Positions 1-64,000 of a stretch of 64,000 nucleotides of DNA are shown piece after piece; positions within the stretch are counted from its first letter, which is position 1; the number at the start of each line of letters is the position of its first letter. Source of the stretch: Planctomycetes bacterium syqfu. Its GTDB lineage: Bacteria > Planctomycetota > Phycisphaerae > Phycisphaerales > Phycisphaeraceae. The stretch lies in contig CP087563.1 of NCBI GenBank assembly GCA_020974905.1, positions 2,108,001-2,172,000 of the forward strand, in the 5' to 3' direction. The notes under the pieces are model-generated. The model ran no database searches, had not been told where the DNA came from, and worked only from the letters and a program-made list of their open reading frames with translations. Made by a program: the position numbers and the translations under genes.

Positions 1-689
1 CTGATGGTGTAGGCCTGTTTGTCGTCGGACGTATTGACCAGGAAGTAAAGAAAGTCATCGGTATCGACGGCATTGCCACTGGAGGCCTCTGCCTGAGCGG
101 CAAAGTTCGAATCGTTATCCACACAGACCGGGACATCGAAAAGTTCCTGAAGCGATTGGGCAAGATTGAAATTCTCAAGCTTGAATCGCGTTGACCGCAG
201 GATCACACCCGTGGTGGGATTCACGATACCGGTCATGCCCACGCCGATCCCCAGCAGTTGACCTTTGGGTTTGCCATGACGCGCAAACCAGCCGGTGATG
301 CGGTTGTGCAAAGCCTTGGCAAAGAACTCAATCGGCTCACGCAGCAGCATGCGATCACGATCCATCACATGTCCCTGTGCATCGAGAAAAACCAGCGATG
401 CTGCATCATTCTCAATACTCACCCCAAGCACCCAGCCCAGGTCCGGGTTGAGTTCCAGGAGCACCTGCTTCTTGCCCATACCTGAATTCTCACGCTTGCC
501 ATGTGTGCGGATAATGCCGCGTTCGATGAGGTCACGTGTGATGTAGGTCAGGGAGGAATGTCGCAGGCCTGTCGACTCAGCCAACTGATGGCGTGAGAGT
601 GGGCCGGACTGTTGCAACAGGTGAATAACCAGGCGCCGGTTGTTGACCGCGGTGCATAACTGATTGGATTTGGTCAGAGATCGGTTCAT
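1..689 (-). CDS. ROK-family transcriptional regulator / sugar kinase-like protein, 3' end cut by window edge
   Basis: Translating the minus strand from the ATG at 689 gives an open frame to the window edge (229 codons). The N-terminus is a winged-helix DNA-binding region (LVIHLLQQSGPLSRHQLAEST, about residues 20-40). It is followed by an actin-like ROK sugar-kinase fold with GWVLGVSIENDAA, a GIGVGMTGIVN segment and VCVDNDSNFAAQAEA (the conserved ROK DND/N region). ROK regulators usually respond to a sugar or sugar phosphate. The gene starts 39 bp after the prepilin gene stop at 729 on the same strand, so the two are probably co-transcribed. The C-terminal half lies outside the window, so I cannot tell repressor from kinase with certainty. 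The N-terminal HTH favours a repressor. Confidence 0.85.
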   Translation of the reverse strand, partial: MNRSLTKSNQLCTAVNNRRLVIHLLQQSGPLSRHQLAESTGLRHSSLTYITRDLIERGIIRTHGKRENSGMGKKQVLLELNPDLGWVLGVSIENDAASLVFLDAQGHVMDRDRMLLREPIEFFAKALHNRITGWFARHGKPKGQLLGIGVGMTGIVNPTTGVILRSTRFKLENFNLAQSLQELFDVPVCVDNDSNFAAQAEASSGNAVDTDDFLYFLVNTSDDKQAYTI

Positions 690-728
690 GGAATATCCGG
701 GCAAGTAAAACTTCAGGAAAAGGACGAA

Positions 729-1463
729 TCAATCGGTGCTGTGATCCCAACGGACCCAGGCGAGTTTGGTGTTGAGTTCAGCCACCGGGACCGCCTTGGC
801 ATGACCATCGAGAAACAGGATATTCGCTGAGCGGTTGTGACGTCCTTCATCGGGCAGCTTGGTCAGGAAGTCAGAGCGATCAAAGCGATAAGCCGGTGCG
901 TAGGATGCGGTACGCGGTGCCGAGTTATCCCAGATGGTGATGTACTCAGACGGCGTGATGACGATGGTGTCACGTTCGCCATGCCATGATGCGTCGTCAG
1001 TACTGTCGTAACCACCACGCGATCCGCCCATGACAGTCCAACCGCCTTGCGGGCCACGGGAGTAGCCGTCGTGGTTGAGACTGTAGCTGCCACCTTTTTC
1101 AATTTTGTAGAAGTCATAATCCAGTGGTGTCGCTGCACCGTAGGGATCCGCGTCATTGGGGCAAGTCAGCAGGAAGCGCCCCACACCGCCATGCCCGCTG
1201 GGCTTACCCATGCCCTGTGGATACTCAGCTGTGAGGTAGGCACTCCAAAGCGATCCGCCTGCTGTGGAGACGAGCATGAAGCGTTTCTGAGCCTGGAGAT
1301 GGTTTTCGTAAATGATGCCGACCTGACGTTCTTTGCTGAGGCATTGGATGTTTCGTGCCGCCTGCCTGGCTGAGGACAGTGCGGGTAAGAGGATGCTGAT
1401 CAACAGCGAAATGATGGAGATGACTACCAGAAGTTCAATCAATGTAAAAGCTCTACGCTTCAT
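729..1463 (-). CDS. Prepilin-like (type II secretion G-like) protein with H-x9-DG C-terminal motif
   Basis: A 244-aa protein. I start it at ATG 1463, giving [14 protein letters not shown], because AAGGAG lies about 8 bases upstream; the frame stays open upstream to 1631, but that extension lacks an SD. The N-terminus has a short basic leader, then the type III (prepilin) signal FTLIELLVV with Glu at the fifth position after the cleavage site. A hydrophobic helix ending in LLPALSSAR follows, as in type II pseudopilins. The C-terminus carries HNRSANILFLDGH, the H-x9-DG motif typical of planctomycete prepilin-like families. The likely fate is prepilin peptidase cleavage and anchoring in the inner membrane or a pseudopilus. 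It lies upstream of the ROK regulator gene and divergent from the secreted protein gene at 1746. The function is not known from sequence. Confidence 0.85.
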   Translation of the reverse strand: MKRRAFTLIELLVVISIISLLISILLPALSSARQAARNIQCLSKERQVGIIYENHLQAQKRFMLVSTAGGSLWSAYLTAEYPQGMGKPSGHGGVGRFLLTCPNDADPYGAATPLDYDFYKIEKGGSYSLNHDGYSRGPQGGWTVMGGSRGGYDSTDDASWHGERDTIVITPSEYITIWDNSAPRTASYAPAYRFDRSDFLTKLPDEGRHNRSANILFLDGHAKAVPVAELNTKLAWVRWDHSTD

Positions 1464-1710
1464 GGGAACGGGCTCCTTAGGCTTATTCCAAGAATACAGA
1501 ACACCGAGCGAAAAACAAAGTAAAACAAGGCAACACGAAGCATCATAGCACCCCTCACCGAGAGAAGTCAACATAATTTTAATTGAATGAGATTTATTAA
1601 ATATCGCACCATTTCGTCTAAAAAACTGCAACTATTGCTGTAAACAGTGACTTGCGAAACCCACTATACCGGCCAATTAATTTTACTTTTTTCAATTATT
1701 GAAATTTATA

Positions 1711-1738
1711 TTGACACGAACCAGAACATTGGTACTAT
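1711..1738 (+). promoter_or_regulatory. Promoter, probably giving a leaderless mRNA
   Basis: TTGACA at 1711-1716 and TACTAT at 1733-1738 are separated by 16 bases. The expected start of transcription falls at about 1745, on or next to the ATG at 1746, and no Shine-Dalgarno sequence precedes that ATG. The surrounding DNA (1560-1740) is AT-rich and lies between divergent genes. Confidence 0.5.
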
Positions 1739-1745
1739 TTCAGAC

Positions 1746-2729
1746 ATGAAACATTCTCGCATCCTATCGTCTGTCCTGATCCTGCTCACCTGCTGCCTGA
1801 TGACGCACACGATTCATGCCCAGCAGGACACCCCCAACCTCACCACGGCTCCCCAATCGCCGGACAACATCCAGGGACTCTGGGTCTGGCGTTTTGATTC
1901 CTTTGCGACGCCTGACCAACGCGATGAACTCATCGGCTTCTGCAAGACCTATGGCATTAATCGCCTGATGGTGCAGATCCACACCGTCAAGCACAAAGCC
2001 ATCCTGCGCGATGCTGACGCGCTTGCTGCCCTGATCGCGCAAGCTGCTGACAACCATATTCAAGTCGAAGCACTCGAAGGCGGACCGGAGATGGCGGAGA
2101 AAAAAAATCTCCCATCCACGCTGGCAAGACTCAAAATGATCCTCGACTTCAACCAATCCCTCCCCACCGGCAAGAAGTTCGTCGGCATCCATTACGACAT
2201 CGAACCCTACACCAGTCCGCTCTGGAAAAAAGACATGGACTCCCGCCAGTCCGTCATGACCAACCTGCTGGACTTTGCACACATCGCACGCAAACAACTC
2301 GATCAACAAACCCCTGCCATGACACTGGCCTTCGACATCCCCTTCTGGTACGACCATAAAACCAAACCAAATGACAACTGCGTGCTGACCTACAACGGCC
2401 AAACCAAAAATCTCTACCAACACCTCATTGATGTCAGTGACTACATCGGCATCATGTCCTACCGACAAATGGCCAAAGGCAACAACGGTGTCCTGGCCCA
2501 CGTGCAAAGCGAATTGGATTACGCACGCAAAGTCGGCAAGAAAATCACCCCGGCCCTGGAAACCATCGAACTCAAATCCTCCCCCACCATCACCTTCTTT
2601 GGCAAGACACCCCGGCAGTTCTGGACCGAGCACAATCTCATCCGACAGGAACTCAAAGACGATCCAGCCTTCGGTGGCATGCTCACCCACAGCTACCGTG
2701 GCATGAAACAACTCCTTGAAAATGAGTAA
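1746..2729 (+). CDS. Secreted TIM-barrel-like protein of unknown function, possible glycoside hydrolase
   Basis: A 327-aa protein starting at ATG 1746. It has a clear signal peptide (MKHSRILSSVLILLTCCLMT ... IHAQ). The body reads like an (alpha/beta)8 barrel: GLWVWRFDSFATP, an FCKTYGINRLMVQI strand-helix segment, and FVGIHYDIEPYTSP, where D151 and E153 are acidic residues at a strand end as in glycosidase active sites. Later segments are TLAFDIPFWYD and YIGIMSYRQMAKG, and the latter resembles the GH18-type strand SYR. I cannot place it in a numbered family. The longer upstream frame (from 1647) adds a sequence without sense before the signal peptide, so I reject it. It is divergent from the prepilin gene and upstream of the GH20 gene, separated by a palindromic repeat. 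Confidence 0.75.
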   Translation: MKHSRILSSVLILLTCCLMTHTIHAQQDTPNLTTAPQSPDNIQGLWVWRFDSFATPDQRDELIGFCKTYGINRLMVQIHTVKHKAILRDADALAALIAQAADNHIQVEALEGGPEMAEKKNLPSTLARLKMILDFNQSLPTGKKFVGIHYDIEPYTSPLWKKDMDSRQSVMTNLLDFAHIARKQLDQQTPAMTLAFDIPFWYDHKTKPNDNCVLTYNGQTKNLYQHLIDVSDYIGIMSYRQMAKGNNGVLAHVQSELDYARKVGKKITPALETIELKSSPTITFFGKTPRQFWTEHNLIRQELKDDPAFGGMLTHSYRGMKQLLENE

Positions 2730-2739
2730 CCGTTAAATG

Positions 2740-2883
2740 ATACCAATCCCGCAAGAACGCGTGCGTTGCATTGATTTGAGCACCAGATGTGAATCCGATG
2801 CAGGTGCCTTATCGTGACTTCTGACCTGCACCGCATTAACATGCGGCGATCATCGGGGCACGCGTTCCTAATGAACTTGGTAT
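2740..2883. repeat. Intergenic palindromic repeat, family B copy 1
   Basis: A 144-bp element with imperfect terminal inverted repeats (ATACCAAT ... TTGGTAT). A second nested inverted pair surrounds GAACGCGTGCG / CACGCGTTCC, and a third lies near the centre around GATGCAGGTG / CCTGCACCGC. The same design and much of the same sequence recur at 11392-11538, and a short deletion form lies at 21143-21188. It has no coding capacity. It ends just before the upstream, less likely, start of the GH20 gene. Confidence 0.7.
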
Positions 2884-2922
2884 GACATGGTGACTGAAAT
2901 TGGGGAACCGGAGATATCAAAC

Positions 2923-4365
2923 ATGCACGGCTTGATGATTGACTCAGCCAGGGCGATGGAGCGCCCGGACTATTACAAGCGTCTGTTTCACTTCATGGCC
3001 CAGCGCGGGGCGGATACCGTGCTCTGGCATTTCACGGATGACCAGGGCTGTTCACTGGTGTTTGACACCCTGCCCCAGGCCGCCAGCCCAAACGCACTAA
3101 CCAAAGCGCAAATGCGAGAGCTGTTGGATGTCGCCAAATCATTGGGCCTGCAAGTCATCCCCGAGCTTGAGACCTACGGGCATACGCGGTTTATCACCAA
3201 TCTCCCCGAGTATGCACACCTGCGTGAAGGCAACGAAAATTTCAGTGGCATGTGCCCGGTCCTGCCTCAGACACGCCAGATCATTTCGAAGCTCATCCAG
3301 GAAGTCGCGGAATTATTCGACAGCCCCTGGATTCATGTCGGTATGGACGAAGTGGTCGTCGGCGATCATCCGCAAACCGCCGAAGCTTTGGAGAAAAAGA
3401 CCTCAGCACAACTCTACGCAGAGCATGCAAAATTTGTCTACGACACGGTCCAATCGCATGGCAAGAAGATGATGATGTGGAGCGATCACATCGTTAAAGA
3501 CGCATCCATTGCAGACGACCTGTCACGCGATATCGTGATTGCTGCATGGCATTACACCGCCGAAGTTGACCCGGAATTGATCTTGCCCCATCTGCGACGC
3601 GGCTTTGACGTCCTGCTTTGCGGGGCGATGATCAGCTATGACCAAATGCTCTACCCCAGCCATGATTACGGCCTTGCCAATCTGCGCACCATGGCCGACA
3701 TTCAACGGATGCACCATCCCGGGCCGGGCAGGATCATCGGTCAGGTGACCACCATCTGGACACCGACGCGTTACATGCACGATTCACTCTGGCTGGCAAA
3801 AGACTTGGCGTTGGCCATCCTCAAGCACGGCCCCGATGTCGATTCGCGTCAACAAGCTGCGAACTTTGCACGCGATTTTCATGGCTTTGAACCAACCAAC
3901 GATTGGCTCGATGCGGTCGATACACTCTATCGCTTATCCCCCATGCATCATCAATGGATCGCCCTGCTCCGCGGACATGATGCCGAGGGCAATCTGCTGA
4001 AAGTCTCTGACCAAGCGACCAAAGATTGGCAAAAGGCTTACGATGCCGTCGCCAACCTGCGCGATAAAGTCCAGCTAAACCAAACATCGTACGACACATT
4101 CTGCCTGACACTGGAAATGGTTGCTTCACTTCACGAACGCGCACGCGATTGTCAGTCAGGACGATTGGAGCAGGCCATGCAAACCACCAAACGACTGATT
4201 GATTCCGTCGAAGCGGTGTGGGATCGGGAGCGTTATGCGGATGACACGCGTAAGTTTTATGCTGATTGGCAGCGCGATCGCCCCAACCATCTCATTGAAC
4301 AATTACATGTCGGTGATGCGTTTTTAAAACAACTCACCAATCGCCAAGTCCCAAGCTGCAACTGA
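2923..4365 (+). CDS. GH20 family beta-N-acetylhexosaminidase-like protein, cytoplasmic
   Basis: A 480-aa protein. The frame opens at 2887, but I choose ATG 2923 (MHGLMIDSARAM) because CCGGAG lies 9 bases upstream and the residues before it look like non-coding read-through. The GH20 barrel signature is clear: LWHFTDDQG, LGLQVIPELETYGHT and IHVGMDEVVVGDH. The Asp-Glu pair D142-E143 in VGMDEV corresponds to the GH20 substrate-assisted catalytic pair (the Glu is the acid/base). Family members remove terminal GlcNAc or GalNAc from oligosaccharides. There is no signal peptide, so it should act on imported fragments in the cytoplasm. The C-terminal ~150 residues are helical, without a recognised domain. 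The substrate is not predictable beyond a hexosamine. Confidence 0.8.
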   Translation: MHGLMIDSARAMERPDYYKRLFHFMAQRGADTVLWHFTDDQGCSLVFDTLPQAASPNALTKAQMRELLDVAKSLGLQVIPELETYGHTRFITNLPEYAHLREGNENFSGMCPVLPQTRQIISKLIQEVAELFDSPWIHVGMDEVVVGDHPQTAEALEKKTSAQLYAEHAKFVYDTVQSHGKKMMMWSDHIVKDASIADDLSRDIVIAAWHYTAEVDPELILPHLRRGFDVLLCGAMISYDQMLYPSHDYGLANLRTMADIQRMHHPGPGRIIGQVTTIWTPTRYMHDSLWLAKDLALAILKHGPDVDSRQQAANFARDFHGFEPTNDWLDAVDTLYRLSPMHHQWIALLRGHDAEGNLLKVSDQATKDWQKAYDAVANLRDKVQLNQTSYDTFCLTLEMVASLHERARDCQSGRLEQAMQTTKRLIDSVEAVWDRERYADDTRKFYADWQRDRPNHLIEQLHVGDAFLKQLTNRQVPSCN

Positions 4366-4465
4366 TGTCTCACATGCCAGCCCCGGTTAAGATGACCGGA
4401 CAATCTTGACATAGCCGAGTCATGTTGGCTCGGTGACATCGGGCTTTACAATTCATCTTCATATT

Positions 4466-4549
4466 GTCATTCCCGCGCAGGCGGGAAACCAGTGGAATGC
4501 AGTTGATGCTTGCAGGTTCCACTAGACTCCCGCCTACGTGGGAGTGACG
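4466..4549. repeat. Intergenic palindromic repeat, family A copy 1
   Basis: An 84-bp element beginning GTCATTCCCGCGCAGGCGGG and ending CCCGCCTACGTGGGAGTGAC, with an inner CCAGTGGA / TCCACT pair. Related copies lie at 15832-15923 and 25501-25597. This GTCATTCCCGCG type of dispersed palindrome is known from many bacteria as a REP- or MITE-like repeat. It lies between the convergent genes at 4365 and 4664. Confidence 0.8.
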
Positions 4550-4600
4550 GCATGTGAAAACTTACTGTATGAAATATCCGAGCAATCCAATTGATGACAA

Positions 4601-4639
4601 TAAAAAACACGCCATGCTTACGGTGAAACGTAACGTGTT
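4601..4639 (-). terminator. Rho-independent terminator for the 4664-8527 gene
   Basis: On the minus strand AACACG (4634-4639) pairs with CGTGTT (4606-4611) across a loop with further partial pairing, followed by a T-rich tract (the complement of TAAAAAA at 4601-4607). The stem is short. Confidence 0.5.
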
Positions 4640-4663
4640 CAAACAACTGGTGTGTGCATGTCA

Positions 4664-7600
4664 TTATTCAGCGATCATCCATGCATCAAGCTGAACCGCA
4701 TTGAGATTCTGACGCCGGTCACGCATGGCTTTGAGAACAACGTCGGACGCCTGGCCGATGAGCTGTTGCTCGGACTTTTCTTCATGTGCAGTCGTATCCG
4801 AAGGCAAAGCACGCAAGGTGATTTGATGTGAACCTGCAACCAATGCAGGTAAAGCCAACTGCGTCCAACCTACACGTAGACGATCCTGTCCCAAGCCGGC
4901 ATTCCACGGGTTGTAAATCACCTTGTCGATCATCTGAGCTTCACTGTTGATCTTGCCGACCGAGCGACCATCAACAAGTACTTCAATATCAAGCACCGGC
5001 GGATTGGAACGTCGCAGATAAAACACAGGTTTACTCACCGCGCGATCAAGCGTAATGTTGTAGCTGGCCTGCCAATAACCAACGGCAGGGATATCGTGCG
5101 AGTTAATGCCGAGCATCGTCTGACCACTCATATCACTGAAGCCCTCAATGAAAGGCACATTGAAAGTGGTCTGCTGAGCGTCTTCGGCTTCACACCATAC
5201 CGCAATCTTTTGGGCATTGACCGTCGTCGGAATCAGACGCTTGTAAGCAGGCTCATTGACCGCAAGCAACTGCTCAACGCCAATCCCGGTTAACCGCAGC
5301 ATCTCCGGCTCATGGTCATCGGGATAGTGATAACCGTAAGGCAAGTACGGCGGTCGGTTGTCTTTCTGATCGACATGCTTTCGGGTGGGCATGATCAGGT
5401 CAACACGTTTTTTGCCACCATCCATTTGTGAGACAGCAACCGGCTCGCCATCCCATCGTGCCACCTGTGCCGACGCTGGCAGGATCAATTGCCCCTTATC
5501 ACACTCGGTGGCCAGCCAGACATGCAGACTGCCATCGGCTGCAAGATACCCGTTGCAATACTGCGTCTGAAAGGTGCGATAGCCCAGAACCTGTTTCTGA
5601 AAATCCGCCAAGAGCATGCCACGATGTGTTGATGGGATCACACCAATACCGTTGGCCGTCAGCGGGGTTAAAGGCGTTTGATCACCGAGCACAACGACGT
5701 TGTCACCAACTGGCAGATGCTGTTTCATCCAATCCGTCATCAGCGGTTTGGCAGCGATCAGTTTGTACCAATCTGCATCGGGATTCATCGCAGGAACCAT
5801 CCAACGACCATCCGGTGCCATGCGAATTTGTGATGCAATCCCAAGGTAACTGCCATCCATCGCATACTTGGGGGACGTCTGATTGATGATCTGACGCTGA
5901 CGGAGATTGGCAGGATACCAACCGTAAAGTTCAGGACGATAATCCACGAACGTTTTGAGATTGGCTTGAAGTAGTTGATCATAAGCCTGCATCCAACGAA
6001 GTTGTCTGACATCACGCACCAGCTCGGTCACCTGGAAACGATTAGGCGGGTCGAACGAAAACCCAAACGTGAACATGCCCTTGGCACCGAACATGAACAT
6101 CTGGTCAAAGTCATCATGCAACTGCAGACGGTCACGATAGCCAACGTAGTCTTTCTGACCATCAAAGGCAGCAGGAGATGTTTCAGTGACCAACAGCCAC
6201 TGCGTGCGTTTGGCCTGCATGGCCTCGGCGGTGACAACGAGACTGTTGTGATAGGCAAGCGAATCACCGTAGCAATACGCTTCCATGCCCACGCCATCAA
6301 TCCCACGCACCGGCTCGTGATTCACAAACCAATCGCTGAACCAGAGATTGTGCTTGACGATCACAGGGACATCCGCGACGGACTTGAGCATTTCAGCAGC
6401 ATCGTTAATCATCTGCCGACAGACTTGGCCAAGATACACTTTGAGATCGTAGAGCATGGCTGAGCCATCGTCGGTAAAACGCACCAGCGTTTTGGATTGA
6501 TAGTCAATCGCCCAGAGTGTTTTGCTATCACTGTGCAAGGGGACCAGGTGGCTGGCCTGCTTCCATGTGAGTTGGTTTTGCTGGGTCTTCCAGGATTGGT
6601 TGAGGGTTCGAATATCGCCGTACACCTCAAGCAAGTAATCTCTAAAACCGTTGGCAAAGGTTTCACTCACCGGCACGGATGTCGGCGAAGCGTGCATCTC
6701 ATTGTTCAAGGGATCAACCCACATGCGAAAATGCGGGCCGAGCTTCAGCGAACCATACACATCCTTGATCCGCTGCAGGTAAGCTTCATAGTGATCCACA
6801 TACCCCGCAGGATTGGAACTTGGGATCGGCATGCAGGGAACAAAGCGAACACGGGCAGTGTTTGCAGGTAACTGTGAAGTGGCAATTGTTCCCGTGATTA
6901 TCTGTGGATCACGAGGCTTACCTTTGGTCGAAACATTGAGCTTGATTTGCCCTGTTTCTGAAACGCGGCCGTGCTTGTCAATTGCAAACCAGATGGCGTC
7001 CACCTTCTCGTAGTTCACGTTGGCGCGACGTCCGGTCTTGCATTCAAAAACCACATCTTTCCCATTCGTCACATCCGCGTAAAACGCGGGGCTGGCTTGA
7101 TAGCCCATGGCGGTATGTTGTGGTTTGGAACTGACATGAATCCCGTAATTCATGCCATACTTTTCACTGAGATTCACCAGGCGTTGCAGCGCATTGGGAT
7201 TGGTTCGGATGAAGCTGCCGTTGAAAAAAACATCGTCAAGACCGTGTTGTTTGAGTATCTTGAAACGTTCTTCAGCGAGTTTCAGGCCGGTCTCGATGAT
7301 ACCAGTATCGTCGTTTTGCCCGACATGGGATTGCCATGTGGTTCGCAGATTCATCATGCCACCGACAGGGATGTAGGGACTACCATCCCAGATCATGGCA
7401 CCTGCCTGATTGATGTACCATGGGTGCATGACATCCAGCGTATCCTTGTACACGCCCCAACTCATGGAACGTTGCGTTGGTTTGGCAATGTCAGACGCAT
7501 CCACTTGCCACCAACCCTGTGCGTAGACGGCTGTGGGTTGCTGCAACGGCGTGACAATCACCTGCATTTGCGAAGCTGTAGACGACTTGGGTGCAGGCAC

Positions 7601-8527
7601 TGTAAAGTTCAGGTTCTGCGAATGCTTGGGAGTCTGCATCACCCACGCGTGATACAACTGACCTTCATGAACCAAACCAATCCATGCACGCCCCTGCCAG
7701 GGCTTGTTCCATTGGGTTTGAATCTCCAACTTGTCACCCTGCTTGGCGACTTGCTGTATTGCACCATGCAATGGCATGGTATTTGACTGCTGAAACTGGG
7801 CCATGACTTTGGCTGACATCTGCATTTGACTGATCAATTGAGGCAGTTGGTTGATGGCGGAGAGTTTGTCATCCCTGACCTGCTTGATGATGGCATTGGC
7901 TTTGTCCTGCCAATCCTTTGCATGATCAGCAGGGAGTACGCTGGCTAACTCGTGGATTTGTTTCTGATAACCGTTGATCTGCTGCATCGGACTTTGCTTG
8001 CCCGAGGGGACGTAGTCGTCTTTGGTCAACAGCACAACATCCAGAATGAAATATTCATAATCACCATGGGCACGTTTACCCTGTGTTTGCAGGGTTAATG
8101 TGTGATCACCCGCAGTCAGTTCCACCGTGTCAATGCGCATCCATTCGATGGAGAAGGTGCCCGCGTGAACCTGCCGATCAACAGCTTTACCGGGCTTCCA
8201 TGCCTTCCAATTCTGTTGATCGATCCGCCAACGCGCAGGCGAAGACCAATGGGCATTGAAGGTGCGCATCCATAATGTGTATCGCGTATCGGCAGGCACG
8301 TTCAAGGCGTAGGTCACAAACGGTTGTTGGGGAATCTTGCCCTGAGGCATTAAACCCGGTGCTGCATTCTCCGAAAGCACCGGCCAGTTTACGTTGTGAT
8401 TAAAATTGGTTGCTTGTGGTTTTTCCAACCAGATGTAGCTGCTGGGCTGTTGTGCCTTGACTGGCAAAGTACTCAGTGAGATCAAGCAGAGAGATACCAG
8501 TAAGACAACCTTCATGGGCAGTTTCAT
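4664..8527 (-). CDS. Large secreted GH42-like glycosidase (clan GH-A) with N-terminal carbohydrate-binding region
   Basis: A 1287-aa protein. Start ATG 8527 (MKLPMKVVLLVSLCL) has GGAG 5 bases upstream; the 8554 start adds residues before the signal peptide. Signal peptide to about residue 25 (LPVKAQQ). Residues ~30-185 look like a beta-sandwich sugar-binding module (TRYTLWMRTFNAHW ... GDHTLTLQTQGK). A TIM barrel follows from about 390. The segment around WVDPLNNEMHAS, followed by FRDYLLEVYGDIRTLNQSW, closely resembles the GH42 pattern of acid/base Glu (E610) before an FR-WL-YG-LN-W helix. LLVTETSPAAFDG (E782) resembles the GH42 nucleophile segment MEQSP. The C-terminus is beta-rich and includes LDIEVLVDGRSVGKI. 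GH42 members are mostly beta-galactosidases, but the length is about twice usual, so the substrate is open. It is the third gene of a LacI-prepilin-enzyme operon, 40 bp after the prepilin gene. Confidence 0.6.
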   Translation of the reverse strand: MKLPMKVVLLVSLCLISLSTLPVKAQQPSSYIWLEKPQATNFNHNVNWPVLSENAAPGLMPQGKIPQQPFVTYALNVPADTRYTLWMRTFNAHWSSPARWRIDQQNWKAWKPGKAVDRQVHAGTFSIEWMRIDTVELTAGDHTLTLQTQGKRAHGDYEYFILDVVLLTKDDYVPSGKQSPMQQINGYQKQIHELASVLPADHAKDWQDKANAIIKQVRDDKLSAINQLPQLISQMQMSAKVMAQFQQSNTMPLHGAIQQVAKQGDKLEIQTQWNKPWQGRAWIGLVHEGQLYHAWVMQTPKHSQNLNFTVPAPKSSTASQMQVIVTPLQQPTAVYAQGWWQVDASDIAKPTQRSMSWGVYKDTLDVMHPWYINQAGAMIWDGSPYIPVGGMMNLRTTWQSHVGQNDDTGIIETGLKLAEERFKILKQHGLDDVFFNGSFIRTNPNALQRLVNLSEKYGMNYGIHVSSKPQHTAMGYQASPAFYADVTNGKDVVFECKTGRRANVNYEKVDAIWFAIDKHGRVSETGQIKLNVSTKGKPRDPQIITGTIATSQLPANTARVRFVPCMPIPSSNPAGYVDHYEAYLQRIKDVYGSLKLGPHFRMWVDPLNNEMHASPTSVPVSETFANGFRDYLLEVYGDIRTLNQSWKTQQNQLTWKQASHLVPLHSDSKTLWAIDYQSKTLVRFTDDGSAMLYDLKVYLGQVCRQMINDAAEMLKSVADVPVIVKHNLWFSDWFVNHEPVRGIDGVGMEAYCYGDSLAYHNSLVVTAEAMQAKRTQWLLVTETSPAAFDGQKDYVGYRDRLQLHDDFDQMFMFGAKGMFTFGFSFDPPNRFQVTELVRDVRQLRWMQAYDQLLQANLKTFVDYRPELYGWYPANLRQRQIINQTSPKYAMDGSYLGIASQIRMAPDGRWMVPAMNPDADWYKLIAAKPLMTDWMKQHLPVGDNVVVLGDQTPLTPLTANGIGVIPSTHRGMLLADFQKQVLGYRTFQTQYCNGYLAADGSLHVWLATECDKGQLILPASAQVARWDGEPVAVSQMDGGKKRVDLIMPTRKHVDQKDNRPPYLPYGYHYPDDHEPEMLRLTGIGVEQLLAVNEPAYKRLIPTTVNAQKIAVWCEAEDAQQTTFNVPFIEGFSDMSGQTMLGINSHDIPAVGYWQASYNITLDRAVSKPVFYLRRSNPPVLDIEVLVDGRSVGKINSEAQMIDKVIYNPWNAGLGQDRLRVGWTQLALPALVAGSHQITLRALPSDTTAHEEKSEQQLIGQASDVVLKAMRDRRQNLNAVQLDAWMIAE

Positions 8528-8567
8528 GTGAACTCCAAATTGCTTTATGGGCAAATCAAAAAATGCA

Positions 8568-9287
8568 TCAACGGATCATGGTCCAGCGGTCCTGGGATTC
8601 ACCATTTTTATACGGAGATTGACCGTAAACATCAGGCTGAATCGCAGCGGTGTGACCATCGGCCCAATTGATATTGATGCTCTCAGATGGATGCAGGCCA
8701 ATCGTGTTAAGAAAATTCCCCGGCCCCAAATGACCATAACCGGTTCGGTAATTGGCATTGCTGGAGATACGCGTATCAGCAAAGAGAATGGTCTTGGACG
8801 GACTGGTGGTCAGACTCATGCGCGGTGCGTTGTACCACTGATTGCCAATACCATCATAAAAGTAATAGTTCCGACCGTAGGAAATGGTGATCAGATGCGG
8901 CCCCTGATACTTGATGACCGCCTGGGGACAGGAGAGTAATGACGCATACCCCAACTGACGACCGGTTTGGTTTTCATTGTTGTTGTAATAAAAAATGCTG
9001 TGTTGGCCGACTTTGAATTTCGTATTGTTGATGATGCGCGGCGCAATCCAATAAGCCCAGGACTGATTGGTTCCCAGCGGATTATACAGTTGGGGCAAGT
9101 GGTCCTTGAAGTCCGCTGCATAGGTCACGTTGACCACGTACAACTGCTTGAGTCGCGTGGCACATTCAATGCTTCTTGCCGACTCACGTGCTTTACTCAA
9201 TGCCGGGAGCAGAATCGAAATCAACAATGCGATGATCGAAATCACCACCAGCAATTCAATCAACGTAAAAGCTTTGGCAGGTTTCAT
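8568..9287 (-). CDS. Prepilin-like protein, module partner of the GH42-like enzyme
   Basis: A 239-aa protein from ATG 9287 ([15 protein letters not shown]), with AAGGAAGG upstream; the longer frame to 9332 has no SD. It has a prepilin cleavage/methylation signal, a hydrophobic helix ending [12 protein letters not shown], then a globular domain with CATRLKQL. Near the C-terminus is [15 protein letters not shown], a form of the H-x(9-10)-DG motif. It lies 46 bp downstream of the LacI gene and 40 bp upstream of the secreted enzyme gene, so the three form one operon. By analogy with minor pseudopilins it could be an inner-membrane or pseudopilus component dedicated to the neighbouring exported enzyme. 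That is inference only. Confidence 0.85.
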
Positions 9288-9333
9288 GGGATACCTTCCT
9301 TGCAAATGAGCTGTTAAACAATCGTCAAACAAA

Positions 9334-10413
9334 TCACAAACGTCGCAGTGAGTCGCGCACCATCAACGCGGGTTTGATCAATTCCACATGATGCACCCAG
9401 GATTCGACGGGGGTATTGAGCCTCTGATTGAGCAGCGTCCAGGCCGATTCTGCCATCTGGCGAACCGGTAACTGCACCGTGGTCAGCGGCACAACAAACC
9501 GCTGGCTCTCAGGAATATCATCACAACCAATCACCGACACATCGCCGGGCACATTCAACCCGCGGTTGCGCAAACCCATGATCAAACCCATGGCCAACAT
9601 GTCCGTGGAGCAGGCAATGGCGGTCGGTCGGTCGTCAATGGGCATTTTGGAGATCTGCTGGGCGACGATCGCGCCGCCGTGTTCGGTGTCATCCGTTGAG
9701 AAACGCATGGGCTTGATGCCGGTTCGTTTCTGCCAGGTTTTAACGAAATGATTGGTTCGCGTGTTGTGAAGTTGGCGACTGTCATCATGCGCTTCGCAGG
9801 CAGCAAGAAAGGCCACACGACGATGACCGCAGTCATACAATTGCTCGACCATCAGGTTCACAATATCTTTGGGCTCGACACCCACCGAGGTGAGATTGCA
9901 TTCCTCGGCTACCCATTCACTGCCCAGCAGCACGACGGGAATGCCGATCTTCTCAAACTTCTGAACCAGTTCATAATTCACCAGCGGGGACGTCCATGCC
10001 AGGATCAAACCATCGACACGATGCGAAAGCATCATCTCCATGTGACGTGCTTCACGAGCACAATCAAACTCACAACTGGAGATGCTCACCGCAAAACCGT
10101 CTGCATAACACAGGTCATCCAGACTCACAAAAAAGTCGGTGAAGAAACGCGTCTTGAGACTCTGGACAATCACGCCGATGCTATGCGTCCTGCCACTGAC
10201 CAGTGAACGGGCAGCCTGATTACGGACATAGCCAAGTTCATCAGCACACTGGAGAATGCGGTTTCGCGTCTCCTCGCTGACGCCGATATTACTCGACCCA
10301 TCCGTGCTGAGCACTGCATAGACCGACGCCCGGGAGACGCCTGCATGCCGCGCCACCGTGGACATGGTGGGTGGTTTACTACTTTTTTTTGAACCAACTG
10401 CCTGATAGGACAT
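9334..10413 (-). CDS. LacI-family repressor, first gene of the 4664-10522 operon
   Basis: A 359-aa protein. The N-terminal HTH is [21 protein letters not shown], with the hinge region [22 protein letters not shown] (residues ~17-75). A LacI/PBP1-like effector domain follows: [39 protein letters not shown] and [11 protein letters not shown]. The length is normal for the family, with a short Lys/Ser-rich N-terminal extension. It is transcribed from the promoter at 10494-10522. The operators there form near-perfect palindromes placed inside and just behind the promoter, so autorepression of the whole LacI-prepilin-enzyme operon is likely. The inducer should be a product of the GH42-like enzyme, by analogy only. 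Confidence 0.9.
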
Positions 10414-10463
10414 GGCTTAATCTCATTTCCCAATGCATCTTGGACGCCCATTTTCAAAGATGT

Positions 10464-10522
10464 TATTGCGCGTGCAATATGGTTGTTTGTGAGATAATAG
10501 CGCGTGCAATATGGTGGGTCAA
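10464..10522 (-). promoter_or_regulatory. Promoter with two LacI-type operators upstream of the regulator gene
   Basis: On the minus strand, -35 TTGACC (10517-10522) and -10 TATTAT (10494-10499) are separated by 17 bases. Operator 1 is the perfect inverted repeat TATTGC-GCGT-GCAATA (10464-10479). Operator 2, AATAGC-GCGT-GCAATA (10496-10511), overlaps the -10 and fills most of the promoter spacer. The two centres are 32 bp apart, about three helical turns, which suits cooperative binding on one face. The remaining gap (10523-10630) shows nothing else clear. Confidence 0.75.
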
Positions 10523-10630
10523 CGCGCTGTTGACATTTTTTTACCAATTCGTGAACACGGATCAGGACAGCGTTTCCCGACTTTACGTGGGAATCGTCAT
10601 GATCCAATTTCGATGGTTGTTCTCAGAGAA

Positions 10631-11323
10631 TCAATATGAACCCTGTGCGGCGGAGGGTGCCTGCCCATCGCATAACACCGGCGTGGTGGTCGAGCCGACA
10701 CCCAACCGTGTTGCGCCCATCTGGATGTACATCTGCGCGGTCTCAAGATCACGAATCCCGCCGGAAGGTTTGACTTCAATGCGACCCGCAGCGGTGTCCA
10801 CCATCACCTGCACCGCTTCTTTGGTCGCCCCACCGCTGGCAAAACCGGTGGAGGTTTTCACGAAGTCGGCCTGGGCAGCGATCGCTGCTTCGGTGGCTTT
10901 GGCGATCTGATCCGCATCCAGATTGCAGGTCTCAAAAATCGTTTTGACTTTCACCCCAGCAGGCTTGGCAATTTTCGTCACCGCTAAAATGTCCGCTTCG
11001 ACCAGCTCCCAGAGTCCGCTACGGATCAGGCCGTAATTCACCACCATGTCGATCTCAGCAACGCCGAGTTCAACATACCGTTTGGCTTCATCGGTTTTAC
11101 TCTCGGTAAGTGCAACACCATGCGGGAATGCCAACACGCAGGAGACTTCCGTATCGGTCCCCTTGCACATCGAAACGGCCTTGGGGATATCCACCGGGCG
11201 GACACAGATCGTTCGGACGTTGTAGTCAATGCCCAACTGCATATGCTCAATCGCTTCTTGCTGCGACATCTCCGGCTTGAGAACAGCGTGATCCAGGTAA
11301 CGTGCAATGGGAAGTTCGGTCAT
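10631..11323 (-). CDS. deoC: Deoxyribose-phosphate aldolase
   Basis: A 230-aa protein of normal length for DeoC. Start ATG 11323 has AAGGAT upstream. The class I aldolase motifs are intact: YLDHAVLKPE near the N-terminus, VAEIDMVVNYG (D92), VKTIFETC, and FVKTSTGF with the Schiff-base lysine K156. VKPSGGIRD carries the second lysine, K185. The enzyme splits 2-deoxyribose 5-phosphate into glyceraldehyde 3-phosphate and acetaldehyde in the cytoplasm. Its place beside a xylanase and far from other nucleoside-catabolism genes is unusual; it may simply be a resident housekeeping gene. It ends 217 bp before the LacI gene, whose own promoter lies in that gap. Confidence 0.95.
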   Translation of the reverse strand: MTELPIARYLDHAVLKPEMSQQEAIEHMQLGIDYNVRTICVRPVDIPKAVSMCKGTDTEVSCVLAFPHGVALTESKTDEAKRYVELGVAEIDMVVNYGLIRSGLWELVEADILAVTKIAKPAGVKVKTIFETCNLDADQIAKATEAAIAAQADFVKTSTGFASGGATKEAVQVMVDTAAGRIEVKPSGGIRDLETAQMYIQMGATRLGVGSTTTPVLCDGQAPSAAQGSY

Positions 11324-11391
11324 GGTCTTGATCCTTTATCTCTCCAGTTTACCGCATCCCCGAAAAGCGTGTTAATCGTAATGCCTCTGTG

Positions 11392-11538
11392 ATACCAATT
11401 CCATTTAAAACGCGTGCGATGTATTGATTGGAGCACGGGATGTTAATCCGGTGCAGGCTGTGAATGGTGACAATGGGAACCTGCACCGCATTGACATACG
11501 GTGCTCATTCATGCACGCGTTCTTAATGGGATTGGTAT
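11392..11538. repeat. Intergenic palindromic repeat, family B copy 2
   Basis: A 147-bp element matching the 2740-2883 copy in order and spacing. It has outer arms ATACCAATTC ... GGATTGGTAT, then AACGCGTGCG ... GCACGCGTTC, then an inner pair around GGTGCAGG / CCTGCACCGC. The whole element can fold into one long imperfect hairpin. It occupies the gap between deoC and the GH10 gene. Confidence 0.75.
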
Positions 11539-11599
11539 GAGTGACGAAATATCGCATCATGACATGGCAATAGCGCCACAAGTCATTGGGATGTCCCGT

Positions 11600-11638
11600 A
11601 AAAAAACACTGCCACGCCGAATGTCCGACGTGGCAGTG
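11600..11638 (-). terminator. Rho-independent terminator for the GH10 gene
   Basis: A perfect 10-bp stem, CACTGCCACG (11607-11616) with CGTGGCAGTG (11629-11638), is followed on the minus strand by seven T (the complement of 11600-11606). It lies 44 bp past the GH10 stop codon. Confidence 0.9.
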
Positions 11639-11681
11639 AATGGGTTTGATTCAAATGGTGACTGGAAGGTTGAGCGAGGAC

Positions 11682-13142
11682 TTATTTCACTTCACAAATC
11701 TGAGATTGTGCATTGCCATCACTGTCGGTCCAGCTCAGACGGTAACTGCCTCTAAAGCCACGGAAGCTGACCATGCCATCCGAATCGGCCTTGGCAGTGA
11801 GGTTGGTTTTCCATTCGTTATGGATCAGGTTGTTGAGTGTGTGATACGCGGGTTTAGGCTGCATATCCCGTGTAAACATGCCTGAAACACTCGGTTCGCC
11901 GGGAGCACCACAGTCATCGACGGTGTTCCACCAGGTGATACCCATCATGTTCTTGATGCTGAACCACAGGCGATAAAGGTTGCGCGTGATCACCGCCTGA
12001 ATGGCTTGGCCGCGTTTGTCATTGTTGGGCGCTGTGATGGTGATCTCACTGAGATGGATCGGCAGGTTCACTTTGCTCAAACGCTCCATCGTCTCCCAGA
12101 CACTCTCAGGCGACTGTCGATCACTGACACCTGCTGCAATGTCCGCACAAATCTGCGGGTCAAACAAGTGCATCTGCGCCCCCATGATGTCGATCTTGCA
12201 GCCACGCTCCTGAAGGTCCTGAATCTGTTTGACGTAGTCTTCGCTGAGGTTGTAATCGTTGATGTTAAGCTTGACATCCTTGGGGAAATAAGCGTCCGCC
12301 ATCTTGAAGGAGCGATACGTGTAATCGCCGGGCATCGGGCCGTAATGACTCTTGCAGATCCCATCGGTCGGCACCATCAATCCACGCCCAAAGTCCGTCG
12401 CGGATTCGTTACAGACATCCCAGCTATGAAGACGTCCCTTGTATCGCAGAGCAATGTCAGCAATGCGCTTTGCCATCGAATCATTGAGTTCTCGCGCATA
12501 TTCAGGAAACATCGCTTCGAGTTGTTTGGCGGAGAAGGCTTCGGTAAGTTTGGCGATGTTTGAATTACTCTCGTTCCAGAACTCAGGAATCTGATTGCCA
12601 AAGGGATAAGGCATTTTGCGCGTCAACCACTCGGGCATATGCCAACGCGCATTACCCCAGACAATCGTGTGACCGTGCAAACGAATGCCTTTGCGTTCGC
12701 AGAATTCGACAACAGGGTCGGTTGCGGGACGGCGCCAATGCGGCTCGTTCTTCGGGTCGGTAACCGTGTTCCAATACTCAGCCGTATCGCGGTACTCACC
12801 TGCGAAGCGCGGCTTGCCTTCTTCAAGTTCGAGCTTCTTCCAATAGAAGGCGATGGTGCCTGAGTTGAACAACGTGCCAAAGAGATCCTGGTGCTTCTGG
12901 TTGCATGCATCGGAGCCGAGTTGATTGAAGTTAAACAGGTGGGCACCGAAAATAAAATCATGCGACAGCTGCTCGACTTTTACGTCGGCGTTGGCTGCAA
13001 GTTTGTCCAATTTGATGGCTGCATCGGCCTTGCGGTTGGCTTCGATGTCCTTGTCGATGCGGGCCTGCACATCGTCATTCCATCGCTTCCAATAGCCTTC
13101 GCTCATGGCTTCACGGTGTTGATCGGTAAGGGTCTGTGTCAT
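11682..13142 (-). CDS. GH10 endo-beta-1,4-xylanase-like protein without signal peptide
   Basis: A 486-aa protein. The GH10 barrel is clear: FIFGAHLFNFN (strand 1), IRLHGHTIVWGNARWHMPEW (the family HxLVW..Q-like strand, with N replacing the usual Q), and LHSWDVCNES with acid/base E246. INDYNLSED, IDIMGAQMHL and PIHLSEITIT with nucleophile E366 follow, then ITWWNTVDDCG. GH10 enzymes cut xylan or xylo-oligosaccharides with retention. There is no export signal at the N-terminus, which is a helical stretch (DDVQARIDKDIEANRKAD), so an intracellular oligosaccharide-cleaving role is likely. The C-terminal ~60 residues form a small beta domain. It is divergent from the IclR gene, and its promoter carries candidate IclR sites. 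Confidence 0.88.
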   Translation of the reverse strand: MTQTLTDQHREAMSEGYWKRWNDDVQARIDKDIEANRKADAAIKLDKLAANADVKVEQLSHDFIFGAHLFNFNQLGSDACNQKHQDLFGTLFNSGTIAFYWKKLELEEGKPRFAGEYRDTAEYWNTVTDPKNEPHWRRPATDPVVEFCERKGIRLHGHTIVWGNARWHMPEWLTRKMPYPFGNQIPEFWNESNSNIAKLTEAFSAKQLEAMFPEYARELNDSMAKRIADIALRYKGRLHSWDVCNESATDFGRGLMVPTDGICKSHYGPMPGDYTYRSFKMADAYFPKDVKLNINDYNLSEDYVKQIQDLQERGCKIDIMGAQMHLFDPQICADIAAGVSDRQSPESVWETMERLSKVNLPIHLSEITITAPNNDKRGQAIQAVITRNLYRLWFSIKNMMGITWWNTVDDCGAPGEPSVSGMFTRDMQPKPAYHTLNNLIHNEWKTNLTAKADSDGMVSFRGFRGSYRLSWTDSDGNAQSQICEVK

Positions 13143-13233
13143 CGTAGCTTCATCTTTCCAAATTCATTTTTGTTGACATTAAGGACCGGAGACTCGGGGT
13201 AGTTATAGCTGAGGCCAAGCAAAAGAAAAGACG

Positions 13234-13318
13234 GATATTCAATCATTTTATATTTTTTGACCAACAAACCGGGCAATATTGGTCATTTTGGCTATAATAT
13301 TCAGTATTGTTGAATATC
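13234..13318. promoter_or_regulatory. Divergent promoter region between GH10 and IclR genes with inverted repeats
   Basis: For the GH10 gene (minus strand): -35 TTGCCC (13271-13276) and -10 TATAAA (13247-13252), spacer 18. For the IclR gene (plus strand): -10 TATAAT (13293-13298) with a weak -35. TGACCAA (13258-13264) and TTGGTCA (13279-13285) form an inverted repeat lying over the GH10 promoter. ATATTC (13297-13302) and GAATAT (13312-13317) form another directly behind the IclR -10. GATATTCAA (13234-13242) and TTGAATATC (13310-13318) are a more widely spaced pair. The real operator among these is uncertain. Confidence 0.55.
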
Positions 13319-13333
13319 AGATGGGGATGTACG

Positions 13334-14089
13334 ATGGAATTTCAGCCGGTCAAATCCGTGGTCAAGGCCTTTGCGATACTGGAGCTACTCACCAGTCAGA
13401 CGTTGGAGAACAAGACGCTGACGCTTTCGGAGATTTCCAAGGCGACGGGCATTTTGCCGGTGACCGCGCGGAACCTGCTGCGGACATTGGAAGCGTGTGG
13501 CTATGCCAGTCGGGTGAGTCACGGGCATTACCGTGAAGGTGATCGCTGCACCAAACTGTTTCGGACGGAGGGTGTCTTGCGGAAGCTTCGCGAAGTCAGT
13601 GAGCCATTGATTCGTCAGACGGTGTCGGACCTTCGGGAAAGTTTGCTGCTGGTGACCATGATTCGAAACAAGCGTGTGGAGTTGCTCCGCTGTCAGGCAG
13701 ATGGTGATGATCTGGTCGATCCCAAGTGGTCCGCCAATGAGAATGCCTACCAGATGCGAACCACGCGCGCGATCCTGGCCTGGTTCACCGACAAGCAACT
13801 TGATGCCTACATCCAAACCAACGGCTTACCGACATGCGAAGATTGGCCGGCGTGTGAAGCGTCACGCAGCAAACTTGCAGCCGAACTCAAGAAGATCCGC
13901 ATGCATGGTGGTTGTTGTGATGTGCATGGCGGATACATGGCGATGGCGGTCCCGATCATGACCACCGGCAATGAAGCTGTCGCATCCCTGGGTTGCTATG
14001 TCCCCATTGAGCGGACCGACAAACCACGCACCGCGGGCATTTACAAAATGCTCCATGACTGCGCAACGTTGATTGAGCAACGGATGTGA
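13334..14089 (+). CDS. IclR-family transcriptional regulator, probably of the xylanase gene
   Basis: A 251-aa protein of normal IclR length. I choose ATG 13334 (MEFQPVKSVVKAFAILELL) because IclR proteins typically begin with such a segment; the frame opens at 13307. The N-terminal winged helix has LTLSEISKATGILPVTARNLL and LEACGYASRV. The C-terminal effector domain contains LRESLLLVTMI, YQMRTTRAILAWFTD and GGYMAMAVPIM, followed by SLGCYVPI. These regulators usually bind small carboxylates, aromatics or sugar-derived acids. It is divergent from the GH10 gene with 191 bp between, and inverted repeats there overlap both promoters. That supports control of the xylanase and of itself. Confidence 0.88.
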   Translation: MEFQPVKSVVKAFAILELLTSQTLENKTLTLSEISKATGILPVTARNLLRTLEACGYASRVSHGHYREGDRCTKLFRTEGVLRKLREVSEPLIRQTVSDLRESLLLVTMIRNKRVELLRCQADGDDLVDPKWSANENAYQMRTTRAILAWFTDKQLDAYIQTNGLPTCEDWPACEASRSKLAAELKKIRMHGGCCDVHGGYMAMAVPIMTTGNEAVASLGCYVPIERTDKPRTAGIYKMLHDCATLIEQRM

Positions 14090-14150
14090 GATGTCCAATA
14101 GATTATCATCGACTTTGGGATCAGCATTTGTCTTCTATCAAACGTCAAGA

Positions 14151-15707
14151 CTACTTGTTGGATGCATTCCAACTGCTCCCATCCCAATAATAAAAGTCAA
14201 CCGTCGATGCATCCATGCGGTAAACGCGCGAACCGACATGCTTGCCAACCAATTGCGTACTGCTGTCATAGTTGGTCAAGGTGAATAGCGCATCTGCTGG
14301 TGCACCGGATTGGATTGAGCGAGCCAACCCAATGGCAATGGTACTGCCATAACCACGCGATTTGATTTCCAGATGAGGTAATTGGCGAAACGTCATAAGA
14401 TCCGGCGCTCGACCTGTCCCTGCGTAGATATTCCCCACTGCCTGCCAGTCAATGTTATGGTAGGCATGAAACCCGATATCGCCATGGATCAGTAAAAACT
14501 GCGTCAGATCATTGTCATGGCCTATCTCATCTTTGGTCACCAGGACACGGATATTTCGCACCGTCAGTGACGATGCCTCATCGACATCGGGCTTGATTGA
14601 GAAGACGGCAGTGGTGGTGACATTGTCATTTTCATGAAACACGCGCGCACCATCAACACTAAGCGAAGTGCCCGGATCATCAATGATAAAATCAATCACA
14701 CGGTTGCCTTCGCAATACGCGTTGTACACATTGACACTGGCTCCCTGAACCACTTCCATCCCCACACGGTTGTTCTCCATGCGTGGGGTATAGATACCAA
14801 TCTGATGAGCTTCGGAGATGTAAAATGCCTTGGCATCACCGCCCTGGGCAACCGACCCCAATCCCCCGCAATCGTAAAGACTGACAATATTGGATTGGTC
14901 GGTGATTCGAAATGCATTGCGGATAAACCCACTGTTTAAAACACGATTCATCCGCACTTCATAGCCATAACCATGAATCCCAACACCGTCGTACCAATCG
15001 AACGTCAACACATCCGAAGCGCTGGCTTTGATCTGTTGTGAACTGCCACCGGTTGCGCCATCGGACCCTAAATGCAATGCCTGCTTGGTTGAAGTGAACG
15101 AACCTTGATAACCGGCACGCAAGACCAGGTTACTCACGGAAGCGCCATTGGCATCATGTGACTCAGTGCTGATGCCATGGGTATCTGACATCCAGATGAG
15201 TTCGGTCATTGGGGGTTGTTCCTTGCTTGCACGTTGCGGTGAACCTGTGCCAGTGAAAGTCTGCTGCGGGTAGAGTTCAATGGTGCCTGTTAAACCAAAG
15301 GACCCGGCACCACAACGGACATTCAGGCGCGTTGCCACAGCCTTGCGGATCGCATTGCCGTTGTCGGTTCCGGTTCGCGTTGCGTAGTTGTAATCCCCAA
15401 CTGCCCCCCACCATTCGATATTCACCCAGCCAGGCGTCGGCAGGATACGTCGGGCATACTTGTTCGTGCTTGCATGATCGTTAAAGACGATAGTGATGCC
15501 ATCATCATCAGTCACCCAACCGCTGGCAACACGAAACATACCGCCACGCGACAAATCACTGACCAGAATGACATCGCCAACACTTAAACTCGCACTGGAT
15601 GTTGATCGGATATCAGCTAACTCGTCGACAACAATTTGAGCATTGACTGATGACAGTCTCAGAAAACACACCGTCAACACCACACATATTGCACAGGTTC
15701 GTTTCAT
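14151..15707 (-). CDS. Secreted pectate-lyase-like right-handed beta-helix protein
   Basis: A 518-aa protein. I prefer ATG 15707 (MKRTCAICVVLTV) because AAAGGAA sits about 8 bases upstream; ATG 15713 is too close to that site. Signal peptide to about residue 23 (SSVNAQ). The segment GWVNIEWWGAVGDYNYA...GTDNGNAIRKAV is the usual entry to Pectate_lyase_3-type beta-helices. Repeated short strands follow (VSNLVLRAG, IVSLYDCGG, IGIYTPRMENNR, VNVYNAYCEGNR). Such folds occur in polysaccharide lyases, GH28 and tailspike proteins, and I cannot assign catalytic residues. It ends the prepilin / 15949 / 14151 run on the minus strand but sits 241 bp behind the previous gene, with repeat A in between, so it may have its own promoter. 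Confidence 0.7.
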   Translation of the reverse strand: MKRTCAICVVLTVCFLRLSSVNAQIVVDELADIRSTSSASLSVGDVILVSDLSRGGMFRVASGWVTDDDGITIVFNDHASTNKYARRILPTPGWVNIEWWGAVGDYNYATRTGTDNGNAIRKAVATRLNVRCGAGSFGLTGTIELYPQQTFTGTGSPQRASKEQPPMTELIWMSDTHGISTESHDANGASVSNLVLRAGYQGSFTSTKQALHLGSDGATGGSSQQIKASASDVLTFDWYDGVGIHGYGYEVRMNRVLNSGFIRNAFRITDQSNIVSLYDCGGLGSVAQGGDAKAFYISEAHQIGIYTPRMENNRVGMEVVQGASVNVYNAYCEGNRVIDFIIDDPGTSLSVDGARVFHENDNVTTTAVFSIKPDVDEASSLTVRNIRVLVTKDEIGHDNDLTQFLLIHGDIGFHAYHNIDWQAVGNIYAGTGRAPDLMTFRQLPHLEIKSRGYGSTIAIGLARSIQSGAPADALFTLTNYDSSTQLVGKHVGSRVYRMDASTVDFYYWDGSSWNASNK

Positions 15708-15831
15708 TCTCATTTTCCTTTAAACAATGAGTTGGATGTAGACAGACGTACCGACAGTTCATCCATTTGTCAGGATGCAGCCTTGTCAATTTGATCCGTT
15801 TAAATAATCAAACGACATGTGTCTTTGATCT

Positions 15832-15923
15832 CGTCATTCCCGCGCCCACGAAAGTTGGCAAGCCAGTGGCATTCCGTAGACACTTGCAGGTTTCACTGGA
15901 CTCCCGCCTGCGCGGGAGTGACG
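15832..15923. repeat. Intergenic palindromic repeat, family A copy 2
   Basis: A 92-bp element, CGTCATTCCCGCGCCCACGA ... GCCTGCGCGGGAGTGACG, with the inner CCAGTGGCATTC ... ACTTGCAGGTTTCACTGGAC core shared with the other copies. The left arm is more diverged than in copy 3. It fills most of the gap between the genes at 15707 and 15949. Confidence 0.75.
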
Positions 15924-15948
15924 GAGAGAAGAATTATCTTTTGAACTG

Positions 15949-17850
15949 TTATGGAGCTTGAACTTCAAGAATCAGAATCTCGCTGGCAGATAGTTCAATG
16001 GTCTTCTGGTCTGCTGTCATCTCGCCCTTGCGTACCTGAACATCCCCCGTCATGGATACGGGTAATTGCAACCGCCCCTGCTTTGCATCTCGGCTGACAC
16101 CAGCGAGGATGTAAGTCTTGCCATCCAGCGTGCCGACGCAGTAATGCACATCCCCTTCCGCTTTGATCTGCTTGACCCATTGAGGATCAGGCTGCGTTGA
16201 AACCAAGGCCGGTGCGACTTGGGAAAGCAATCGTGTGTTTTCATAGACCCGTTGTTTTAGCAGCTCTTTTTCCTGGTTGTGATGCTTGAGTGTGGGATAC
16301 CACCAGAAGAACCAACCCCGTGAACCGAGGATCACCGGCATGAAGACATGATAGGCCGCCTGCTGAGTTGTCGGGGCCTTGGCTGCATTGAAATAGGGCT
16401 GTCCCCAGACCGCGATGATCGGTTTATCGCCCATGCGCACACGTGTGAGTTTGGCGGTGATCTCATCGTTAATCACCAGCATGACTCCATCGACATGCGA
16501 AGTAAACGACGGATCGGGAATGTCATAAATCAACCAACGTTTGCGACTGTCAATGTTGTGAACCATTTGATGCACAGCCTGAAACTGCTTTGCTGAGACA
16601 TGGCGCATGATGTGCATTTCGTCGGACGTGTAAAACAGGTTGGCAGGATGATCGTTGAGTTGTTTGATCCACGGCTCAAGCTTGGTTAAGCCGGACTTTT
16701 TCTCTGCCATGTCACGCGGGAATCCGACCATGACATTCAGGCCATATGACTGTGCTTGATCCAGAAATTTGAGATGACGCGCCATGCGATCGCCGGGGTC
16801 CCCTTCAAAGCCGTAGTTGTGAATGGTGGTAAAACCATTATCCCGTAACTCAGCAAGCTGCTTCTCCGACGGACGCCCAACGCCGTACATCCCGATGGGG
16901 AATGTGGGTATCCCATGAACATCCTTAAACACCGGCGGATGGCGCAGGTCTTCATTGGTCACTGCCATGTCCGCGCCTGCGATGCGTTCAATCTCCAGCA
17001 ACGTGTTGGCTAATCGAGCCTGCGTCTGCTTGTCATGCACGAAGACATAGAGCGTGTTTTTCCCCGGTGTGACATCATCAACCTGCACATACACATGCCC
17101 CTGATCAACCTGGGCATCAAGCCAATGTCCGTCGGACGTCATCAACTTTGCAATCACAGCAAGCTTTGACCTTTGACTGTCAGCAGCTTCAAGATGATAC
17201 AGGAACCGCAATTGCTTTTTGACTGTATTGGGCAAGAGCAGTTGGTCCTCAGTGGACTCGGATTGGGCGGTGATTTTCGGTTGATAATCAGCAATTTGTT
17301 CTGCGGTCAGATTGGTTGGCCGTAACGAGAGATCGTCATACCAGATCGTCTGAGCCGAACGATTCTGAACATAGATAGCAGCATTCCCCTTGACATGATC
17401 AGGCACATGGAAAAATATCTGACGCAGTGTCCAATCTTTAGCCGGTGGCATGTAATAGCTTCGGTACAACGGGCCGGTTCCGGTGAGTAGGATGTCCGCA
17501 CGCAGGTCTGAACCGATGGATGTTTTGTATCGAAACTTTAATTCGTAGACCTTGCCCGGTTCGACCGTGAAGGGCTGAATCACCCTTGCCTGAAAGGCTT
17601 TTTCGGGCGTGTGAAATTTGATTTTGATAAATGAGTTGCCGTCCTGTGATTCTGCGACAACGTCTGCAAGACCTTCGGGCATGACACTTTTCTGCCAATG
17701 CGCAGGGATGGTATCTGCCTCGGACGCCAGATCGAAACTGCCATTTGCCAGAGCCTGCTTACCGAAGACGATGTCCTGGGCATTGGCTGTGAATGGCGTG
17801 AAGACAAGCGATAACCCAAAACCGATGATGAACATGGTCAGCTTAAACAT
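15949..17850 (-). CDS. Secreted glycosidase-like protein: carbohydrate-binding module plus TIM barrel
   Basis: A 633-aa protein. Start ATG 17850 (MFKLTMFIIGFGLSLVF) has AGGA upstream; the longer frame to 17922 would put 24 odd residues before the signal peptide. Signal peptide to about 25 (FTANAQ). Residues ~30-180 resemble a CBM4/9-type jelly roll: LANGSFDLASEADTIPAHWQ, VEPGKVYELKFRYKTS, AQTIWYDDLSLRP. The C-terminal half reads as a clan A barrel: FPIGMYGVGRPSEKQLAEL, FTTIHNYGF, YGLNVMVGFPR, NLFYTSDEMHIM (E411, possible acid/base), RWLIYDIPDP and KPIIAVWGQPYF. It then has a small beta domain. The family number is not recognised. It follows a prepilin gene by 72 bp. Confidence 0.65.
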   Translation of the reverse strand: MFKLTMFIIGFGLSLVFTPFTANAQDIVFGKQALANGSFDLASEADTIPAHWQKSVMPEGLADVVAESQDGNSFIKIKFHTPEKAFQARVIQPFTVEPGKVYELKFRYKTSIGSDLRADILLTGTGPLYRSYYMPPAKDWTLRQIFFHVPDHVKGNAAIYVQNRSAQTIWYDDLSLRPTNLTAEQIADYQPKITAQSESTEDQLLLPNTVKKQLRFLYHLEAADSQRSKLAVIAKLMTSDGHWLDAQVDQGHVYVQVDDVTPGKNTLYVFVHDKQTQARLANTLLEIERIAGADMAVTNEDLRHPPVFKDVHGIPTFPIGMYGVGRPSEKQLAELRDNGFTTIHNYGFEGDPGDRMARHLKFLDQAQSYGLNVMVGFPRDMAEKKSGLTKLEPWIKQLNDHPANLFYTSDEMHIMRHVSAKQFQAVHQMVHNIDSRKRWLIYDIPDPSFTSHVDGVMLVINDEITAKLTRVRMGDKPIIAVWGQPYFNAAKAPTTQQAAYHVFMPVILGSRGWFFWWYPTLKHHNQEKELLKQRVYENTRLLSQVAPALVSTQPDPQWVKQIKAEGDVHYCVGTLDGKTYILAGVSRDAKQGRLQLPVSMTGDVQVRKGEMTADQKTIELSASEILILEVQAP

Positions 17851-17922
17851 AGATATTCCTGATGGTATGAAGCTTGAAAAGAAAGGTAAATAGCAAACCG
17901 ACAAGGACGATGAAATGGTCAA

Positions 17923-18690
17923 TCAATCGTGTGCACTGCTACGGAACCGGTGAATCATGTGTGCATCGAAGGCACCTTCTGTGGTTGTTCCTTCGAGGTA
18001 GAGATTATCGCCGAAGATATTGTCCAGCCCAAGTCCACCTTCATCACGCAGGACACCGCCAATACGTGTTCGAAGCAGAGGCGAGACTTGATAGTCCACA
18101 TGATTATCCCCCCAGACCACATTGCCTTCCCATGTGCCGGGGATATTCTGTGAGTACACACTCATGGATAAAGACGTGATGCTTGAGAGGCCAATATTGC
18201 GATCACAAAGAATGGGCGCTTCACCATTGGATTCATCCCGCCATTCGGGAACACCGGTGTAGGCCACGGCAAGATTACGGATATCCAACATGGCATAGGA
18301 GTAATTCTCCCAGGCAATGGTGGGCGTATCGCCTGTCCAGACCACGCGATTTTCCACGGGGTTGGTGATGTAGTTGGCAGGGAAGAGGTTTTGGTTGAGC
18401 ATGATCCAGTAACGTGCTTCGACGGACTCCCCGTTGCCGTTGTTGCCGGTGGTCTCCGCGCCATCGGGAACGCGGGTGCCATCCCCTTGCAAACCGGGAT
18501 AGTATCCCTTGTTGCTTTGTGCGTGTGTGACCATGCCCTGATGAATACCACGCAGTTGCGTTGCACTTTTAAGACGGTTGGCTGCCAATCTCGCAGCCCC
18601 CAGCGCGGGCAAAAGGATGGCAATGAGTAATGAGATGATACTGATGACCACCAACAGTTCGATCAAGGTGAAGGCTTTCTTACGATTCAT
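17923..18690 (-). CDS. Prepilin-like protein, module partner of the 15949 enzyme
   Basis: A 255-aa protein from ATG 18690 ([15 protein letters not shown]) with AGGAG just upstream; the 18744 start is rejected. It has the prepilin signal, then a helix ending [12 protein letters not shown]. Near the C-terminus VVWGDNHVDY replaces the canonical DGH with GDNH, so the H-x9-DG motif is diverged. Two further strands follow (GGLGLDNIFGDNLYLEG). It is the first gene of the run towards 14151 and is divergent from an AraC regulator. The 356-bp upstream region holds paired direct repeats that may be AraC sites. Confidence 0.82.
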   Translation of the reverse strand: MNRKKAFTLIELLVVISIISLLIAILLPALGAARLAANRLKSATQLRGIHQGMVTHAQSNKGYYPGLQGDGTRVPDGAETTGNNGNGESVEARYWIMLNQNLFPANYITNPVENRVVWTGDTPTIAWENYSYAMLDIRNLAVAYTGVPEWRDESNGEAPILCDRNIGLSSITSLSMSVYSQNIPGTWEGNVVWGDNHVDYQVSPLLRTRIGGVLRDEGGLGLDNIFGDNLYLEGTTTEGAFDAHMIHRFRSSAHD

Positions 18691-18871
18691 AATCTCCTCT
18701 TCATTCATCTGGCGATCAAGCGTGACCAGCTGACTTGCATCCACAGGTCTGACAATGATCGTACATGGTTGGTCAGACAGTCGTGCTCGAACACCGTCAT
18801 CTCAACCATACCATACGACAGCCTCGCTCTTGGACCAAGAACTTGATCAGATCGTTTATGTCATGTTCCTT

Positions 18872-19026
18872 AAAACGGCTTTATCAAAAAATGTCTTGCC
18901 GTGCTGATTACGATTGATCTTATCCGTGCGTTGGATTAATGTCTAGAAATCATAGCCCGTCATGCACGGACTTTATTGCAAAAACAGTGCCGAATTACGG
19001 ACATTATGCCACAAAACGGCTATATC
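18872..19026. promoter_or_regulatory. Candidate AraC binding sites (two pairs of direct repeats)
   Basis: AAAACGGCTTTATC (18872-18885) and AAAACGGCTATATC (19013-19026) match at 13 of 14 positions. Between them GTGCTGATTACG (18901-18912) and GTGCCGAATTACG (18987-18999) form a second pair. All are in direct orientation, as AraC-type half-sites often are. They lie between the divergent prepilin and AraC genes, with the last site 21-42 bp before the AraC start. The rest of 18691-19046 shows no gene. Confidence 0.45.
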
Positions 19027-19067
19027 TATAGACCCTTACACGATGAATGCGTAAGAAACGGAACTTG

Positions 19068-19886
19068 ATGACACAGGATCACGCTCAAACTCTCGCAGCG
19101 CATCAGCTCGAATATGCCACAGGATGGCTTTCGAGTGTGCATGCCGGACATCATTGCCCGATGCATAAACATGCGACGGTTGAAATCGTTTATCACGCAT
19201 CCATACACGGCAAAAGTGATATCGATAAAGACAAAACCATTGACTTCCAGCAAGGCAGTGTCACCATCTATCCTGCCAATCTCTGGCATGATCAACTCTC
19301 TGAAACCGAAGGTGAAGACTATTGCGTGCATCTGAAATCGGATCACCCAACACTTAAACTGATCGACCATCCCATCCATATTTCGTTTCTTGCTGACGCT
19401 TATACGCAACGCGAACTCCGCGAGTTGGCAATGCTGACCACACCGCAAAATCAAATGGATCTGATCTGCGTCAACCATCGCACGCATGCGCTGTTCACCC
19501 GGCTACTCCAAATCGCAACCAGCAAAGAACAATCACCCGACACCATCAGCAATGCAGAGAAATATGCAGAGCAGGCCTACGAGTTCATCTCCAGACAGTT
19601 CCGCAAAATCCGCACACTCGATGATGTCGCCCAACACGTCGGCGTCAGCCAGGATTACCTGCGGCATATTTTCCAGGAACAGTATGACGTGCGAATGACC
19701 GATCACTTAACCAGCTCACGCATCGAACATGCCAAGGGACTGTTGGTCTATTCAACACTCTCAGCCAAGGCCATCGGAATTCAATGTGGCTTTAAAACCG
19801 CCAGGCATTTCTCCAGCATCTTCAACAAACATGTGGGCATGTCCCCCATCGCGTATCGCAAAGCCATGCAACGCCAGTCTGACTGA
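19068..19886 (+). CDS. AraC-family transcriptional regulator
   Basis: A 272-aa protein from ATG 19068; ATG 19047 is an equally possible start, adding MRKKRNL. The N-terminal cupin-like sensor has HHCPMHKHATVEIVYHA, a DFQQGSVTIYPANLWHD metal/sugar-binding style hairpin and EGEDYCVHL. The C-terminal double HTH is IRTLDDVAQHVGVSQDYLRHI and AKAIGIQCGFKTARHFSSIF, ending with VGMSPIAYRK. Cupin-AraC proteins mostly activate sugar-catabolic operons on ligand binding. It is divergent from the prepilin / glycosidase genes at 15949-18690, which are its likely targets. Confidence 0.9.
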   Translation: MTQDHAQTLAAHQLEYATGWLSSVHAGHHCPMHKHATVEIVYHASIHGKSDIDKDKTIDFQQGSVTIYPANLWHDQLSETEGEDYCVHLKSDHPTLKLIDHPIHISFLADAYTQRELRELAMLTTPQNQMDLICVNHRTHALFTRLLQIATSKEQSPDTISNAEKYAEQAYEFISRQFRKIRTLDDVAQHVGVSQDYLRHIFQEQYDVRMTDHLTSSRIEHAKGLLVYSTLSAKAIGIQCGFKTARHFSSIFNKHVGMSPIAYRKAMQRQSD

Positions 19887-19959
19887 CAAGCCATCCATCT
19901 CAGCCACCCCAGACGGACCGATTCTTCGCGGGAATTGTTGCCAATCATGCGTCTGGACT

Positions 19960-20001
19960 TTGAAAGATGAAACAATCGGCATACAATTTACACGTGTGCA
20001 A
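19960..20001 (+). promoter_or_regulatory. Promoter of the 20036 LacI gene with ACACGTGT operator at +1
   Basis: -35 TTGAAA (19960-19965), a 16-base spacer, and -10 TACAAT (19982-19987). The palindrome ACACGTGT (19990-19997) starts two bases after the -10 and is followed by GCA. The same core sits in the same place at the promoters near 25380 and 28074. Confidence 0.7.
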
Positions 20002-20035
20002 CAGGACATTATTCAAATTCTGATCCGAGACGTTC

Positions 20036-21055
20036 ATGAGCGTAACCATTAAAGACATTGCCAATGAGACCGGTCTGTCATGGCCAACGGTCAGCCGCAT
20101 TCTCAACGGCAAAGGTCAACTCTTCAAAGAAGAAACACGCGACCGTGTCATCAAAAAAGCACAGGAGATGGGCTACGTCCCCAACGCAGCGGCTCGGCGA
20201 ATCAAGTCCGACAAAACGTATCACATCGGCGCGTTGCTTCTGAACAATCCGGATCACCCGCTGCATTACCCAGCGTCCTTCGAAATTCTCCAGGGGATTA
20301 ATCAATCACTTGAACAAGCTGGCTACGTGCTGTCCCTGGTTCGTATCAGCGACATTCATGATGATGCACCGGTACAATCGCGCGTCTTCCGTGAAAAGAT
20401 GCTTGATGGGATGGTATGCCTGGACGCCCTGCCGGAGAACCTGGTCCAGGTCGTCAAAAAACTGGTGCCCCGTTGTGTGTGGCTCGACTCCAATCACAAG
20501 GAAACACAGGCCTGTGTCTACCGTGACGAAGAGAAAGTCGGCCAACTGGCAGCAGAGCAAATGCTCGCACTCAAATATCCGAAGATCAAGTTTCTGAGCG
20601 TGGTCCAAAGCTATCTGAAAAACAATCGCCACTTCAGTCACGATGCACGATTCAGTGGTATCAAAAAAACCTGCAAAAAACATGGCGTTGAAGTCGAGCA
20701 TGTGTTGATCCCCCACTGGTCCACCCCCATCGATCCGCAATTGCTCACTGACCTTTGGCAGCAACCGGCAGGATTGATCGTCGACGGACCACACGACGTG
20801 GCACGCATCATCCGCAAATGTGGCATGATGGGTTTACCGGTCGGCCGAAAAATCGGTATCGCAAGCTGTGACATGACCGAGGACCTGCGCATCGCCATGC
20901 CGGGACTCGCGCATGTGAGTAATGACCGTTATCACATCGGCCAACTTGGCGCGAAGATGATTCTCAAATTACTCAAGAAGAAAACCGAGTCCTGCCCCGC
21001 CGTTACAGTCACCGGCAAATGGGTTGCTGGCGACACAGCATGCGGTCCGCAGTAA
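20036..21055 (+). CDS. LacI-family repressor, predicted regulator of the ACACGTGT sites
   Basis: A 339-aa protein. HTH VTIKDIANETGLSWPTVSRIL (residues 3-23), then LNGKGQLFKEETRDRVIKKA and the hinge GYVPNAAARRIKSDKTYHIG. The effector domain has a NQSLEQAGYVLSLVR segment, MLDGMVCLDA, VPRCVWLDSN, LTDLWQQPAGLIVDGPHDVA, IGIASCDMTEDLRIAMPGL and the typical GAKMILKLLKK near the end. An SD-like CCGAG precedes the ATG. The operator ACACGTGT overlaps its own promoter and those of the two minus-strand enzyme genes downstream (25314 and 27941). It should therefore repress itself and both enzymes. The ligand is unknown. Confidence 0.9.
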   Translation: MSVTIKDIANETGLSWPTVSRILNGKGQLFKEETRDRVIKKAQEMGYVPNAAARRIKSDKTYHIGALLLNNPDHPLHYPASFEILQGINQSLEQAGYVLSLVRISDIHDDAPVQSRVFREKMLDGMVCLDALPENLVQVVKKLVPRCVWLDSNHKETQACVYRDEEKVGQLAAEQMLALKYPKIKFLSVVQSYLKNNRHFSHDARFSGIKKTCKKHGVEVEHVLIPHWSTPIDPQLLTDLWQQPAGLIVDGPHDVARIIRKCGMMGLPVGRKIGIASCDMTEDLRIAMPGLAHVSNDRYHIGQLGAKMILKLLKKKTESCPAVTVTGKWVAGDTACGPQ

Positions 21056-21087
21056 ACCCGCAAAAGCAACAATCTGTCAATTCCCCC

Positions 21088-21121
21088 AAAGCCGTGCTGC
21101 TCCTGCGGCACGGGTTGCCTT
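21088..21121 (+). repeat. Short GC-rich repeat, family C copy 1
   Basis: A 34-bp sequence AAAGCCGTGCTGCTCCTGCG plus GCACGGGTTGCCTT, matching 25676-25709 in inverted orientation with three differences. It contains a CCGTG ... CACGG stem and lies just behind the LacI gene. Confidence 0.6.
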
Positions 21122-21142
21122 AAACCCATCACCACATCACGC

Positions 21143-21188
21143 ATACCAATTCAAGTAAAAACGCACGCGCTCTTGATGGGATGGGTAT
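21143..21188. repeat. Intergenic palindromic repeat, family B copy 3 (short deletion form)
   Basis: A 46-bp element with the outer arms ATACCAATTC ... GGATGGGTAT and the AACGCACGCG core, but without the central ~100 bp present at 2740-2883 and 11392-11538. It looks like an internal deletion derivative. Confidence 0.6.
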
Positions 21189-21240
21189 CAAGCCCGAATG
21201 CCCGACACGGCTTTGAATTTAATCATATTCACCCCAAGAC

Positions 21241-21272
21241 AAAAAGGCAGGCAACTTTCGTCACCTGCCTTT
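21241..21272. terminator. Bidirectional rho-independent terminator
   Basis: AAAGGCAGG (21243-21251) and CCTGCCTTT (21264-21272) form a 9-bp perfect stem with a 12-base loop. A-rich and T-containing flanks allow termination in both directions. It lies between the convergent genes ending at 21055 and 21313. Confidence 0.8.
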
Positions 21273-21312
21273 GTCATCATGTATATCGCTTCAACAGCTC
21301 ACTGAAATTTCA

Positions 21313-24300
21313 TCATTCCCCGAACACCATGATCGGCCAGAGATGCGGGCGACGGTCACAGTGCATGCCTTTCTCCGTTGCCAAGCTCGCACCCTTGCGC
21401 GGCCAGGGTCGGTCTGCATCGATGTCATGAATGTACATCCCAAACCCTGCTCGGTATCCCTTCTCAAAACGAAGCGGTTCGAGATAGCGTGCTGGGAAAA
21501 TCATCACATAGCTGTAGCCGTCGGAGGTGCGTTGGTATTGACAGGTCACACCGCGTGACGCTTCCTCCTTGGTGGGCATGTCCAAACCGCCAGCATATTG
21601 CATGTTCGGCTCGTAAAATCGCAACACCGTCCCAGGACCGTTGGTTGCTTTGACATTGCCTGCGTAAAAGTCATAGCGATAGTCATCCAAGTCAAATCCC
21701 TTGGTCTGATTGGTCCGTCCATTGGCAGTGGTGTCAAAGTACAACTCCACACAGCCATCATGCATGTACATCTGTCCTGGATTCCAACGCGACGGCTCGG
21801 TGAGATGCACCACATCATCCACCGCGTGAATCCGCAGGTAGAGATGATCCTTGTCCCATGCCAACTGATACGTCACATCCAGATCACCCTTGTAGCCATG
21901 CTTGAGCGGTGGTTCACCCTGATTGACTTTCTGCACAAAAACATTGTCCATCGGGATAGCAGGAATCTTGTCCCACAACGGTGAAGATGGATCAGCTGGC
22001 AATGGACTGTCGGTGTGCGGGATGTAGAAATACCCCATACTCCAAGGCACATTGAAAGCGGAACCGGCATCCTGTTTCACGTGAATCTGATCTGCCCAAC
22101 TGAACATCTTGCCAAACGAATGGTCAGCAGGCACATTGAGTTGGTACATCTGATTCTGCTTGGCGGGGACGGTGTAAGGAATCTGCTGATCGGTGAGTTG
22201 CACCTTGCCGGTGAGTTGACGGTTGGTCTGGTTTTTCAGTTCCAGTTTCACATGTCCGTCAAGTTCGGGAACCACCGCAACATTGAGTGTATTGCTGCCA
22301 CCAATGACATCGGCCTGATTCAACGCTGTGACAAGCTGCTGCGTCTGCCCCTTTTTACCGATGATGAAAATCGGCGCTGGTGCCAATTGCAACACGGCTT
22401 TGCCATCCTCCGTCAGAGCCTTGCGGGTATTGCCCATCATGTCCATGAACTGGGGCGAGAGGCTATGCAAATCAACATGAATCTGCGGGCCGCGTTCCAA
22501 GCCATCTTCGACACGATCAATCGCGCACCAGATCGCAATCACCGGCTGTCCCTGTTCATTCTCAAACGCATAGCCACGAATCCCACCCATCGGCCGGATG
22601 TCCGCAACGAACTTAGGCTTGGGCAGCAAATGTCCGAGCGTGTTGGGGACTTTGCACATCGCCCATGGGGAAAGGTAGAAATCCAGATACGGCCTTGCCA
22701 TCCAGATGTTGGTTGAACGCAGTTGCGGCCAATGTTTCAAACTCATCACAAACATGCGGCAGACCCATGTCGCATGCATGTACTCGCGCCAACCCCAGTT
22801 GTAAGTCGGGATACCCGAAAGATAGGAATCACCCCATGCGTCCGCTCCCCATTCGGGTAAATCCGTCGGGAGCATGTTAAAACACTCGGTAAAATCAATC
22901 GGTGTGTTTTTGTCGTAACCATACCGCAGCATCTGATCCTTAAGCCGCTGCGTCTCGGCATCCCAATCATTGGTGCCCCCAGAGCCATCGAGATTCCAAT
23001 AGGGATGAACCGCGATGGCGTCCCACTTGACCTTGCCACGACTTTCCTTGAGATATGCTTCCATCTCATGAAAACCGCGCGTCATGGAATAGCCAGACGT
23101 CCCACCATCGGGATAAACCGTGATGTCGGGGTTGGCACGTTTGAACCCGTGATACGAAGGAATCTGAATCAGTTCGGAAAATTCCTTGAAGCGTTTTTGC
23201 TTGAGTAACGGTGCACCTTCGACTTCGGTACACAACGCCCAGTTTGTAACCCACGGCCGGAGTTTGGCAGCATCATACGCAGCCTGCTCAACACGTTTGG
23301 CTAAATCTGCTGGCGGCTGGGACATGCTCTTTTTGATACTTTGAAGTAACGCCCGTTGCTCACCCTTGACGACATCCGAAGCAATGGCAAGGAGATTCTC
23401 AATCCCGTATTGCTCAAGCAGGTCATGTTCGATTTGATATTGACTGCTGTAACTGGTCGAACCAAAGCCCCATCGCTGGAAACGTGCCAGGGTGTCATGG
23501 GTGCGCGTGTTTCGAAAAGCATGTGTCAGTGAACCGAACAGGTTCTTGGACGGACGTTGATTTTTCAGCGAGGTCATCACATCCAGACGATAGAAGTCCG
23601 TGTAAGTTTGCTGCGATGACGTGGTGTAGGTTGCTTTGAGAACAAAGACCCCCTGGCCGATCTGTTCCTGTTTGAGATTTAATGGCAGGACCGTTTGGCC
23701 CCTGGTATCCAGTGTAAAACTCTGATCATCGGTATAGAGCAGTTCCTTAAAGACGTTTTCCAATTCCAGGTGGACCTGCCCGGTCATGCTCGGTTTACCT
23801 GACATGGTCAAACGCGCATCAAGGTTCTGGCCAACCTGTAATGCGTTGTCGGGATCGCTGGTCAACAACCAACCTTCCACGTCTGGGCTGGTGAATTCGG
23901 TGAGTTGATTACCTTCCTCAATTTGGATGCCATCGATCCAGAGATTGCTTGCGGTGCCAGTGAGTAACAGGTTGATCGCAAGGTGGTCGGAGTTGTAAAC
24001 GAAGCTGTAGCGTTTCCAATCCGTGGTGGTTTGAAACTTGGTTTGAAAACCGGTTTGCCAACCATAGGCGCTTCCGCGTAACGGACTGAATGCACCAAAG
24101 CCAAAGCTCTGCCCGGCCTTGTCAGACCTGGCGTAACAACTGATGGTGTAGGTTTGGTTTTTCTTGACGGGAATCGTGAAGGACATCATGGCCTGACGTG
24201 ATGGCGCATGCTTGATGAGTAAACACTGCTTGCCAAGGTATCCGTCGTTGGAGACGTTGTAGGCCTGCACATCCGTTGGCACATAGGTCGCACCGCCCCA

Positions 24301-25314
24301 CCACCATTTCCAGTACCGCAGTCCCTGTTCAAAGCTGGGATTGGGCATGATATTCCGCGTGATGGGTGCTTGAAAGTACAGACGGTCATTGCCCCAAAAG
24401 TCGGTCCCTGCAATGGGAGGTTGCGCATTCTCATCAGACTTGGCGGTCATCCCCAGATCAATCACCAGTGAATCCTGCGCTCGCGGTTGGCGATTATGCG
24501 TGCGGATGATCATCTCGTAACGATCCGTGCCAGGCTTGAGATTGCTTTCACGCATGTCAAAGCTCAGGAACTCCGACGTGGTGACGGTGAATTGTTGCAA
24601 CGGGTCATTGGGCGCATAGGTCAATTTCAGATCATTGCCTTGCGTGACGAGACGTTGCTCTTTGGTGAGTTTGTCAGCAGATTCAAAGGTGACGACTTTG
24701 CCGTTAACGGCGATGGGTTGATCGCGGTAATGCTTGGAGAAAATCAGCCATGGGGCAAGGGTGATTGTGTTGCCAAAATCTTTGAGTTGTTCCTGTGAGA
24801 TGCCCATGTCCCAGGCGAGAATGAGCTTGCTGCCATCACCTTGCTTGAGGGCCTGCGTGTACACCGCCTTTTTGCCATCCGGAAGAAGATAGGGTTTACG
24901 GTAGGTGATGGTTTGCGTCTGCTTATCGATGTGCAATTGAGCGGGGTCATTGGCAATACCTTTAAACGGATACCCTGCACCGGTCGGACCATTGGCAGAA
25001 CCCCAGCATTGGATATTCATGATCACGCGACCATCAATGATCAGTGAGATTCGTTGATCGCGATCCGTGAGGTAATGCCCTGCATGACCACGCACACTCA
25101 CGGACTTGTTGCCAGCGGTGAAGACGGGCCAATCGTATGTCTTGTCATGCTTGACGAACGAACCGACTTTGAGCACCGGCTTTTGGACATCCGCACCGGA
25201 GGCCTTGAAGGGAGGCGAGATGTCGGGCAATAGTGATTGGGCATGCGTCGTCGCAGTCACCGCCATGAGCACACCAAGCAACCAGCCGAAAACGATACGT
25301 CGAGAAAAGGCCAT
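21313..25314 (-). CDS. Giant secreted modular glycoside hydrolase (clan GH-A) with CBM4/9-like and CBM9-like modules
   Basis: A 1333-aa protein from ATG 25314 with GGGAG upstream. Signal peptide ends near residue 26 (TATTHAQ). Residues ~30-300 form a beta-rich galactose-mutarotase-like region. Residues ~325-470 are a CBM4/9-type module: NIMPNPSFEQGLRYWKWW, NQTYTISCYARSD, NLWIDGIQIEEG. A linker beta domain follows. The TIM barrel (~600-950) contains NWALCTEVEG (E697, possible acid/base), WDAIAVHPYWNLDG and TPIDFTECFNM (E810, possible nucleophile), like GH39/GH-A enzymes. The C-terminus (~1110-1333) resembles a CBM9 sugar-binding fold: YQLAWDKDHLYLRIHAVDD, HDGCVELYFDT, GYSYVMIFPARYL. It likely acts outside the cell. 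It is under the ACACGTGT operator and convergent with the LacI gene. Confidence 0.75.
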   Translation of the reverse strand: MAFSRRIVFGWLLGVLMAVTATTHAQSLLPDISPPFKASGADVQKPVLKVGSFVKHDKTYDWPVFTAGNKSVSVRGHAGHYLTDRDQRISLIIDGRVIMNIQCWGSANGPTGAGYPFKGIANDPAQLHIDKQTQTITYRKPYLLPDGKKAVYTQALKQGDGSKLILAWDMGISQEQLKDFGNTITLAPWLIFSKHYRDQPIAVNGKVVTFESADKLTKEQRLVTQGNDLKLTYAPNDPLQQFTVTTSEFLSFDMRESNLKPGTDRYEMIIRTHNRQPRAQDSLVIDLGMTAKSDENAQPPIAGTDFWGNDRLYFQAPITRNIMPNPSFEQGLRYWKWWWGGATYVPTDVQAYNVSNDGYLGKQCLLIKHAPSRQAMMSFTIPVKKNQTYTISCYARSDKAGQSFGFGAFSPLRGSAYGWQTGFQTKFQTTTDWKRYSFVYNSDHLAINLLLTGTASNLWIDGIQIEEGNQLTEFTSPDVEGWLLTSDPDNALQVGQNLDARLTMSGKPSMTGQVHLELENVFKELLYTDDQSFTLDTRGQTVLPLNLKQEQIGQGVFVLKATYTTSSQQTYTDFYRLDVMTSLKNQRPSKNLFGSLTHAFRNTRTHDTLARFQRWGFGSTSYSSQYQIEHDLLEQYGIENLLAIASDVVKGEQRALLQSIKKSMSQPPADLAKRVEQAAYDAAKLRPWVTNWALCTEVEGAPLLKQKRFKEFSELIQIPSYHGFKRANPDITVYPDGGTSGYSMTRGFHEMEAYLKESRGKVKWDAIAVHPYWNLDGSGGTNDWDAETQRLKDQMLRYGYDKNTPIDFTECFNMLPTDLPEWGADAWGDSYLSGIPTYNWGWREYMHATWVCRMFVMSLKHWPQLRSTNIWMARPYLDFYLSPWAMCKVPNTLGHLLPKPKFVADIRPMGGIRGYAFENEQGQPVIAIWCAIDRVEDGLERGPQIHVDLHSLSPQFMDMMGNTRKALTEDGKAVLQLAPAPIFIIGKKGQTQQLVTALNQADVIGGSNTLNVAVVPELDGHVKLELKNQTNRQLTGKVQLTDQQIPYTVPAKQNQMYQLNVPADHSFGKMFSWADQIHVKQDAGSAFNVPWSMGYFYIPHTDSPLPADPSSPLWDKIPAIPMDNVFVQKVNQGEPPLKHGYKGDLDVTYQLAWDKDHLYLRIHAVDDVVHLTEPSRWNPGQMYMHDGCVELYFDTTANGRTNQTKGFDLDDYRYDFYAGNVKATNGPGTVLRFYEPNMQYAGGLDMPTKEEASRGVTCQYQRTSDGYSYVMIFPARYLEPLRFEKGYRAGFGMYIHDIDADRPWPRKGASLATEKGMHCDRRPHLWPIMVFGE

Positions 25315-25379
25315 GGGGACTCCCTGTTTCTATGAGCCAACGCCAGTCATCATATCACGACCACGGCATTTTACACTAA

Positions 25380-25424
25380 TGCACACGTGTGCAAAGTATA
25401 TGCATGGTGTGGTGGAAAGGTCAA
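25380..25424 (-). promoter_or_regulatory. Promoter of the 1333-aa GH gene with a perfect 14-bp operator
   Basis: On the minus strand, -35 TTGACC (25419-25424), spacer 18, -10 TATACT (25395-25400). The perfect palindrome TGCACACGTGTGCA (25380-25393) covers the expected transcription start. The core ACACGTGT is shared with 19990-19997 and 28074-28081. A 5' untranslated region of about 70 bases follows. Confidence 0.75.
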
Positions 25425-25500
25425 GATGTCGGTGGAAAATTTTGAGATGACAGTGAGATTAGAGCCGTTCAAAAATTATTCTCCATATCATCGCATGATT

Positions 25501-25597
25501 CGTCACTCCCGCGCCCCGGAAGTCGGGAATCCAGTGGCATTCTGAAGACGCTTGCAGATATCACTGGACTCCCGACTTCCGGGGCGCGGGAGTGACG
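25501..25597. repeat. Intergenic palindromic repeat, family A copy 3, with perfect 28-bp arms
   Basis: A 97-bp element whose first 28 bases (from CGTCACTCCCGCGCCCCGGA) are the exact reverse complement of its last 28. Inner ATCCAGTGGCATTCTGAAGA and GCAGATATCACTGGA core as in copies 1 and 2. The perfect arms suggest this is the youngest or best-maintained copy. It lies in the 506-bp gap between the 25314 promoter and the heparinase-like gene. Confidence 0.85.
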
Positions 25598-25675
25598 GAG
25601 GGTGAAGATTAATTCTTGTTAACGCTCGAATGCGATGATCAGCTGGGCTCGCAAGACATGTGTCGCGCCACCGTC

Positions 25676-25709
25676 AAGGCAACCCGTGCCGCGGGAGCGA
25701 CACGGCTTT
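25676..25709 (-). repeat. Short GC-rich repeat, family C copy 2
   Basis: The minus strand reads AAAGCCGTGTCGCTCCCGCG plus GCACGGGTTGCCTT, matching 21088-21121. The pair is inverted and brackets the 21313-25314 enzyme gene. Here it lies about 110 bases behind the heparinase-like gene, past that gene's terminator. Confidence 0.6.
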
Positions 25710-25720
25710 TGAGTGAGAAT

Positions 25721-25753
25721 AAAAACAGCCGCGTCCTGGTTGGGACACGGCTG
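25721..25753 (-). terminator. Rho-independent terminator of the heparinase-like gene
   Basis: CAGCCGCGTCC (25726-25736) pairs with GGACACGGCTG (25743-25753) with one mismatch. On the minus strand the hairpin is followed by TTTTTATT. Confidence 0.85.
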
Positions 25754-25820
25754 TGGTGTTATTTGAATTGTCAGACCGCATTGCGTTGATGCGTTCAACG
25801 GTCAGATGAATTGTCAGAAA

Positions 25821-27941
25821 TTATTGCAGGTCAAATCCGGGAGCGATGTTTTTGCCATCGAGTTCCAACGACTGATCCGACTCATTGATTCGGATGATGT
25901 CAGTCCCAGCAGCGGTTTGGATTTGCAGCAGGTGTCCGTCGACGCCGTTGCTTGCCAGTGTTTGAACGGACTTGACGTGTGCGTCTTTGCCGGTCGGTCT
26001 TGCGTCGATGACGGTGACGAGGGCGACATCCTTGCCGGTAACTTTGAAGCAGCTACCGCTCAAAGGTGCGGCCGCGATGCCGTCCCCGCCTTCGGGTGTC
26101 CCGATGTAGTGATGCTTGGCAGCGGTTTGCCAGAGATCAACACTTGCAGGTACATCCATATTCACGCCAACCATCAACAGGTCCGCGGTCGCCTTGTCGC
26201 TTGCAAACTGCAACCGCCCTGCCTGGTCCAACGGGTGTCGATTGGTCAGACGGCGTTCAGGTTGCGGGCGTTCACTCCAATACAGACGCTTGATGTCGTA
26301 GGTGTGTTCGACACGTTCGGTCATCTTGCCGATACCCTGTGCGTTGCCGAAGCTGTGGAACATCCACTGGTACTCGTGTTGCTGATCATCCAATGAGACC
26401 AGCGTATCGCGGATGATCCAATAGCGACGATCGACAAAGAGCAGGGTTCGACGATGTCTTGCCAAACCGGGGAAGCATTCGTCATAGCGAGTGCACCAGT
26501 ATCCGACTTCGGAGCGTGGGTCGTGAAAGACCGGCCGATTGGGGATTTCACCCAGACCGCCGAGTGCGGAGACCACCTGCAGACGCTTGCCGTTTTCGAC
26601 ATCAACGTGCAGCGCTTTGCCATTGCATTGCTGCTGCGTGTGTCCGTCAACAGTAACCAGGTTACGGTCATGCGAACGTTCGGAGATCAACGGGTCGCAG
26701 AGAATCGGCTCATCATTACAGGTTAACTCAAAGTTGAGTTTGTCCTGACCGCCACCGTGCGATGAACCCTGAAAACCGTAACGGAAGAACATGCTGCAGG
26801 CGTCAGCTTCCCAACTGCTGCGGAGGATGGCAATGCCGGCCTGGTCAAAATGCGAGTCAAGGAATGTAGGAGCCTTGGCGTTATCCGGTTGTTCGTATGC
26901 GTAGAACTCCGAACCTTGAGGCCAATGTCGGAACATGGGAACCCACGGGCGTTCGTGCATGCGCGTAATCGCCCAACCGACTTCGGGGATTTTGTATTCG
27001 CGGTAGAAGTAGCATGTCGCATCCCAGTGATTGACACGATCGCGCATGGTCAATAAACGTAATGACGAACCGGGAATCAGTCGGTTGATCCAACCCCATG
27101 ATGCCTTTTCAAAACCCGGGCCGTAGTCACCGGCTTTGAAGAAATCATGACCCTGCACATTGCGCATGATCCGGGCGTTGTACTGGATGGCTTTGACAGC
27201 CGCTTCGCAGTAGGGACCGATTTCATAGTGACAGCCGTCATCCATAATCGTGGACATCAGGCGATGCATGTTGGTCACGCATTTATCCATGGTAACCTTG
27301 GCGCGGATGGGATTGTCATCAAAAAGTGCAGAGAGATACGAGCCACCGTTAAGCCATGCCGAACGGTTGTTATCCATCTTGTTAAACTCTTCATGCATGC
27401 AGCAGAGTTGATGGAACAGGCTCATCATGGTTTCAAACTCAGCACACTGATCGGCTGACAGATAATCCTTTCCGTAAATCACATCGTAGAGATGCGCCGT
27501 GCTGAACCAGATCATCGGGTCAACAATATGATTCTCCGCCAGACCGCCCCAGAACTCACCGGTCCATGTGCCCTTTTTCAGGCCACCCATCAAGTCGCGC
27601 CAGATTGGCGACTTGGTGCGGTAGTAGCTGAGCACGTCTTCGAGGAAGGTAGCAACGAGCTTGCCGGTGTGATCGTCCTGATCGACGACGTGACACATGG
27701 CAGCTTTGAGTGCAGTCTTGTTAACGCCCGGATGGAAGTCGAGTTTGACAGCGTTAAAGCCGGTCATGCCCATGTTGCCCGACGGGCCTTGCATACTCAG
27801 GTAATCCAATGCTGCCAACTCCTGGCGATAGCGGTCGAGCTTTTCTTTCCAGAAAGGTAATTGGGCATTGGCTTGTAAACGCGGGAAATCCTCAGGTGTC
27901 ATCCAGACACACGGATGGGCAATCTCTTGCCAAAGACTCAT
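25821..27941 (-). CDS. Heparinase II/III-family polysaccharide lyase-like protein, no signal peptide
   Basis: A 706-aa protein. The N-terminal ~340 residues are an all-alpha toroid region (KLDRYRQELAALDYL, NKMDNNRSAWLNGGSYLSAL, MDDGCHYEIGPYCEAA). NNRSAWLNGG resembles the conserved NN-W segment, and ..E.GPY the Glu/Tyr segment, of heparinase II/III lyases. The C-terminal beta-sheet part has YGFQGSSHGGGQDKLNFEL (H395), the H..H/GG..D.L.F motif that is the most diagnostic feature. GYWCTRYDECFPGLARHRRTLLFVD and WIIRDTL follow. Lyases of this superfamily (PL12, PL15, PL17, PL21) cut uronic acid polysaccharides such as heparan sulfate or alginate; the substrate cannot be read here. Without an export signal it likely degrades oligosaccharides internally. 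Its promoter carries the ACACGTGT site. Confidence 0.8.
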   Translation of the reverse strand: MSLWQEIAHPCVWMTPEDFPRLQANAQLPFWKEKLDRYRQELAALDYLSMQGPSGNMGMTGFNAVKLDFHPGVNKTALKAAMCHVVDQDDHTGKLVATFLEDVLSYYRTKSPIWRDLMGGLKKGTWTGEFWGGLAENHIVDPMIWFSTAHLYDVIYGKDYLSADQCAEFETMMSLFHQLCCMHEEFNKMDNNRSAWLNGGSYLSALFDDNPIRAKVTMDKCVTNMHRLMSTIMDDGCHYEIGPYCEAAVKAIQYNARIMRNVQGHDFFKAGDYGPGFEKASWGWINRLIPGSSLRLLTMRDRVNHWDATCYFYREYKIPEVGWAITRMHERPWVPMFRHWPQGSEFYAYEQPDNAKAPTFLDSHFDQAGIAILRSSWEADACSMFFRYGFQGSSHGGGQDKLNFELTCNDEPILCDPLISERSHDRNLVTVDGHTQQQCNGKALHVDVENGKRLQVVSALGGLGEIPNRPVFHDPRSEVGYWCTRYDECFPGLARHRRTLLFVDRRYWIIRDTLVSLDDQQHEYQWMFHSFGNAQGIGKMTERVEHTYDIKRLYWSERPQPERRLTNRHPLDQAGRLQFASDKATADLLMVGVNMDVPASVDLWQTAAKHHYIGTPEGGDGIAAAPLSGSCFKVTGKDVALVTVIDARPTGKDAHVKSVQTLASNGVDGHLLQIQTAAGTDIIRINESDQSLELDGKNIAPGFDLQ

Positions 27942-28070
27942 GATCAGTACTCGCTTGATGAAGTGACGTGGTTAACGTCATGAAAATGAATGGGGAAACA
28001 CACAGGAAGCTGCGATGTGAGGTAAACCATGTTTTATCAAACAATCTCATGCCCCAACCTCAGCCCCTTT

Positions 28071-28111
28071 TACACACGTGTTCATCCTAGCGGTCGATTA
28101 AAGGTGGTCAA
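28071..28111 (-). promoter_or_regulatory. Promoter of the heparinase-like gene with ACACGTGT operator
   Basis: On the minus strand, -35 TTGACC (28106-28111), spacer 16, -10 TAGGAT (28084-28089). ACACGTGT (28074-28081) starts two bases behind the -10, the same spacing as at the LacI promoter. It leaves a 5' leader of about 130 bases (27942-28070), in which I see no other element. Confidence 0.65.
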
Positions 28112-28236
28112 TTGGTTTTCGTGAATTTTTTGACAAAAGGATCAGTTATTTTTGATTGTTATAACATTCCTGTGCAGGACATAATTAGACTCGCCAGGAG
28201 ACTTGTTTTCATCAATTTTCATCACCCCAAAGCGCA

Positions 28237-28266
28237 TAAAAAAACACCGGCATGTTTACCGGTGTT
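28237..28266 (-). terminator. Rho-independent terminator of the deacetylase gene
   Basis: AACACCGG (28243-28250) pairs with CCGGTGTT (28259-28266). On the minus strand seven T residues follow. It lies about 36 bases past the stop codon. Confidence 0.9.
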
Positions 28267-28302
28267 GGGGTTGGTTTTTGATGTTGGTTTAAACCGACCT
28301 GT

Positions 28303-29700
28303 TCAGCGGAGCGTCTTGGCATACGCGCTGGGTAAGACGAAGTTCGCGCCCTGGTCGATGAGGAACTCGACGATCTTGGTGAACTGTTCGAAGCGGTGAT
28401 CGTTCCACATCTGCGGATGTCCCTGCAAGGTGAAGTAGTCCCGCTTTTGCACGTTCCGGATGTAGCCACGCACGAAGGCTTCAAAGTCCGCAGCACCGAC
28501 GGTGGATTCAATACCCACTCCCCATACGCGGTCGAGAATGACGATGTCGCCCTGCTGGTTGGTTTGCTTACCCAACTCGTCGATCGCTGTTGGATAAATC
28601 CATGTCGTGATGTAGGGATCATCGATCATGACTTTGTGCGTGGTTGCATCCTGACTGGGCGTGCCCACACCACCGGGAGGTCCGAAGCTGGTGAAGTGGA
28701 AGCCGAACTTTTCGTAAGCCAGGCGTTGCGAGTCTGCCAGCCGTTTCATCTGCTGGTCATAGCTGCGTCCTTCAAACTCGTTATGCTTCTTGCCATCGGG
28801 TCCGGTGTAGGTTTGGTGATCCCAACCGTGGAACCAGATTTCCCAGTTGCCTTTGGCCAGGTGATCTTTGACCCATTGGCAGTATTCGGGTGATGCATCG
28901 GCAATGCCTTTGGTGAGCATGCCCATGGTGGCATTGATCTGCTTGCTGTCGATGTATTCGACGACGCGCAGCCAGCGTGGCGTGGGTTGATTGCCTTTGA
29001 CGAACAAATCATCAAGCTTGAGCACGATGTTGATCGGCTTATCCGGCTTGGGGATGTTGTCCCAGTCGATGGGCTTGAGTTGACGCGGCGCTTTGTAGGG
29101 ACGCGGGATTTGCACCTGGACATCCGATGGGAAACCGGCCATGACAAAGTCATCCAGATCGATCACGCAATTGGCTGTCGAAAAGGTGTGAACCCAGATT
29201 TGCACTTTCCGGGCAAGCTCCGGTGCGTTGGCGGTGAAGGTGTACTCATGCCACTGGTTGTCGTCGTGTTTGATCCGAATCATGGGGCTACCGCTTTTGA
29301 TATTCGGATCGTGCACACGGCGATTTTTTTCGTTGAGATAGTTGATGTAAACACCGGCAGAGGTGCTGTTGGATCGCGCCCAGAAACGCAGGGTGTATTC
29401 CTGCCCAGGTGTCAGCCAGAGACTGGCGGACGTTGCATTGGAGCCACGGCCTTTGGTGCCATCGTTACTCACACGTAAACCCATCTTGCCGGTGCGTGCC
29501 GCTTCGGGGACGACTTTGGAGCCGCCCTCACCGATGTTCCAACTTTCAATGCCCTCTTCAAAGCCAGGGTTAGGTAAGGGATTGGTCGCATCGGCAGCGT
29601 AACTTGATTGCCCCTGAAAATTCAATCCGATAATCATTGCCAGTGCCAGCAACCAACAGGCAGCAGACAACCGTTTGAATGTCGAGAGATAATTCAACAT
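28303..29700 (-). CDS. Secreted polysaccharide deacetylase-like protein (NodB/CE4 type) with N-terminal carbohydrate-binding module
   Basis: A 465-aa protein from ATG 29700 with GGAG upstream. Signal peptide to about residue 36 (GQSSYAAD). Residues ~40-190 are a CBM4/9/16-like jelly roll: NPLPNPGFEEGIESWNIG, TPGQEYTLRFWARS, CVIDLDDFVMAG. The catalytic part begins KPINIVLKLDDLF, with D230-D231 as the NodB first motif. WEIWFHGWDHQTY follows, with H291 and H295 as the H-x3-H-like metal-binding motif, then FTSFGPPGG and YFTLQGHPQMWND. Members remove N- or O-acetyl groups from polysaccharides in a metal-dependent way. It lies 80 bp behind the prepilin gene in one transcript whose promoter is shared with a divergent LacI. 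Confidence 0.78.
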   Translation of the reverse strand: MLNYLSTFKRLSAACWLLALAMIIGLNFQGQSSYAADATNPLPNPGFEEGIESWNIGEGGSKVVPEAARTGKMGLRVSNDGTKGRGSNATSASLWLTPGQEYTLRFWARSNSTSAGVYINYLNEKNRRVHDPNIKSGSPMIRIKHDDNQWHEYTFTANAPELARKVQIWVHTFSTANCVIDLDDFVMAGFPSDVQVQIPRPYKAPRQLKPIDWDNIPKPDKPINIVLKLDDLFVKGNQPTPRWLRVVEYIDSKQINATMGMLTKGIADASPEYCQWVKDHLAKGNWEIWFHGWDHQTYTGPDGKKHNEFEGRSYDQQMKRLADSQRLAYEKFGFHFTSFGPPGGVGTPSQDATTHKVMIDDPYITTWIYPTAIDELGKQTNQQGDIVILDRVWGVGIESTVGAADFEAFVRGYIRNVQKRDYFTLQGHPQMWNDHRFEQFTKIVEFLIDQGANFVLPSAYAKTLR

Positions 29701-29780
29701 GAAAACTCCGTGTTGAAGGTCAAAATAAACTTGTCATGATGCGCGAACGTCGTTGGATCAATCGTTGCGTGAGGCTTACA

Positions 29781-30527
29781 TTACCACCATTCACGTGCCA
29801 GGAATTTCACGCGTTCGGAACTGGCCATGCTCTGCCAATTCTCCATGGAGAGCTGACCGCCATGACCATCGCCGTACAGGAAGCTGTTGTTATGCGTCGG
29901 GTGCCCCGGGGTATCAGGCAGTTCGGTGTGCGGCCAAGCCCATGGCCATGTCCCTGAGGGTGTGGTGCTGTTGTTGATTTGCAGAATCGGGTGATAGTTC
30001 CAGGTCGCAGTACCACTGTGATAGTACGCACGCGCTCCGCCATAGAGATAGCCTTTGGAATCGACAATTTCCATACGAGGTAACGGAGCACGTCGAGCAC
30101 CATACTTCTCCAATCCGCCCATGTACTGATTGATGCCGTAGGTGATGCCACGTGAAGGATTGGCCAACGGCGTGATGTGGAATGATGCTTCGGGACACTT
30201 AAACGGCGTGCTCTCAGTGTCTGACTTGTCATACAAACCGTAGCCGATGAGCTTCTCAAACCAATCATTGGAACTGGCGTCCTGCCAGGTGTCCGACCAC
30301 CCTGAGTCATTATGGGTCGGCAAGATGCCCTTACTGTCCGCTGCATAGGTCATGGCCCACGTCCCTAACTGACGAATATTCGACAGACAGGCAACGCTCC
30401 GCGATGTCTTACGAGCGGCCCCCAACGCAGGCAGCAAAATCGAGATCAAAATCGAAATGATCGAAATCACCACCAACAATTCGATGAGGGTGAAAGCCGA
30501 ATTGGTGTTGCGTTTTGGCGTGGACAT
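29781..30527 (-). CDS. Prepilin-like protein, module partner of the deacetylase
   Basis: A 248-aa protein from ATG 30527 ([20 protein letters not shown]) with TTGGAG upstream; the TTG at 30539 is rejected because it overlaps that SD. Prepilin signal and helix ending [12 protein letters not shown], then [19 protein letters not shown] as in the classical H-x9-DG family. The C-terminal region reads [18 protein letters not shown], a shortened H-x-DG motif. It is co-transcribed with the deacetylase. The operator at 30621-30640 lies inside its promoter. Confidence 0.85.
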
Positions 30528-30589
30528 TTGAATCTCCAATCGTACCCCCCGGCATGAAGTTTACAATTCACAATTTCCGCGTGACGGTG

Positions 30590-30644
30590 TTGACCTGTCT
30601 CCTGTCACTGTTATGATTAAATTCGTAAGCGCTTGCAAATTCAA
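30590..30644. promoter_or_regulatory. Divergent promoters sharing one LacI-type operator
   Basis: Plus strand (LacI gene): TTGACC (30590-30595), spacer 16, TATGAT (30612-30617). Minus strand (prepilin-deacetylase): TTGAAT (30639-30644), spacer 17, TTTAAT (30616-30621). The palindrome ATT..G.AAGCGCTT.C..AAT (30621-30640, core AAGCGCTT at 30627-30634) lies in the minus-strand promoter spacer and at the plus-strand start region. One repressor dimer would cover both. Confidence 0.75.
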
Positions 30645-30751
30645 CTCGATTTGGCGAATATGCAAAATTTTCAAATTCAAATCACTTACCCCAGAAACAC
30701 GTAAACAACTCAAATTAAAAGACATAAACACAAAGAAAGCGACTCTAAACC

Positions 30752-31834
30752 GTGACGGTCACCTTAAAAGAAATTGCAGCAGAGGCCGGTGTTTCAATTT
30801 GCACCGTCTCCCGTGTGCTCAACGGCAAAAGCAAGGAAGCCTACGGGTCGGCTGTCAAACGGGCGGAAAAAATCCGTGAGGTCGCCTACCAGATGGGCTT
30901 TATCCCCAACGCCTCAGCAAGGGCCATGAGTCACGGCGGTCGCACCAAGCTCATCGGCATGCTCGTCCCTGAACACACCTATGCCTCCATCGTCGATCTG
31001 GAAACCATGCTCGGTCTCAACCAGCAACTTGAGTCGCATGGCTACCTGCTCACGCTCGTCCGATACACCGAAGTTGCCAAGCCCGTCGCACAGGTGCCGG
31101 AGAATCTGCAGGGCAACAAGAAGATGCAATGGATCGTCGACCACCCCTCCCCTGTCTTTCAGGAACGGATGCTCGCGGGCATGGTGGTCATGGGGCTCAT
31201 CCCACCGGAAATGTGTGAACTCGTCGAACGCATCACCCCGACCTCGCTGTGGCTGGATACCAACGAGAAGAAACCAACCAACAGTCTGAGTCGCGATGAA
31301 TACGAAGCAGGTCGACTGGTTGGCAAGCAGATGGTTCGGCGTGGGTACCGCAAGATCATTGTCGTCCTGCCGACCTACTCTGAAGAACCGGTCCGCCACT
31401 ACTCGTTCTCCGAACGTTCACGCGGCGTGGCCTCTGCCATCAATGGTTCGGATGTTCAGTTCAAGGAAGTGATTCTCAAATATCGCAACTTTGAAATTCA
31501 GCCACTGATCAAGGAAATCAAAAATGAACTTGGGCCCGATGTTGCCATCCTCGCTTCGACCGACCGCGTTGCGATGACGCTGCTGATGCAGATGGCCATG
31601 CAGGGCATTCGTCCCGGGGTTGACGTGGGTATTGCTTCCTGTGACCAGACACGATCGACTCAGGAACATGTCCCTGAACTCAGTTGCGTCGACGTCAAGC
31701 GTTTTGACCTTGGCATTCAGGCAGCAGACATGATCGTCTCAATCATCAAAAGCCCGAAACACACCTGTAAATCCCGCACCATCAAATGGAGTTGGCACGA
31801 AGGCAGTACGTTACCAGCTGTCAAAAAAATGTAA
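30752..31834 (+). CDS. LacI-family repressor
   Basis: A 360-aa protein, probably starting at GTG 30752 (MTVTLKEIAAEAGVSICTVS). It has no strong SD. HTH at residues 3-24, then LNGKSKEAYGSAVKRAEKI, an unusually long helix, and the hinge GFIPNASARAMSHGGRTKLIG. Effector domain: MLAGMVVMGLIPPEM, PTSLWLDTNEKK, GYRKIIVVLPT, GPDVAILASTDRVAMTLL and VGIASCDQTRSTQEHV. The likely targets are its own gene, the divergent prepilin-deacetylase operon and possibly the two GH-A genes downstream. It precedes 31955 by 120 bp on the same strand, with an 88-bp inverted repeat in between. Confidence 0.9.
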   Translation: MTVTLKEIAAEAGVSICTVSRVLNGKSKEAYGSAVKRAEKIREVAYQMGFIPNASARAMSHGGRTKLIGMLVPEHTYASIVDLETMLGLNQQLESHGYLLTLVRYTEVAKPVAQVPENLQGNKKMQWIVDHPSPVFQERMLAGMVVMGLIPPEMCELVERITPTSLWLDTNEKKPTNSLSRDEYEAGRLVGKQMVRRGYRKIIVVLPTYSEEPVRHYSFSERSRGVASAINGSDVQFKEVILKYRNFEIQPLIKEIKNELGPDVAILASTDRVAMTLLMQMAMQGIRPGVDVGIASCDQTRSTQEHVPELSCVDVKRFDLGIQAADMIVSIIKSPKHTCKSRTIKWSWHEGSTLPAVKKM

Positions 31835-31850
31835 CGGTGCCAGAAAATTC

Positions 31851-31938
31851 GTAGGGTGGGTAGAGCGAAGCGAAACCCACCGATTCAACGCCATTGCAGA
31901 CTTTAATGGTGGGTTTCGCTTCGCTCTACCCAACCTAC
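31851..31938. repeat. Long inverted repeat, family D (GTAGGGTGGGTAGAGCGAAG type)
   Basis: Two 31-base arms (31851-31881 and 31908-31938) are reverse complements with one mismatch, around a 26-base loop. The GTAGG-TGGGTAGAGCGAAGCG type of palindrome is known as a dispersed repeat in many unrelated bacteria. It sits between the LacI stop (31834) and the SD of the 31955 gene, so it will be transcribed and can form a very stable hairpin. Confidence 0.85.
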
Positions 31939-31954
31939 AGCCTGGAGTTTTCCA

Positions 31955-34570
31955 ATGAAATATTTTGTTCTCTGCCCATTGGTCTTGCTGTTATTCGTTT
32001 TGACGTCCGCAGCATTCGCACAAGACACTGCGAAAGATGGTTGGTTTACATTCAGCCCGCCCTGGGATGACGCAACGCCCAACACCATCATCGACATGTC
32101 ACACCTCAATACCAAGCCCGCAGGCAAGAACGGTTGGATCAAAGTCGATGGGCATACCTTCATCGAATCAAACACGCACAAGCGTATCCGATTCCTCGGC
32201 ACAAACACCACCGCATGGCATTGCTTCCCAACCAAAGACCAGGCGGAAAAAATCGCGGCACGCATGGCCAAGTTCGGCATCAATATCGTCCGACTGCATC
32301 ACATGGACAATCGTTGGGACATCAAGTCCGGCTCAAGTATCTGGAAGCTCGATGCCAATGGCGCCCTGCACATCGACGAGAACCAACTCGACAAGATGGA
32401 CTACTTCGTCGCCCAACTCAAAAAGCATGGCATCTATGTCAACATCAATCTCAAGGTCAGCAAACTCGTCTCTGCTGCAGATGGGTTCCCCGAAGGCATC
32501 AAGGATCTCAAAACCCATTACCACAAGCGTGTCGATCGCTTTGATCCGCAAATGATCGAACATCAAAAAAACTTTGCCCATGAACTGCTCACACATGTCA
32601 ACCCCTACACCAAACTTGCTTACACCGACGAGCCGGCGGTGGCAGTCGTGGAGATCAACAATGAGAATGGTTTACTTGGTGAAGCCTGGGGCAACATTGC
32701 CATGGACATGGAAAATTTCCCCGAACCATTTAACACCGAACTGCTCAACCAGTGGAACGATTGGCTCAACAAGCAGTACAGCAGTGACCAACAATTGGCT
32801 AAAGCCTGGAGCAATGACAACGACGCGCAGACCGAACCGGTGTTCCGCCATGATGAACTTTGGAAATTCAGCACACAAGGCAAAGCCAAAGGCAAACTCC
32901 AGGCGGACAACAACCCCAACGGTGAACTGCACATTGCAATGTGGCAGACTGATGGCAAGAACTACCACGCGGAACTGAGCCGAAGTGATCTGCGTATCCG
33001 TGAAAACGAAGGCTATATCCTCCGTTTCAAAGCGCGTGCCAAATCACCGCGCGTCATGAACATTGCAGTGATGCGAGATCGTGAAGACTATCGCAACTGC
33101 GGCCTGACCAAGACCGTCAAACTCACTGAAGAATGGCAAACCCACGAGTTCCCCTTCACCGGCTACAAGATTGATCCCGGACACACACGCTTGACATTCA
33201 AAGTCGGGCAAAATGACATCGACATCTGGCTTGACGAAATCACCATCGAACCCAACACCCAGGGCATGGGGTTACTGGACGGTGAATCGTTAAGCAAAAA
33301 GAACATCCACATCCCCACCGCTTCAAGCAAGCAGCAACGCAAGGATTGGATCGCCTTTCTAGTGGATGTCGAAACGCGTTTTGCCCGTGAAATGCGGGAC
33401 TTTTTGATCAATGACCTGGGTGTTAAATCCATGGTCATCGACAGCCAGATCGATTGGGGCGGACTCTCAGGTTATGCCCGTGAAGCGATCATGGACTACG
33501 CGGACGTACATGCCTATTGGCAACACCCCAGCTTCCCCGGCGGCGGTTGGAGTCATACCAACTGGACCATCGACAACTCATCCATGGTTAACGCATGGGG
33601 GCAAGGTGAAACAGGAACACTGGACAAGTATGCCACACAGCGATTGGTCGAAAAGCCGTTTAGTGTTTCAGAATATGACCACTCCGCACCGTCGGAGTAC
33701 AACGCCGAGACCATGCCCTTGTTTGCTGCCATTGCAGCATCGCAGGACTGGGATGCAATCTACAGCTTTGAGTATGGGCCGGTGACATTTGAGAAAGATC
33801 AAAACCGCATCGGTCAATTTTTTGATCACGGTTCGCATCCTGCCAAGATCAGTTTCTATCCTGCTGCAGCGATGCTGTTCCGACAAGGTGGACTTCAGAT
33901 CATTGAATCAACAGGCACACTCGAACTTCCTGCCAAGGCGTATCTGCAATATGACCGTAGCAAGGAAGCATGGGAAAAGGCCAAGGCGGACATCAGCCCC
34001 TACGCGGTGCTTGGTCGTCGCATGGGCATGCGTATGACGAATAACCAAGGCGTCGCGCAGTACAAAATTTCCCAAGCAACACAGCAACAAGCAGGCATCC
34101 CCGTTGTCCAAACACACGCAGGCGGCAGCGTCTTTACCACCAGCAGTCCCAAGGCTTCGGTCATCGTCGGCCAGATCGGCGGCCACCAAAGCACCGCGGG
34201 TGCCATGACCATTCAATCACCGGAGTTTGAAAAGAACTTTGGTGCACTGACACTTACCGCGATGGATGATCACCCCATTGAACAAAGTCGTAGCGTCCTG
34301 CTCACCGCCATTGCCCAAGGCCGCAACCAGGACATGGTCTGGAACAAAGCGCATAACAGTATCAGCAACAAATGGGGTAAGGGTCCGACACAAGTGCTTG
34401 GAATCCCCGGCAAAGTCACCATCGCTTGCAACGACCTCACCAAGGTCTACGCACTGAACGAAACTGGTAAGCGGACTCAGAAAGTACCAACTCAGCGAAA
34501 CAACGGCCAACTCACATTCGACATCTCAGCAGAATACAAAACCGTGTGGTATGAATTGACAACAGATTGA
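31955..34570 (+). CDS. Secreted clan GH-A glycosidase with carbohydrate-binding module inserted in the barrel
   Basis: An 871-aa protein from ATG 31955 with TGGAG upstream. Signal peptide ends near residue 23 (SAAFAQ). A typical N-terminus of this planctomycete family, WFTFSPPWDDATPNTIIDMS, precedes the barrel: FLGTNTTAWHCFP, INIVRLHHMDNRW, YVNINLKVSK, AVAVVEINNENGL (E237, likely acid/base). Residues ~320-435 form a CBM4/9-like insertion (YILRFKARAKSPRVMNIA, IDIWLDEITIEP). The barrel then resumes: VKSMVIDSQIDWGG, YADVHAYWQHPSFPGGGW, KPFSVSEYDHSAP (E573, likely nucleophile). A C-terminal beta domain ends the protein. It resembles GH5-like enzymes; substrate unknown. It is a tandem paralogue of 34795-37362. 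Confidence 0.78.
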   Translation: MKYFVLCPLVLLLFVLTSAAFAQDTAKDGWFTFSPPWDDATPNTIIDMSHLNTKPAGKNGWIKVDGHTFIESNTHKRIRFLGTNTTAWHCFPTKDQAEKIAARMAKFGINIVRLHHMDNRWDIKSGSSIWKLDANGALHIDENQLDKMDYFVAQLKKHGIYVNINLKVSKLVSAADGFPEGIKDLKTHYHKRVDRFDPQMIEHQKNFAHELLTHVNPYTKLAYTDEPAVAVVEINNENGLLGEAWGNIAMDMENFPEPFNTELLNQWNDWLNKQYSSDQQLAKAWSNDNDAQTEPVFRHDELWKFSTQGKAKGKLQADNNPNGELHIAMWQTDGKNYHAELSRSDLRIRENEGYILRFKARAKSPRVMNIAVMRDREDYRNCGLTKTVKLTEEWQTHEFPFTGYKIDPGHTRLTFKVGQNDIDIWLDEITIEPNTQGMGLLDGESLSKKNIHIPTASSKQQRKDWIAFLVDVETRFAREMRDFLINDLGVKSMVIDSQIDWGGLSGYAREAIMDYADVHAYWQHPSFPGGGWSHTNWTIDNSSMVNAWGQGETGTLDKYATQRLVEKPFSVSEYDHSAPSEYNAETMPLFAAIAASQDWDAIYSFEYGPVTFEKDQNRIGQFFDHGSHPAKISFYPAAAMLFRQGGLQIIESTGTLELPAKAYLQYDRSKEAWEKAKADISPYAVLGRRMGMRMTNNQGVAQYKISQATQQQAGIPVVQTHAGGSVFTTSSPKASVIVGQIGGHQSTAGAMTIQSPEFEKNFGALTLTAMDDHPIEQSRSVLLTAIAQGRNQDMVWNKAHNSISNKWGKGPTQVLGIPGKVTIACNDLTKVYALNETGKRTQKVPTQRNNGQLTFDISAEYKTVWYELTTD

Positions 34571-34591
34571 AAATCAACTCCTGCAAACATC

Positions 34592-34635
34592 AACAATGTT
34601 GCAATGTGCCAAACCACTTTGCAACGTTGTTTATA
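34592..34635 (+). terminator. Terminator-like hairpin behind the first GH-A paralogue
   Basis: AACAATGTTGCAA (34592-34604) pairs with TTGCAACGTTGTT (34619-34631) with one mismatch, followed by a short T/A-rich tail (TTATATTG). Transcription into the second paralogue is therefore probably reduced. The rest of the gap to 34794 shows no clear promoter. Confidence 0.6.
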
Positions 34636-34794
34636 TTGCTTCAGATACATTGTTTTGGATGATTGTTTTTGCTGGGTTAGGGTTTAAAAAGCACTTGTGG
34701 TATGTTGTGGGCTGGTCAGACCTGACTTTCCAATCACGGTAGCATGCAAGTGATGTGGATTGCACAGGTCATCATACTTCCAGGAACACACAAC

Positions 34795-37362
34795 ATGTCC
34801 AACCAGTCCATTGGCTTGCGTCGTGATTTGATACTGATAATTCTTTGCCTTTTGATACTCATTACACCCAAAGCATCCGCACAGACATCTCAGTGGGTCG
34901 ATTTTGTAATTCCATGGGATGATGCCTTGTCGGGAGTTGCAACGGATGTATCAAAACTGAATAACAAAGACCTGCCACGACTGATTGTCAAAGATGGTCA
35001 GTTTGTCGAAATAGACAGCGGTAAACGGATTCGGTTCTGGGGGACGAATCTCTGTTTTGGCAGTAACTTCCCCAACCATGCCGATGCGGACGCCGTCGCA
35101 GCACACATGGCCAAGTACGGCATCAACATCGTGCGACTGCATCATTTTGATAGTGAATTTGCCATGCATAATGGCTCGTCCATCTGGGATCGCACACAAG
35201 AAAAGAAAGTCATTGATCCTGATCAACTCGACCGTCATCAATATCTCATTGCGGCTCTGGCCAAACACGGCATTTACGTGAACCTGAATCTGAAAGTCTC
35301 CAAGGAGATCAACAAGATCGACGGCGCTGCCTTGGACGCCAAGGATTCGGCACGTGGTTTTTCAACCTCATATCAGAAAGTCATTGATCGTTTTGATCCG
35401 TTCTTGATCGAGCATCAAAAATGGTTTGCCCGAAAGCTTCTCACCACGCCCAACCCCTACCGCGACAATCGCATCGCTGCCAAAGATCCGGCGGTGGCAT
35501 TGGTTGAAATCAATAACGAGAACGCAGCAGGTGGCTGGCCAGGAGAAGGTCCTGGTGCCAACCTCTATGGCTTGCCTGAGCCTTATGCCAAGACCATCAA
35601 GACATTGTGGACGCAATATCTCAAGGCCAAGTATCAAACACAGGACAACCTGATGGCACATTGGCGGACCTCTACAGCCACACCCGGAGATGATCTGCTT
35701 GCTGACATCAGTAACAAGTGGTGGCCTCACGCGCCGACTGGTGCTGCAACCATCACTGCCAACACCGCCCCGCCCTCAGGTACATCCATTTTCCACATCA
35801 CCAAGACCAGTGGTGTTGATTGGCATGCGCAGGCTTCCATCGCATCACCCCAACTCGTCACCGGGCAAACCTACACCGTCTCACTCACCGCCCATGCTTC
35901 GTCCCCACGCATGTTCCGCATCACGCTCAATCGCAACGGTCCCAATTATGACAATCAGGGCTTGGCAGGTAGCGTTGAACTGTCTACCAATCCCAAGCGT
36001 TATCACTTCTCCTTTCAAGCAGGCTCGGCACCAAGTAAAGCACTGGTGATGCAATTGGGTGTGGCAACAGGCGACATCACCGTCTCCGATGTGAAACTCC
36101 AAAGTGGTATTGTTGGTGCAGAGGCCTTTGCCATGACTCAATCGATTGATCAAGACGTGGTCGACATACCGCCCTCGGGTTCACTGCCAACGGTACAGCG
36201 TGATTGGCAATTGTTCGCTGCCAGCGTGGACACTGATTTTGCCAACCAGATGCGATCATTCCTGCGTGATGAACTGAGCGTCCAGGCCATGATCACCGAC
36301 ACGCAAATGGGTTGGGGTGGCAGCAGTTCGCTGGATCGTGAAAGAAACTCTGACTACACAGATGTTCATGCCTACTGGCAGCATCCAACCTTTGGTTCCA
36401 GCGGGTGGGATTCAAATAACTGGACCATCAAACAAAAGTCCATGACACTTGATGCCATCTGCAAAGGCAAAACCGACATTCTCGGTGATCTGGCCGGCCT
36501 GCGCATGGCAGGAAAACCCTACACGGTTTCAGAATACGACCATCCTTCCCCCAACTTTTATCAGGTCGAAGGCTATGGCATCATTGCAAGCTTTGCATCG
36601 CTACAGGACTGGGATGGTATCTTCACCTTTGCCTACGGCCCGTATGGTTCAAATACCATCACCGATCACATCCAGGCATTTTTTGATAACGCCGCCAATC
36701 CTGTGAAATGGGCATTCACGCCATCGGTTGCAATGATCTTCCGGAATCAACTCATTGATCCATTATCAAACGTCAACACACTGAACGTCCCCAATGACGT
36801 ACATGGCCAATACTGGCATGCCGCATCGCCATGGGATGTTGCCGGTGGCATGCCCAATGCATGGGGAAGCCGGATTCAAATCGCAACCGATTCACAAGAG
36901 ATCAAACTGACAACATCCCTGGCATCTTCATCAAGCAGAACCAGCATCACTGACAACCTCTATCATATCCATGCCCCCAAAGCCTGTATTGTGACCGGCA
37001 TACTGGGGGGCAAATCAATCACCGCCGGTCCAATTCAGTTGCACCTTGATACATTTGAAAAGAACTTTGCGGCATTGACACTGGTCCCGCTTGATGATCT
37101 GCCATTGGCTCAAAGCAGACACATGCTGCTGACGCTTGCTGGACAAGTGCAAAATCAAGACATGGGTTGGAATGAGCAGCAAAATTCCGTGGGTAATCGC
37201 TGGGGACATGGCCCGGTACAAATCCAACGCATCACCGGCGATCTCACCTGCCACAAGCAACTGACGATCTTTCCCTTGGCCGTCACCGGTACGCGTCAGC
37301 AGGCAAGCAAGCGACTCACGGGAAACACCCTCTGGTATGAATTGCTCTGCCACCCCCAATGA
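34795..37362 (+). CDS. Secreted clan GH-A glycosidase with inserted carbohydrate-binding module, tandem paralogue
   Basis: An 855-aa protein from ATG 34795 (MSNQSIGLRRDLILI) with AGGAA 8-9 bases upstream; the 34744 start is rejected. Signal peptide ends near residue 30 (TPKASAQ). Same order as the 31955 protein: FVIPWDDALSGVATDVSKL, FWGTNLCFGSNFP, INIVRLHHFDSEF, YVNLNLKVSK, VALVEINNENAAGG (E242). A CBM4/9-like insertion spans about 315-440 (GQTYTVSLTAHASSPRMFRI). YTDVHAYWQHPTFG and KPYTVSEYDHPSP (E580) follow. Identity to the upstream copy is moderate, so the duplication is old or the pair diverged in substrate. The catalytic glutamates are kept in both. It ends only 9 bp from the convergent beta-helix gene. 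Confidence 0.78.
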   Translation: MSNQSIGLRRDLILIILCLLILITPKASAQTSQWVDFVIPWDDALSGVATDVSKLNNKDLPRLIVKDGQFVEIDSGKRIRFWGTNLCFGSNFPNHADADAVAAHMAKYGINIVRLHHFDSEFAMHNGSSIWDRTQEKKVIDPDQLDRHQYLIAALAKHGIYVNLNLKVSKEINKIDGAALDAKDSARGFSTSYQKVIDRFDPFLIEHQKWFARKLLTTPNPYRDNRIAAKDPAVALVEINNENAAGGWPGEGPGANLYGLPEPYAKTIKTLWTQYLKAKYQTQDNLMAHWRTSTATPGDDLLADISNKWWPHAPTGAATITANTAPPSGTSIFHITKTSGVDWHAQASIASPQLVTGQTYTVSLTAHASSPRMFRITLNRNGPNYDNQGLAGSVELSTNPKRYHFSFQAGSAPSKALVMQLGVATGDITVSDVKLQSGIVGAEAFAMTQSIDQDVVDIPPSGSLPTVQRDWQLFAASVDTDFANQMRSFLRDELSVQAMITDTQMGWGGSSSLDRERNSDYTDVHAYWQHPTFGSSGWDSNNWTIKQKSMTLDAICKGKTDILGDLAGLRMAGKPYTVSEYDHPSPNFYQVEGYGIIASFASLQDWDGIFTFAYGPYGSNTITDHIQAFFDNAANPVKWAFTPSVAMIFRNQLIDPLSNVNTLNVPNDVHGQYWHAASPWDVAGGMPNAWGSRIQIATDSQEIKLTTSLASSSSRTSITDNLYHIHAPKACIVTGILGGKSITAGPIQLHLDTFEKNFAALTLVPLDDLPLAQSRHMLLTLAGQVQNQDMGWNEQQNSVGNRWGHGPVQIQRITGDLTCHKQLTIFPLAVTGTRQQASKRLTGNTLWYELLCHPQ

Positions 37363-37371
37363 TCATGTCAA

Positions 37372-39555
37372 TCACTGGGGACGTTGTGCAGGTTCAGGGA
37401 ATGCTGGCCAAAGCTCGGGTTTGCTGCTTAAGCAATGCGTCTCCACCGCCCCCATGTCTGGTGCTTTGCCCTGGAAATCATCATTGAAATTCGCGATCCG
37501 TTGTCCTGCGTCATAGCCCGGTGTTCCAGGGACCAGCCAGAGACGACCATCCGGTGATCGCTCGTAAATCGGCATCGCAGCGATGCCATTTTGCTGAGCA
37601 TCTTCGCGCACCATCAAGCGACCGGTGTAGAGATCAAAGTCATAATCATTGGTCAATGACAAGGGGAAATCGCGAATCGCCCAATCCTTATCCCGTCTCA
37701 TCTGCAGAATGTTATTGCGACTGGTGATATTAAACGCGGTCTTGTTCTTGGCAGTAAAGATAATACCCGACTGAGCTCCACTGGAAGCAAACGCCTTGGT
37801 CTGAGGGAACGGTGCAGGCTGCAAGGCGGTGTTGTGGAAAAGATACATCTTGCCAGCCGTCCAAAGCGTGTTGGGATTGCCCAGTTTAAACAGGTAATGC
37901 CCCGTCAGATCATTGTTTTTCGTTCCTTCATGCTTTCGTGATTGTGCATAAACATTGCGGAAAAAGTAAATGGGGCCAAGTGACGGCGATGCTGCACCAA
38001 TAGCACCATAGGTCATGTCGATATAGTTATCCCAGACACGAACATTCATGTTCGCACCTTCGATCTCCAGGCCGTCATCCCAGCAATGTGAGACATAGTT
38101 GCCATAGATGTCACTGTCTCGATTGGGGAATCCGCCAAAGCTGAAGTTGAGCACCTCACCCATGGCATCATTGAACATATGATGCAGGTCCGAGTGAATG
38201 CGGTTGTAACGAATGACATAACGCCCCTGCCCATATCGGAAGGTAATGCCCTGGGGACCTGCCGGGTGTTTGCTGCTGCCAACACGTTTTTGATTCCAAC
38301 TATTGGAGTCACTTTGCGGGTGATGCAGATTGCAGTTCTGAATCACGACATGCTCGAGCTTCCGGTACTTGGAGTAGATCGCAGAATTCAAGTCCGAACC
38401 GTAACCGTCGGCCTTGCGTGTGCGCCCCCAACCACTGATATCACAATCATCAATCACGATGTGATGCACATCGCGAAGCTCAATGCCATGAGTGATGGCG
38501 TTTTTGAGTGTAAACCCCTTGATGATGACATAAGGTGCATTGACTTGTATGTTGACTTCATGTTTGCGTTGAGCATCATGTAAACCGGTTTGCCCCAGGG
38601 CAGGTTCGTAGAGAACGTAACCGGTCTGTGCACTTCCTCCTTCGTTGATGACCAACGTCTCATTGCTGTCTTTGACTGTGATACGTTTGGCAATGAGGAA
38701 ATTTTCATCCCATGTGGTTGCGGTGAAGTTCTGCGTGTGCCCAGTTGCTGGTACTGTCAATTGGATATCGTACGTGGTCGCTGGCTTGAGATAGACCAGG
38801 CTGCCACGGTACTCACCGCTGTGCTTTTTGGCAGGTTCGGGATGGTCATTGGTATCAAACCAGAGATCAAGACCGTCTTGCCAATCACTTGATCCCTGGG
38901 CTTTGAATTTAACTTGACAGACCCGATCCGCAGCAGCGTCTTTGGGTTTCCAATATAGCCCCATACTATGAAATGTCGGGACAGCACGGGGTTGGCCAGT
39001 GATTTGCGTTTGAGGCGCAGGTCCAACCTCGTTCATGGAGATATTGGCAAAACTGGCTGTGTGTCCCAGATGTCTCTGGCTTTGATCCCACCGCAGCATC
39101 ACCATGATGTGGTCACTGTCGCCACTGGAAAAGGTTTCCTGTACTTGTTTCCATTGCGGGCCATCACTGTAACCGATGTTAAAACGCTGGATCTCTTTTT
39201 CGTCTTTGTAATGTTTGATCTGAATGAATGCCGTTTCAGGGACATCACTTTTAAGCCATGATTTGACGCAATACAACGTGTAAGGTTTCACTACAACGGT
39301 TTGTGTTATCTCACCAAAGAGTCTGAGTTCCTGATCGCCAACTGCAACGTTCACGTACTGCATTACATGATCCGTGGCATCTTGATCGGTGATATGCCAG
39401 ATTGTTTTCTCATCAATCTGCCACTTCTGCCTGAACGCTGACTCGTCAGTCAACGAGCCTGCCTGCAGCATCTCCATGGCCATCAAGGATGGGTTGATGA
39501 GATGACTTAAAACTGAAAAACAAAGTATCGCGAGTAAAAAATTGCGTTTGCGCAA
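37372..39555 (-). CDS. Secreted right-handed beta-helix protein, probable polysaccharide lyase-like
   Basis: A 727-aa protein, apparently starting at TTG 39555 (MRKRNFLLAILCF) with AGGAG 7-8 bases upstream. Signal peptide ends near residue 26 (SLMAME). Residues ~30-175 are CBM-like (VVVKPYTLYCVKSWLKSD, ASFANISMNEVG). Residues ~195-280 are FnIII-like (YWKPKDAAADRVCQVKFKAQ, LKPATTYDIQLTVPATG). The rest is parallel beta-helix: APYVIIKGFTLKNA, HHIVIDDCDISGWG, HVVIQNCNLHHP, DSDIYGNYVSHCWDDGLEIE and MNVRVWDNYIDMTYGA. The short stem CWDDGLEIEG recurs as CPDDGIEMD in the 55605 protein. Beta-helix lyases act on uronic acid polymers, but no catalytic residue can be assigned. It is the last gene of a LacI-prepilin-enzyme operon. 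Confidence 0.72.
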   Translation of the reverse strand: MRKRNFLLAILCFSVLSHLINPSLMAMEMLQAGSLTDESAFRQKWQIDEKTIWHITDQDATDHVMQYVNVAVGDQELRLFGEITQTVVVKPYTLYCVKSWLKSDVPETAFIQIKHYKDEKEIQRFNIGYSDGPQWKQVQETFSSGDSDHIMVMLRWDQSQRHLGHTASFANISMNEVGPAPQTQITGQPRAVPTFHSMGLYWKPKDAAADRVCQVKFKAQGSSDWQDGLDLWFDTNDHPEPAKKHSGEYRGSLVYLKPATTYDIQLTVPATGHTQNFTATTWDENFLIAKRITVKDSNETLVINEGGSAQTGYVLYEPALGQTGLHDAQRKHEVNIQVNAPYVIIKGFTLKNAITHGIELRDVHHIVIDDCDISGWGRTRKADGYGSDLNSAIYSKYRKLEHVVIQNCNLHHPQSDSNSWNQKRVGSSKHPAGPQGITFRYGQGRYVIRYNRIHSDLHHMFNDAMGEVLNFSFGGFPNRDSDIYGNYVSHCWDDGLEIEGANMNVRVWDNYIDMTYGAIGAASPSLGPIYFFRNVYAQSRKHEGTKNNDLTGHYLFKLGNPNTLWTAGKMYLFHNTALQPAPFPQTKAFASSGAQSGIIFTAKNKTAFNITSRNNILQMRRDKDWAIRDFPLSLTNDYDFDLYTGRLMVREDAQQNGIAAMPIYERSPDGRLWLVPGTPGYDAGQRIANFNDDFQGKAPDMGAVETHCLSSKPELWPAFPEPAQRPQ

Positions 39556-39645
39556 GGCCAGACTCCTGATGCCAAGGTGTTTAAAAATTCGAATGAATGC
39601 TGAATCGGCAGCAACCGAATATTCCAGGACACGTTGTGCCTATGA

Positions 39646-40371
39646 TTACTCCTGTGGTAATACCCACATCAGCTTGCTGGGATCAACAGGCACAATCGAC
39701 CAATCCACATTTTCACGTGGTTCTCGCGAAACATGTCCATCGTAATAGGTGACATTCGTTGCCCCGTCATGTCGATAGGAGATGACTTGATTGCCACCAT
39801 TGGTCATTGTTTCATGCGTAAACATGTCCGATTTATTGCGTGCCAACCGGTCATGCAAACCGTCTGCAAACATCATCTTCTTGCCGGGTTTAATGATTCT
39901 GGAAGTCGGGATGCCCGTATTTTGAAGTTTGGAACTCAAACCAGAAAGGTTGTAACCATAGCTGTCTGGCATGGAGCCTTCCTTGTTGCTTGTGAAATAG
40001 GCTTCCTGTTGAGCGCGACTGCTTGGGCACAGAAAGATACGGTTCCAATCCCACTTACCTGCAGCAGATCGCTTGGGTCTGCCAAAGTTATCTCTGAAAG
40101 CGTCATTGGCATACCAATTCTTTCTGCCGGTATCCGTTCGCACCGGCAAGTAACGTCCCTTGTTGATCGACGTATAGACTTCGTTAGAAATACCATACTG
40201 CTTTAACAGTGACATGCACTTGGCTGCATGAGCGGCTTGCCTGGCTTTACCCAGAGCCGGCAGGAGTATGGATATCAACAATGAAATGATGGAGATCACC
40301 ACCAGCAATTCGATCAACGTAAATCCACGACTTTGTGAAAAGGACTTTTTTTTGTCATGTGCAAAATTCAT
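39646..40371 (-). CDS. Prepilin-like protein, module partner of the 37372 beta-helix protein
   Basis: A 241-aa protein from ATG 40371 (MNFAHDKKKSFSQSRGF) with TTGGAG upstream. Its leader before the FTLIELLVV signal is longer than in its relatives (about 17 residues). Helix ending LLPALGKARQAA, then AAKCMSLLKQYGISNEVYTS. The C-terminus has RHDGATNVTYYDGHVSRE, an exact H-x9-DG motif. It starts 28 bp after the LacI stop and ends 90 bp before the enzyme start, matching the order at 4664-10413. Confidence 0.85.
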   Translation of the reverse strand: MNFAHDKKKSFSQSRGFTLIELLVVISIISLLISILLPALGKARQAAHAAKCMSLLKQYGISNEVYTSINKGRYLPVRTDTGRKNWYANDAFRDNFGRPKRSAAGKWDWNRIFLCPSSRAQQEAYFTSNKEGSMPDSYGYNLSGLSSKLQNTGIPTSRIIKPGKKMMFADGLHDRLARNKSDMFTHETMTNGGNQVISYRHDGATNVTYYDGHVSREPRENVDWSIVPVDPSKLMWVLPQE

Positions 40372-40399
40372 AACGACTCCAATCGGAAATGAAGCACTC

Positions 40400-41422
40400 T
40401 CAACCTGCCGAAGCACGCAAGAGAAATGCCATGTGAACGGTCTGTGTTCGTGATTTGATGTCTGTTTCAGCCAGACGACTGTTAAGCATCTGCATCACCA
40501 CATCTGATACTTCGTGGCGTTTACGGTCACCACTGGCCAAAGCCGGTTGCCAGATACGCCCCGCTTCGATGTCATTGAATCCGACGATAGCAACCTGGTC
40601 AGGAACCTTCACCCCACGCTGCTGTAATTCGCGCATGATGTATAACGCACCAATATCATTGAATGTGAAAATCGCATCGACGCCATGCAAATCATCCGGA
40701 TAAGCTTTGTTGAACGCAGCAAGATGCTGAGTGCCCATCTGCTCAGGGTCCGTCACTTTGCCATGATCCAAAAGCATGTTTTCATGCGTCATGCCGTGCC
40801 GCTGACATTCTTCAATGAAGACCTGGCATTTATGCGGGTTGTATTTCTTGTCCACGTCAATGACGAAGATCGGTTTGCGACGTCCCTTTTGCGCCCAGTA
40901 CTTCATGACCTGCCGGATGGCATCAAGGCGATCAAGCACCACCAGGTCACCGGGGAAATCCTGTAGGGGAACCGGGCTGATGGCCACCACCACCGGCATG
41001 GACTTTAACCGCTGAGCCACCTCCGGATGCTCAAGCTGGTCGGCAATCCCACTGATCACCAGGGCATCCACCCGACGTGCCTTCATCTCGTCAATCTGCT
41101 TGCACAACGATTGGATATCCGATGGTAACTGACTCTGATAAACCTGATAGCCCTTGTCCTGCACCGCTTTGAGGATGGACAAAGCGATTGCCGTATCTCC
41201 CGACCAGATGTCAGCAAAATGCCAGATCATGCCAATGGAATTGGTCTTGGCCCCCCGCAGCCCCGCCGCCAGTCGATTGGGTTGATACCCCATCTCTCTA
41301 GCCGTCTGAAGCACTTTCCGGCGCATTTCATCGCTTATTCGTCCTGATGAACCAAATGCAACGGATATCGTCCGTTGATTGACACCAAGTGCTTTTGCAA
41401 TATGTTCTTGCGTAACGGTCAC
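40400..41422 (-). CDS. LacI-family repressor, first gene of the 37372-41422 operon
   Basis: A 340-aa protein, start GTG 41422 (MTVTQEHIAKALGVNQRTIS). The HTH at 3-24 is followed by VAFGSSGRISDEMRRKVLQTA and the hinge GYQPNRLAAGLRGAKTNSIGMI. Effector domain: MKARRVDALVISGIAD, MPVVVAISPVP, GVDAIFTFNDIGALYIMRELQQRG, VAIVGFNDIEAGRIWQPAL. The recognition helix (NQRTISVAF) departs from the usual T-VSR form seen in the other three LacI proteins here, in line with its different operator. A perfect 18-bp palindrome lies just behind its promoter. Confidence 0.9.
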   Translation of the reverse strand: MTVTQEHIAKALGVNQRTISVAFGSSGRISDEMRRKVLQTAREMGYQPNRLAAGLRGAKTNSIGMIWHFADIWSGDTAIALSILKAVQDKGYQVYQSQLPSDIQSLCKQIDEMKARRVDALVISGIADQLEHPEVAQRLKSMPVVVAISPVPLQDFPGDLVVLDRLDAIRQVMKYWAQKGRRKPIFVIDVDKKYNPHKCQVFIEECQRHGMTHENMLLDHGKVTDPEQMGTQHLAAFNKAYPDDLHGVDAIFTFNDIGALYIMRELQQRGVKVPDQVAIVGFNDIEAGRIWQPALASGDRKRHEVSDVVMQMLNSRLAETDIKSRTQTVHMAFLLRASAG

Positions 41423-41450
41423 AATCCAATATCCTGACGAAACAAACGCT

Positions 41451-41500
41451 TGAATCTACGTAGATTCATATGATCATATCCACCTATCAACAAAAGGCAA
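41451..41500 (-). promoter_or_regulatory. Promoter and perfect 18-bp operator of the 40400 LacI operon
   Basis: On the minus strand: TTGCCT (41495-41500), spacer 16, TATGAT (41473-41478). TGAATCTACGTAGATTCA (41451-41468) is a perfect palindrome a few bases behind the -10. A second, overlapping palindrome ATATGATCATAT lies at 41468-41479. Autorepression of the LacI-prepilin-enzyme operon is the simplest reading. Confidence 0.75.
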
Positions 41501-41761
41501 CGACTGGTTATGAAAATTTCTGAGATCTATACGCAGCACATGCCGGGATTCTCAGAAGAATGGTGAGCATCAAGACATAACAGACGGAAATAATAATTCA
41601 GGACAGGATGCACATTTGCGTTCCGTGTCATGCAATAACCATGCGTCAAAGCCATTGCTGTGACATGTGCCGCTTAGCACCATCAATGGACCATGTGATA
41701 CCTGCACCGTGTTGACAGTCGGCATTCAGCCCCCGTCTGAATCAACGGATCAGATCAAGAT
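41501..41761. other. Gap without a recognised gene
   Basis: No coding frame or clear terminator seen. The stretch 41700-41725 (CCTGCACCGTGTTGACAGTC) resembles the inner arm of repeat family B (CCTGCACCGCATTGACAT), so this may be a decayed copy, but the outer arms are not recognisable. Confidence 0.3.
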
Positions 41762-44700
41762 TTACCGGGCAGCTTCCAACTCGTAGCGGTTCCAGAGGTC
41801 GGGATTGACGTAGTTGTTGAATGTGCCATGCACAGCCATCGCAGACTTGCGCAGCCACTTGGGATTGGTGTCGTCGGTGTCATCGACCAGGAAGTCCATC
41901 ATGAATTGACTGCTAGGCAGGAGTTTGAAATCAAGCCATGGCTTGGGGATCAGCTTGCCTTCGATGACATAACCGTCGGCTGTCTTGCGACTGACCGTCT
42001 GCAAGTCCGCGGAGACCTGTTCTTTGTCCTTGCGTGCAAACCAGAACTTGCATGGCTTGGCTTGCTCGGTGTCGTTGGGCGTGATGACAGCCTGGTCTGC
42101 GCCGACACTGATGGTCGTGCCGCGTTCACCAAACTTGCGCCCGTCAAAGAACAACTCAAGACAGTCATAGCGGAATGCGTGAGCACCTTCAGGCGCGGGG
42201 ATGACTTTATCGTCCGTGACTTTAAGCAGGAAATACAAACCATCTTCACGCCAGGCAAGTTTGAGATCCAGAGACAAATCTTCCTTGCTCATCCATTGGG
42301 GCAACCAGACTTCCGCGAAGTTGGGCTTGCCATGCACGACACTGTCGACATCATCACACACCACGCCCTTGATGTCCGACCATTCGTCATCGTTGCCATC
42401 CAGCGTGATCGATGTTGTTGCTTCGGGAATCACCTGGATGACGCCGTTGGACTTGAAGATCGACTGTGCTGCAGCGATGACCTTGCCTTGTTCGTTCTGT
42501 AAATCCACGCTCAAAAGGTACGGACGACGCTTGAGGAAATCAGCTTTGAGTGTGACATCCAACACCTCGGTGGCACCGGGAGCCAGCGAGACCGTTGACT
42601 GGGACAAGCTGATATCCGTGCCACGAATCGGCTTGGCAACGAGCATACCTTTTAATGGTTTATCAAACGGATTCGTGACGGTGACTTTACCCGCAAGAAT
42701 ACGATTCTCCGGCAACACCTCAGGAGCCTGCACCAACAGCGGCACGACTTCCTTCATCTCCGATGGGACATCGAAAATGTACACCGGCTTTAACCCAATC
42801 GGCAACGTGATCAGGCCTGTATGGTTGGCGGTGATCTGGCTGAAATTGCCCAACATATCCATGGTCTTGTAAGTCTTGTTCGGCTGAACCTGAAAATTAA
42901 CCGTGCTTTCATTGAGACTGAAAAGTGCTGCAGTCGTCTTGTTATCCGTGTCCTTGACCATGATGCACATATTCTGGGCAATCGACATCGGCAGACGCGT
43001 GATTTGCTTTTGCTTGTTGAGAACCTGTCCTGCCAACGCAGTGATCGCAAGCCCTTTGTAACTTGGCTGCCCTTCATTGTTGGGCGTCGTGTGAATGGTG
43101 TAAAGCTTGTAGCCCTGGAGCAAATCCATGAGTATGCCATGACATTGCAAGGCAGCGCCTTCGTCTTCCGGGTAACGCGGGACAAAGAACGGGAAGAACT
43201 GCAAGCCATAGGACTCGGAGGATTTGAATCGGGCAGCAAAGCCATCGCTGCGCGTCATAGGCCGACCGTTAATGCGAGGCAGTTGGCCCACGGTGCATTC
43301 GGTATTCCACATGACCAGATTCTTATCAGGATATTGCTCGATCACCTTCTTGAGTCGGGCCGTGTTGCTCTCCCAGAGATACGCCCCAATCGGATTGGCC
43401 GTGTAGGGATGATAGGAAACACCATCGACATAATTAATCCCGCCTTTCTTGAGAATGTCCGCAATCATCGGGATTGAAGGCGGTGCAGCACCCGGGGGAA
43501 CAATGAGTAATTCAGGCTTCTCACGCTCGACAGCTTTGTAGACTTCCATGAGCATGGCCACATACCCCTTGATGTCCTTGGCATGCGGCTCACTGGTGAC
43601 TTCAAGACCAAAGATATTCAGTGACTTGAAAAGCTTGATCGCTTCGGAGAAAAGTTTCTCGTTGTGTTGGCGTGTTTTCTCAGAGTTGTCATGCTTGCAG
43701 TAAAACCAGACAAACGCACGAAAATTGGGGACGCGATTGGCATAGGTGTTGTATTTCTCCATGAACTTATCCATGGCCGCAGTATCCGATTCACCGGGTT
43801 CAACATCCCGCGATGGCACGTAATTCATACGTCGCGTCGGGACATCAAAGTAAAACCGATCTTCCCAATCCGCCCAGAATGCAAGGGGATTATGCTCGGT
43901 GAGTTCCTGGGGTGCAGGTGAAACAATGCCGATGCCCTGCTTGCTTGAAAGACGCTTGAGAACTTCACCATCCGTGTTACGAATGATCACATCCAGATAA
44001 TAAAGACCACATTGGTCCAAGGTGAAAGTCTGCTGAACCTGTTTACCAGCAGCCAATGTTTGCTTGATGGATTGCAGGGGTTTTCCTTCCAGCGTTTCCA
44101 ATGCAAACTCGGCGATGAGGTCACCGGTGATGGTTGACGTTTGAGGCATGTGGATCGTGGTGGTGAATGGCGTGTTGACGCGGAAGTAACCATCGGTTTT
44201 GTTGGGCAAGTCAATGACGATGGCATCCAGTGTCTGCTGACGCTGCTTCTGCTGGTGATACAACGCAAGCTGCTGCGATGTTGTCATCTCCGGTTTACCG
44301 GCCTGGTACTGCTTGACGATCGTTTGCGATTCCAGAGCCTGGTTAAAAACCGCGAACTCGCCGATGTCATAGCGGGCGATGGTTGCGCCATCGCTCTTGG
44401 CTGGGTTGTGAGCAAGCATCAAAAACTCACCGAAACGCGAAGGTGAATTGGCTTCGTAAAACGGTCCGATCATCGGCATGTTTTCATATGTCGTCGGGAT
44501 GACCGGGCCGGTGGATGGCTTTTCTTCAACCATCTTCCCATCGAGATACAGACGAACCATCTTGTCATCAAAGGTGACCGCGAAGTGATGCCAAACACCA
44601 GCAATGCAGGGCTTGGCGGTCAGTTGAACGCGCGAAACACCTTCGGGCGCTGCGAGTCTGAATTCCAGTCGGCCATCGGGGTTCCATTTGGCCTTGGCAT

Positions 44701-45244
44701 ACTCCAACGTCAAGCCCGTGCTATATCCGTTACCCATTCGAATGAGATTGCAGGATGCATCCTGATCATCGACTTCATGAATGCGGAACCAGCCTGATAG
44801 CGAACCGCCTTTGGCAAACTCCACACCGGTGATGCCGCTGCGGTAAATCTTGGACGCCTGCCAGGGAAGCGTGGAGGTCTCAGCACCACTGAACACCGCC
44901 GACTTCCAGGGCCAGCGACCATGCGACCATGTCGGGGGTGGCCCGAATTTCGGATCAAGACTCAGCGCGTGACCTGATCCCTTGGTGCGTTGAATCGTCA
45001 GTGAACCAAGCGGTCCACCGGTGACCGCACGCTGTGATCGGTCGATATCCACATGGTTGGTGATTTCGTCGCCCGAACCTTTTTCAAAGGTATAGAACCG
45101 AATCAGAGCGGGTTCATCGAGCATCATCTGCTTGTACTGTTCATAGGCTGCCTGCTGTTTAGCGACATCTGCCAAAGCAGGCGATGTGAGGAGTAGAAAC
45201 AGCGTGCAGAGTTTGAAGAATGACGGTGTGATGGTCTGTTGCAT
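41762..45244 (-). CDS. Secreted modular protein: LamG-like domain, GH39-like barrel, C-terminal CBM9-like domain
   Basis: A 1160-aa protein. Signal peptide ends near residue 26 (SPALADVA). Residues ~45-320 are a LamG/concanavalin-like domain: LIRFYTFEKGSGDEI, GGSLSGWFRIHEV, CIAGVWHHFAVTFDDKMVRLYLDGK, IGEFAVFNQAL. A beta linker follows to ~440. The barrel has FRAFVWFYCKH, FGLEVTSEPHAKD (E552, possible acid/base), VDGVSYHPYTANP and NLVMWNTECTVGQ (E649, likely nucleophile). The C-terminal ~985-1150 resembles CBM9: LDGNDDEWSDIKG, LKLAWREDGLYFLLKVTDD, FRYDCLELFFDG. It is likely exported and acts on polysaccharide. It is 33 bp behind the related 45278 gene in one operon, and unlike that protein keeps its catalytic Glu residues. 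Confidence 0.75.
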   Translation of the reverse strand: MQQTITPSFFKLCTLFLLLTSPALADVAKQQAAYEQYKQMMLDEPALIRFYTFEKGSGDEITNHVDIDRSQRAVTGGPLGSLTIQRTKGSGHALSLDPKFGPPPTWSHGRWPWKSAVFSGAETSTLPWQASKIYRSGITGVEFAKGGSLSGWFRIHEVDDQDASCNLIRMGNGYSTGLTLEYAKAKWNPDGRLEFRLAAPEGVSRVQLTAKPCIAGVWHHFAVTFDDKMVRLYLDGKMVEEKPSTGPVIPTTYENMPMIGPFYEANSPSRFGEFLMLAHNPAKSDGATIARYDIGEFAVFNQALESQTIVKQYQAGKPEMTTSQQLALYHQQKQRQQTLDAIVIDLPNKTDGYFRVNTPFTTTIHMPQTSTITGDLIAEFALETLEGKPLQSIKQTLAAGKQVQQTFTLDQCGLYYLDVIIRNTDGEVLKRLSSKQGIGIVSPAPQELTEHNPLAFWADWEDRFYFDVPTRRMNYVPSRDVEPGESDTAAMDKFMEKYNTYANRVPNFRAFVWFYCKHDNSEKTRQHNEKLFSEAIKLFKSLNIFGLEVTSEPHAKDIKGYVAMLMEVYKAVEREKPELLIVPPGAAPPSIPMIADILKKGGINYVDGVSYHPYTANPIGAYLWESNTARLKKVIEQYPDKNLVMWNTECTVGQLPRINGRPMTRSDGFAARFKSSESYGLQFFPFFVPRYPEDEGAALQCHGILMDLLQGYKLYTIHTTPNNEGQPSYKGLAITALAGQVLNKQKQITRLPMSIAQNMCIMVKDTDNKTTAALFSLNESTVNFQVQPNKTYKTMDMLGNFSQITANHTGLITLPIGLKPVYIFDVPSEMKEVVPLLVQAPEVLPENRILAGKVTVTNPFDKPLKGMLVAKPIRGTDISLSQSTVSLAPGATEVLDVTLKADFLKRRPYLLSVDLQNEQGKVIAAAQSIFKSNGVIQVIPEATTSITLDGNDDEWSDIKGVVCDDVDSVVHGKPNFAEVWLPQWMSKEDLSLDLKLAWREDGLYFLLKVTDDKVIPAPEGAHAFRYDCLELFFDGRKFGERGTTISVGADQAVITPNDTEQAKPCKFWFARKDKEQVSADLQTVSRKTADGYVIEGKLIPKPWLDFKLLPSSQFMMDFLVDDTDDTNPKWLRKSAMAVHGTFNNYVNPDLWNRYELEAAR

Positions 45245-45277
45245 ATTGAATCTTTCAGGTCGGTTTCTGTTTGAAAT

Positions 45278-47698
45278 TTACTTGTATGTCGCGTTGTAGA
45301 GATAAATGGGTTGTGCTCCGACTTGGATCGTTTGGCCTTGATCCAAAGTGAGAAGTCGGCCGAACATGTCGCGAGCCATGATGGGCTGATCATCATCAAT
45401 GGCAATAACAGGCAACGTGACTGGTTTGTCTTTGGCAAAGGCGATTAAGCCAGCTTGTTCGTTGTCAGTTGTAAATGCATAGAGATGAAATCCCGCAGGA
45501 GTTGATTCGATTGGCGTCAGTTGGGGCTCGTTGCGCAGTGTCTGCGTGAGCATGGATAAAGCCAAACCTTTGAGACCGGGTAAGCCATCCACGGCATTTT
45601 CCATGGGGTAAAACGCAGCAGGAGACGGATTGAGAATCACGCGTTGCACGCCGGATGCCAATTGCATGATCACGCTTTGAATCATCCATGTCGCAGCATC
45701 ATGTTCATTGGCTAGCGGGGTCGGCCAGGCAGTTTCGGTAATGCGTTGCGATGCGTCGGGGAAGATGGAAGAGCGATTGGCCTGCTGCAAGCCTAGGCCG
45801 GTGTTCCAAATGGGCAGGTTGGGATAGCCCATTTTCTTGCAGACCGTCTGAACGGATTGGAGTTGATCGAGCAACTTGCCCTGCGTTATCGGGTGTGCGA
45901 TGTGGGACTGAACGCAAAGGATGTCGATCAGGTCACCGCCCTTGTCTTGCAAAAGCGTTTGCGTCCAATGGGCGGAGAGTTGCCAGACACCGCCACTGAC
46001 GATTTGCTTCTCACCTTTGGACGCGCGGATTGCTCCGGACGCAGCAGTGAGTAATTGGCGGTATTGGCTAATCGTCAGTTGGCCTGAGGGGATCCATTGC
46101 GATGCGTCCCATATTTCCCAGTATTTGATGTGACGGTAACGTGCCAGCATCTTGCGGATGAACTGTTGGTAGTGTGCCAGCGTTTTATCATCAATGGTGG
46201 TCTTGGGTTTGACGTTGGCCCATCGTGGAAAACCGGTCACGCAGACGATGGTTTGAATCGGCGATGCTTTTAAAGGCAATAAACTCTGATCCGATGTACT
46301 CCAGTCATACTCACCGCTGACCGGCTCAATGTCTCGCCAATCACAAACCACGCGCGTTAAGCCCACATTTAATGCTGCAGCCTCGGGACGATGAGAGAGA
46401 TTCTGCGCCCCCAGCCATGGCAATAAGTCACTGCGTTGCGTTGAGGTATTGATCACCGACGTCGCTGCCAACGGGTATTGTTTTGCATTCAGTCGCTCGC
46501 CCTTTTCATCGAGCATTGCCATCGTCAGTAGATACAAACCAGGTGTCGGGAGTGTGATCTGCGCCTGCAGTGACTGGGTTTTCTGCGCTGCAAAGGTCAT
46601 GCGTGTGTCATAGATCACATTGCCTTGTGCATCGGTGAGTGTGTAGGAAGCCTGCGTGGGCTGGAGGTCACTGTCTAGAGTCGAGAAGGTCAAGTCAATG
46701 GGTTGTTCAACGGGAAAATAGCCAAAGCTCTTGGGATCAATGTGCAATTGCAGCGAGGCCAGATTTTCACGTCGCTTGTTTTCAGCCTCGAGTCGGAGCA
46801 AGCGTTGTGTTTTATTTTCCTCTCCGATTTCATGAGGTTGACCTGCTTTGTATATGGATTGGACCTGTTGTGCGTTGATGGGCGTATGCAGTGCTGCCAA
46901 CTCATCGATGCGGAAATCCAGCAGGTTTGCTTTGCTGTACCACTTGCTGAAAATTCGCAAGCCGCGCTCGGGTTTGGTTTGGCAGAACCATTGATCCGGG
47001 GCGTCGGGCTTGGGCATGTTGAGTGCTTGGTTGGATTGATCAGCCAATTGCCCGTTGACGTAGAGATGCATTTTGCCATTCGCTGCAACGATAGTGACAT
47101 GATGCCAACGCTCGGGGAGAAAGGGTTTGCATTCGAGGGTGGTGGTGTTCTTGCCGTTCCCGCAGGCCAAAGCGAGTCTGCCCTGCTTAGCCCATTTGGC
47201 TTTGACGAATTCCATCCGCCAACCGATTTTGTAGCCGGTGTTCAGATGCATGATTGTGCCGTTGAAAGATTCTGCGACATCACGCACGCGCATCCAGAAA
47301 CTGATGGTGTAGCCCGCATCGAAATCGGGCAGCCAACCGGTGGGACCTAATTCATGGTCAGTGGTCCCGGTCTGCAAAGCAGTGAGAAAACCGTCGCGCC
47401 CCAGGGTCATGTGTGGCATGATGCGGTGATCGCTGGCCTGAACCGCTGCACCACGCCAAGGACCATAAGGCGACTGACTGACATACGTCAGATCACCACG
47501 ACCGGGACTTGCGAGATTGGTAATCAAACCGGGTTGCGCCAAGTCGAACTGGTAGTACAAATCCAGTTCTCTCGACTTGGCAAAAGGCGCGTAACAGTCC
47601 GGCAATCTGCCAGGCGTTCCCGCCCATGTTGTGCCCACAGCCATCCCACCAAACAACGCCACACTCAGAAGTGTCATCATCCAGACCCGATACTTCAT
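45278..47698 (-). CDS. Secreted LamG plus GH39-like barrel protein that lacks both catalytic glutamates (candidate pseudoenzyme)
   Basis: An 806-aa protein. Signal peptide ends near residue 26 (GTTWAG). LamG-like domain ~40-290: LDLYYQFDLAQPGLITNL, GYTISFWMRVRDV, FLPERWHHVTIVAANGKMHL, LDFRIDELAAL. The barrel reads VGLTRVVCDWRDIEPVSGEYDW, IQTIVCVTGFPRWA and HIKYWEIWDASQWIP. In GH39 and related enzymes the last strand normally reads YWEIWNEP; here the acid/base Glu is Ala (A532). The nucleophile strand LPIWNTGLGLQQ has Gly (G634) where the neighbouring 41762 protein has Glu (MWNTECTVGQ). The fold looks intact, so binding rather than hydrolysis is likely. It has no C-terminal CBM9-like domain. 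It is the first gene of the pair and is divergent from a GntR-type regulator. Confidence 0.72.
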   Translation of the reverse strand: MKYRVWMMTLLSVALFGGMAVGTTWAGTPGRLPDCYAPFAKSRELDLYYQFDLAQPGLITNLASPGRGDLTYVSQSPYGPWRGAAVQASDHRIMPHMTLGRDGFLTALQTGTTDHELGPTGWLPDFDAGYTISFWMRVRDVAESFNGTIMHLNTGYKIGWRMEFVKAKWAKQGRLALACGNGKNTTTLECKPFLPERWHHVTIVAANGKMHLYVNGQLADQSNQALNMPKPDAPDQWFCQTKPERGLRIFSKWYSKANLLDFRIDELAALHTPINAQQVQSIYKAGQPHEIGEENKTQRLLRLEAENKRRENLASLQLHIDPKSFGYFPVEQPIDLTFSTLDSDLQPTQASYTLTDAQGNVIYDTRMTFAAQKTQSLQAQITLPTPGLYLLTMAMLDEKGERLNAKQYPLAATSVINTSTQRSDLLPWLGAQNLSHRPEAAALNVGLTRVVCDWRDIEPVSGEYDWSTSDQSLLPLKASPIQTIVCVTGFPRWANVKPKTTIDDKTLAHYQQFIRKMLARYRHIKYWEIWDASQWIPSGQLTISQYRQLLTAASGAIRASKGEKQIVSGGVWQLSAHWTQTLLQDKGGDLIDILCVQSHIAHPITQGKLLDQLQSVQTVCKKMGYPNLPIWNTGLGLQQANRSSIFPDASQRITETAWPTPLANEHDAATWMIQSVIMQLASGVQRVILNPSPAAFYPMENAVDGLPGLKGLALSMLTQTLRNEPQLTPIESTPAGFHLYAFTTDNEQAGLIAFAKDKPVTLPVIAIDDDQPIMARDMFGRLLTLDQGQTIQVGAQPIYLYNATYK

Positions 47699-47887
47699 GA
47701 CCCATCATCCTTGTGCTTGCCGTCTGCATCACCGACATTGGGGATGCGCTTGAGCAGACTGTTTCGCCAAAGCAAAATCACGGGGGATTATTGATCGACA
47801 GCCCAACCATCCCCCCACCGGCCGAGCCAGTGTTCAAACCCATCAAGCACGTCGATCGTGATGCATGATAGGCAAGTTATTAATTAA

Positions 47888-47948
47888 TTATCAACTTTTA
47901 ACCACTTTTCTTTATAAAAAACTTGAAATCCTATAAAACCGTTGATAA
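47888..47948. promoter_or_regulatory. AT-rich divergent regulatory region with inverted repeat
   Basis: TTATCAAC (47888-47895) and GTTGATAA (47941-47948) are inverted with centres 53 bp apart, about five helical turns. A plus-strand TATAAA lies at 47932-47937, 20 bases before the regulator ATG, which has no SD. The remaining 47699-47887 shows nothing clear. Confidence 0.4.
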
Positions 47949-47957
47949 GTTTATGGT

Positions 47958-49073
47958 ATGCCGCTAACGACTGATACCACTGGTCAACGCATGCGCCCCA
48001 ATCGGGTGCTCGATCATTTGCGTGGTGTTTTAGCCAGCGGTCACTATGCACCGGGGGCCAAATTCTATTCCAACAACACCTTGGCAAAACGGTTTGGGAT
48101 CAGTCCGCCGACTGCGGGGAAGGTGCTCGACTCGCTGTGTTCTGACGGGTTGGTTGAGCGTGTCAAAGGCAGTGGCACGTATGTCACCGAGCATGCAATG
48201 AATCACCGCATTGAGCAATATGCCATGGTCTCATGGATGGAAATTGGACATCCGGCATTGCGTGGTTCGGAGCGTTACCAACTGCTCATCAGCTTTGAAG
48301 AAGTCTGCAATCAGGACGGCTGTAATGCCCAGGTGATCAACGTGGATGACCCGGAATTTGAGCCGCGATTCCAATCACTCATCGAGAAGGGATTGGACGG
48401 GATTCTGTTCCTGCCTCCGTTTGATCATCCCAGTGTTGCGCAGATCATCGAGCAGACCCGCGCGATGGACATCCCGGTGATTTACTGGTCAGATGGTGAG
48501 GTCCTGCCAGAACTGGATCATGCCTATCGCACACGGTTTGACAGTTCACAGTGTGGCAGGATTGCGACCGAACATTTACTTTCCATGGGACATAAGCATA
48601 TTGCTGCCATCCGTCGCAGCAGCTTTGGTCAGTGGAGCCTTGAGCGTATCGATGGCTATCACCAGGCAATGGCTGAAGCACGCATCCCCAAGAGTCAGCG
48701 TCAGGTGGTGCATATCCCTGACGACTGTCTGAGCCCATCTCAGTTAACCGAACTGCTACGACAAATTAAAAACGACGGCTGCACAGCCATTGTCGCAAGT
48801 AATGATGCCCTGGCTTACGAATTGATTCTGGCAGGTCGCGCGATCGGTTTACAGTTCCCCAAAGACCTCTCCATCATCGGCGTGGACAACCGGGGGCCTG
48901 CCATTCTCCTGGGACTGACAACCATCGAGTTGCCCGCGATGGATATGGCGGGCGCGATCACCAGAATCTTCCAGAATCACGAGCAATACGATCAACAAAC
49001 ACCTGTCACCGTGGGCTGTCGATTAATCTCACGTAACACCGTCGGACCGCCAGCCAATGTCAACGTGTCTTGA
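47958..49073 (+). CDS. GntR-type winged helix fused to LacI-like sugar-binding domain
   Basis: A 371-aa protein. The N-terminal GntR winged helix spans ~15-80: VLDHLRGVLASGHYAPGAKF, NNTLAKRFGISPPTAGKVL, CSDGLVERVKGSGTYV. The C-terminal ~270 residues are a periplasmic-binding-protein-like effector domain of LacI type: IEKGLDGILFLPPFDHPSV, MDIPVIYWSD, CGRIATEHLLSMGHKHIAAI, CTAIVASNDALAYELILAGRAIG, SIIGVDNRGPAILLGLTTIE. The combination matches the AraR-like architecture, which responds to sugars. It is divergent from the two LamG-GH39-like genes, its likely targets. The prepilin gene at 49175 lies 101 bp downstream and may be co-transcribed. Confidence 0.88.
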   Translation: MPLTTDTTGQRMRPNRVLDHLRGVLASGHYAPGAKFYSNNTLAKRFGISPPTAGKVLDSLCSDGLVERVKGSGTYVTEHAMNHRIEQYAMVSWMEIGHPALRGSERYQLLISFEEVCNQDGCNAQVINVDDPEFEPRFQSLIEKGLDGILFLPPFDHPSVAQIIEQTRAMDIPVIYWSDGEVLPELDHAYRTRFDSSQCGRIATEHLLSMGHKHIAAIRRSSFGQWSLERIDGYHQAMAEARIPKSQRQVVHIPDDCLSPSQLTELLRQIKNDGCTAIVASNDALAYELILAGRAIGLQFPKDLSIIGVDNRGPAILLGLTTIELPAMDMAGAITRIFQNHEQYDQQTPVTVGCRLISRNTVGPPANVNVS

Positions 49074-49174
49074 CCAACCCACATGCAGTGCATTTGCCTG
49101 CAAATAGATGAGTTCCGCCGCTGCGTTCTGTTTGGCAACGGTTTTCAAAAAACAAACGGTTCGAAAGGAACGCC

Positions 49175-49873
49175 ATGACTTGCCCCACCCAATCGCGTAC
49201 GTCAACCGGATTCACGTTAATCGAACTGCTGGTTGTGATCTCAATCATCAGCCTGTTGATCTCGATCCTATTACCAGCGTTGGGTAGCGCACGCGCTTCT
49301 GCACGCAGTATCCAATGTGCTGCCAATATCCGAAGTATCGGCACGGCATGCGGTATCTACAGCAATGACTGGCAAGACTGGCTGCCTGGACCATCACATG
49401 AAGATCCGGCCACCAATACATGGTGGCGCTGGCCGGCTTTGCTTTCCTCATACCTGTCGATCAAATCCAATGTGACATCCGATCCCAATTTGGCTAAACG
49501 CACCGTCTACACCTGCCCGTCGGATGACGTGCTGACGTATCCTGCTTCAACCCAATTCTGGGCACCGACGAGTTATGGCTGCAATCGTGCCAACTTCCAG
49601 GATGCGACCATTGATGGCCCGGTGTATCGCAATTCAGATCTCAAACAACCATCCAAGTACTGCTATTTTGCTGACATGAAATCCATCTGGTTCCAAGGCG
49701 GCACCACCACCAATTATCTGGCGAACACCGGCTACTGGGAAACCACCTCATGGGAACCCCGCCACAAAGGTCCGGCATTTAACATGCTCTTCACCGATTT
49801 CCATGTCGCTACCGTGAGTTTCGACAACCTGCCGGAGAGCTCGGTAGCACAGTTGTGGCGTTGGAAGCCTTGA
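49175..49873 (+). CDS. Prepilin-like protein, paired with the GntR-hybrid regulator
   Basis: A 232-aa protein from ATG 49175 with AAAGGAAC upstream. Prepilin signal [20 protein letters not shown], helix ending [12 protein letters not shown], then [18 protein letters not shown]. It differs from the other six in lying on the plus strand, in following a regulator rather than preceding an enzyme, and in having [19 protein letters not shown], where the DG of the H-x9-DG motif is DF. It could serve the divergent LamG-GH39-like pair. Confidence 0.85.
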
Positions 49874-49948
49874 TTCGTCTGCAACGATTTTCAGATGTGA
49901 ATAACCAACAACACAAACAAGTGAGTCTTTGACAATCACTGCGTTGGA

Positions 49949-51982
49949 TCAAACCGATTGCTTGACCCATCCTGTTTGACCAATCGCCCACGCATCTTCG
50001 CATCGCGGATTAGATAGATCATCCCAAAGTAAACCCGGTGATGCGATAAAACCATCACCCGCAAGATAGGGCAACGTCTCAGCCTTGATATCCGAACACT
50101 GCCAGGTCGGCGACGATGCATAACGACCGTTAACTGTGCGAATCGAAACGCCATCAAACGGTGTTGCGTACGCCAGTGTCATCACCAATACCTCGCGATC
50201 CGTTAACGCCTGTCGGTGATAACGCATGCGACGCGTCAAGCCATAGAACTGATCTTCAATAACGGTCGCTTCGTGCAATGCATGCAGGTAGGAACCGATA
50301 TCCAGCTGCCAATCCGATGCATCCGCCAACTCAATGGCCATGCCGTTGTTGAGCATGGCAAGTTGCTTGTCGGTGATTGATGAAGCTTGCTGTTCAAGAT
50401 TAACCACTTCCAGATAGTGATATTGTTCATTGAATTTAAGCCTGGCATGACAGGGTGAATCCGGCATACCATTCATAGCCAAGGGATATAGACCGACAAA
50501 CGCATCACCCAACTTCGCACCAAACCATTGCCCAACCGGGTAAGGCTGGTCGGGGTTCATGGGGTGACCCTGCTGGTCAACAAAGCCATCAAACTGTCCG
50601 ACTGCGTTGGGGGCGATGATGCCCATGCGCAGCAATGAAACAGCCATCTCAGACAAATGTCGATGCGGTACCATCCCCAGTAACGCAGTCTGTTGATGCT
50701 GCACCGTATGCACACTCGCACGGCTGGAGAGATTGGCTTCCCCATGTGTCAATTGGTGAAACGTGTTGTCTTCGGTCATGCCCGGGAAAGCATCATTGAC
50801 CAGATACCGTGTGTAGAGAACCGGGCTGATGTCTTTGTGATTGTTGCCAGTCACATAGAGATTGGCAGTCTGCTCACCGGTGAGAAATGAACTGGAAGCA
50901 GACCCCAGCGAGTAGGCCTGCTGCATGAAGGATTGGGTGTCGACGCGTTTGAGTGGTGAATGCGCAGTGGTCCCCTGTTCTGCAGAAGCGAGGACTTCGT
51001 ACGGATAGTCTTTGTGAATGAATCGCCTTGCGATGGCATCATCAAGTAACGCGTCATCCGTCGTTGCATACCATGCCATCCGCGCCGTGTGTTCCAAGGG
51101 ATCATTGCCATGCATGCACTGAAGTCCGGGGCGGGGCATGATCGCTTCGGTCGCAGTAATACCCGATACTTCCGGCCCAAACAGGAACCAGCAAAGACAA
51201 TTCAATGGTGAGATGTAATTATTAAAATCATCCAGATACGCTCGGCTGAATGGTCCTGCTGGACACTTGGCAACCGGATGCCAATGCGATGCAAGGTCTG
51301 CCCACAAACGCTTGACGATCTTACCCGCGTGTTCGCGAACCTGCTCATGACGCGTGTGCGTGTAAAGCGTCATCAGATGATGAATCGTGTCCGGCATGTA
51401 ATTGGGACTGTTGTACTCACTGATCAAACCACATCGCGATAACATCTCTGCCAACCGCTGCAGCTTCCAAAGGCCCATTTGAATCCAGGCATCTTCACCA
51501 AACCGCTCACCTGCCAGGATCAACGTATTGACTGCCATAGCAGGCATATTGTCGTTATACCCGTGAAACTGATAGTCCGTCGCCTGCATCCCAGCCTTGT
51601 GCTGACACCCTTGGCAGACCATCTCTTCACATCGCGCCTTGGCCTGATCGGTCATCAAATGTTCGAACTTCACCAGGTGATGCATCATGATGCTGGTGTT
51701 GAAAATCCCAAAGCGAATACCAGCAACCTCGGGCATTGGCGCTCGACACACCAATTGATTAGCCGTATGTCGCTCGGCTTCATTACCAAGATAAAACGCG
51801 GTTGCAATCTGTAAATCCAGTCGCCCAAACTCCTGCGTCAACGGGATCAACCAATTGGCATCCGCATCAAGGATGGGTTTGAACAGGTCTCGGGCAATAT
51901 GCATGTACTGATCACATCGCTGCTGACGTCCTGCTCGGAGTTGCTGGATGCGTTGAAGGTTTTGTTCGGCGGTGTCGTGCAT
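49949..51982 (-). CDS. Protein of unknown function, probably an all-alpha toroid with a C-terminal beta domain
   Basis: About 677 aa from ATG 51982 (MHDTAEQNLQRIQQL); a TTG two codons upstream is also possible. No signal peptide. The first ~400 residues are helical: TQEFGRLDLQIATAFYL, YNDNMPAMAVNTLILAGERF, CGLISEYNSPNYMPDTIHHL, HAGKIVKRLWADLASHWHP. The EYNSPNY segment and repeated helices suggest an (alpha/alpha)6 barrel, as in several lyases and unsaturated-sugar hydrolases. The second part is beta-rich (FVGLYPLAMNG, YLEVVNLEQQASS, SIRTVNGRYASS). I cannot place it in a family. It is the last gene of the minus-strand run after a GntR-hybrid regulator and would act in the cytoplasm. Confidence 0.6.
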   Translation of the reverse strand: MHDTAEQNLQRIQQLRAGRQQRCDQYMHIARDLFKPILDADANWLIPLTQEFGRLDLQIATAFYLGNEAERHTANQLVCRAPMPEVAGIRFGIFNTSIMMHHLVKFEHLMTDQAKARCEEMVCQGCQHKAGMQATDYQFHGYNDNMPAMAVNTLILAGERFGEDAWIQMGLWKLQRLAEMLSRCGLISEYNSPNYMPDTIHHLMTLYTHTRHEQVREHAGKIVKRLWADLASHWHPVAKCPAGPFSRAYLDDFNNYISPLNCLCWFLFGPEVSGITATEAIMPRPGLQCMHGNDPLEHTARMAWYATTDDALLDDAIARRFIHKDYPYEVLASAEQGTTAHSPLKRVDTQSFMQQAYSLGSASSSFLTGEQTANLYVTGNNHKDISPVLYTRYLVNDAFPGMTEDNTFHQLTHGEANLSSRASVHTVQHQQTALLGMVPHRHLSEMAVSLLRMGIIAPNAVGQFDGFVDQQGHPMNPDQPYPVGQWFGAKLGDAFVGLYPLAMNGMPDSPCHARLKFNEQYHYLEVVNLEQQASSITDKQLAMLNNGMAIELADASDWQLDIGSYLHALHEATVIEDQFYGLTRRMRYHRQALTDREVLVMTLAYATPFDGVSIRTVNGRYASSPTWQCSDIKAETLPYLAGDGFIASPGLLWDDLSNPRCEDAWAIGQTGWVKQSV

Positions 51983-52156
51983 GGTCAATCAATTCCAACA
52001 GTTAATCTGGATCAATAGCAACGTCTTGATAGGCAACCAAGACATCACCATTCAACAAGCCACAAACGCAAACGAATCGCGCTGAACGTGAATTACCACG
52101 CACTTGGCCAACAGGCTTGTTGGATCCTGTAAAAAACTTGAATACAAACAGCAAGG

Positions 52157-53293
52157 TCACAAGGCGGTGCCCTGCTGGTTCTCGATTTTCAAAGCCTGTG
52201 GCGAAAGCAACATTTCATCTCGCCACGTCAACTCCACGTTGATTAATTTAGACGCAGGCCTTTTACCTGCCATCAAAGTCTTGAGCATCTGCCAGGCATG
52301 TTCGGCTGAACGTGACGGGTCATTTTCCATGCGAGCCACCGGGAACGGCGCAACCAATCCGGAATAACGATTGGCATGCGTCACGATCATCAACTGCTCA
52401 GGGACATTCAAGCCCATATTGCTGATCGCGATGCAGGCATCATTGAAAATCAGATCATCAACCACGACCAGACCGTCCGGTTGCGACTTACGTTTGGCGG
52501 ACCAGATCGCGCGGAAGGCTTCCCAACCTTCCCCCGGATGTCCGGGCTGGACATACGGCTCAACCCAGCCGTCATACAACTTGACGCCAGCTTTTTGGCA
52601 CGCATCTTTGAACGCTTGAAGTCGCAGGTCGGGCTCGTTGCGCCCAAAGCGATCAATGACGCTTTGATTCCAACCCATGTAGGCGAGTTTACGGCGACCG
52701 TTACCCACCAGATACTGCACTGCGCGATGGATCATCGGTATGGTGTCCGTGCCGATGCGGTACTCATATTCTCCGCCACTAATACCCACCATGGGGATGT
52801 TTCGTTTCTTGACCACACGCGCCCACTGCGGGTCCGGTTCCATCCCGATGACCAACAAACCACTGAGTTTGTCACGTTCCACGGCTTGAAGAAAATCGAC
52901 ACCGGCAGCAGGAAACGGCGAACGCCCATCCTCACGGACATCTGTCAGGTAAATGCGATAGGCCATCTGGTTCTCAGACAAATGACCAATCACATGACGA
53001 ATGGCGGTCAACGCAAAGGTCGATGCATGCGGGGAAAAAATGTTACCTTGCAATAACAGTCCGACATGCTTGATCAACTGGATATCCAGAACATGTGTCC
53101 CCTTACCCACCTCACGACTAACCAATGATTCCTGGGCCAGCGTGGTCATGGCATTGCGAATGGTCACATTGCTTACACCAAAACGCTCGGCCAACGCGCG
53201 ATCACTGGGCAGCCGATCACCGGGGCTGAAGTGATGTTGGATCTCATGTCGAAGTGTCTCCACGAGATACTGGTGCATGTTCATCTTGGCCAT
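52157..53293 (-). CDS. GntR-type winged helix fused to LacI-like effector domain
   Basis: A 378-aa protein. The N-terminal GntR winged helix is QYLVETLRHEIQHHFSPGDR, LPSDRALAERFGVSNVTIRNA and SLVSREVGKGTHV (residues ~8-70). The effector domain follows: KHVGLLLQGNIFSP, RDKLSGLLVIGMEPD, NIPMVGISGGEYEYRIGTD, VQYLVGNGRRKLAYMGW, QPDGLVVVDDLIFNDACIAI, MGLNVPEQLMIVTHAN. It lies inside an operon of minus-strand genes but has its own promoter, flanked by a perfect 15-bp inverted repeat. Autoregulation together with the downstream 49949 gene is likely. The start could also be an internal ATG (MNMHQYL) four codons in. Confidence 0.88.
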   Translation of the reverse strand: MAKMNMHQYLVETLRHEIQHHFSPGDRLPSDRALAERFGVSNVTIRNAMTTLAQESLVSREVGKGTHVLDIQLIKHVGLLLQGNIFSPHASTFALTAIRHVIGHLSENQMAYRIYLTDVREDGRSPFPAAGVDFLQAVERDKLSGLLVIGMEPDPQWARVVKKRNIPMVGISGGEYEYRIGTDTIPMIHRAVQYLVGNGRRKLAYMGWNQSVIDRFGRNEPDLRLQAFKDACQKAGVKLYDGWVEPYVQPGHPGEGWEAFRAIWSAKRKSQPDGLVVVDDLIFNDACIAISNMGLNVPEQLMIVTHANRYSGLVAPFPVARMENDPSRSAEHAWQMLKTLMAGKRPASKLINVELTWRDEMLLSPQALKIENQQGTAL

Positions 53294-53315
53294 GGGAATA
53301 TTTCACATACGGCAA

Positions 53316-53361
53316 ATTGACTTACTCAATTTATTCTATCCAGACAATTGAGTAAGTCAAT
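53316..53361 (-). promoter_or_regulatory. Promoter flanked by a perfect 15-bp inverted repeat (GntR operator pair)
   Basis: ATTGACTTACTCAAT (53316-53330) and ATTGAGTAAGTCAAT (53347-53361) are exact reverse complements 16 bases apart. On the minus strand, -35 TTGACT (53355-53360), spacer 16, -10 TAGAAT (53333-53338). One arm covers the -35, the other lies behind the -10. Each arm is itself a near-palindrome (TGACTTACTCA), so two dimer sites are possible. Confidence 0.8.
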
Positions 53362-53438
53362 CTTTAACACACAAGACAGGCAAACCCGCGACAAACTAAG
53401 GTTCAAGCGAGTTCATAAACCAAATCATTCAAAAACAA

Positions 53439-54869
53439 TCAGTGATTAACCGACTCGGCTAACGTCGACATGCTGCATCGGTCTGTACCCGCTATTGCAT
53501 CACAACAAGCTTGACGCAACTGATCCAGAGCGGGTTTGAGACGCTGGGCAAAATCCAGATCACGCGGAGAACATAGGTCGACAGCCGAAAGCGCTGCTGC
53601 ACATCCTGCAGCTTCACCGGTAGCCACCGCATTGCCGGTGACGCGGTAGGAGGCGTGTGCCCAGAAATCACCACTGATGCATCGCCCTGCAAAGAGGAGT
53701 TGCCCGACTTGCGATGCAATCAATGAGCGGTAAGGAATATCATAAGGCAAGGTCCGTTTCACCGGTGACGGTTCGATCCCCCCACCAGCAGACTGCTTAC
53801 TCGTTGCATGGACATCCACGCCAAACGTGCATCGGCAGATCGCATCATCATGTTCGCGACCTTCAACCAGATCATCCAATGTAACCTGGTAACAGCCAAG
53901 CGGGCGCGTACTCTCTCGGATACCGATTTGATTGGCCGTTGCAATCAAACGAAGGTGACGCCAGATGCCGCCGGATTGTCTTAACGCCTGGACGATGCGA
54001 TTGATTTCATCACGACCGGCAAGGGTTGCATCGGTGACTTGATCAACGACATGAGGATGTTGTGCATATTGGTGATTAACCATCATGCCAAACATGTCGG
54101 GGTAGATTTCAAAAAGAGTCGGCCGTGTATAGGACGGTTCAATTCCTGCATCACGGATGGCAGTGAGCAGTCGCAGCTTGGGGACTGCCCAGGGTTCGTG
54201 GCCGATGTTGTAGTACGGTTTGAGTTGCTCACGATCCACGCCGGTGACGATCGCCATGAGTGACATGGGTTGTAGACGTACCCCATTTCCACGTTGTTGT
54301 TCGTCATCAGAACCAATGGCAAAATCACAGCCAGCATATCTGGCAAGCACACCATCACCGGTGCAGTCAACGAACACGATCCCTGCAATGGCCTGGCGTC
54401 CGCTGCATGATTCGATCACCACGTGCGTCAGATTCTGCTGTTGATCCCGTTTGGCCTCAACCAATCGCGTATGCAAAAGCACCTTGATACCCAGCCCTGT
54501 AATCCATTGCTCAAGCACCCACTTCATCAACTCGGCGTCATAGGTTTTGCCATGATGATAAAGAGTTGGCGGCTCGTGCATTTGATCACGGAGTGCATCC
54601 AACTGTGCGTAAAGCTGTGTGAGAATGCCGGGCTTGTTTTCACTGTCGATGATCCAGCTCAGTAATCCCGATGTCCAGACGCCACCGAGTTGCCCTTGTG
54701 ATTCGAGCAATAAAACCGACACAGGTTGGCCAGACTGTTTCTGCGTCATGGCAGCAGCAATCGCAGCAGATACCCCCGCGGGTCCGCCCCCTGCAATCAC
54801 AACGTCTGATTCAAATGCCACATCCAATTGACGTGACGGTTCGGTTATTTTTTCTCTGACCGGGTTCAT
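53439..54869 (-). CDS. FAD-dependent oxidoreductase
   Basis: A 476-aa protein from ATG 54869 (MNPVREKITEPSRQLDVAF) with GGTGG upstream; the track of the frame extends three codons further to a GTG. The N-terminal Rossmann motif is DVVIAGGGPAGVSAAIAAA, followed by SVLLLESQGQLGGVWTSG. VFVDCTGDGVLARYAG and LLFAGRCISGDFWAHASYRV, with GNAVATGEAAGCAAAL near the end, close the FAD site. This is the FAD_oxidored (PF12831-like) family, often annotated only as FAD-dependent oxidoreductase near polysaccharide genes. The substrate is unknown; oxidation of a sugar or uronate is a guess. No signal peptide. It lies 38 bp behind the prepilin gene in the operon starting at 58040. Confidence 0.8.
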   Translation of the reverse strand: MNPVREKITEPSRQLDVAFESDVVIAGGGPAGVSAAIAAAMTQKQSGQPVSVLLLESQGQLGGVWTSGLLSWIIDSENKPGILTQLYAQLDALRDQMHEPPTLYHHGKTYDAELMKWVLEQWITGLGIKVLLHTRLVEAKRDQQQNLTHVVIESCSGRQAIAGIVFVDCTGDGVLARYAGCDFAIGSDDEQQRGNGVRLQPMSLMAIVTGVDREQLKPYYNIGHEPWAVPKLRLLTAIRDAGIEPSYTRPTLFEIYPDMFGMMVNHQYAQHPHVVDQVTDATLAGRDEINRIVQALRQSGGIWRHLRLIATANQIGIRESTRPLGCYQVTLDDLVEGREHDDAICRCTFGVDVHATSKQSAGGGIEPSPVKRTLPYDIPYRSLIASQVGQLLFAGRCISGDFWAHASYRVTGNAVATGEAAGCAAALSAVDLCSPRDLDFAQRLKPALDQLRQACCDAIAGTDRCSMSTLAESVNH

Positions 54870-54907
54870 GAAGACCACCTGTGTGCAAACACAAAAACAA
54901 CTTCATT

Positions 54908-55612
54908 TCAGGGGTTTTTCACCACCAGGCTGTCTGGATCAACCTTGGGCAGGCTAGCAACATGACCATCAACAAATAGATCATTGATCGCTTGGTTGTG
55001 TCTTGTGGCTGCCAGGTCATCATCACCCGTCGCTGCCTGATACAGATCGTAATTGGGTGTCGTGTTGTAGGCGACAAACCGATAGCTATGCGCATCGACC
55101 ACCGCAGTCGTCGCAGAAGGTCGAATCAGGTTTGGCAAACTGTAACCACTCCCCGTCGTCGAGCTGGTGGTCGAACCGAGATACACGTGGTAAGCATAGG
55201 ACAGTTCGTTGTAATCACGTTTCATCGCGGGGATATTCCACCCCTTGATTTGTGTGACCGATTCGTCTTCCGGGCAAATCAACACACGATCCGCCGAAGC
55301 CTGCGCGTAACTGCTACGGTATTCAATCGCCAGATAGCCTTTAATCAATGACGGCCAAACTGTGGAGTAGGAACTGTTGTCCTGATAGAAATAGGCTGTC
55401 GCTGGCATGCGTTGCTTATGGTCATTGCTGTAAATCGAAAACGCCAAACCGATGTTATGCAGATTGCTTGAACACTGAACACGACGTGCAGCTTTGCGAG
55501 CCCCTGCCAATGCAGGCAGCAGGATGGAGATCAACAGTGAGACAATACTGATAACGACCAGCAACTCGATAAGTGTAAAGCCATGTGATTGTTGATAAGC
55601 AGGCTTATTCAT
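54908..55612 (-). CDS. Prepilin-like protein, overlapping the beta-helix gene
   Basis: A 234-aa protein from ATG 55612 ([20 protein letters not shown]) with GAGGAG upstream; the frame opens further upstream inside the beta-helix gene but without an SD. Helix ending [12 protein letters not shown], then [21 protein letters not shown]. The C-terminus has [18 protein letters not shown], an exact H-x9-DG motif. Its start codon lies within the last codons of the 55605-58040 gene (8-base overlap), so translation of the two is probably coupled. Here the prepilin follows the enzyme instead of preceding it. Confidence 0.85.
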
Positions 55613-58040
55613 GAAAAGTCTCCTCAAGCACGGGACCATACACCGGCAGATCAACGCCCTGCTCCATTGCGCCAAGGTCCGGCCCTTGACCGGTCACTTG
55701 ATCATTGATGTTGGGCAACACCATGCCACGATCCACACCGGGTGAATCATGAGCCAGCGTGAAATTCATGCCGGGTTGCTCAACCCAATGACGCGTGGTT
55801 GGGGTAGGAACATTGACGAGGGTGTTGATGGTCAGATTGCTGATGCCATGGGTTTCCATACCGGTTGCGTTCTGAAAGTCCGTAAAGGAATCAAAGACGA
55901 TTTGCCCGGATGCATGGTATGGTCGATCCATTGCGGGAATCACCCAGAACCATTTATTGCAGGCGGTCTGACTGTAGCCATTGTAATCCAGCTTGCTAAG
56001 CAGCGGCGTGGGATTGCCTGTCCACAAGGGACCGCTGGGCGTATAGGGACTGCCAAGAAACAGGTTGTTGACCATCAGCGTATTCGCCCAGCCGGTCTCC
56101 ATGCGCGCGGCATTGGCGACAGCAAACGTGTTGTGAAAAATGCGTAACCCTGATGGATTGCGGGCAATTTTCAGTGCGAAGATCCGCGTGTTGTACACCA
56201 CATTCCGAAGCACATATCCCGGACCACCAAAGACAGGCTGCATGCTGATCCCCATATGTGTATTGGTGATGTAGTTTCGGATCACGCGAATGTTGGCTAC
56301 GCCGTAATCCATCTCAATTCCATCATCGGGGCACTGATCAATGCGGTTGTTGTAAATGTCAATCGCCCCATTACACATGCTCGGATCGGAGGGCGGCATG
56401 ACGATCGGGTACACACTGATCCCATCCCAGAAACCACGAACGAGGTTATGTGCAATGTCATGTCCCTGCCCACCAAGCTGGATGCCAGTGTTTAATCGCA
56501 GGGGAAGATAGCCGTAAATATTCTTATCGACACTCCAACCGTTTTGCCACTGACCGTCAGGCCAATTGCCTATGAAAATGTTGTTGATGACCGTCCAACC
56601 GGTCATGCGGGCGGAACTGTCATCGGACTGTTTATTGAGATGATCATCGTCATGCGGCCCCGCGTTGATGCCATAACGCAGATCAACAAAGCGACAGTTG
56701 GCGATCTCGATCTGCTGGGCGTCATTGGCATAAATCGCGGTCTCCATGTTACGGAAGGTCAGATACGAGATGCGATGTGACACTGCGCCGGTGAGATCCA
56801 TCATGATCCCCACCGCCCCGCCATCGAGAATCGTCGAACCATCTGCAGCACCGGTGATAGTGATCGGCTCGGTGATACTTGCCTGTTTTTTGAGATGAAT
56901 CACGCGAAGATGTTGACGATTTTCCGCTGAAAAATCAGTGTAAAGTTGTGATGCCTGATCATCCAATGGCGGGTGGATGTATGCAATGCGATCATCACCA
57001 TAACGCTGCTGCCTTGCCTGGACATCACCAAATTGATGAACACCACTGTGAAGCAAAATGGTTTGGCCGGGCTCGACGGCGTCATAAGCTTGATTGATGG
57101 TGTCATAGCTTGGCGTGAGTCGAGCACCTTGATAGGACTGCGGGTAGACATGCAACACCGTCGCGTTGGTTGCCTTAGCTAACGGTTGTTTGGTCTGCGC
57201 TTCAATGATCTGTTGTTGATCACCACCATCCGAATCATGCAATGTCAGTCGAACTTGATAGGACGTTGCCGGATCGAGATTCAGCACACTGCCTGAGAAG
57301 CGATTGGGGCAGACCACATGCCAACCGATGCGACTGGTGCCCGCCCCATCAAACAAAGTCCGCAGCAGTGGCTGCGCTTCGAGCCACTGTGACTCACCGG
57401 TCTTGCGGTATGCCACGGTGACGGATGCATTGCGATTAAAGTCGCCCTTCATGTCCCACTGCAAGCCGATGGCATGCAACGTCGATTGCTGCACGCGTAG
57501 TTCACCTGCCTGAATCGGACTTGGGTTAGAGTCAAAAGCCTGAGTCTGCGGGATCGCAGTCAGCGTCGAGTCAACATCACAGGTTTTATGTGCCAGCCAT
57601 GTATCGAACATGGAAGGCAATGACTGTTCTTGCGTCGGCGTAACCGACACACTGCCCCAGTGTGCTTCACCTTGCCCACCGAAGACCATCAGCACAACCG
57701 AAATCCGCGAGTTGTCTTTTTCCTTTGCAAAGACCATTTGCTTACTCACTGGCAGAGAGCCGACACGAAACCGGGCAGATTGGGCGACCATCAAATCGTT
57801 TTCAAAAACCTCAACACGACCAATATGTAAGTCCGGGTGCGTCGCGGTGATCTGGCTGACATCCAGCGCCCACTTGCCAGCCGGCAGATTGGGCAAGACC
57901 ACTGTCTGCTGGGCAATGTCCCATTGATTGGCTTGGGCGATGACCTGCTGGATCACCGGTGTCTGTGCCTGTAACACCGTCAACGGCGAAAACAACATTG
58001 CCAATAAAACCAAACTCTGCCAACCGATTCGTATCATCAT
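55605..58040 (-). CDS. Secreted right-handed beta-helix protein, probable polysaccharide-active
   Basis: An 811-aa protein from ATG 58040 ([15 protein letters not shown]) with AAGGAG 7 bases upstream; the 58112 start is rejected. Signal peptide ends near residue 25 (LTVLQAQ). Residues ~30-170 are a beta-sandwich ([30 protein letters not shown]). Residues ~185-290 are FnIII-like ([34 protein letters not shown]). A beta-helix follows: [98 protein letters not shown]. Same plan as the 37372 protein. No catalytic residues can be assigned. It is the first gene of an operon divergent from the PocR-AraC regulator. Confidence 0.72.
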
Positions 58041-58054
58041 CCATAGACTCCTTG

Positions 58055-58136
58055 AGACAGTGTCTAATTGTAGCTGGGACCAAACGAGCGAAGAAGATAC
58101 GATTTTTGTCATTTTATTGACATTATCCGCTATAAT
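58055..58136. promoter_or_regulatory. Divergent promoter region of beta-helix operon and PocR-AraC gene
   Basis: A perfect -10 TATAAT (58131-58136) ends 5 bases before the regulator ATG at 58142, with no SD, so the AraC mRNA is probably leaderless. TTGTCA lies 19 bases before the -10. For the minus strand, a TACAAT-like box precedes AGACAGTGTCT (58055-58065), a perfect 11-base palindrome near the expected start and a possible operator. Confidence 0.5.
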
Positions 58137-58141
58137 CAGTT

Positions 58142-59044
58142 ATGTTTCGCAATCTAAAGCATCTGGATCTGGACACACCGGTCACGTTCATCAACGCCTC
58201 ACTGGCAGACCTTGAGTCTTCGCTTGGGGTGTATGTCACGATTCATGACCTCACGGGCATCCTCTGCTCATGGGATGGCAAGCCGCTGTTGAGTCGGCGA
58301 AATTACCATGCCCATCCCTATTGCCGTTACCGTCGAAACCATTTCGAACGAGCGTGTGTCGAGCATTGCTCCAGTCAGGTCAACGCTTATGCCCGCAAGC
58401 ACAGCAACGCGTTCTCGACCCACTGCTTCAAAGGCGTACGCGAGGTAGTGGTCCCGATGTTCAGACAAAAACAGTTGGCGTTTGTGATGTTCGCAGGTGG
58501 GTTCCGACGTGAACGTGATGAATGCCCACTGTCTGCGCACGAGCCGCAATCACGCTACCAACAGTTAACGCTGTTCGAAACCGAGAAAATGGATCAGGCG
58601 ACGCGTTTACTGAAAATGGTTGGCTTGTGTCTGCTGCAACTGGTCGAAGAGCACTCCGTTCAATCCATTGGTACCGACCCGCAGCAGGATGAATCACTTG
58701 AAACTCAGCCAGTGGATCGTCGAGACATCGACATCCGACAATTTATATTCAATCATGCCCACGAATCAACACTCCGACTGGAGCATCTTGCATCAGCATT
58801 GAACCTGTCTGAATCACGCGTCGGCCATCTGGTAAAAGAAATCTTTGGTCAAACTTTTCAGAAGCTCGTCACACAGGAGCGTATCAAGCGTGCCAAGTCA
58901 CTGCTGATCACAACGGATTGGTCCATGGACCTGGTTGCCACCGCGACCGGCTTTGGCAATCCGTATCATTTCAATCGGACTTTCAAAGCACATACCCAAT
59001 GCACACCCGGTCAATACCGCAAGCAACATCAACGCACGAGATAA
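58142..59044 (+). CDS. AraC-family regulator with N-terminal PocR-like sensory domain
   Basis: A 300-aa protein from ATG 58142. Residues ~20-150 resemble the PocR ligand-binding domain: SLGVYVTIHDLTGILCSWDG, HAHPYCRYRRNHFERACVEH and C-rich STHCFKGVREVVVPMF, followed by LAFVMFAGGFR. PocR domains are thought to bind small hydrocarbon or diol-like ligands. The C-terminal AraC double HTH is TLRLEHLASALNLSESRVGH and MDLVATATGFGNPYHFNRTF, ending CTPGQYRKQHQ. It is divergent from the beta-helix / prepilin / FAD operon, which it probably controls. It is convergent with the helicase gene, 39 bp apart. Confidence 0.85.
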   Translation: MFRNLKHLDLDTPVTFINASLADLESSLGVYVTIHDLTGILCSWDGKPLLSRRNYHAHPYCRYRRNHFERACVEHCSSQVNAYARKHSNAFSTHCFKGVREVVVPMFRQKQLAFVMFAGGFRRERDECPLSAHEPQSRYQQLTLFETEKMDQATRLLKMVGLCLLQLVEEHSVQSIGTDPQQDESLETQPVDRRDIDIRQFIFNHAHESTLRLEHLASALNLSESRVGHLVKEIFGQTFQKLVTQERIKRAKSLLITTDWSMDLVATATGFGNPYHFNRTFKAHTQCTPGQYRKQHQRTR

Positions 59045-59083
59045 AGCTGTTCATGCGAATCAGGCCATGCATATCACGCATAA

Positions 59084-62000
59084 TCAAACCAGCTTGACCA
59101 TACCATCAGCAAGATCGCAGCGCCCGGTTTGGGCAAGGTGTTCAACGGCCTGCTGTAAATTCGGCTGAGATTTATTCGTGAGTTTACTCATTCCAAAAAG
59201 CCTGGCGGTTTCGCGACACAAATCGTCCATCGGTAAACTGATCGCATGCTCCAGCAACGCATAGGCAGCATTAGCCAACTCAATCATCGGGACATCATCA
59301 ATCTCGCGCGGTCGCGTCTGGCCCTGCGGGATACGAAAACCGGTATACGTTTCAGAGTCCTGCTCAATCAACCAGACTTCATTGCCCAACACCTGCACCT
59401 GATCACGCAACTGATGCAACAACGTTGCCAACCGATCATCGACCCGTTTGGTTTGACGCCCCAAATCAAACTTGGGCATGACACGCTTAGCCAGCAATCT
59501 CAGTGACATCGGGGCTTCACAGGCAAGCACGCGCTGGATTACATCCATGACCTGCTGTCCATTGCGGTAAAACACATCCGCATCACCGACAACTTCTTCA
59601 TCCCCAAAACAGGTATAAAACACAGCACCTTTTGGCAATGCGGTCGGCTCGGGTTCAACGTCAGGTTTCGCTTCAAGGACATGACCAGCTAAATGGTTTG
59701 ATGTTTCATGAATGAGATCCGGGTCATCCTGATCTTGCCATGTGTCGGGATTATGCGCTGCAGGCAACGAATCCGGTTGTTTGTCAGCCTGCTCGATTGC
59801 GTGTTGAATCGCTTCTTCGATACGCTGAATCTCCTGCTGCGGATTAACCCACCATTGTGTTGACCAGACACGATGCATGGTCCACCCCAGTTTCTCAAGA
59901 ACAGCCTGACGGAGGCGATCCCGATCGCGTGCGGTCTTGGCGCTGTGATAGGTTGCACCATCACACTCAATGCCCAGTACGAATTGGCCGGGCTTCTCAG
60001 GATGCTTCACCCCAAGATCAATTCGATATCCCGAGCAACCGACTTGCGGGACGACCTGCCAGCCACGTTGGGTTAACTGATCCATCACCTGCTCTTCAAA
60101 TGGTGACTCACAATCCGCAGCGTTGTCCACATGATTTGCCTGACTGATCGCAGCATAGCCACGCTTTGCATAGTCCAGGAACACTTTGAGATGGCGTACG
60201 CCGAGTTTGTTGGAGCGAGACAGGTCGATGTCTTCAGCGAGAATACTGGAAAAGACGATGACCTGTTCGCGGGCGCGTGTGATGGCAACGTTGAGTCGGC
60301 GTTCCCCACCTTCACGGTTCAGGGGCCCGAAGTTCATCGCCATCTTGCCATTGATATCTCGGGCATAACAGATCGAAAAAAGAATCACTGATCGTTCATC
60401 GCCCTGTACATTCTCAAGGTTCTTGACAAACACGTGGTCCGGGTCATTTGAATCAAAATAGGCTTCAATCTCCGGGTGTTCACGGCGTGCTTCATCCAGT
60501 AAATCTTCAACCAGTATCTGCTGCGCCATGCTGAACGTGACAATGCCGATACTCGTCTGATACGTCTGAGGATTCTTTAAGCGCATCACCACTTCCTGCA
60601 CAATGGCCTGCGCTTCAGCGATGTTGTTGCGTGCGTTACTCCGATCGTAAACACCTTCGGAAAGATAACGCATGCTAACCCCAAGGTGATCCGTCTGATC
60701 CATTGCATTGGGAAAGGTGTATAGATGGTTGTTGTAATAGTGATAATTGCTGAATGCGATCAACGATTCATGTCGTGAGCGGTAATGCCAAAGCAGCTTG
60801 CGGGACGGCATCCCCGCAGCCGCACATTCATCGAGAATGCTCTCAAGGTCTTCAAGTTCCTCGTCGTCATCCTCTTCAATCGTATCCTGACGCGTAAAGA
60901 AATTGGTAGGTGGTAGTTGCTTGGAGTCCCCCACCACAATCACCTGGCTGCCACGGGCAATTGCACCCACGGCATCCCAGACGGGAATCTGCGACGCTTC
61001 ATCAAAAATCACCACGTCAAACGGCGGATAGTCCGCATCCAGATACTGAGCAACCGACAACGGACTCATCAACAAACACGGCTTAAGGCGTGGCAACAAG
61101 TTCGGCAATTTGGTGATCAGCTTCCGCACGGACATATGTCGGCGTTTGAGTTTGAGTTGATGTGCCAGAACCCCCATCTCCGAATTGCTCAGGTTCGCAG
61201 CAATCTGTTGTGATGGGACGGACTCAGACAACGCTTCACGAACCTTGCTTTCAGAGAGCTTGAGGTGGGCTTTGTCCAACTGCTTGAAATGCTCAATTCG
61301 CTGAACATGTTCGTGGATATTCAAACTGTTTAAAACGGCATCGTCTTTCCAGATGGCATCGATCCACGCATCCAGTATGTTGCGCTGCAATGCAGGCTTG
61401 ATCATCTCCGTGGGGATGTTGCCTTGCTCATGTTCTGATACCAGCGTTTGCAGGTCCGCCTTGATGGCAGCAACTCGGACACGCTGCCAATAACTCCAAT
61501 CATTGAGTTTGTCGATATGTTCTGGATAACGCTCAGTGCGTCTTTGAATCACGCCAAGCATGTCCGGCCGATCGGGTTGGCCGGTGAAAAGTTTCATGTC
61601 AAAGAAACCGGATTGCTCCAATGATTCGAGTGCTTTGGCAAGGATTGAAAGATGCTCAAGGTAAAGCGAAAGTGTCTTGCCTTGATCGGTGCTGGACGCA
61701 AGAGCCTGCGCGGATTGCTCAGCAAACTGGCGGATACTTTGTGATGTCGAATCCGCCAACGTGGTCTGTGGCAATTCACCAAGACGCCTGGTCAAACGAT
61801 CCATCCACTGCAATTGCTTTTGGAGTTGATCCCAGTCTGGATCACCTTGTTTCCAATCCGAACCCAATACCTGTGCAAGAGGATGATCTGGCGAACGCAA
61901 TTGGTTATCGAGTCGTTTGAGTTCGAGTAATTCCGTGAGTATCTCAAGCAAGTTCGCTGCATCAAGCTGCTGACCCGGTTGCAGGAACAGTGAAACCTGC

Positions 62001-64000
62001 TTTCGAATTTTGCGTTGCGTAAGCATGCGTGCCAGGAACCACTGATTTTCTGATTGATTGTATTGCCCCAACCACTGGACCAAGGGTTGGGTCATGATCT
62101 CGGGTTGAAACTGCGTGAGATACTTCTGAGCCAAAGCATTACGTTTGCGTCCCATGGTGATGGCTTGCGTCATTGTCTGGCTGAGTGTTGGCCAATCCTG
62201 TGCGTGGATCAGATTGGCTGAGACATTGGGGTTTGCCTGCATCAATTGAGCGGTCTTTGCCAACCAATTGACGGTATGCAGATTAGGCTGCTCCCTGAGT
62301 TCTAAACCCATCACTTGTCGTAACGCATCAAACGATGCCATCAAATCAGAAACAGCCTTGCCCAACGGCTGACACAGGCGCACGATTTCCTGGGGCAGGG
62401 TTGGTGTCCAGTTCTGACAGGTGATCCCGCGTAATGGATGTTCTTCAACAGGACTCACAAGTTTGGAAGCATTGGTTAATTCGTCAGCCAATTCGAGCCA
62501 ATGTTCATACTGTTGGCTACTCAGATTCACCGGATCGCCCATGGGCAGTTCCAGTGTGTAATCACGGGGCAATGCCATGAGTCGACTCAGTGCGGTAAAG
62601 ACGGACATGCCAATCGCGCGGGGACGATGCATTGCATGAACGAGACTGTTAATGGTCTGGCGTGATTGCAACAATTCCGCGCAGTGTTTTTCCCAAGGCA
62701 CGTGTGAGACGCTGCCACTGACATTCAGCGATTCCTGCAACTGATCGAGCACCTGTCGCTTGTTGGCTTTGTGCGAATGTAACTCCAAGGTAAAGGGGCC
62801 AAGTCCGACATCGCTTAAGCGACTGTGAACGACATTAAGTGCAGCCTGTTTTTCAGCAACAAACAGCACACGCTTGCCATGCCCCAGACAGTGAGCAATG
62901 AGGTTGGTGATGGTTTGGGATTTACCGGTCCCCGGAGGGCCTTCGAGGACAAAGCTTTTGCCATCATGTGCGGCAAAGATCGCTGAGAGTTGCGAGGAGT
63001 CTGCATCCAATGGACAGTAAGTTTGAACCGGATCACGCGTTTGATCCAACTCGGCAGGCTCAGGGAAAGGCGTCCCATCATCAAAGGCTTCATCCGGTCG
63101 ATCAACAAGATGCCGAACGGTGTGACTGCGCATCAGCGCTCCCGTCCGCTGCTCCAGATCACGCCACATCAGAAACTTGGTAAAGGAGAAGAGTCCAAGA
63201 TGCGCTTCTTCGACAATATCCCATCTCGGTACATCCACCACCAAGGCACGGAAACGCCCTAAAATCCCAGGGATATCCAAGCCGCTGTCATCGGTGAGTA
63301 ACTCATCAAGCCCCGGCTCTTCCAAGCCGAACTCTTTGAGTTTCTGCATCAAAGTGACATTGATATGCGGGTCATCATCGGCTTGCGATATCGTAAACGG
63401 CGCGCTGGCAGAACTCCGGGACAACGTCACCGGCAAAAGCAAAATCGGTGCATACCGTGCCTTGTCACTGGTCGGTGTTTCGTACCACTTGAGCATGCCC
63501 AGCGCAAGGTACAACGTGCTCACACCCGACTCTTCGATTTCAGTCCGCGTGCTTCGAAGTAACTCCAACAGGCGTCCATTGAGTTCCTGCTCCGAGAGAT
63601 CAGCCGGTAAACAGCGGTGTTCGAGCATGTCCTGCATGAAGTTTTCTACCAGGTCATCGGTGAACATCGACTTCTGTGCCTGGGCTCGCAATTGGCTGAG
63701 TTCCGAGAGATTATGCATCGAGTAAAACTGAAAGGTCTTCCCGGCAGCGAGCATGTCTTCAAGCTGACCAAGCATGTTGCCAAAGATCGGTACAGCACGT
63801 TTGCTGTTGCGGTTGTAATTGAGCACGCGGTTACGCAGACTCAAATCAAGCAGCTTGCGTTTCCATCGTTCGATCCGGGCGGACGGCGTTTCGACATCCT
63901 GATCATCCGTGGGTTTGGCAGCATGATTGGATGGCGTGCTGCGTTCCTGAACCTGCGGGATGGCTGAAGCATCATTGGACTTTTCATCCTGAATCTGCAC
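59084..64000 (-). CDS. DUF4011-type giant helicase-nuclease (SF1 helicase with MTES_1575/Vsr-like nuclease and DUF3320), possibly 5'-truncated
   Basis: 1638 codons are visible. A GTG at 64000 could be the start, but the gene may continue past the edge. ARIERWKRKLLDLSLRNRVL (about 41-60) is the DUF4011 entry. Walker A GPPGTGKS is at 354-361; the split helicase core resumes with a Walker B region FDVVIFDEASQIPV (~995), VVVGDSKQLPPT, a GDERSVILFS motif and LNVAITRAREQVIVFSS. A restriction-like nuclease follows at ~1300-1390: CESPFEEQVMDQLTQRGW, IDLGVKHP, LGIECDGATYHSAK. The C-terminal DUF3320-like region is ~1470-1638. The architecture acts on nucleic acid and resembles single-gene antiphage helicase-nucleases. 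It is unrelated to the neighbouring sugar genes. Confidence 0.85.
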   Translation of the reverse strand: MQIQDEKSNDASAIPQVQERSTPSNHAAKPTDDQDVETPSARIERWKRKLLDLSLRNRVLNYNRNSKRAVPIFGNMLGQLEDMLAAGKTFQFYSMHNLSELSQLRAQAQKSMFTDDLVENFMQDMLEHRCLPADLSEQELNGRLLELLRSTRTEIEESGVSTLYLALGMLKWYETPTSDKARYAPILLLPVTLSRSSASAPFTISQADDDPHINVTLMQKLKEFGLEEPGLDELLTDDSGLDIPGILGRFRALVVDVPRWDIVEEAHLGLFSFTKFLMWRDLEQRTGALMRSHTVRHLVDRPDEAFDDGTPFPEPAELDQTRDPVQTYCPLDADSSQLSAIFAAHDGKSFVLEGPPGTGKSQTITNLIAHCLGHGKRVLFVAEKQAALNVVHSRLSDVGLGPFTLELHSHKANKRQVLDQLQESLNVSGSVSHVPWEKHCAELLQSRQTINSLVHAMHRPRAIGMSVFTALSRLMALPRDYTLELPMGDPVNLSSQQYEHWLELADELTNASKLVSPVEEHPLRGITCQNWTPTLPQEIVRLCQPLGKAVSDLMASFDALRQVMGLELREQPNLHTVNWLAKTAQLMQANPNVSANLIHAQDWPTLSQTMTQAITMGRKRNALAQKYLTQFQPEIMTQPLVQWLGQYNQSENQWFLARMLTQRKIRKQVSLFLQPGQQLDAANLLEILTELLELKRLDNQLRSPDHPLAQVLGSDWKQGDPDWDQLQKQLQWMDRLTRRLGELPQTTLADSTSQSIRQFAEQSAQALASSTDQGKTLSLYLEHLSILAKALESLEQSGFFDMKLFTGQPDRPDMLGVIQRRTERYPEHIDKLNDWSYWQRVRVAAIKADLQTLVSEHEQGNIPTEMIKPALQRNILDAWIDAIWKDDAVLNSLNIHEHVQRIEHFKQLDKAHLKLSESKVREALSESVPSQQIAANLSNSEMGVLAHQLKLKRRHMSVRKLITKLPNLLPRLKPCLLMSPLSVAQYLDADYPPFDVVIFDEASQIPVWDAVGAIARGSQVIVVGDSKQLPPTNFFTRQDTIEEDDDEELEDLESILDECAAAGMPSRKLLWHYRSRHESLIAFSNYHYYNNHLYTFPNAMDQTDHLGVSMRYLSEGVYDRSNARNNIAEAQAIVQEVVMRLKNPQTYQTSIGIVTFSMAQQILVEDLLDEARREHPEIEAYFDSNDPDHVFVKNLENVQGDERSVILFSICYARDINGKMAMNFGPLNREGGERRLNVAITRAREQVIVFSSILAEDIDLSRSNKLGVRHLKVFLDYAKRGYAAISQANHVDNAADCESPFEEQVMDQLTQRGWQVVPQVGCSGYRIDLGVKHPEKPGQFVLGIECDGATYHSAKTARDRDRLRQAVLEKLGWTMHRVWSTQWWVNPQQEIQRIEEAIQHAIEQADKQPDSLPAAHNPDTWQDQDDPDLIHETSNHLAGHVLEAKPDVEPEPTALPKGAVFYTCFGDEEVVGDADVFYRNGQQVMDVIQRVLACEAPMSLRLLAKRVMPKFDLGRQTKRVDDRLATLLHQLRDQVQVLGNEVWLIEQDSETYTGFRIPQGQTRPREIDDVPMIELANAAYALLEHAISLPMDDLCRETARLFGMSKLTNKSQPNLQQAVEHLAQTGRCDLADGMVKLV

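Follow-up and report, generated by a model that had tools for sequence, protein, structure and literature searches.

Gene organization of the locus

The window, a 64,000-nucleotide stretch of the genome of Planctomycetes bacterium syqfu, carries two adjacent minus-strand genes encoding related barrel proteins. The first, at 45278-47698 (-), encodes a protein of 806 amino acids (aa) that its open reading frame, a domain search and a model of its barrel identify as a pseudoenzyme with the fold of glycoside hydrolase family 39 (GH39). Its layout comprises an N-terminal hydrophobic segment, assigned as a signal peptide by eye, followed by a LamG domain, a beta-sandwich, a barrel without the catalytic glutamates and a C-terminal beta part; the protein is probably secreted. 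The only Pfam match above cut-off is the LamG (concanavalin-like) domain at residues 127-279 (46862-47320, minus strand), which matches Laminin_G_3 (PF13385) with E 2.9e-13 and 50.7 bits against a gathering cut-off of 27.6, so that the LamG domain named in a preliminary description of this DNA is real. PF01229 (Glyco_hydro_39) was absent from the Pfam matches of this protein up to E 1, which says little because two Glu-bearing relatives (L013 and L086) also lack it at E 0.1; no Pfam family matches the barrel, which is therefore linked to GH39 through its fold and through profile comparison. The motifs YWEIWDA (residues 526-532) and WNTG (631-634) stand as first described, ending in Ala532 (GCA, 46103-46105, minus strand) and Gly634 (GGC, 45797-45799, minus strand), respectively.

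The second gene, at 41762-45244 (-), begins 33 nt downstream and encodes a sister protein of 1160 aa comprising LamG, sandwich, GH39-like barrel and CBM9 regions, with LamG and CBM9 as its Pfam matches above cut-off. It carries both glutamates where the preliminary description had placed them: the motif SEPHA, from residue 551, contains the acid/base candidate Glu552 (43589-43591, minus strand), preceded by Ser551 and not by Asn, and the motif WNTEC, from residue 646, contains the nucleophile candidate Glu649 (43298-43300, minus strand).

A divergent gene for a GntR/LacI-type regulator (47958-49073, plus strand) lies upstream of the pair, followed by one for a prepilin-like protein (49175-49873, plus strand). 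On the other side are genes for a LacI-type regulator (40400-41422, minus strand) and a right-handed beta-helix-like protein (37372-39555, minus strand), the latter with a Pfam match just under cut-off. The window encodes four prepilin-like ORFs in all (29781-30539, 39646-40416, 49175-49873 and 54908-55675); the Pfam domain N_methyl was found in the one checked, that at 39646, and the others were assigned by similarity. Heparinase II/III-like, polysaccharide-deacetylase-like and GH42-like proteins are also encoded in the window, and from these predicted neighbours a polysaccharide-degrading role for the locus is likely. Between 41000 and 50000 no Rfam family reached its gathering score, and the promoter and terminator scans gave no excess over shuffled sequence (2 versus 2.0 and 1 versus 2.9, respectively).

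Elsewhere in the window, an ORF at 59084-64000 (-) that runs past the window end combines DUF4011, AAA_11/AAA_12 helicase parts, an MTES_1575 restriction-endonuclease-like domain and a sub-cut-off DUF3320, and presumably resembles a helicase-nuclease of the defence-system kind. Four further minus-strand ORFs had no Pfam match at E 0.01: 4664-8554 (1296 aa), 14151-15713 (520 aa), 15949-17922 (657 aa) and 49949-51988 (679 aa).

Fold of the barrel and position of the lost glutamates

The barrel occupies residues about 426-690 (45629-46423, minus strand). A model of residues 416-806 built on a 16-row alignment reached pLDDT 76.7 and pTM 0.82; a full-length prediction on a 5-row alignment (pLDDT 40.6, pTM 0.32) was set aside for reading the fold. 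By our assignment the barrel model contains eight strands alternating with helices, in order, and the barrel is thus as intact as had been proposed. It lies closest to solved GH39 structures, in keeping with the family likeness first suggested: in VIA-align comparisons BcGH39 (5jvk) ranked first (Z 30.3, 3.2 A, 345 aa) and PslG of Pseudomonas aeruginosa (5bx9) second (Z 29.6, 2.9 A, 338 aa), followed by a GH30 structure at Z 22.7, and the top four Foldseek rows were PslG (three) and 5jvk. At 14-16% identity, BcGH39 and PslG share this fold with the window protein and keep both catalytic glutamates, whereas the window protein has neither.

In a profile of the 16-row barrel alignment, two conserved Glu columns align with the WNEP and STE motifs of PslG, whose glutamates are chain residues 139 and 250 by hand count and, with a single offset of 26, correspond to Glu165 and Glu276. 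In the part of the PslG literature drawn on here, these residues are given as the acid-base and the nucleophile, respectively (PMC11912335). Since the profile columns fall on them, Ala532 and Gly634 occupy the catalytic positions. Two orthologues, one in the metagenome-assembled genome (MAG) NAT22 (locus L012, Phycisphaeraceae) and one in G622, a genome from another class of the same phylum, lack the same residues: the acid/base Glu expected where strand 4 ends is Ala in all three proteins, and the nucleophile Glu expected where strand 7 ends is Gly in the window and NAT22 and Ala in G622. The tyrosine of the canonical strand-6 H-P-Y supports the nucleophile; in the window protein this triplet of the canonical profile is replaced by Q597-S598-H599 (45902-45910, minus strand), and in G622 by R-K-F. 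With the Glu pair lost, the 806-aa protein is predicted to lack hydrolytic activity.

Conservation of the pseudoenzyme and its sister

The NAT22 orthologue is 83.5% identical to the window protein, with the same motifs and the same gene order. Synteny extends over a prepilin gene, the GntR/LacI regulator (95% identical, at the same place), the pseudoenzyme, its partner, the LacI regulator, a second prepilin gene and the beta-helix gene. The G622 orthologue (785 aa, 27% identical) carries Ala at each of the two sites, in the motifs EVWNAD and VWNTAG. Alignment at positions 532 and 634 thus gives loss of both glutamates in three of three copies, the window included. The recurrence of the window's residues in a separate MAG and the Ala at both sites in G622 exclude a sequencing error. 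A LamG domain is present in all three pseudoenzyme copies.

Between the window and NAT22, the pseudoenzyme gave dN 0.084, dS 0.484 and dN/dS 0.17 by NG86 and dN 0.087, dS 0.389 and dN/dS 0.22 by YN00; the sister gave dN over dS of 0.039/0.549 (NG86) and 0.042/0.433 (YN00). The pseudoenzyme is under purifying selection, as judged from this one pair of close copies, and evolves about twice as fast as its sister (dN 0.087 versus 0.042, YN00).

In G622 the sister is 50% identical to that of the window and keeps both glutamates; CBM9 had no Pfam match in it. It lies 42 nt downstream of its pseudoenzyme, compared with 33 nt in the window and 33 nt in NAT22 (with the ATG start that we chose), always on the same strand and in the same order, so that a sister with both glutamates follows the pseudoenzyme in three of the three genomes found to carry a dead copy. 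In the G622 stretch read, the ORF directly upstream of the pair is a prepilin whose nearer relative, of the two window prepilins compared, is that at 49175 (39%, E 4e-24); the stretch is without the window's regulators and beta-helix gene. What is conserved is therefore the pair with a prepilin and not a large locus.

A 15-protein tree groups the dead copies from the window, NAT22 and G622 in a single clade (support 98/94), whose sister group is a clade of the three sisters and a homologue from G788, a genome of the same genus (97/97). These seven separate from eight other barrels at 100/99, several long branches being flagged among the eight. Read in the least costly way, the tree would imply that both glutamates were lost once, ahead of the divergence between the copies found in the two classes.

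Of the cleft-top positions, which we chose ourselves, 25 of 72 are invariant among the three dead copies, compared with 48 of 203 elsewhere in the barrel (permutation p 0.046) and 16 of 63 at the barrel bottom. So small an excess at the cleft top speaks against a sugar site under strong conservation. LamG and barrel are conserved to a similar degree (61/246 and 73/275 invariant positions, respectively), and binding could therefore reside in LamG.

The sister barrel and its relatives

The preliminary description had called the sister an intact relative. This holds for its two glutamates but not for the barrel around them, which matches a canonical-barrel profile over residues 557-652 only (38.0 bits; 42.0 and 40.8 bits for the other two sisters), nor for the residue before the acid/base Glu: Ser occupies this place in all three paired sisters (window, NAT22 and G622), and Asn does so in all 36 of the other loci (33 distinct) that have a related barrel. 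The same profile matches the pseudoenzyme over residues 440-688 with 113.9 bits, its NAT22 and G622 copies with 113.2 and 78.0 bits, and the unpaired G788 homologue, which also keeps Asn, with 133.5 bits. The profile was made from 12 barrels, namely L013 and 11 from viral contigs; the viral barrels were fetched with Glu-containing seeds and are for that reason uninformative on how often the first Glu is lost. Alignment A8 omits, by choice, further viral loci that carried insertions, were truncated or duplicated, showed no barrel by eye or yielded no ORF (L036-L038, L040-L044, L046-L049, L051, L052, L055-L058, L060-L062 and L065).

The placement of the sister's Glu552 depends on the alignment: it stands opposite Ala532 in A6 and opposite the G788 Glu in another alignment, was shifted in the MAFFT alignment A5, and fell behind a gap in one profile that placed the sister's Ser at column 532. 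Each of the two proteins thus seems to lack what its partner retains, as far as one unpaired relative and an alignment-dependent Glu552 can indicate.

The first Glu is kept in all 36 of these other loci and the second in 33 of the 33 that could be aligned there (31 distinct). The 36 were drawn from the genome-search hits, leaving out the pair's own loci and repeats; three of them repeat others, hence the 33 distinct. Left out as spanning neither site were L005-L008, L076-L079, L081, L083, L084 and L089, and one row of the G788 search that had no locus also stands outside the count. The barrels of the window's own genome that aligned to position 532 keep Glu, the sister aside (its Glu552 lies behind a gap in that alignment), and the 36-locus count agrees for the own-genome loci in it.

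Distribution of the pair

Full-length relatives were rare in the samples searched, which overlap; because the large genome searches scored no more than two candidates in each genome, they may have missed additional copies. In the class sample the pseudoenzyme query matched four of 397 genomes at E 1e-10, at full length in its own genome only, and the sister query matched one of 397 at E 1e-15, again its own. Pair alignments used as queries matched 12 of 392 genomes of the phylum sample at E 1e-15, with the pair visible in G000 and G622, and one of the 29 genomes of G622's class carries it. Three of 330 genomes in the order sample matched a pair alignment (the own genome, G773 and G788), and the pair was found in two; G773 and L012 have every sampled 20-mer in common across two pieces of 5.4 kb (271/271 and 274/274), and G773 was therefore counted as the same MAG as NAT22. 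In these samples the pair is confined to two separate lineages. Its members being scattered among genomes yet adjacent suggests that the pair may move as a unit by transfer.

Within the genus, the 78% complete G788 has one homologue of the enzyme clade, with KYWEILNEP and WNSES, which we read as split over two contigs (L086 on G788:C332 and L091 on G788:C291); it is unpaired, with both glutamates and a CBM9, and no pseudoenzyme match was found in this 78% complete genome. The contig with its N-terminal piece also encodes a 467-aa protein, a prepilin-like ORF and a LacI-type ORF. In G201 (same genus, 95% complete) neither gene of the pair was found and the beta-helix gene is present; the beta-helix protein had no match at E 1e-5 in G622 or G788. 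Plasmids gave no match to the sister at E 1e-5, and pattern-seeded scans of viral contigs with the pair alignment or with the pseudoenzyme gave no relative.

Discussion

Homology to a glycoside-hydrolase fold, loss of the catalytic residues, conservation of that loss and purifying selection are found together in the 806-aa protein, and its status as a pseudoenzyme is well supported. Its retention beside a Glu-bearing sister in one close and one distant relative suggests that the two proteins may work as a pair. A partnership with the neighbour had been proposed in the preliminary description, and it receives indirect support from the adjacency of the two genes, which keep their strand and order in both classes.

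We regard as probable that the protein is a secreted pseudoglycosidase that does not hydrolyse glycan but serves its sister as a glycan-binding or partner subunit. An ancestral enzyme with LamG, sandwich and GH39-like barrel would have duplicated; one duplicate would have lost both catalytic glutamates and the strand-6 His-x-Tyr while retaining barrel and LamG, and the other would have retained both glutamates and carried a CBM9-like C-terminal region. The pair would be co-transcribed, the sister active and the two functionally or physically coupled, with the dead copy capturing polysaccharide for the sister, presenting it to the sister, or binding the sister itself. Against this reading weigh the small excess of conservation at the cleft top, the faster evolution of the dead copy, the confinement of the pair to two lineages, and G788, where an enzyme-clade member stands without a pseudoenzyme match in a 78% complete genome.

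A stricter form of this partnership, which we think unlikely, is an obligate two-barrel complex that shares out one enzyme's work. The dead copy, with its canonical barrel, would then supply glycan binding or stabilisation, and the sister, with the Glu pair and degenerate elsewhere, would depend on its dead partner.

It is likewise improbable that the protein is a stand-alone secreted lectin whose dead barrel and LamG bind glycan independently of the sister, adjacency reflecting co-regulation in one polysaccharide locus. The LamG domain in all three copies would suit such a lectin, and glycan-binding pseudoglycosidases are known from the part of the literature drawn on here (PMC7828330), but the G622 stretch has the pair without the window's regulators and beta-helix gene. 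A regulatory role towards the sister, such as that of a decoy or inhibitor by analogy with what has been proposed for HPSE2 and HPSE1, appears quite doubtful: in HPSE2 the nucleophile position has also changed from Glu to Gly, and inhibition of HPSE1 by substrate competition or contact is described in the part of the source used here (PMC12406646), but why a bacterial degrader should produce an inhibitor beside its enzyme is not apparent to us. Very improbable is an enzyme that is still active with a relocated or different site, for instance at Asp453, an acid that closes predicted strand 2 and is shared by all three copies; both glutamates and the His-x-Tyr are gone and the nucleophile position varies between Gly and Ala. 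Asp531, adjoining Ala532, was rejected as a substitute acid, being Asn in G622. A decaying duplicate heading for loss, to which the faster evolution of the pseudoenzyme might point and against which the preliminary description had already argued, has a negligible probability, given a dN/dS of about 0.2, frames open in three copies from two classes, the Glu pair lost in all of them, and the deep orthologue in G622.

The heparanases HPSE1 and HPSE2 belong to family GH79 and, by analogy, are the closest precedent for the partnership that we favour. In the available part of the source, HPSE2 is described as a dead (beta/alpha)8-barrel relative of the active HPSE1 that has Gly381 in place of the nucleophile but retains the acid-base Glu, binds heparan sulfate with high affinity, is reported to inhibit HPSE1 and is better conserved than HPSE1 (PMC12406646). 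Like the window protein, HPSE2 combines a dead barrel with Gly for the nucleophile Glu and has been retained alongside a relative, in its case an active one; unlike it, HPSE2 is an animal protein, keeps its own acid-base Glu and is not part of an adjacent bacterial pair. The order of conservation is also reversed, the dead copy being here the faster-evolving one. BT3986 has a GH18-like fold. It is described, again from part of the sources, as a mannose-binding surface protein of the N-glycan locus of B. thetaiotaomicron (PMC7021837, PMC11180146), a non-enzymatic glycan holder that, like the putative binder proposed here, is encoded with an enzyme, in its case the endoglycosidase producing its ligand; it differs in belonging to a Sus-type surface system. 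PgaB of E. coli, which is said in the portion of PMC7828330 drawn on to set a carbohydrate-active domain beside a related inactive one that binds polysaccharide, is bacterial too, but is a tandem of CE4-type, esterase-type domains in one polypeptide, whereas here the fold is that of GH39 and the pair is encoded by separate genes. Chitinase-like lectins (YKL-39) and klothos are given in the same part of that source as pseudoglycosidases that bind ligands instead of cutting them; these are animal proteins related to GH18 and GH1.

In the literature searched, whose coverage left out most subscription journals, we found no paper on a GH39 pseudoenzyme and nothing on point for Planctomycetes pseudoenzymes or for glycoside hydrolase catalytic residues in Phycisphaer- taxa. 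The pseudoglycosidase precedents found, as far as the sources drawn on go, are mostly animal (HPSE2, klothos and chitinase-like lectins), with PgaB a bacterial case of esterase type. Annotation from the barrel fold alone would mislabel the pseudoenzyme as a hydrolase. The locus offers a compact bacterial case, with adjacent genes without and with the catalytic glutamates kept in two classes, and a same-genus genome in which just one of the two was found, and its two proteins allow a direct test of how a pseudoglycosidase affects its paralogue, be it by helping, targeting or restraining it.
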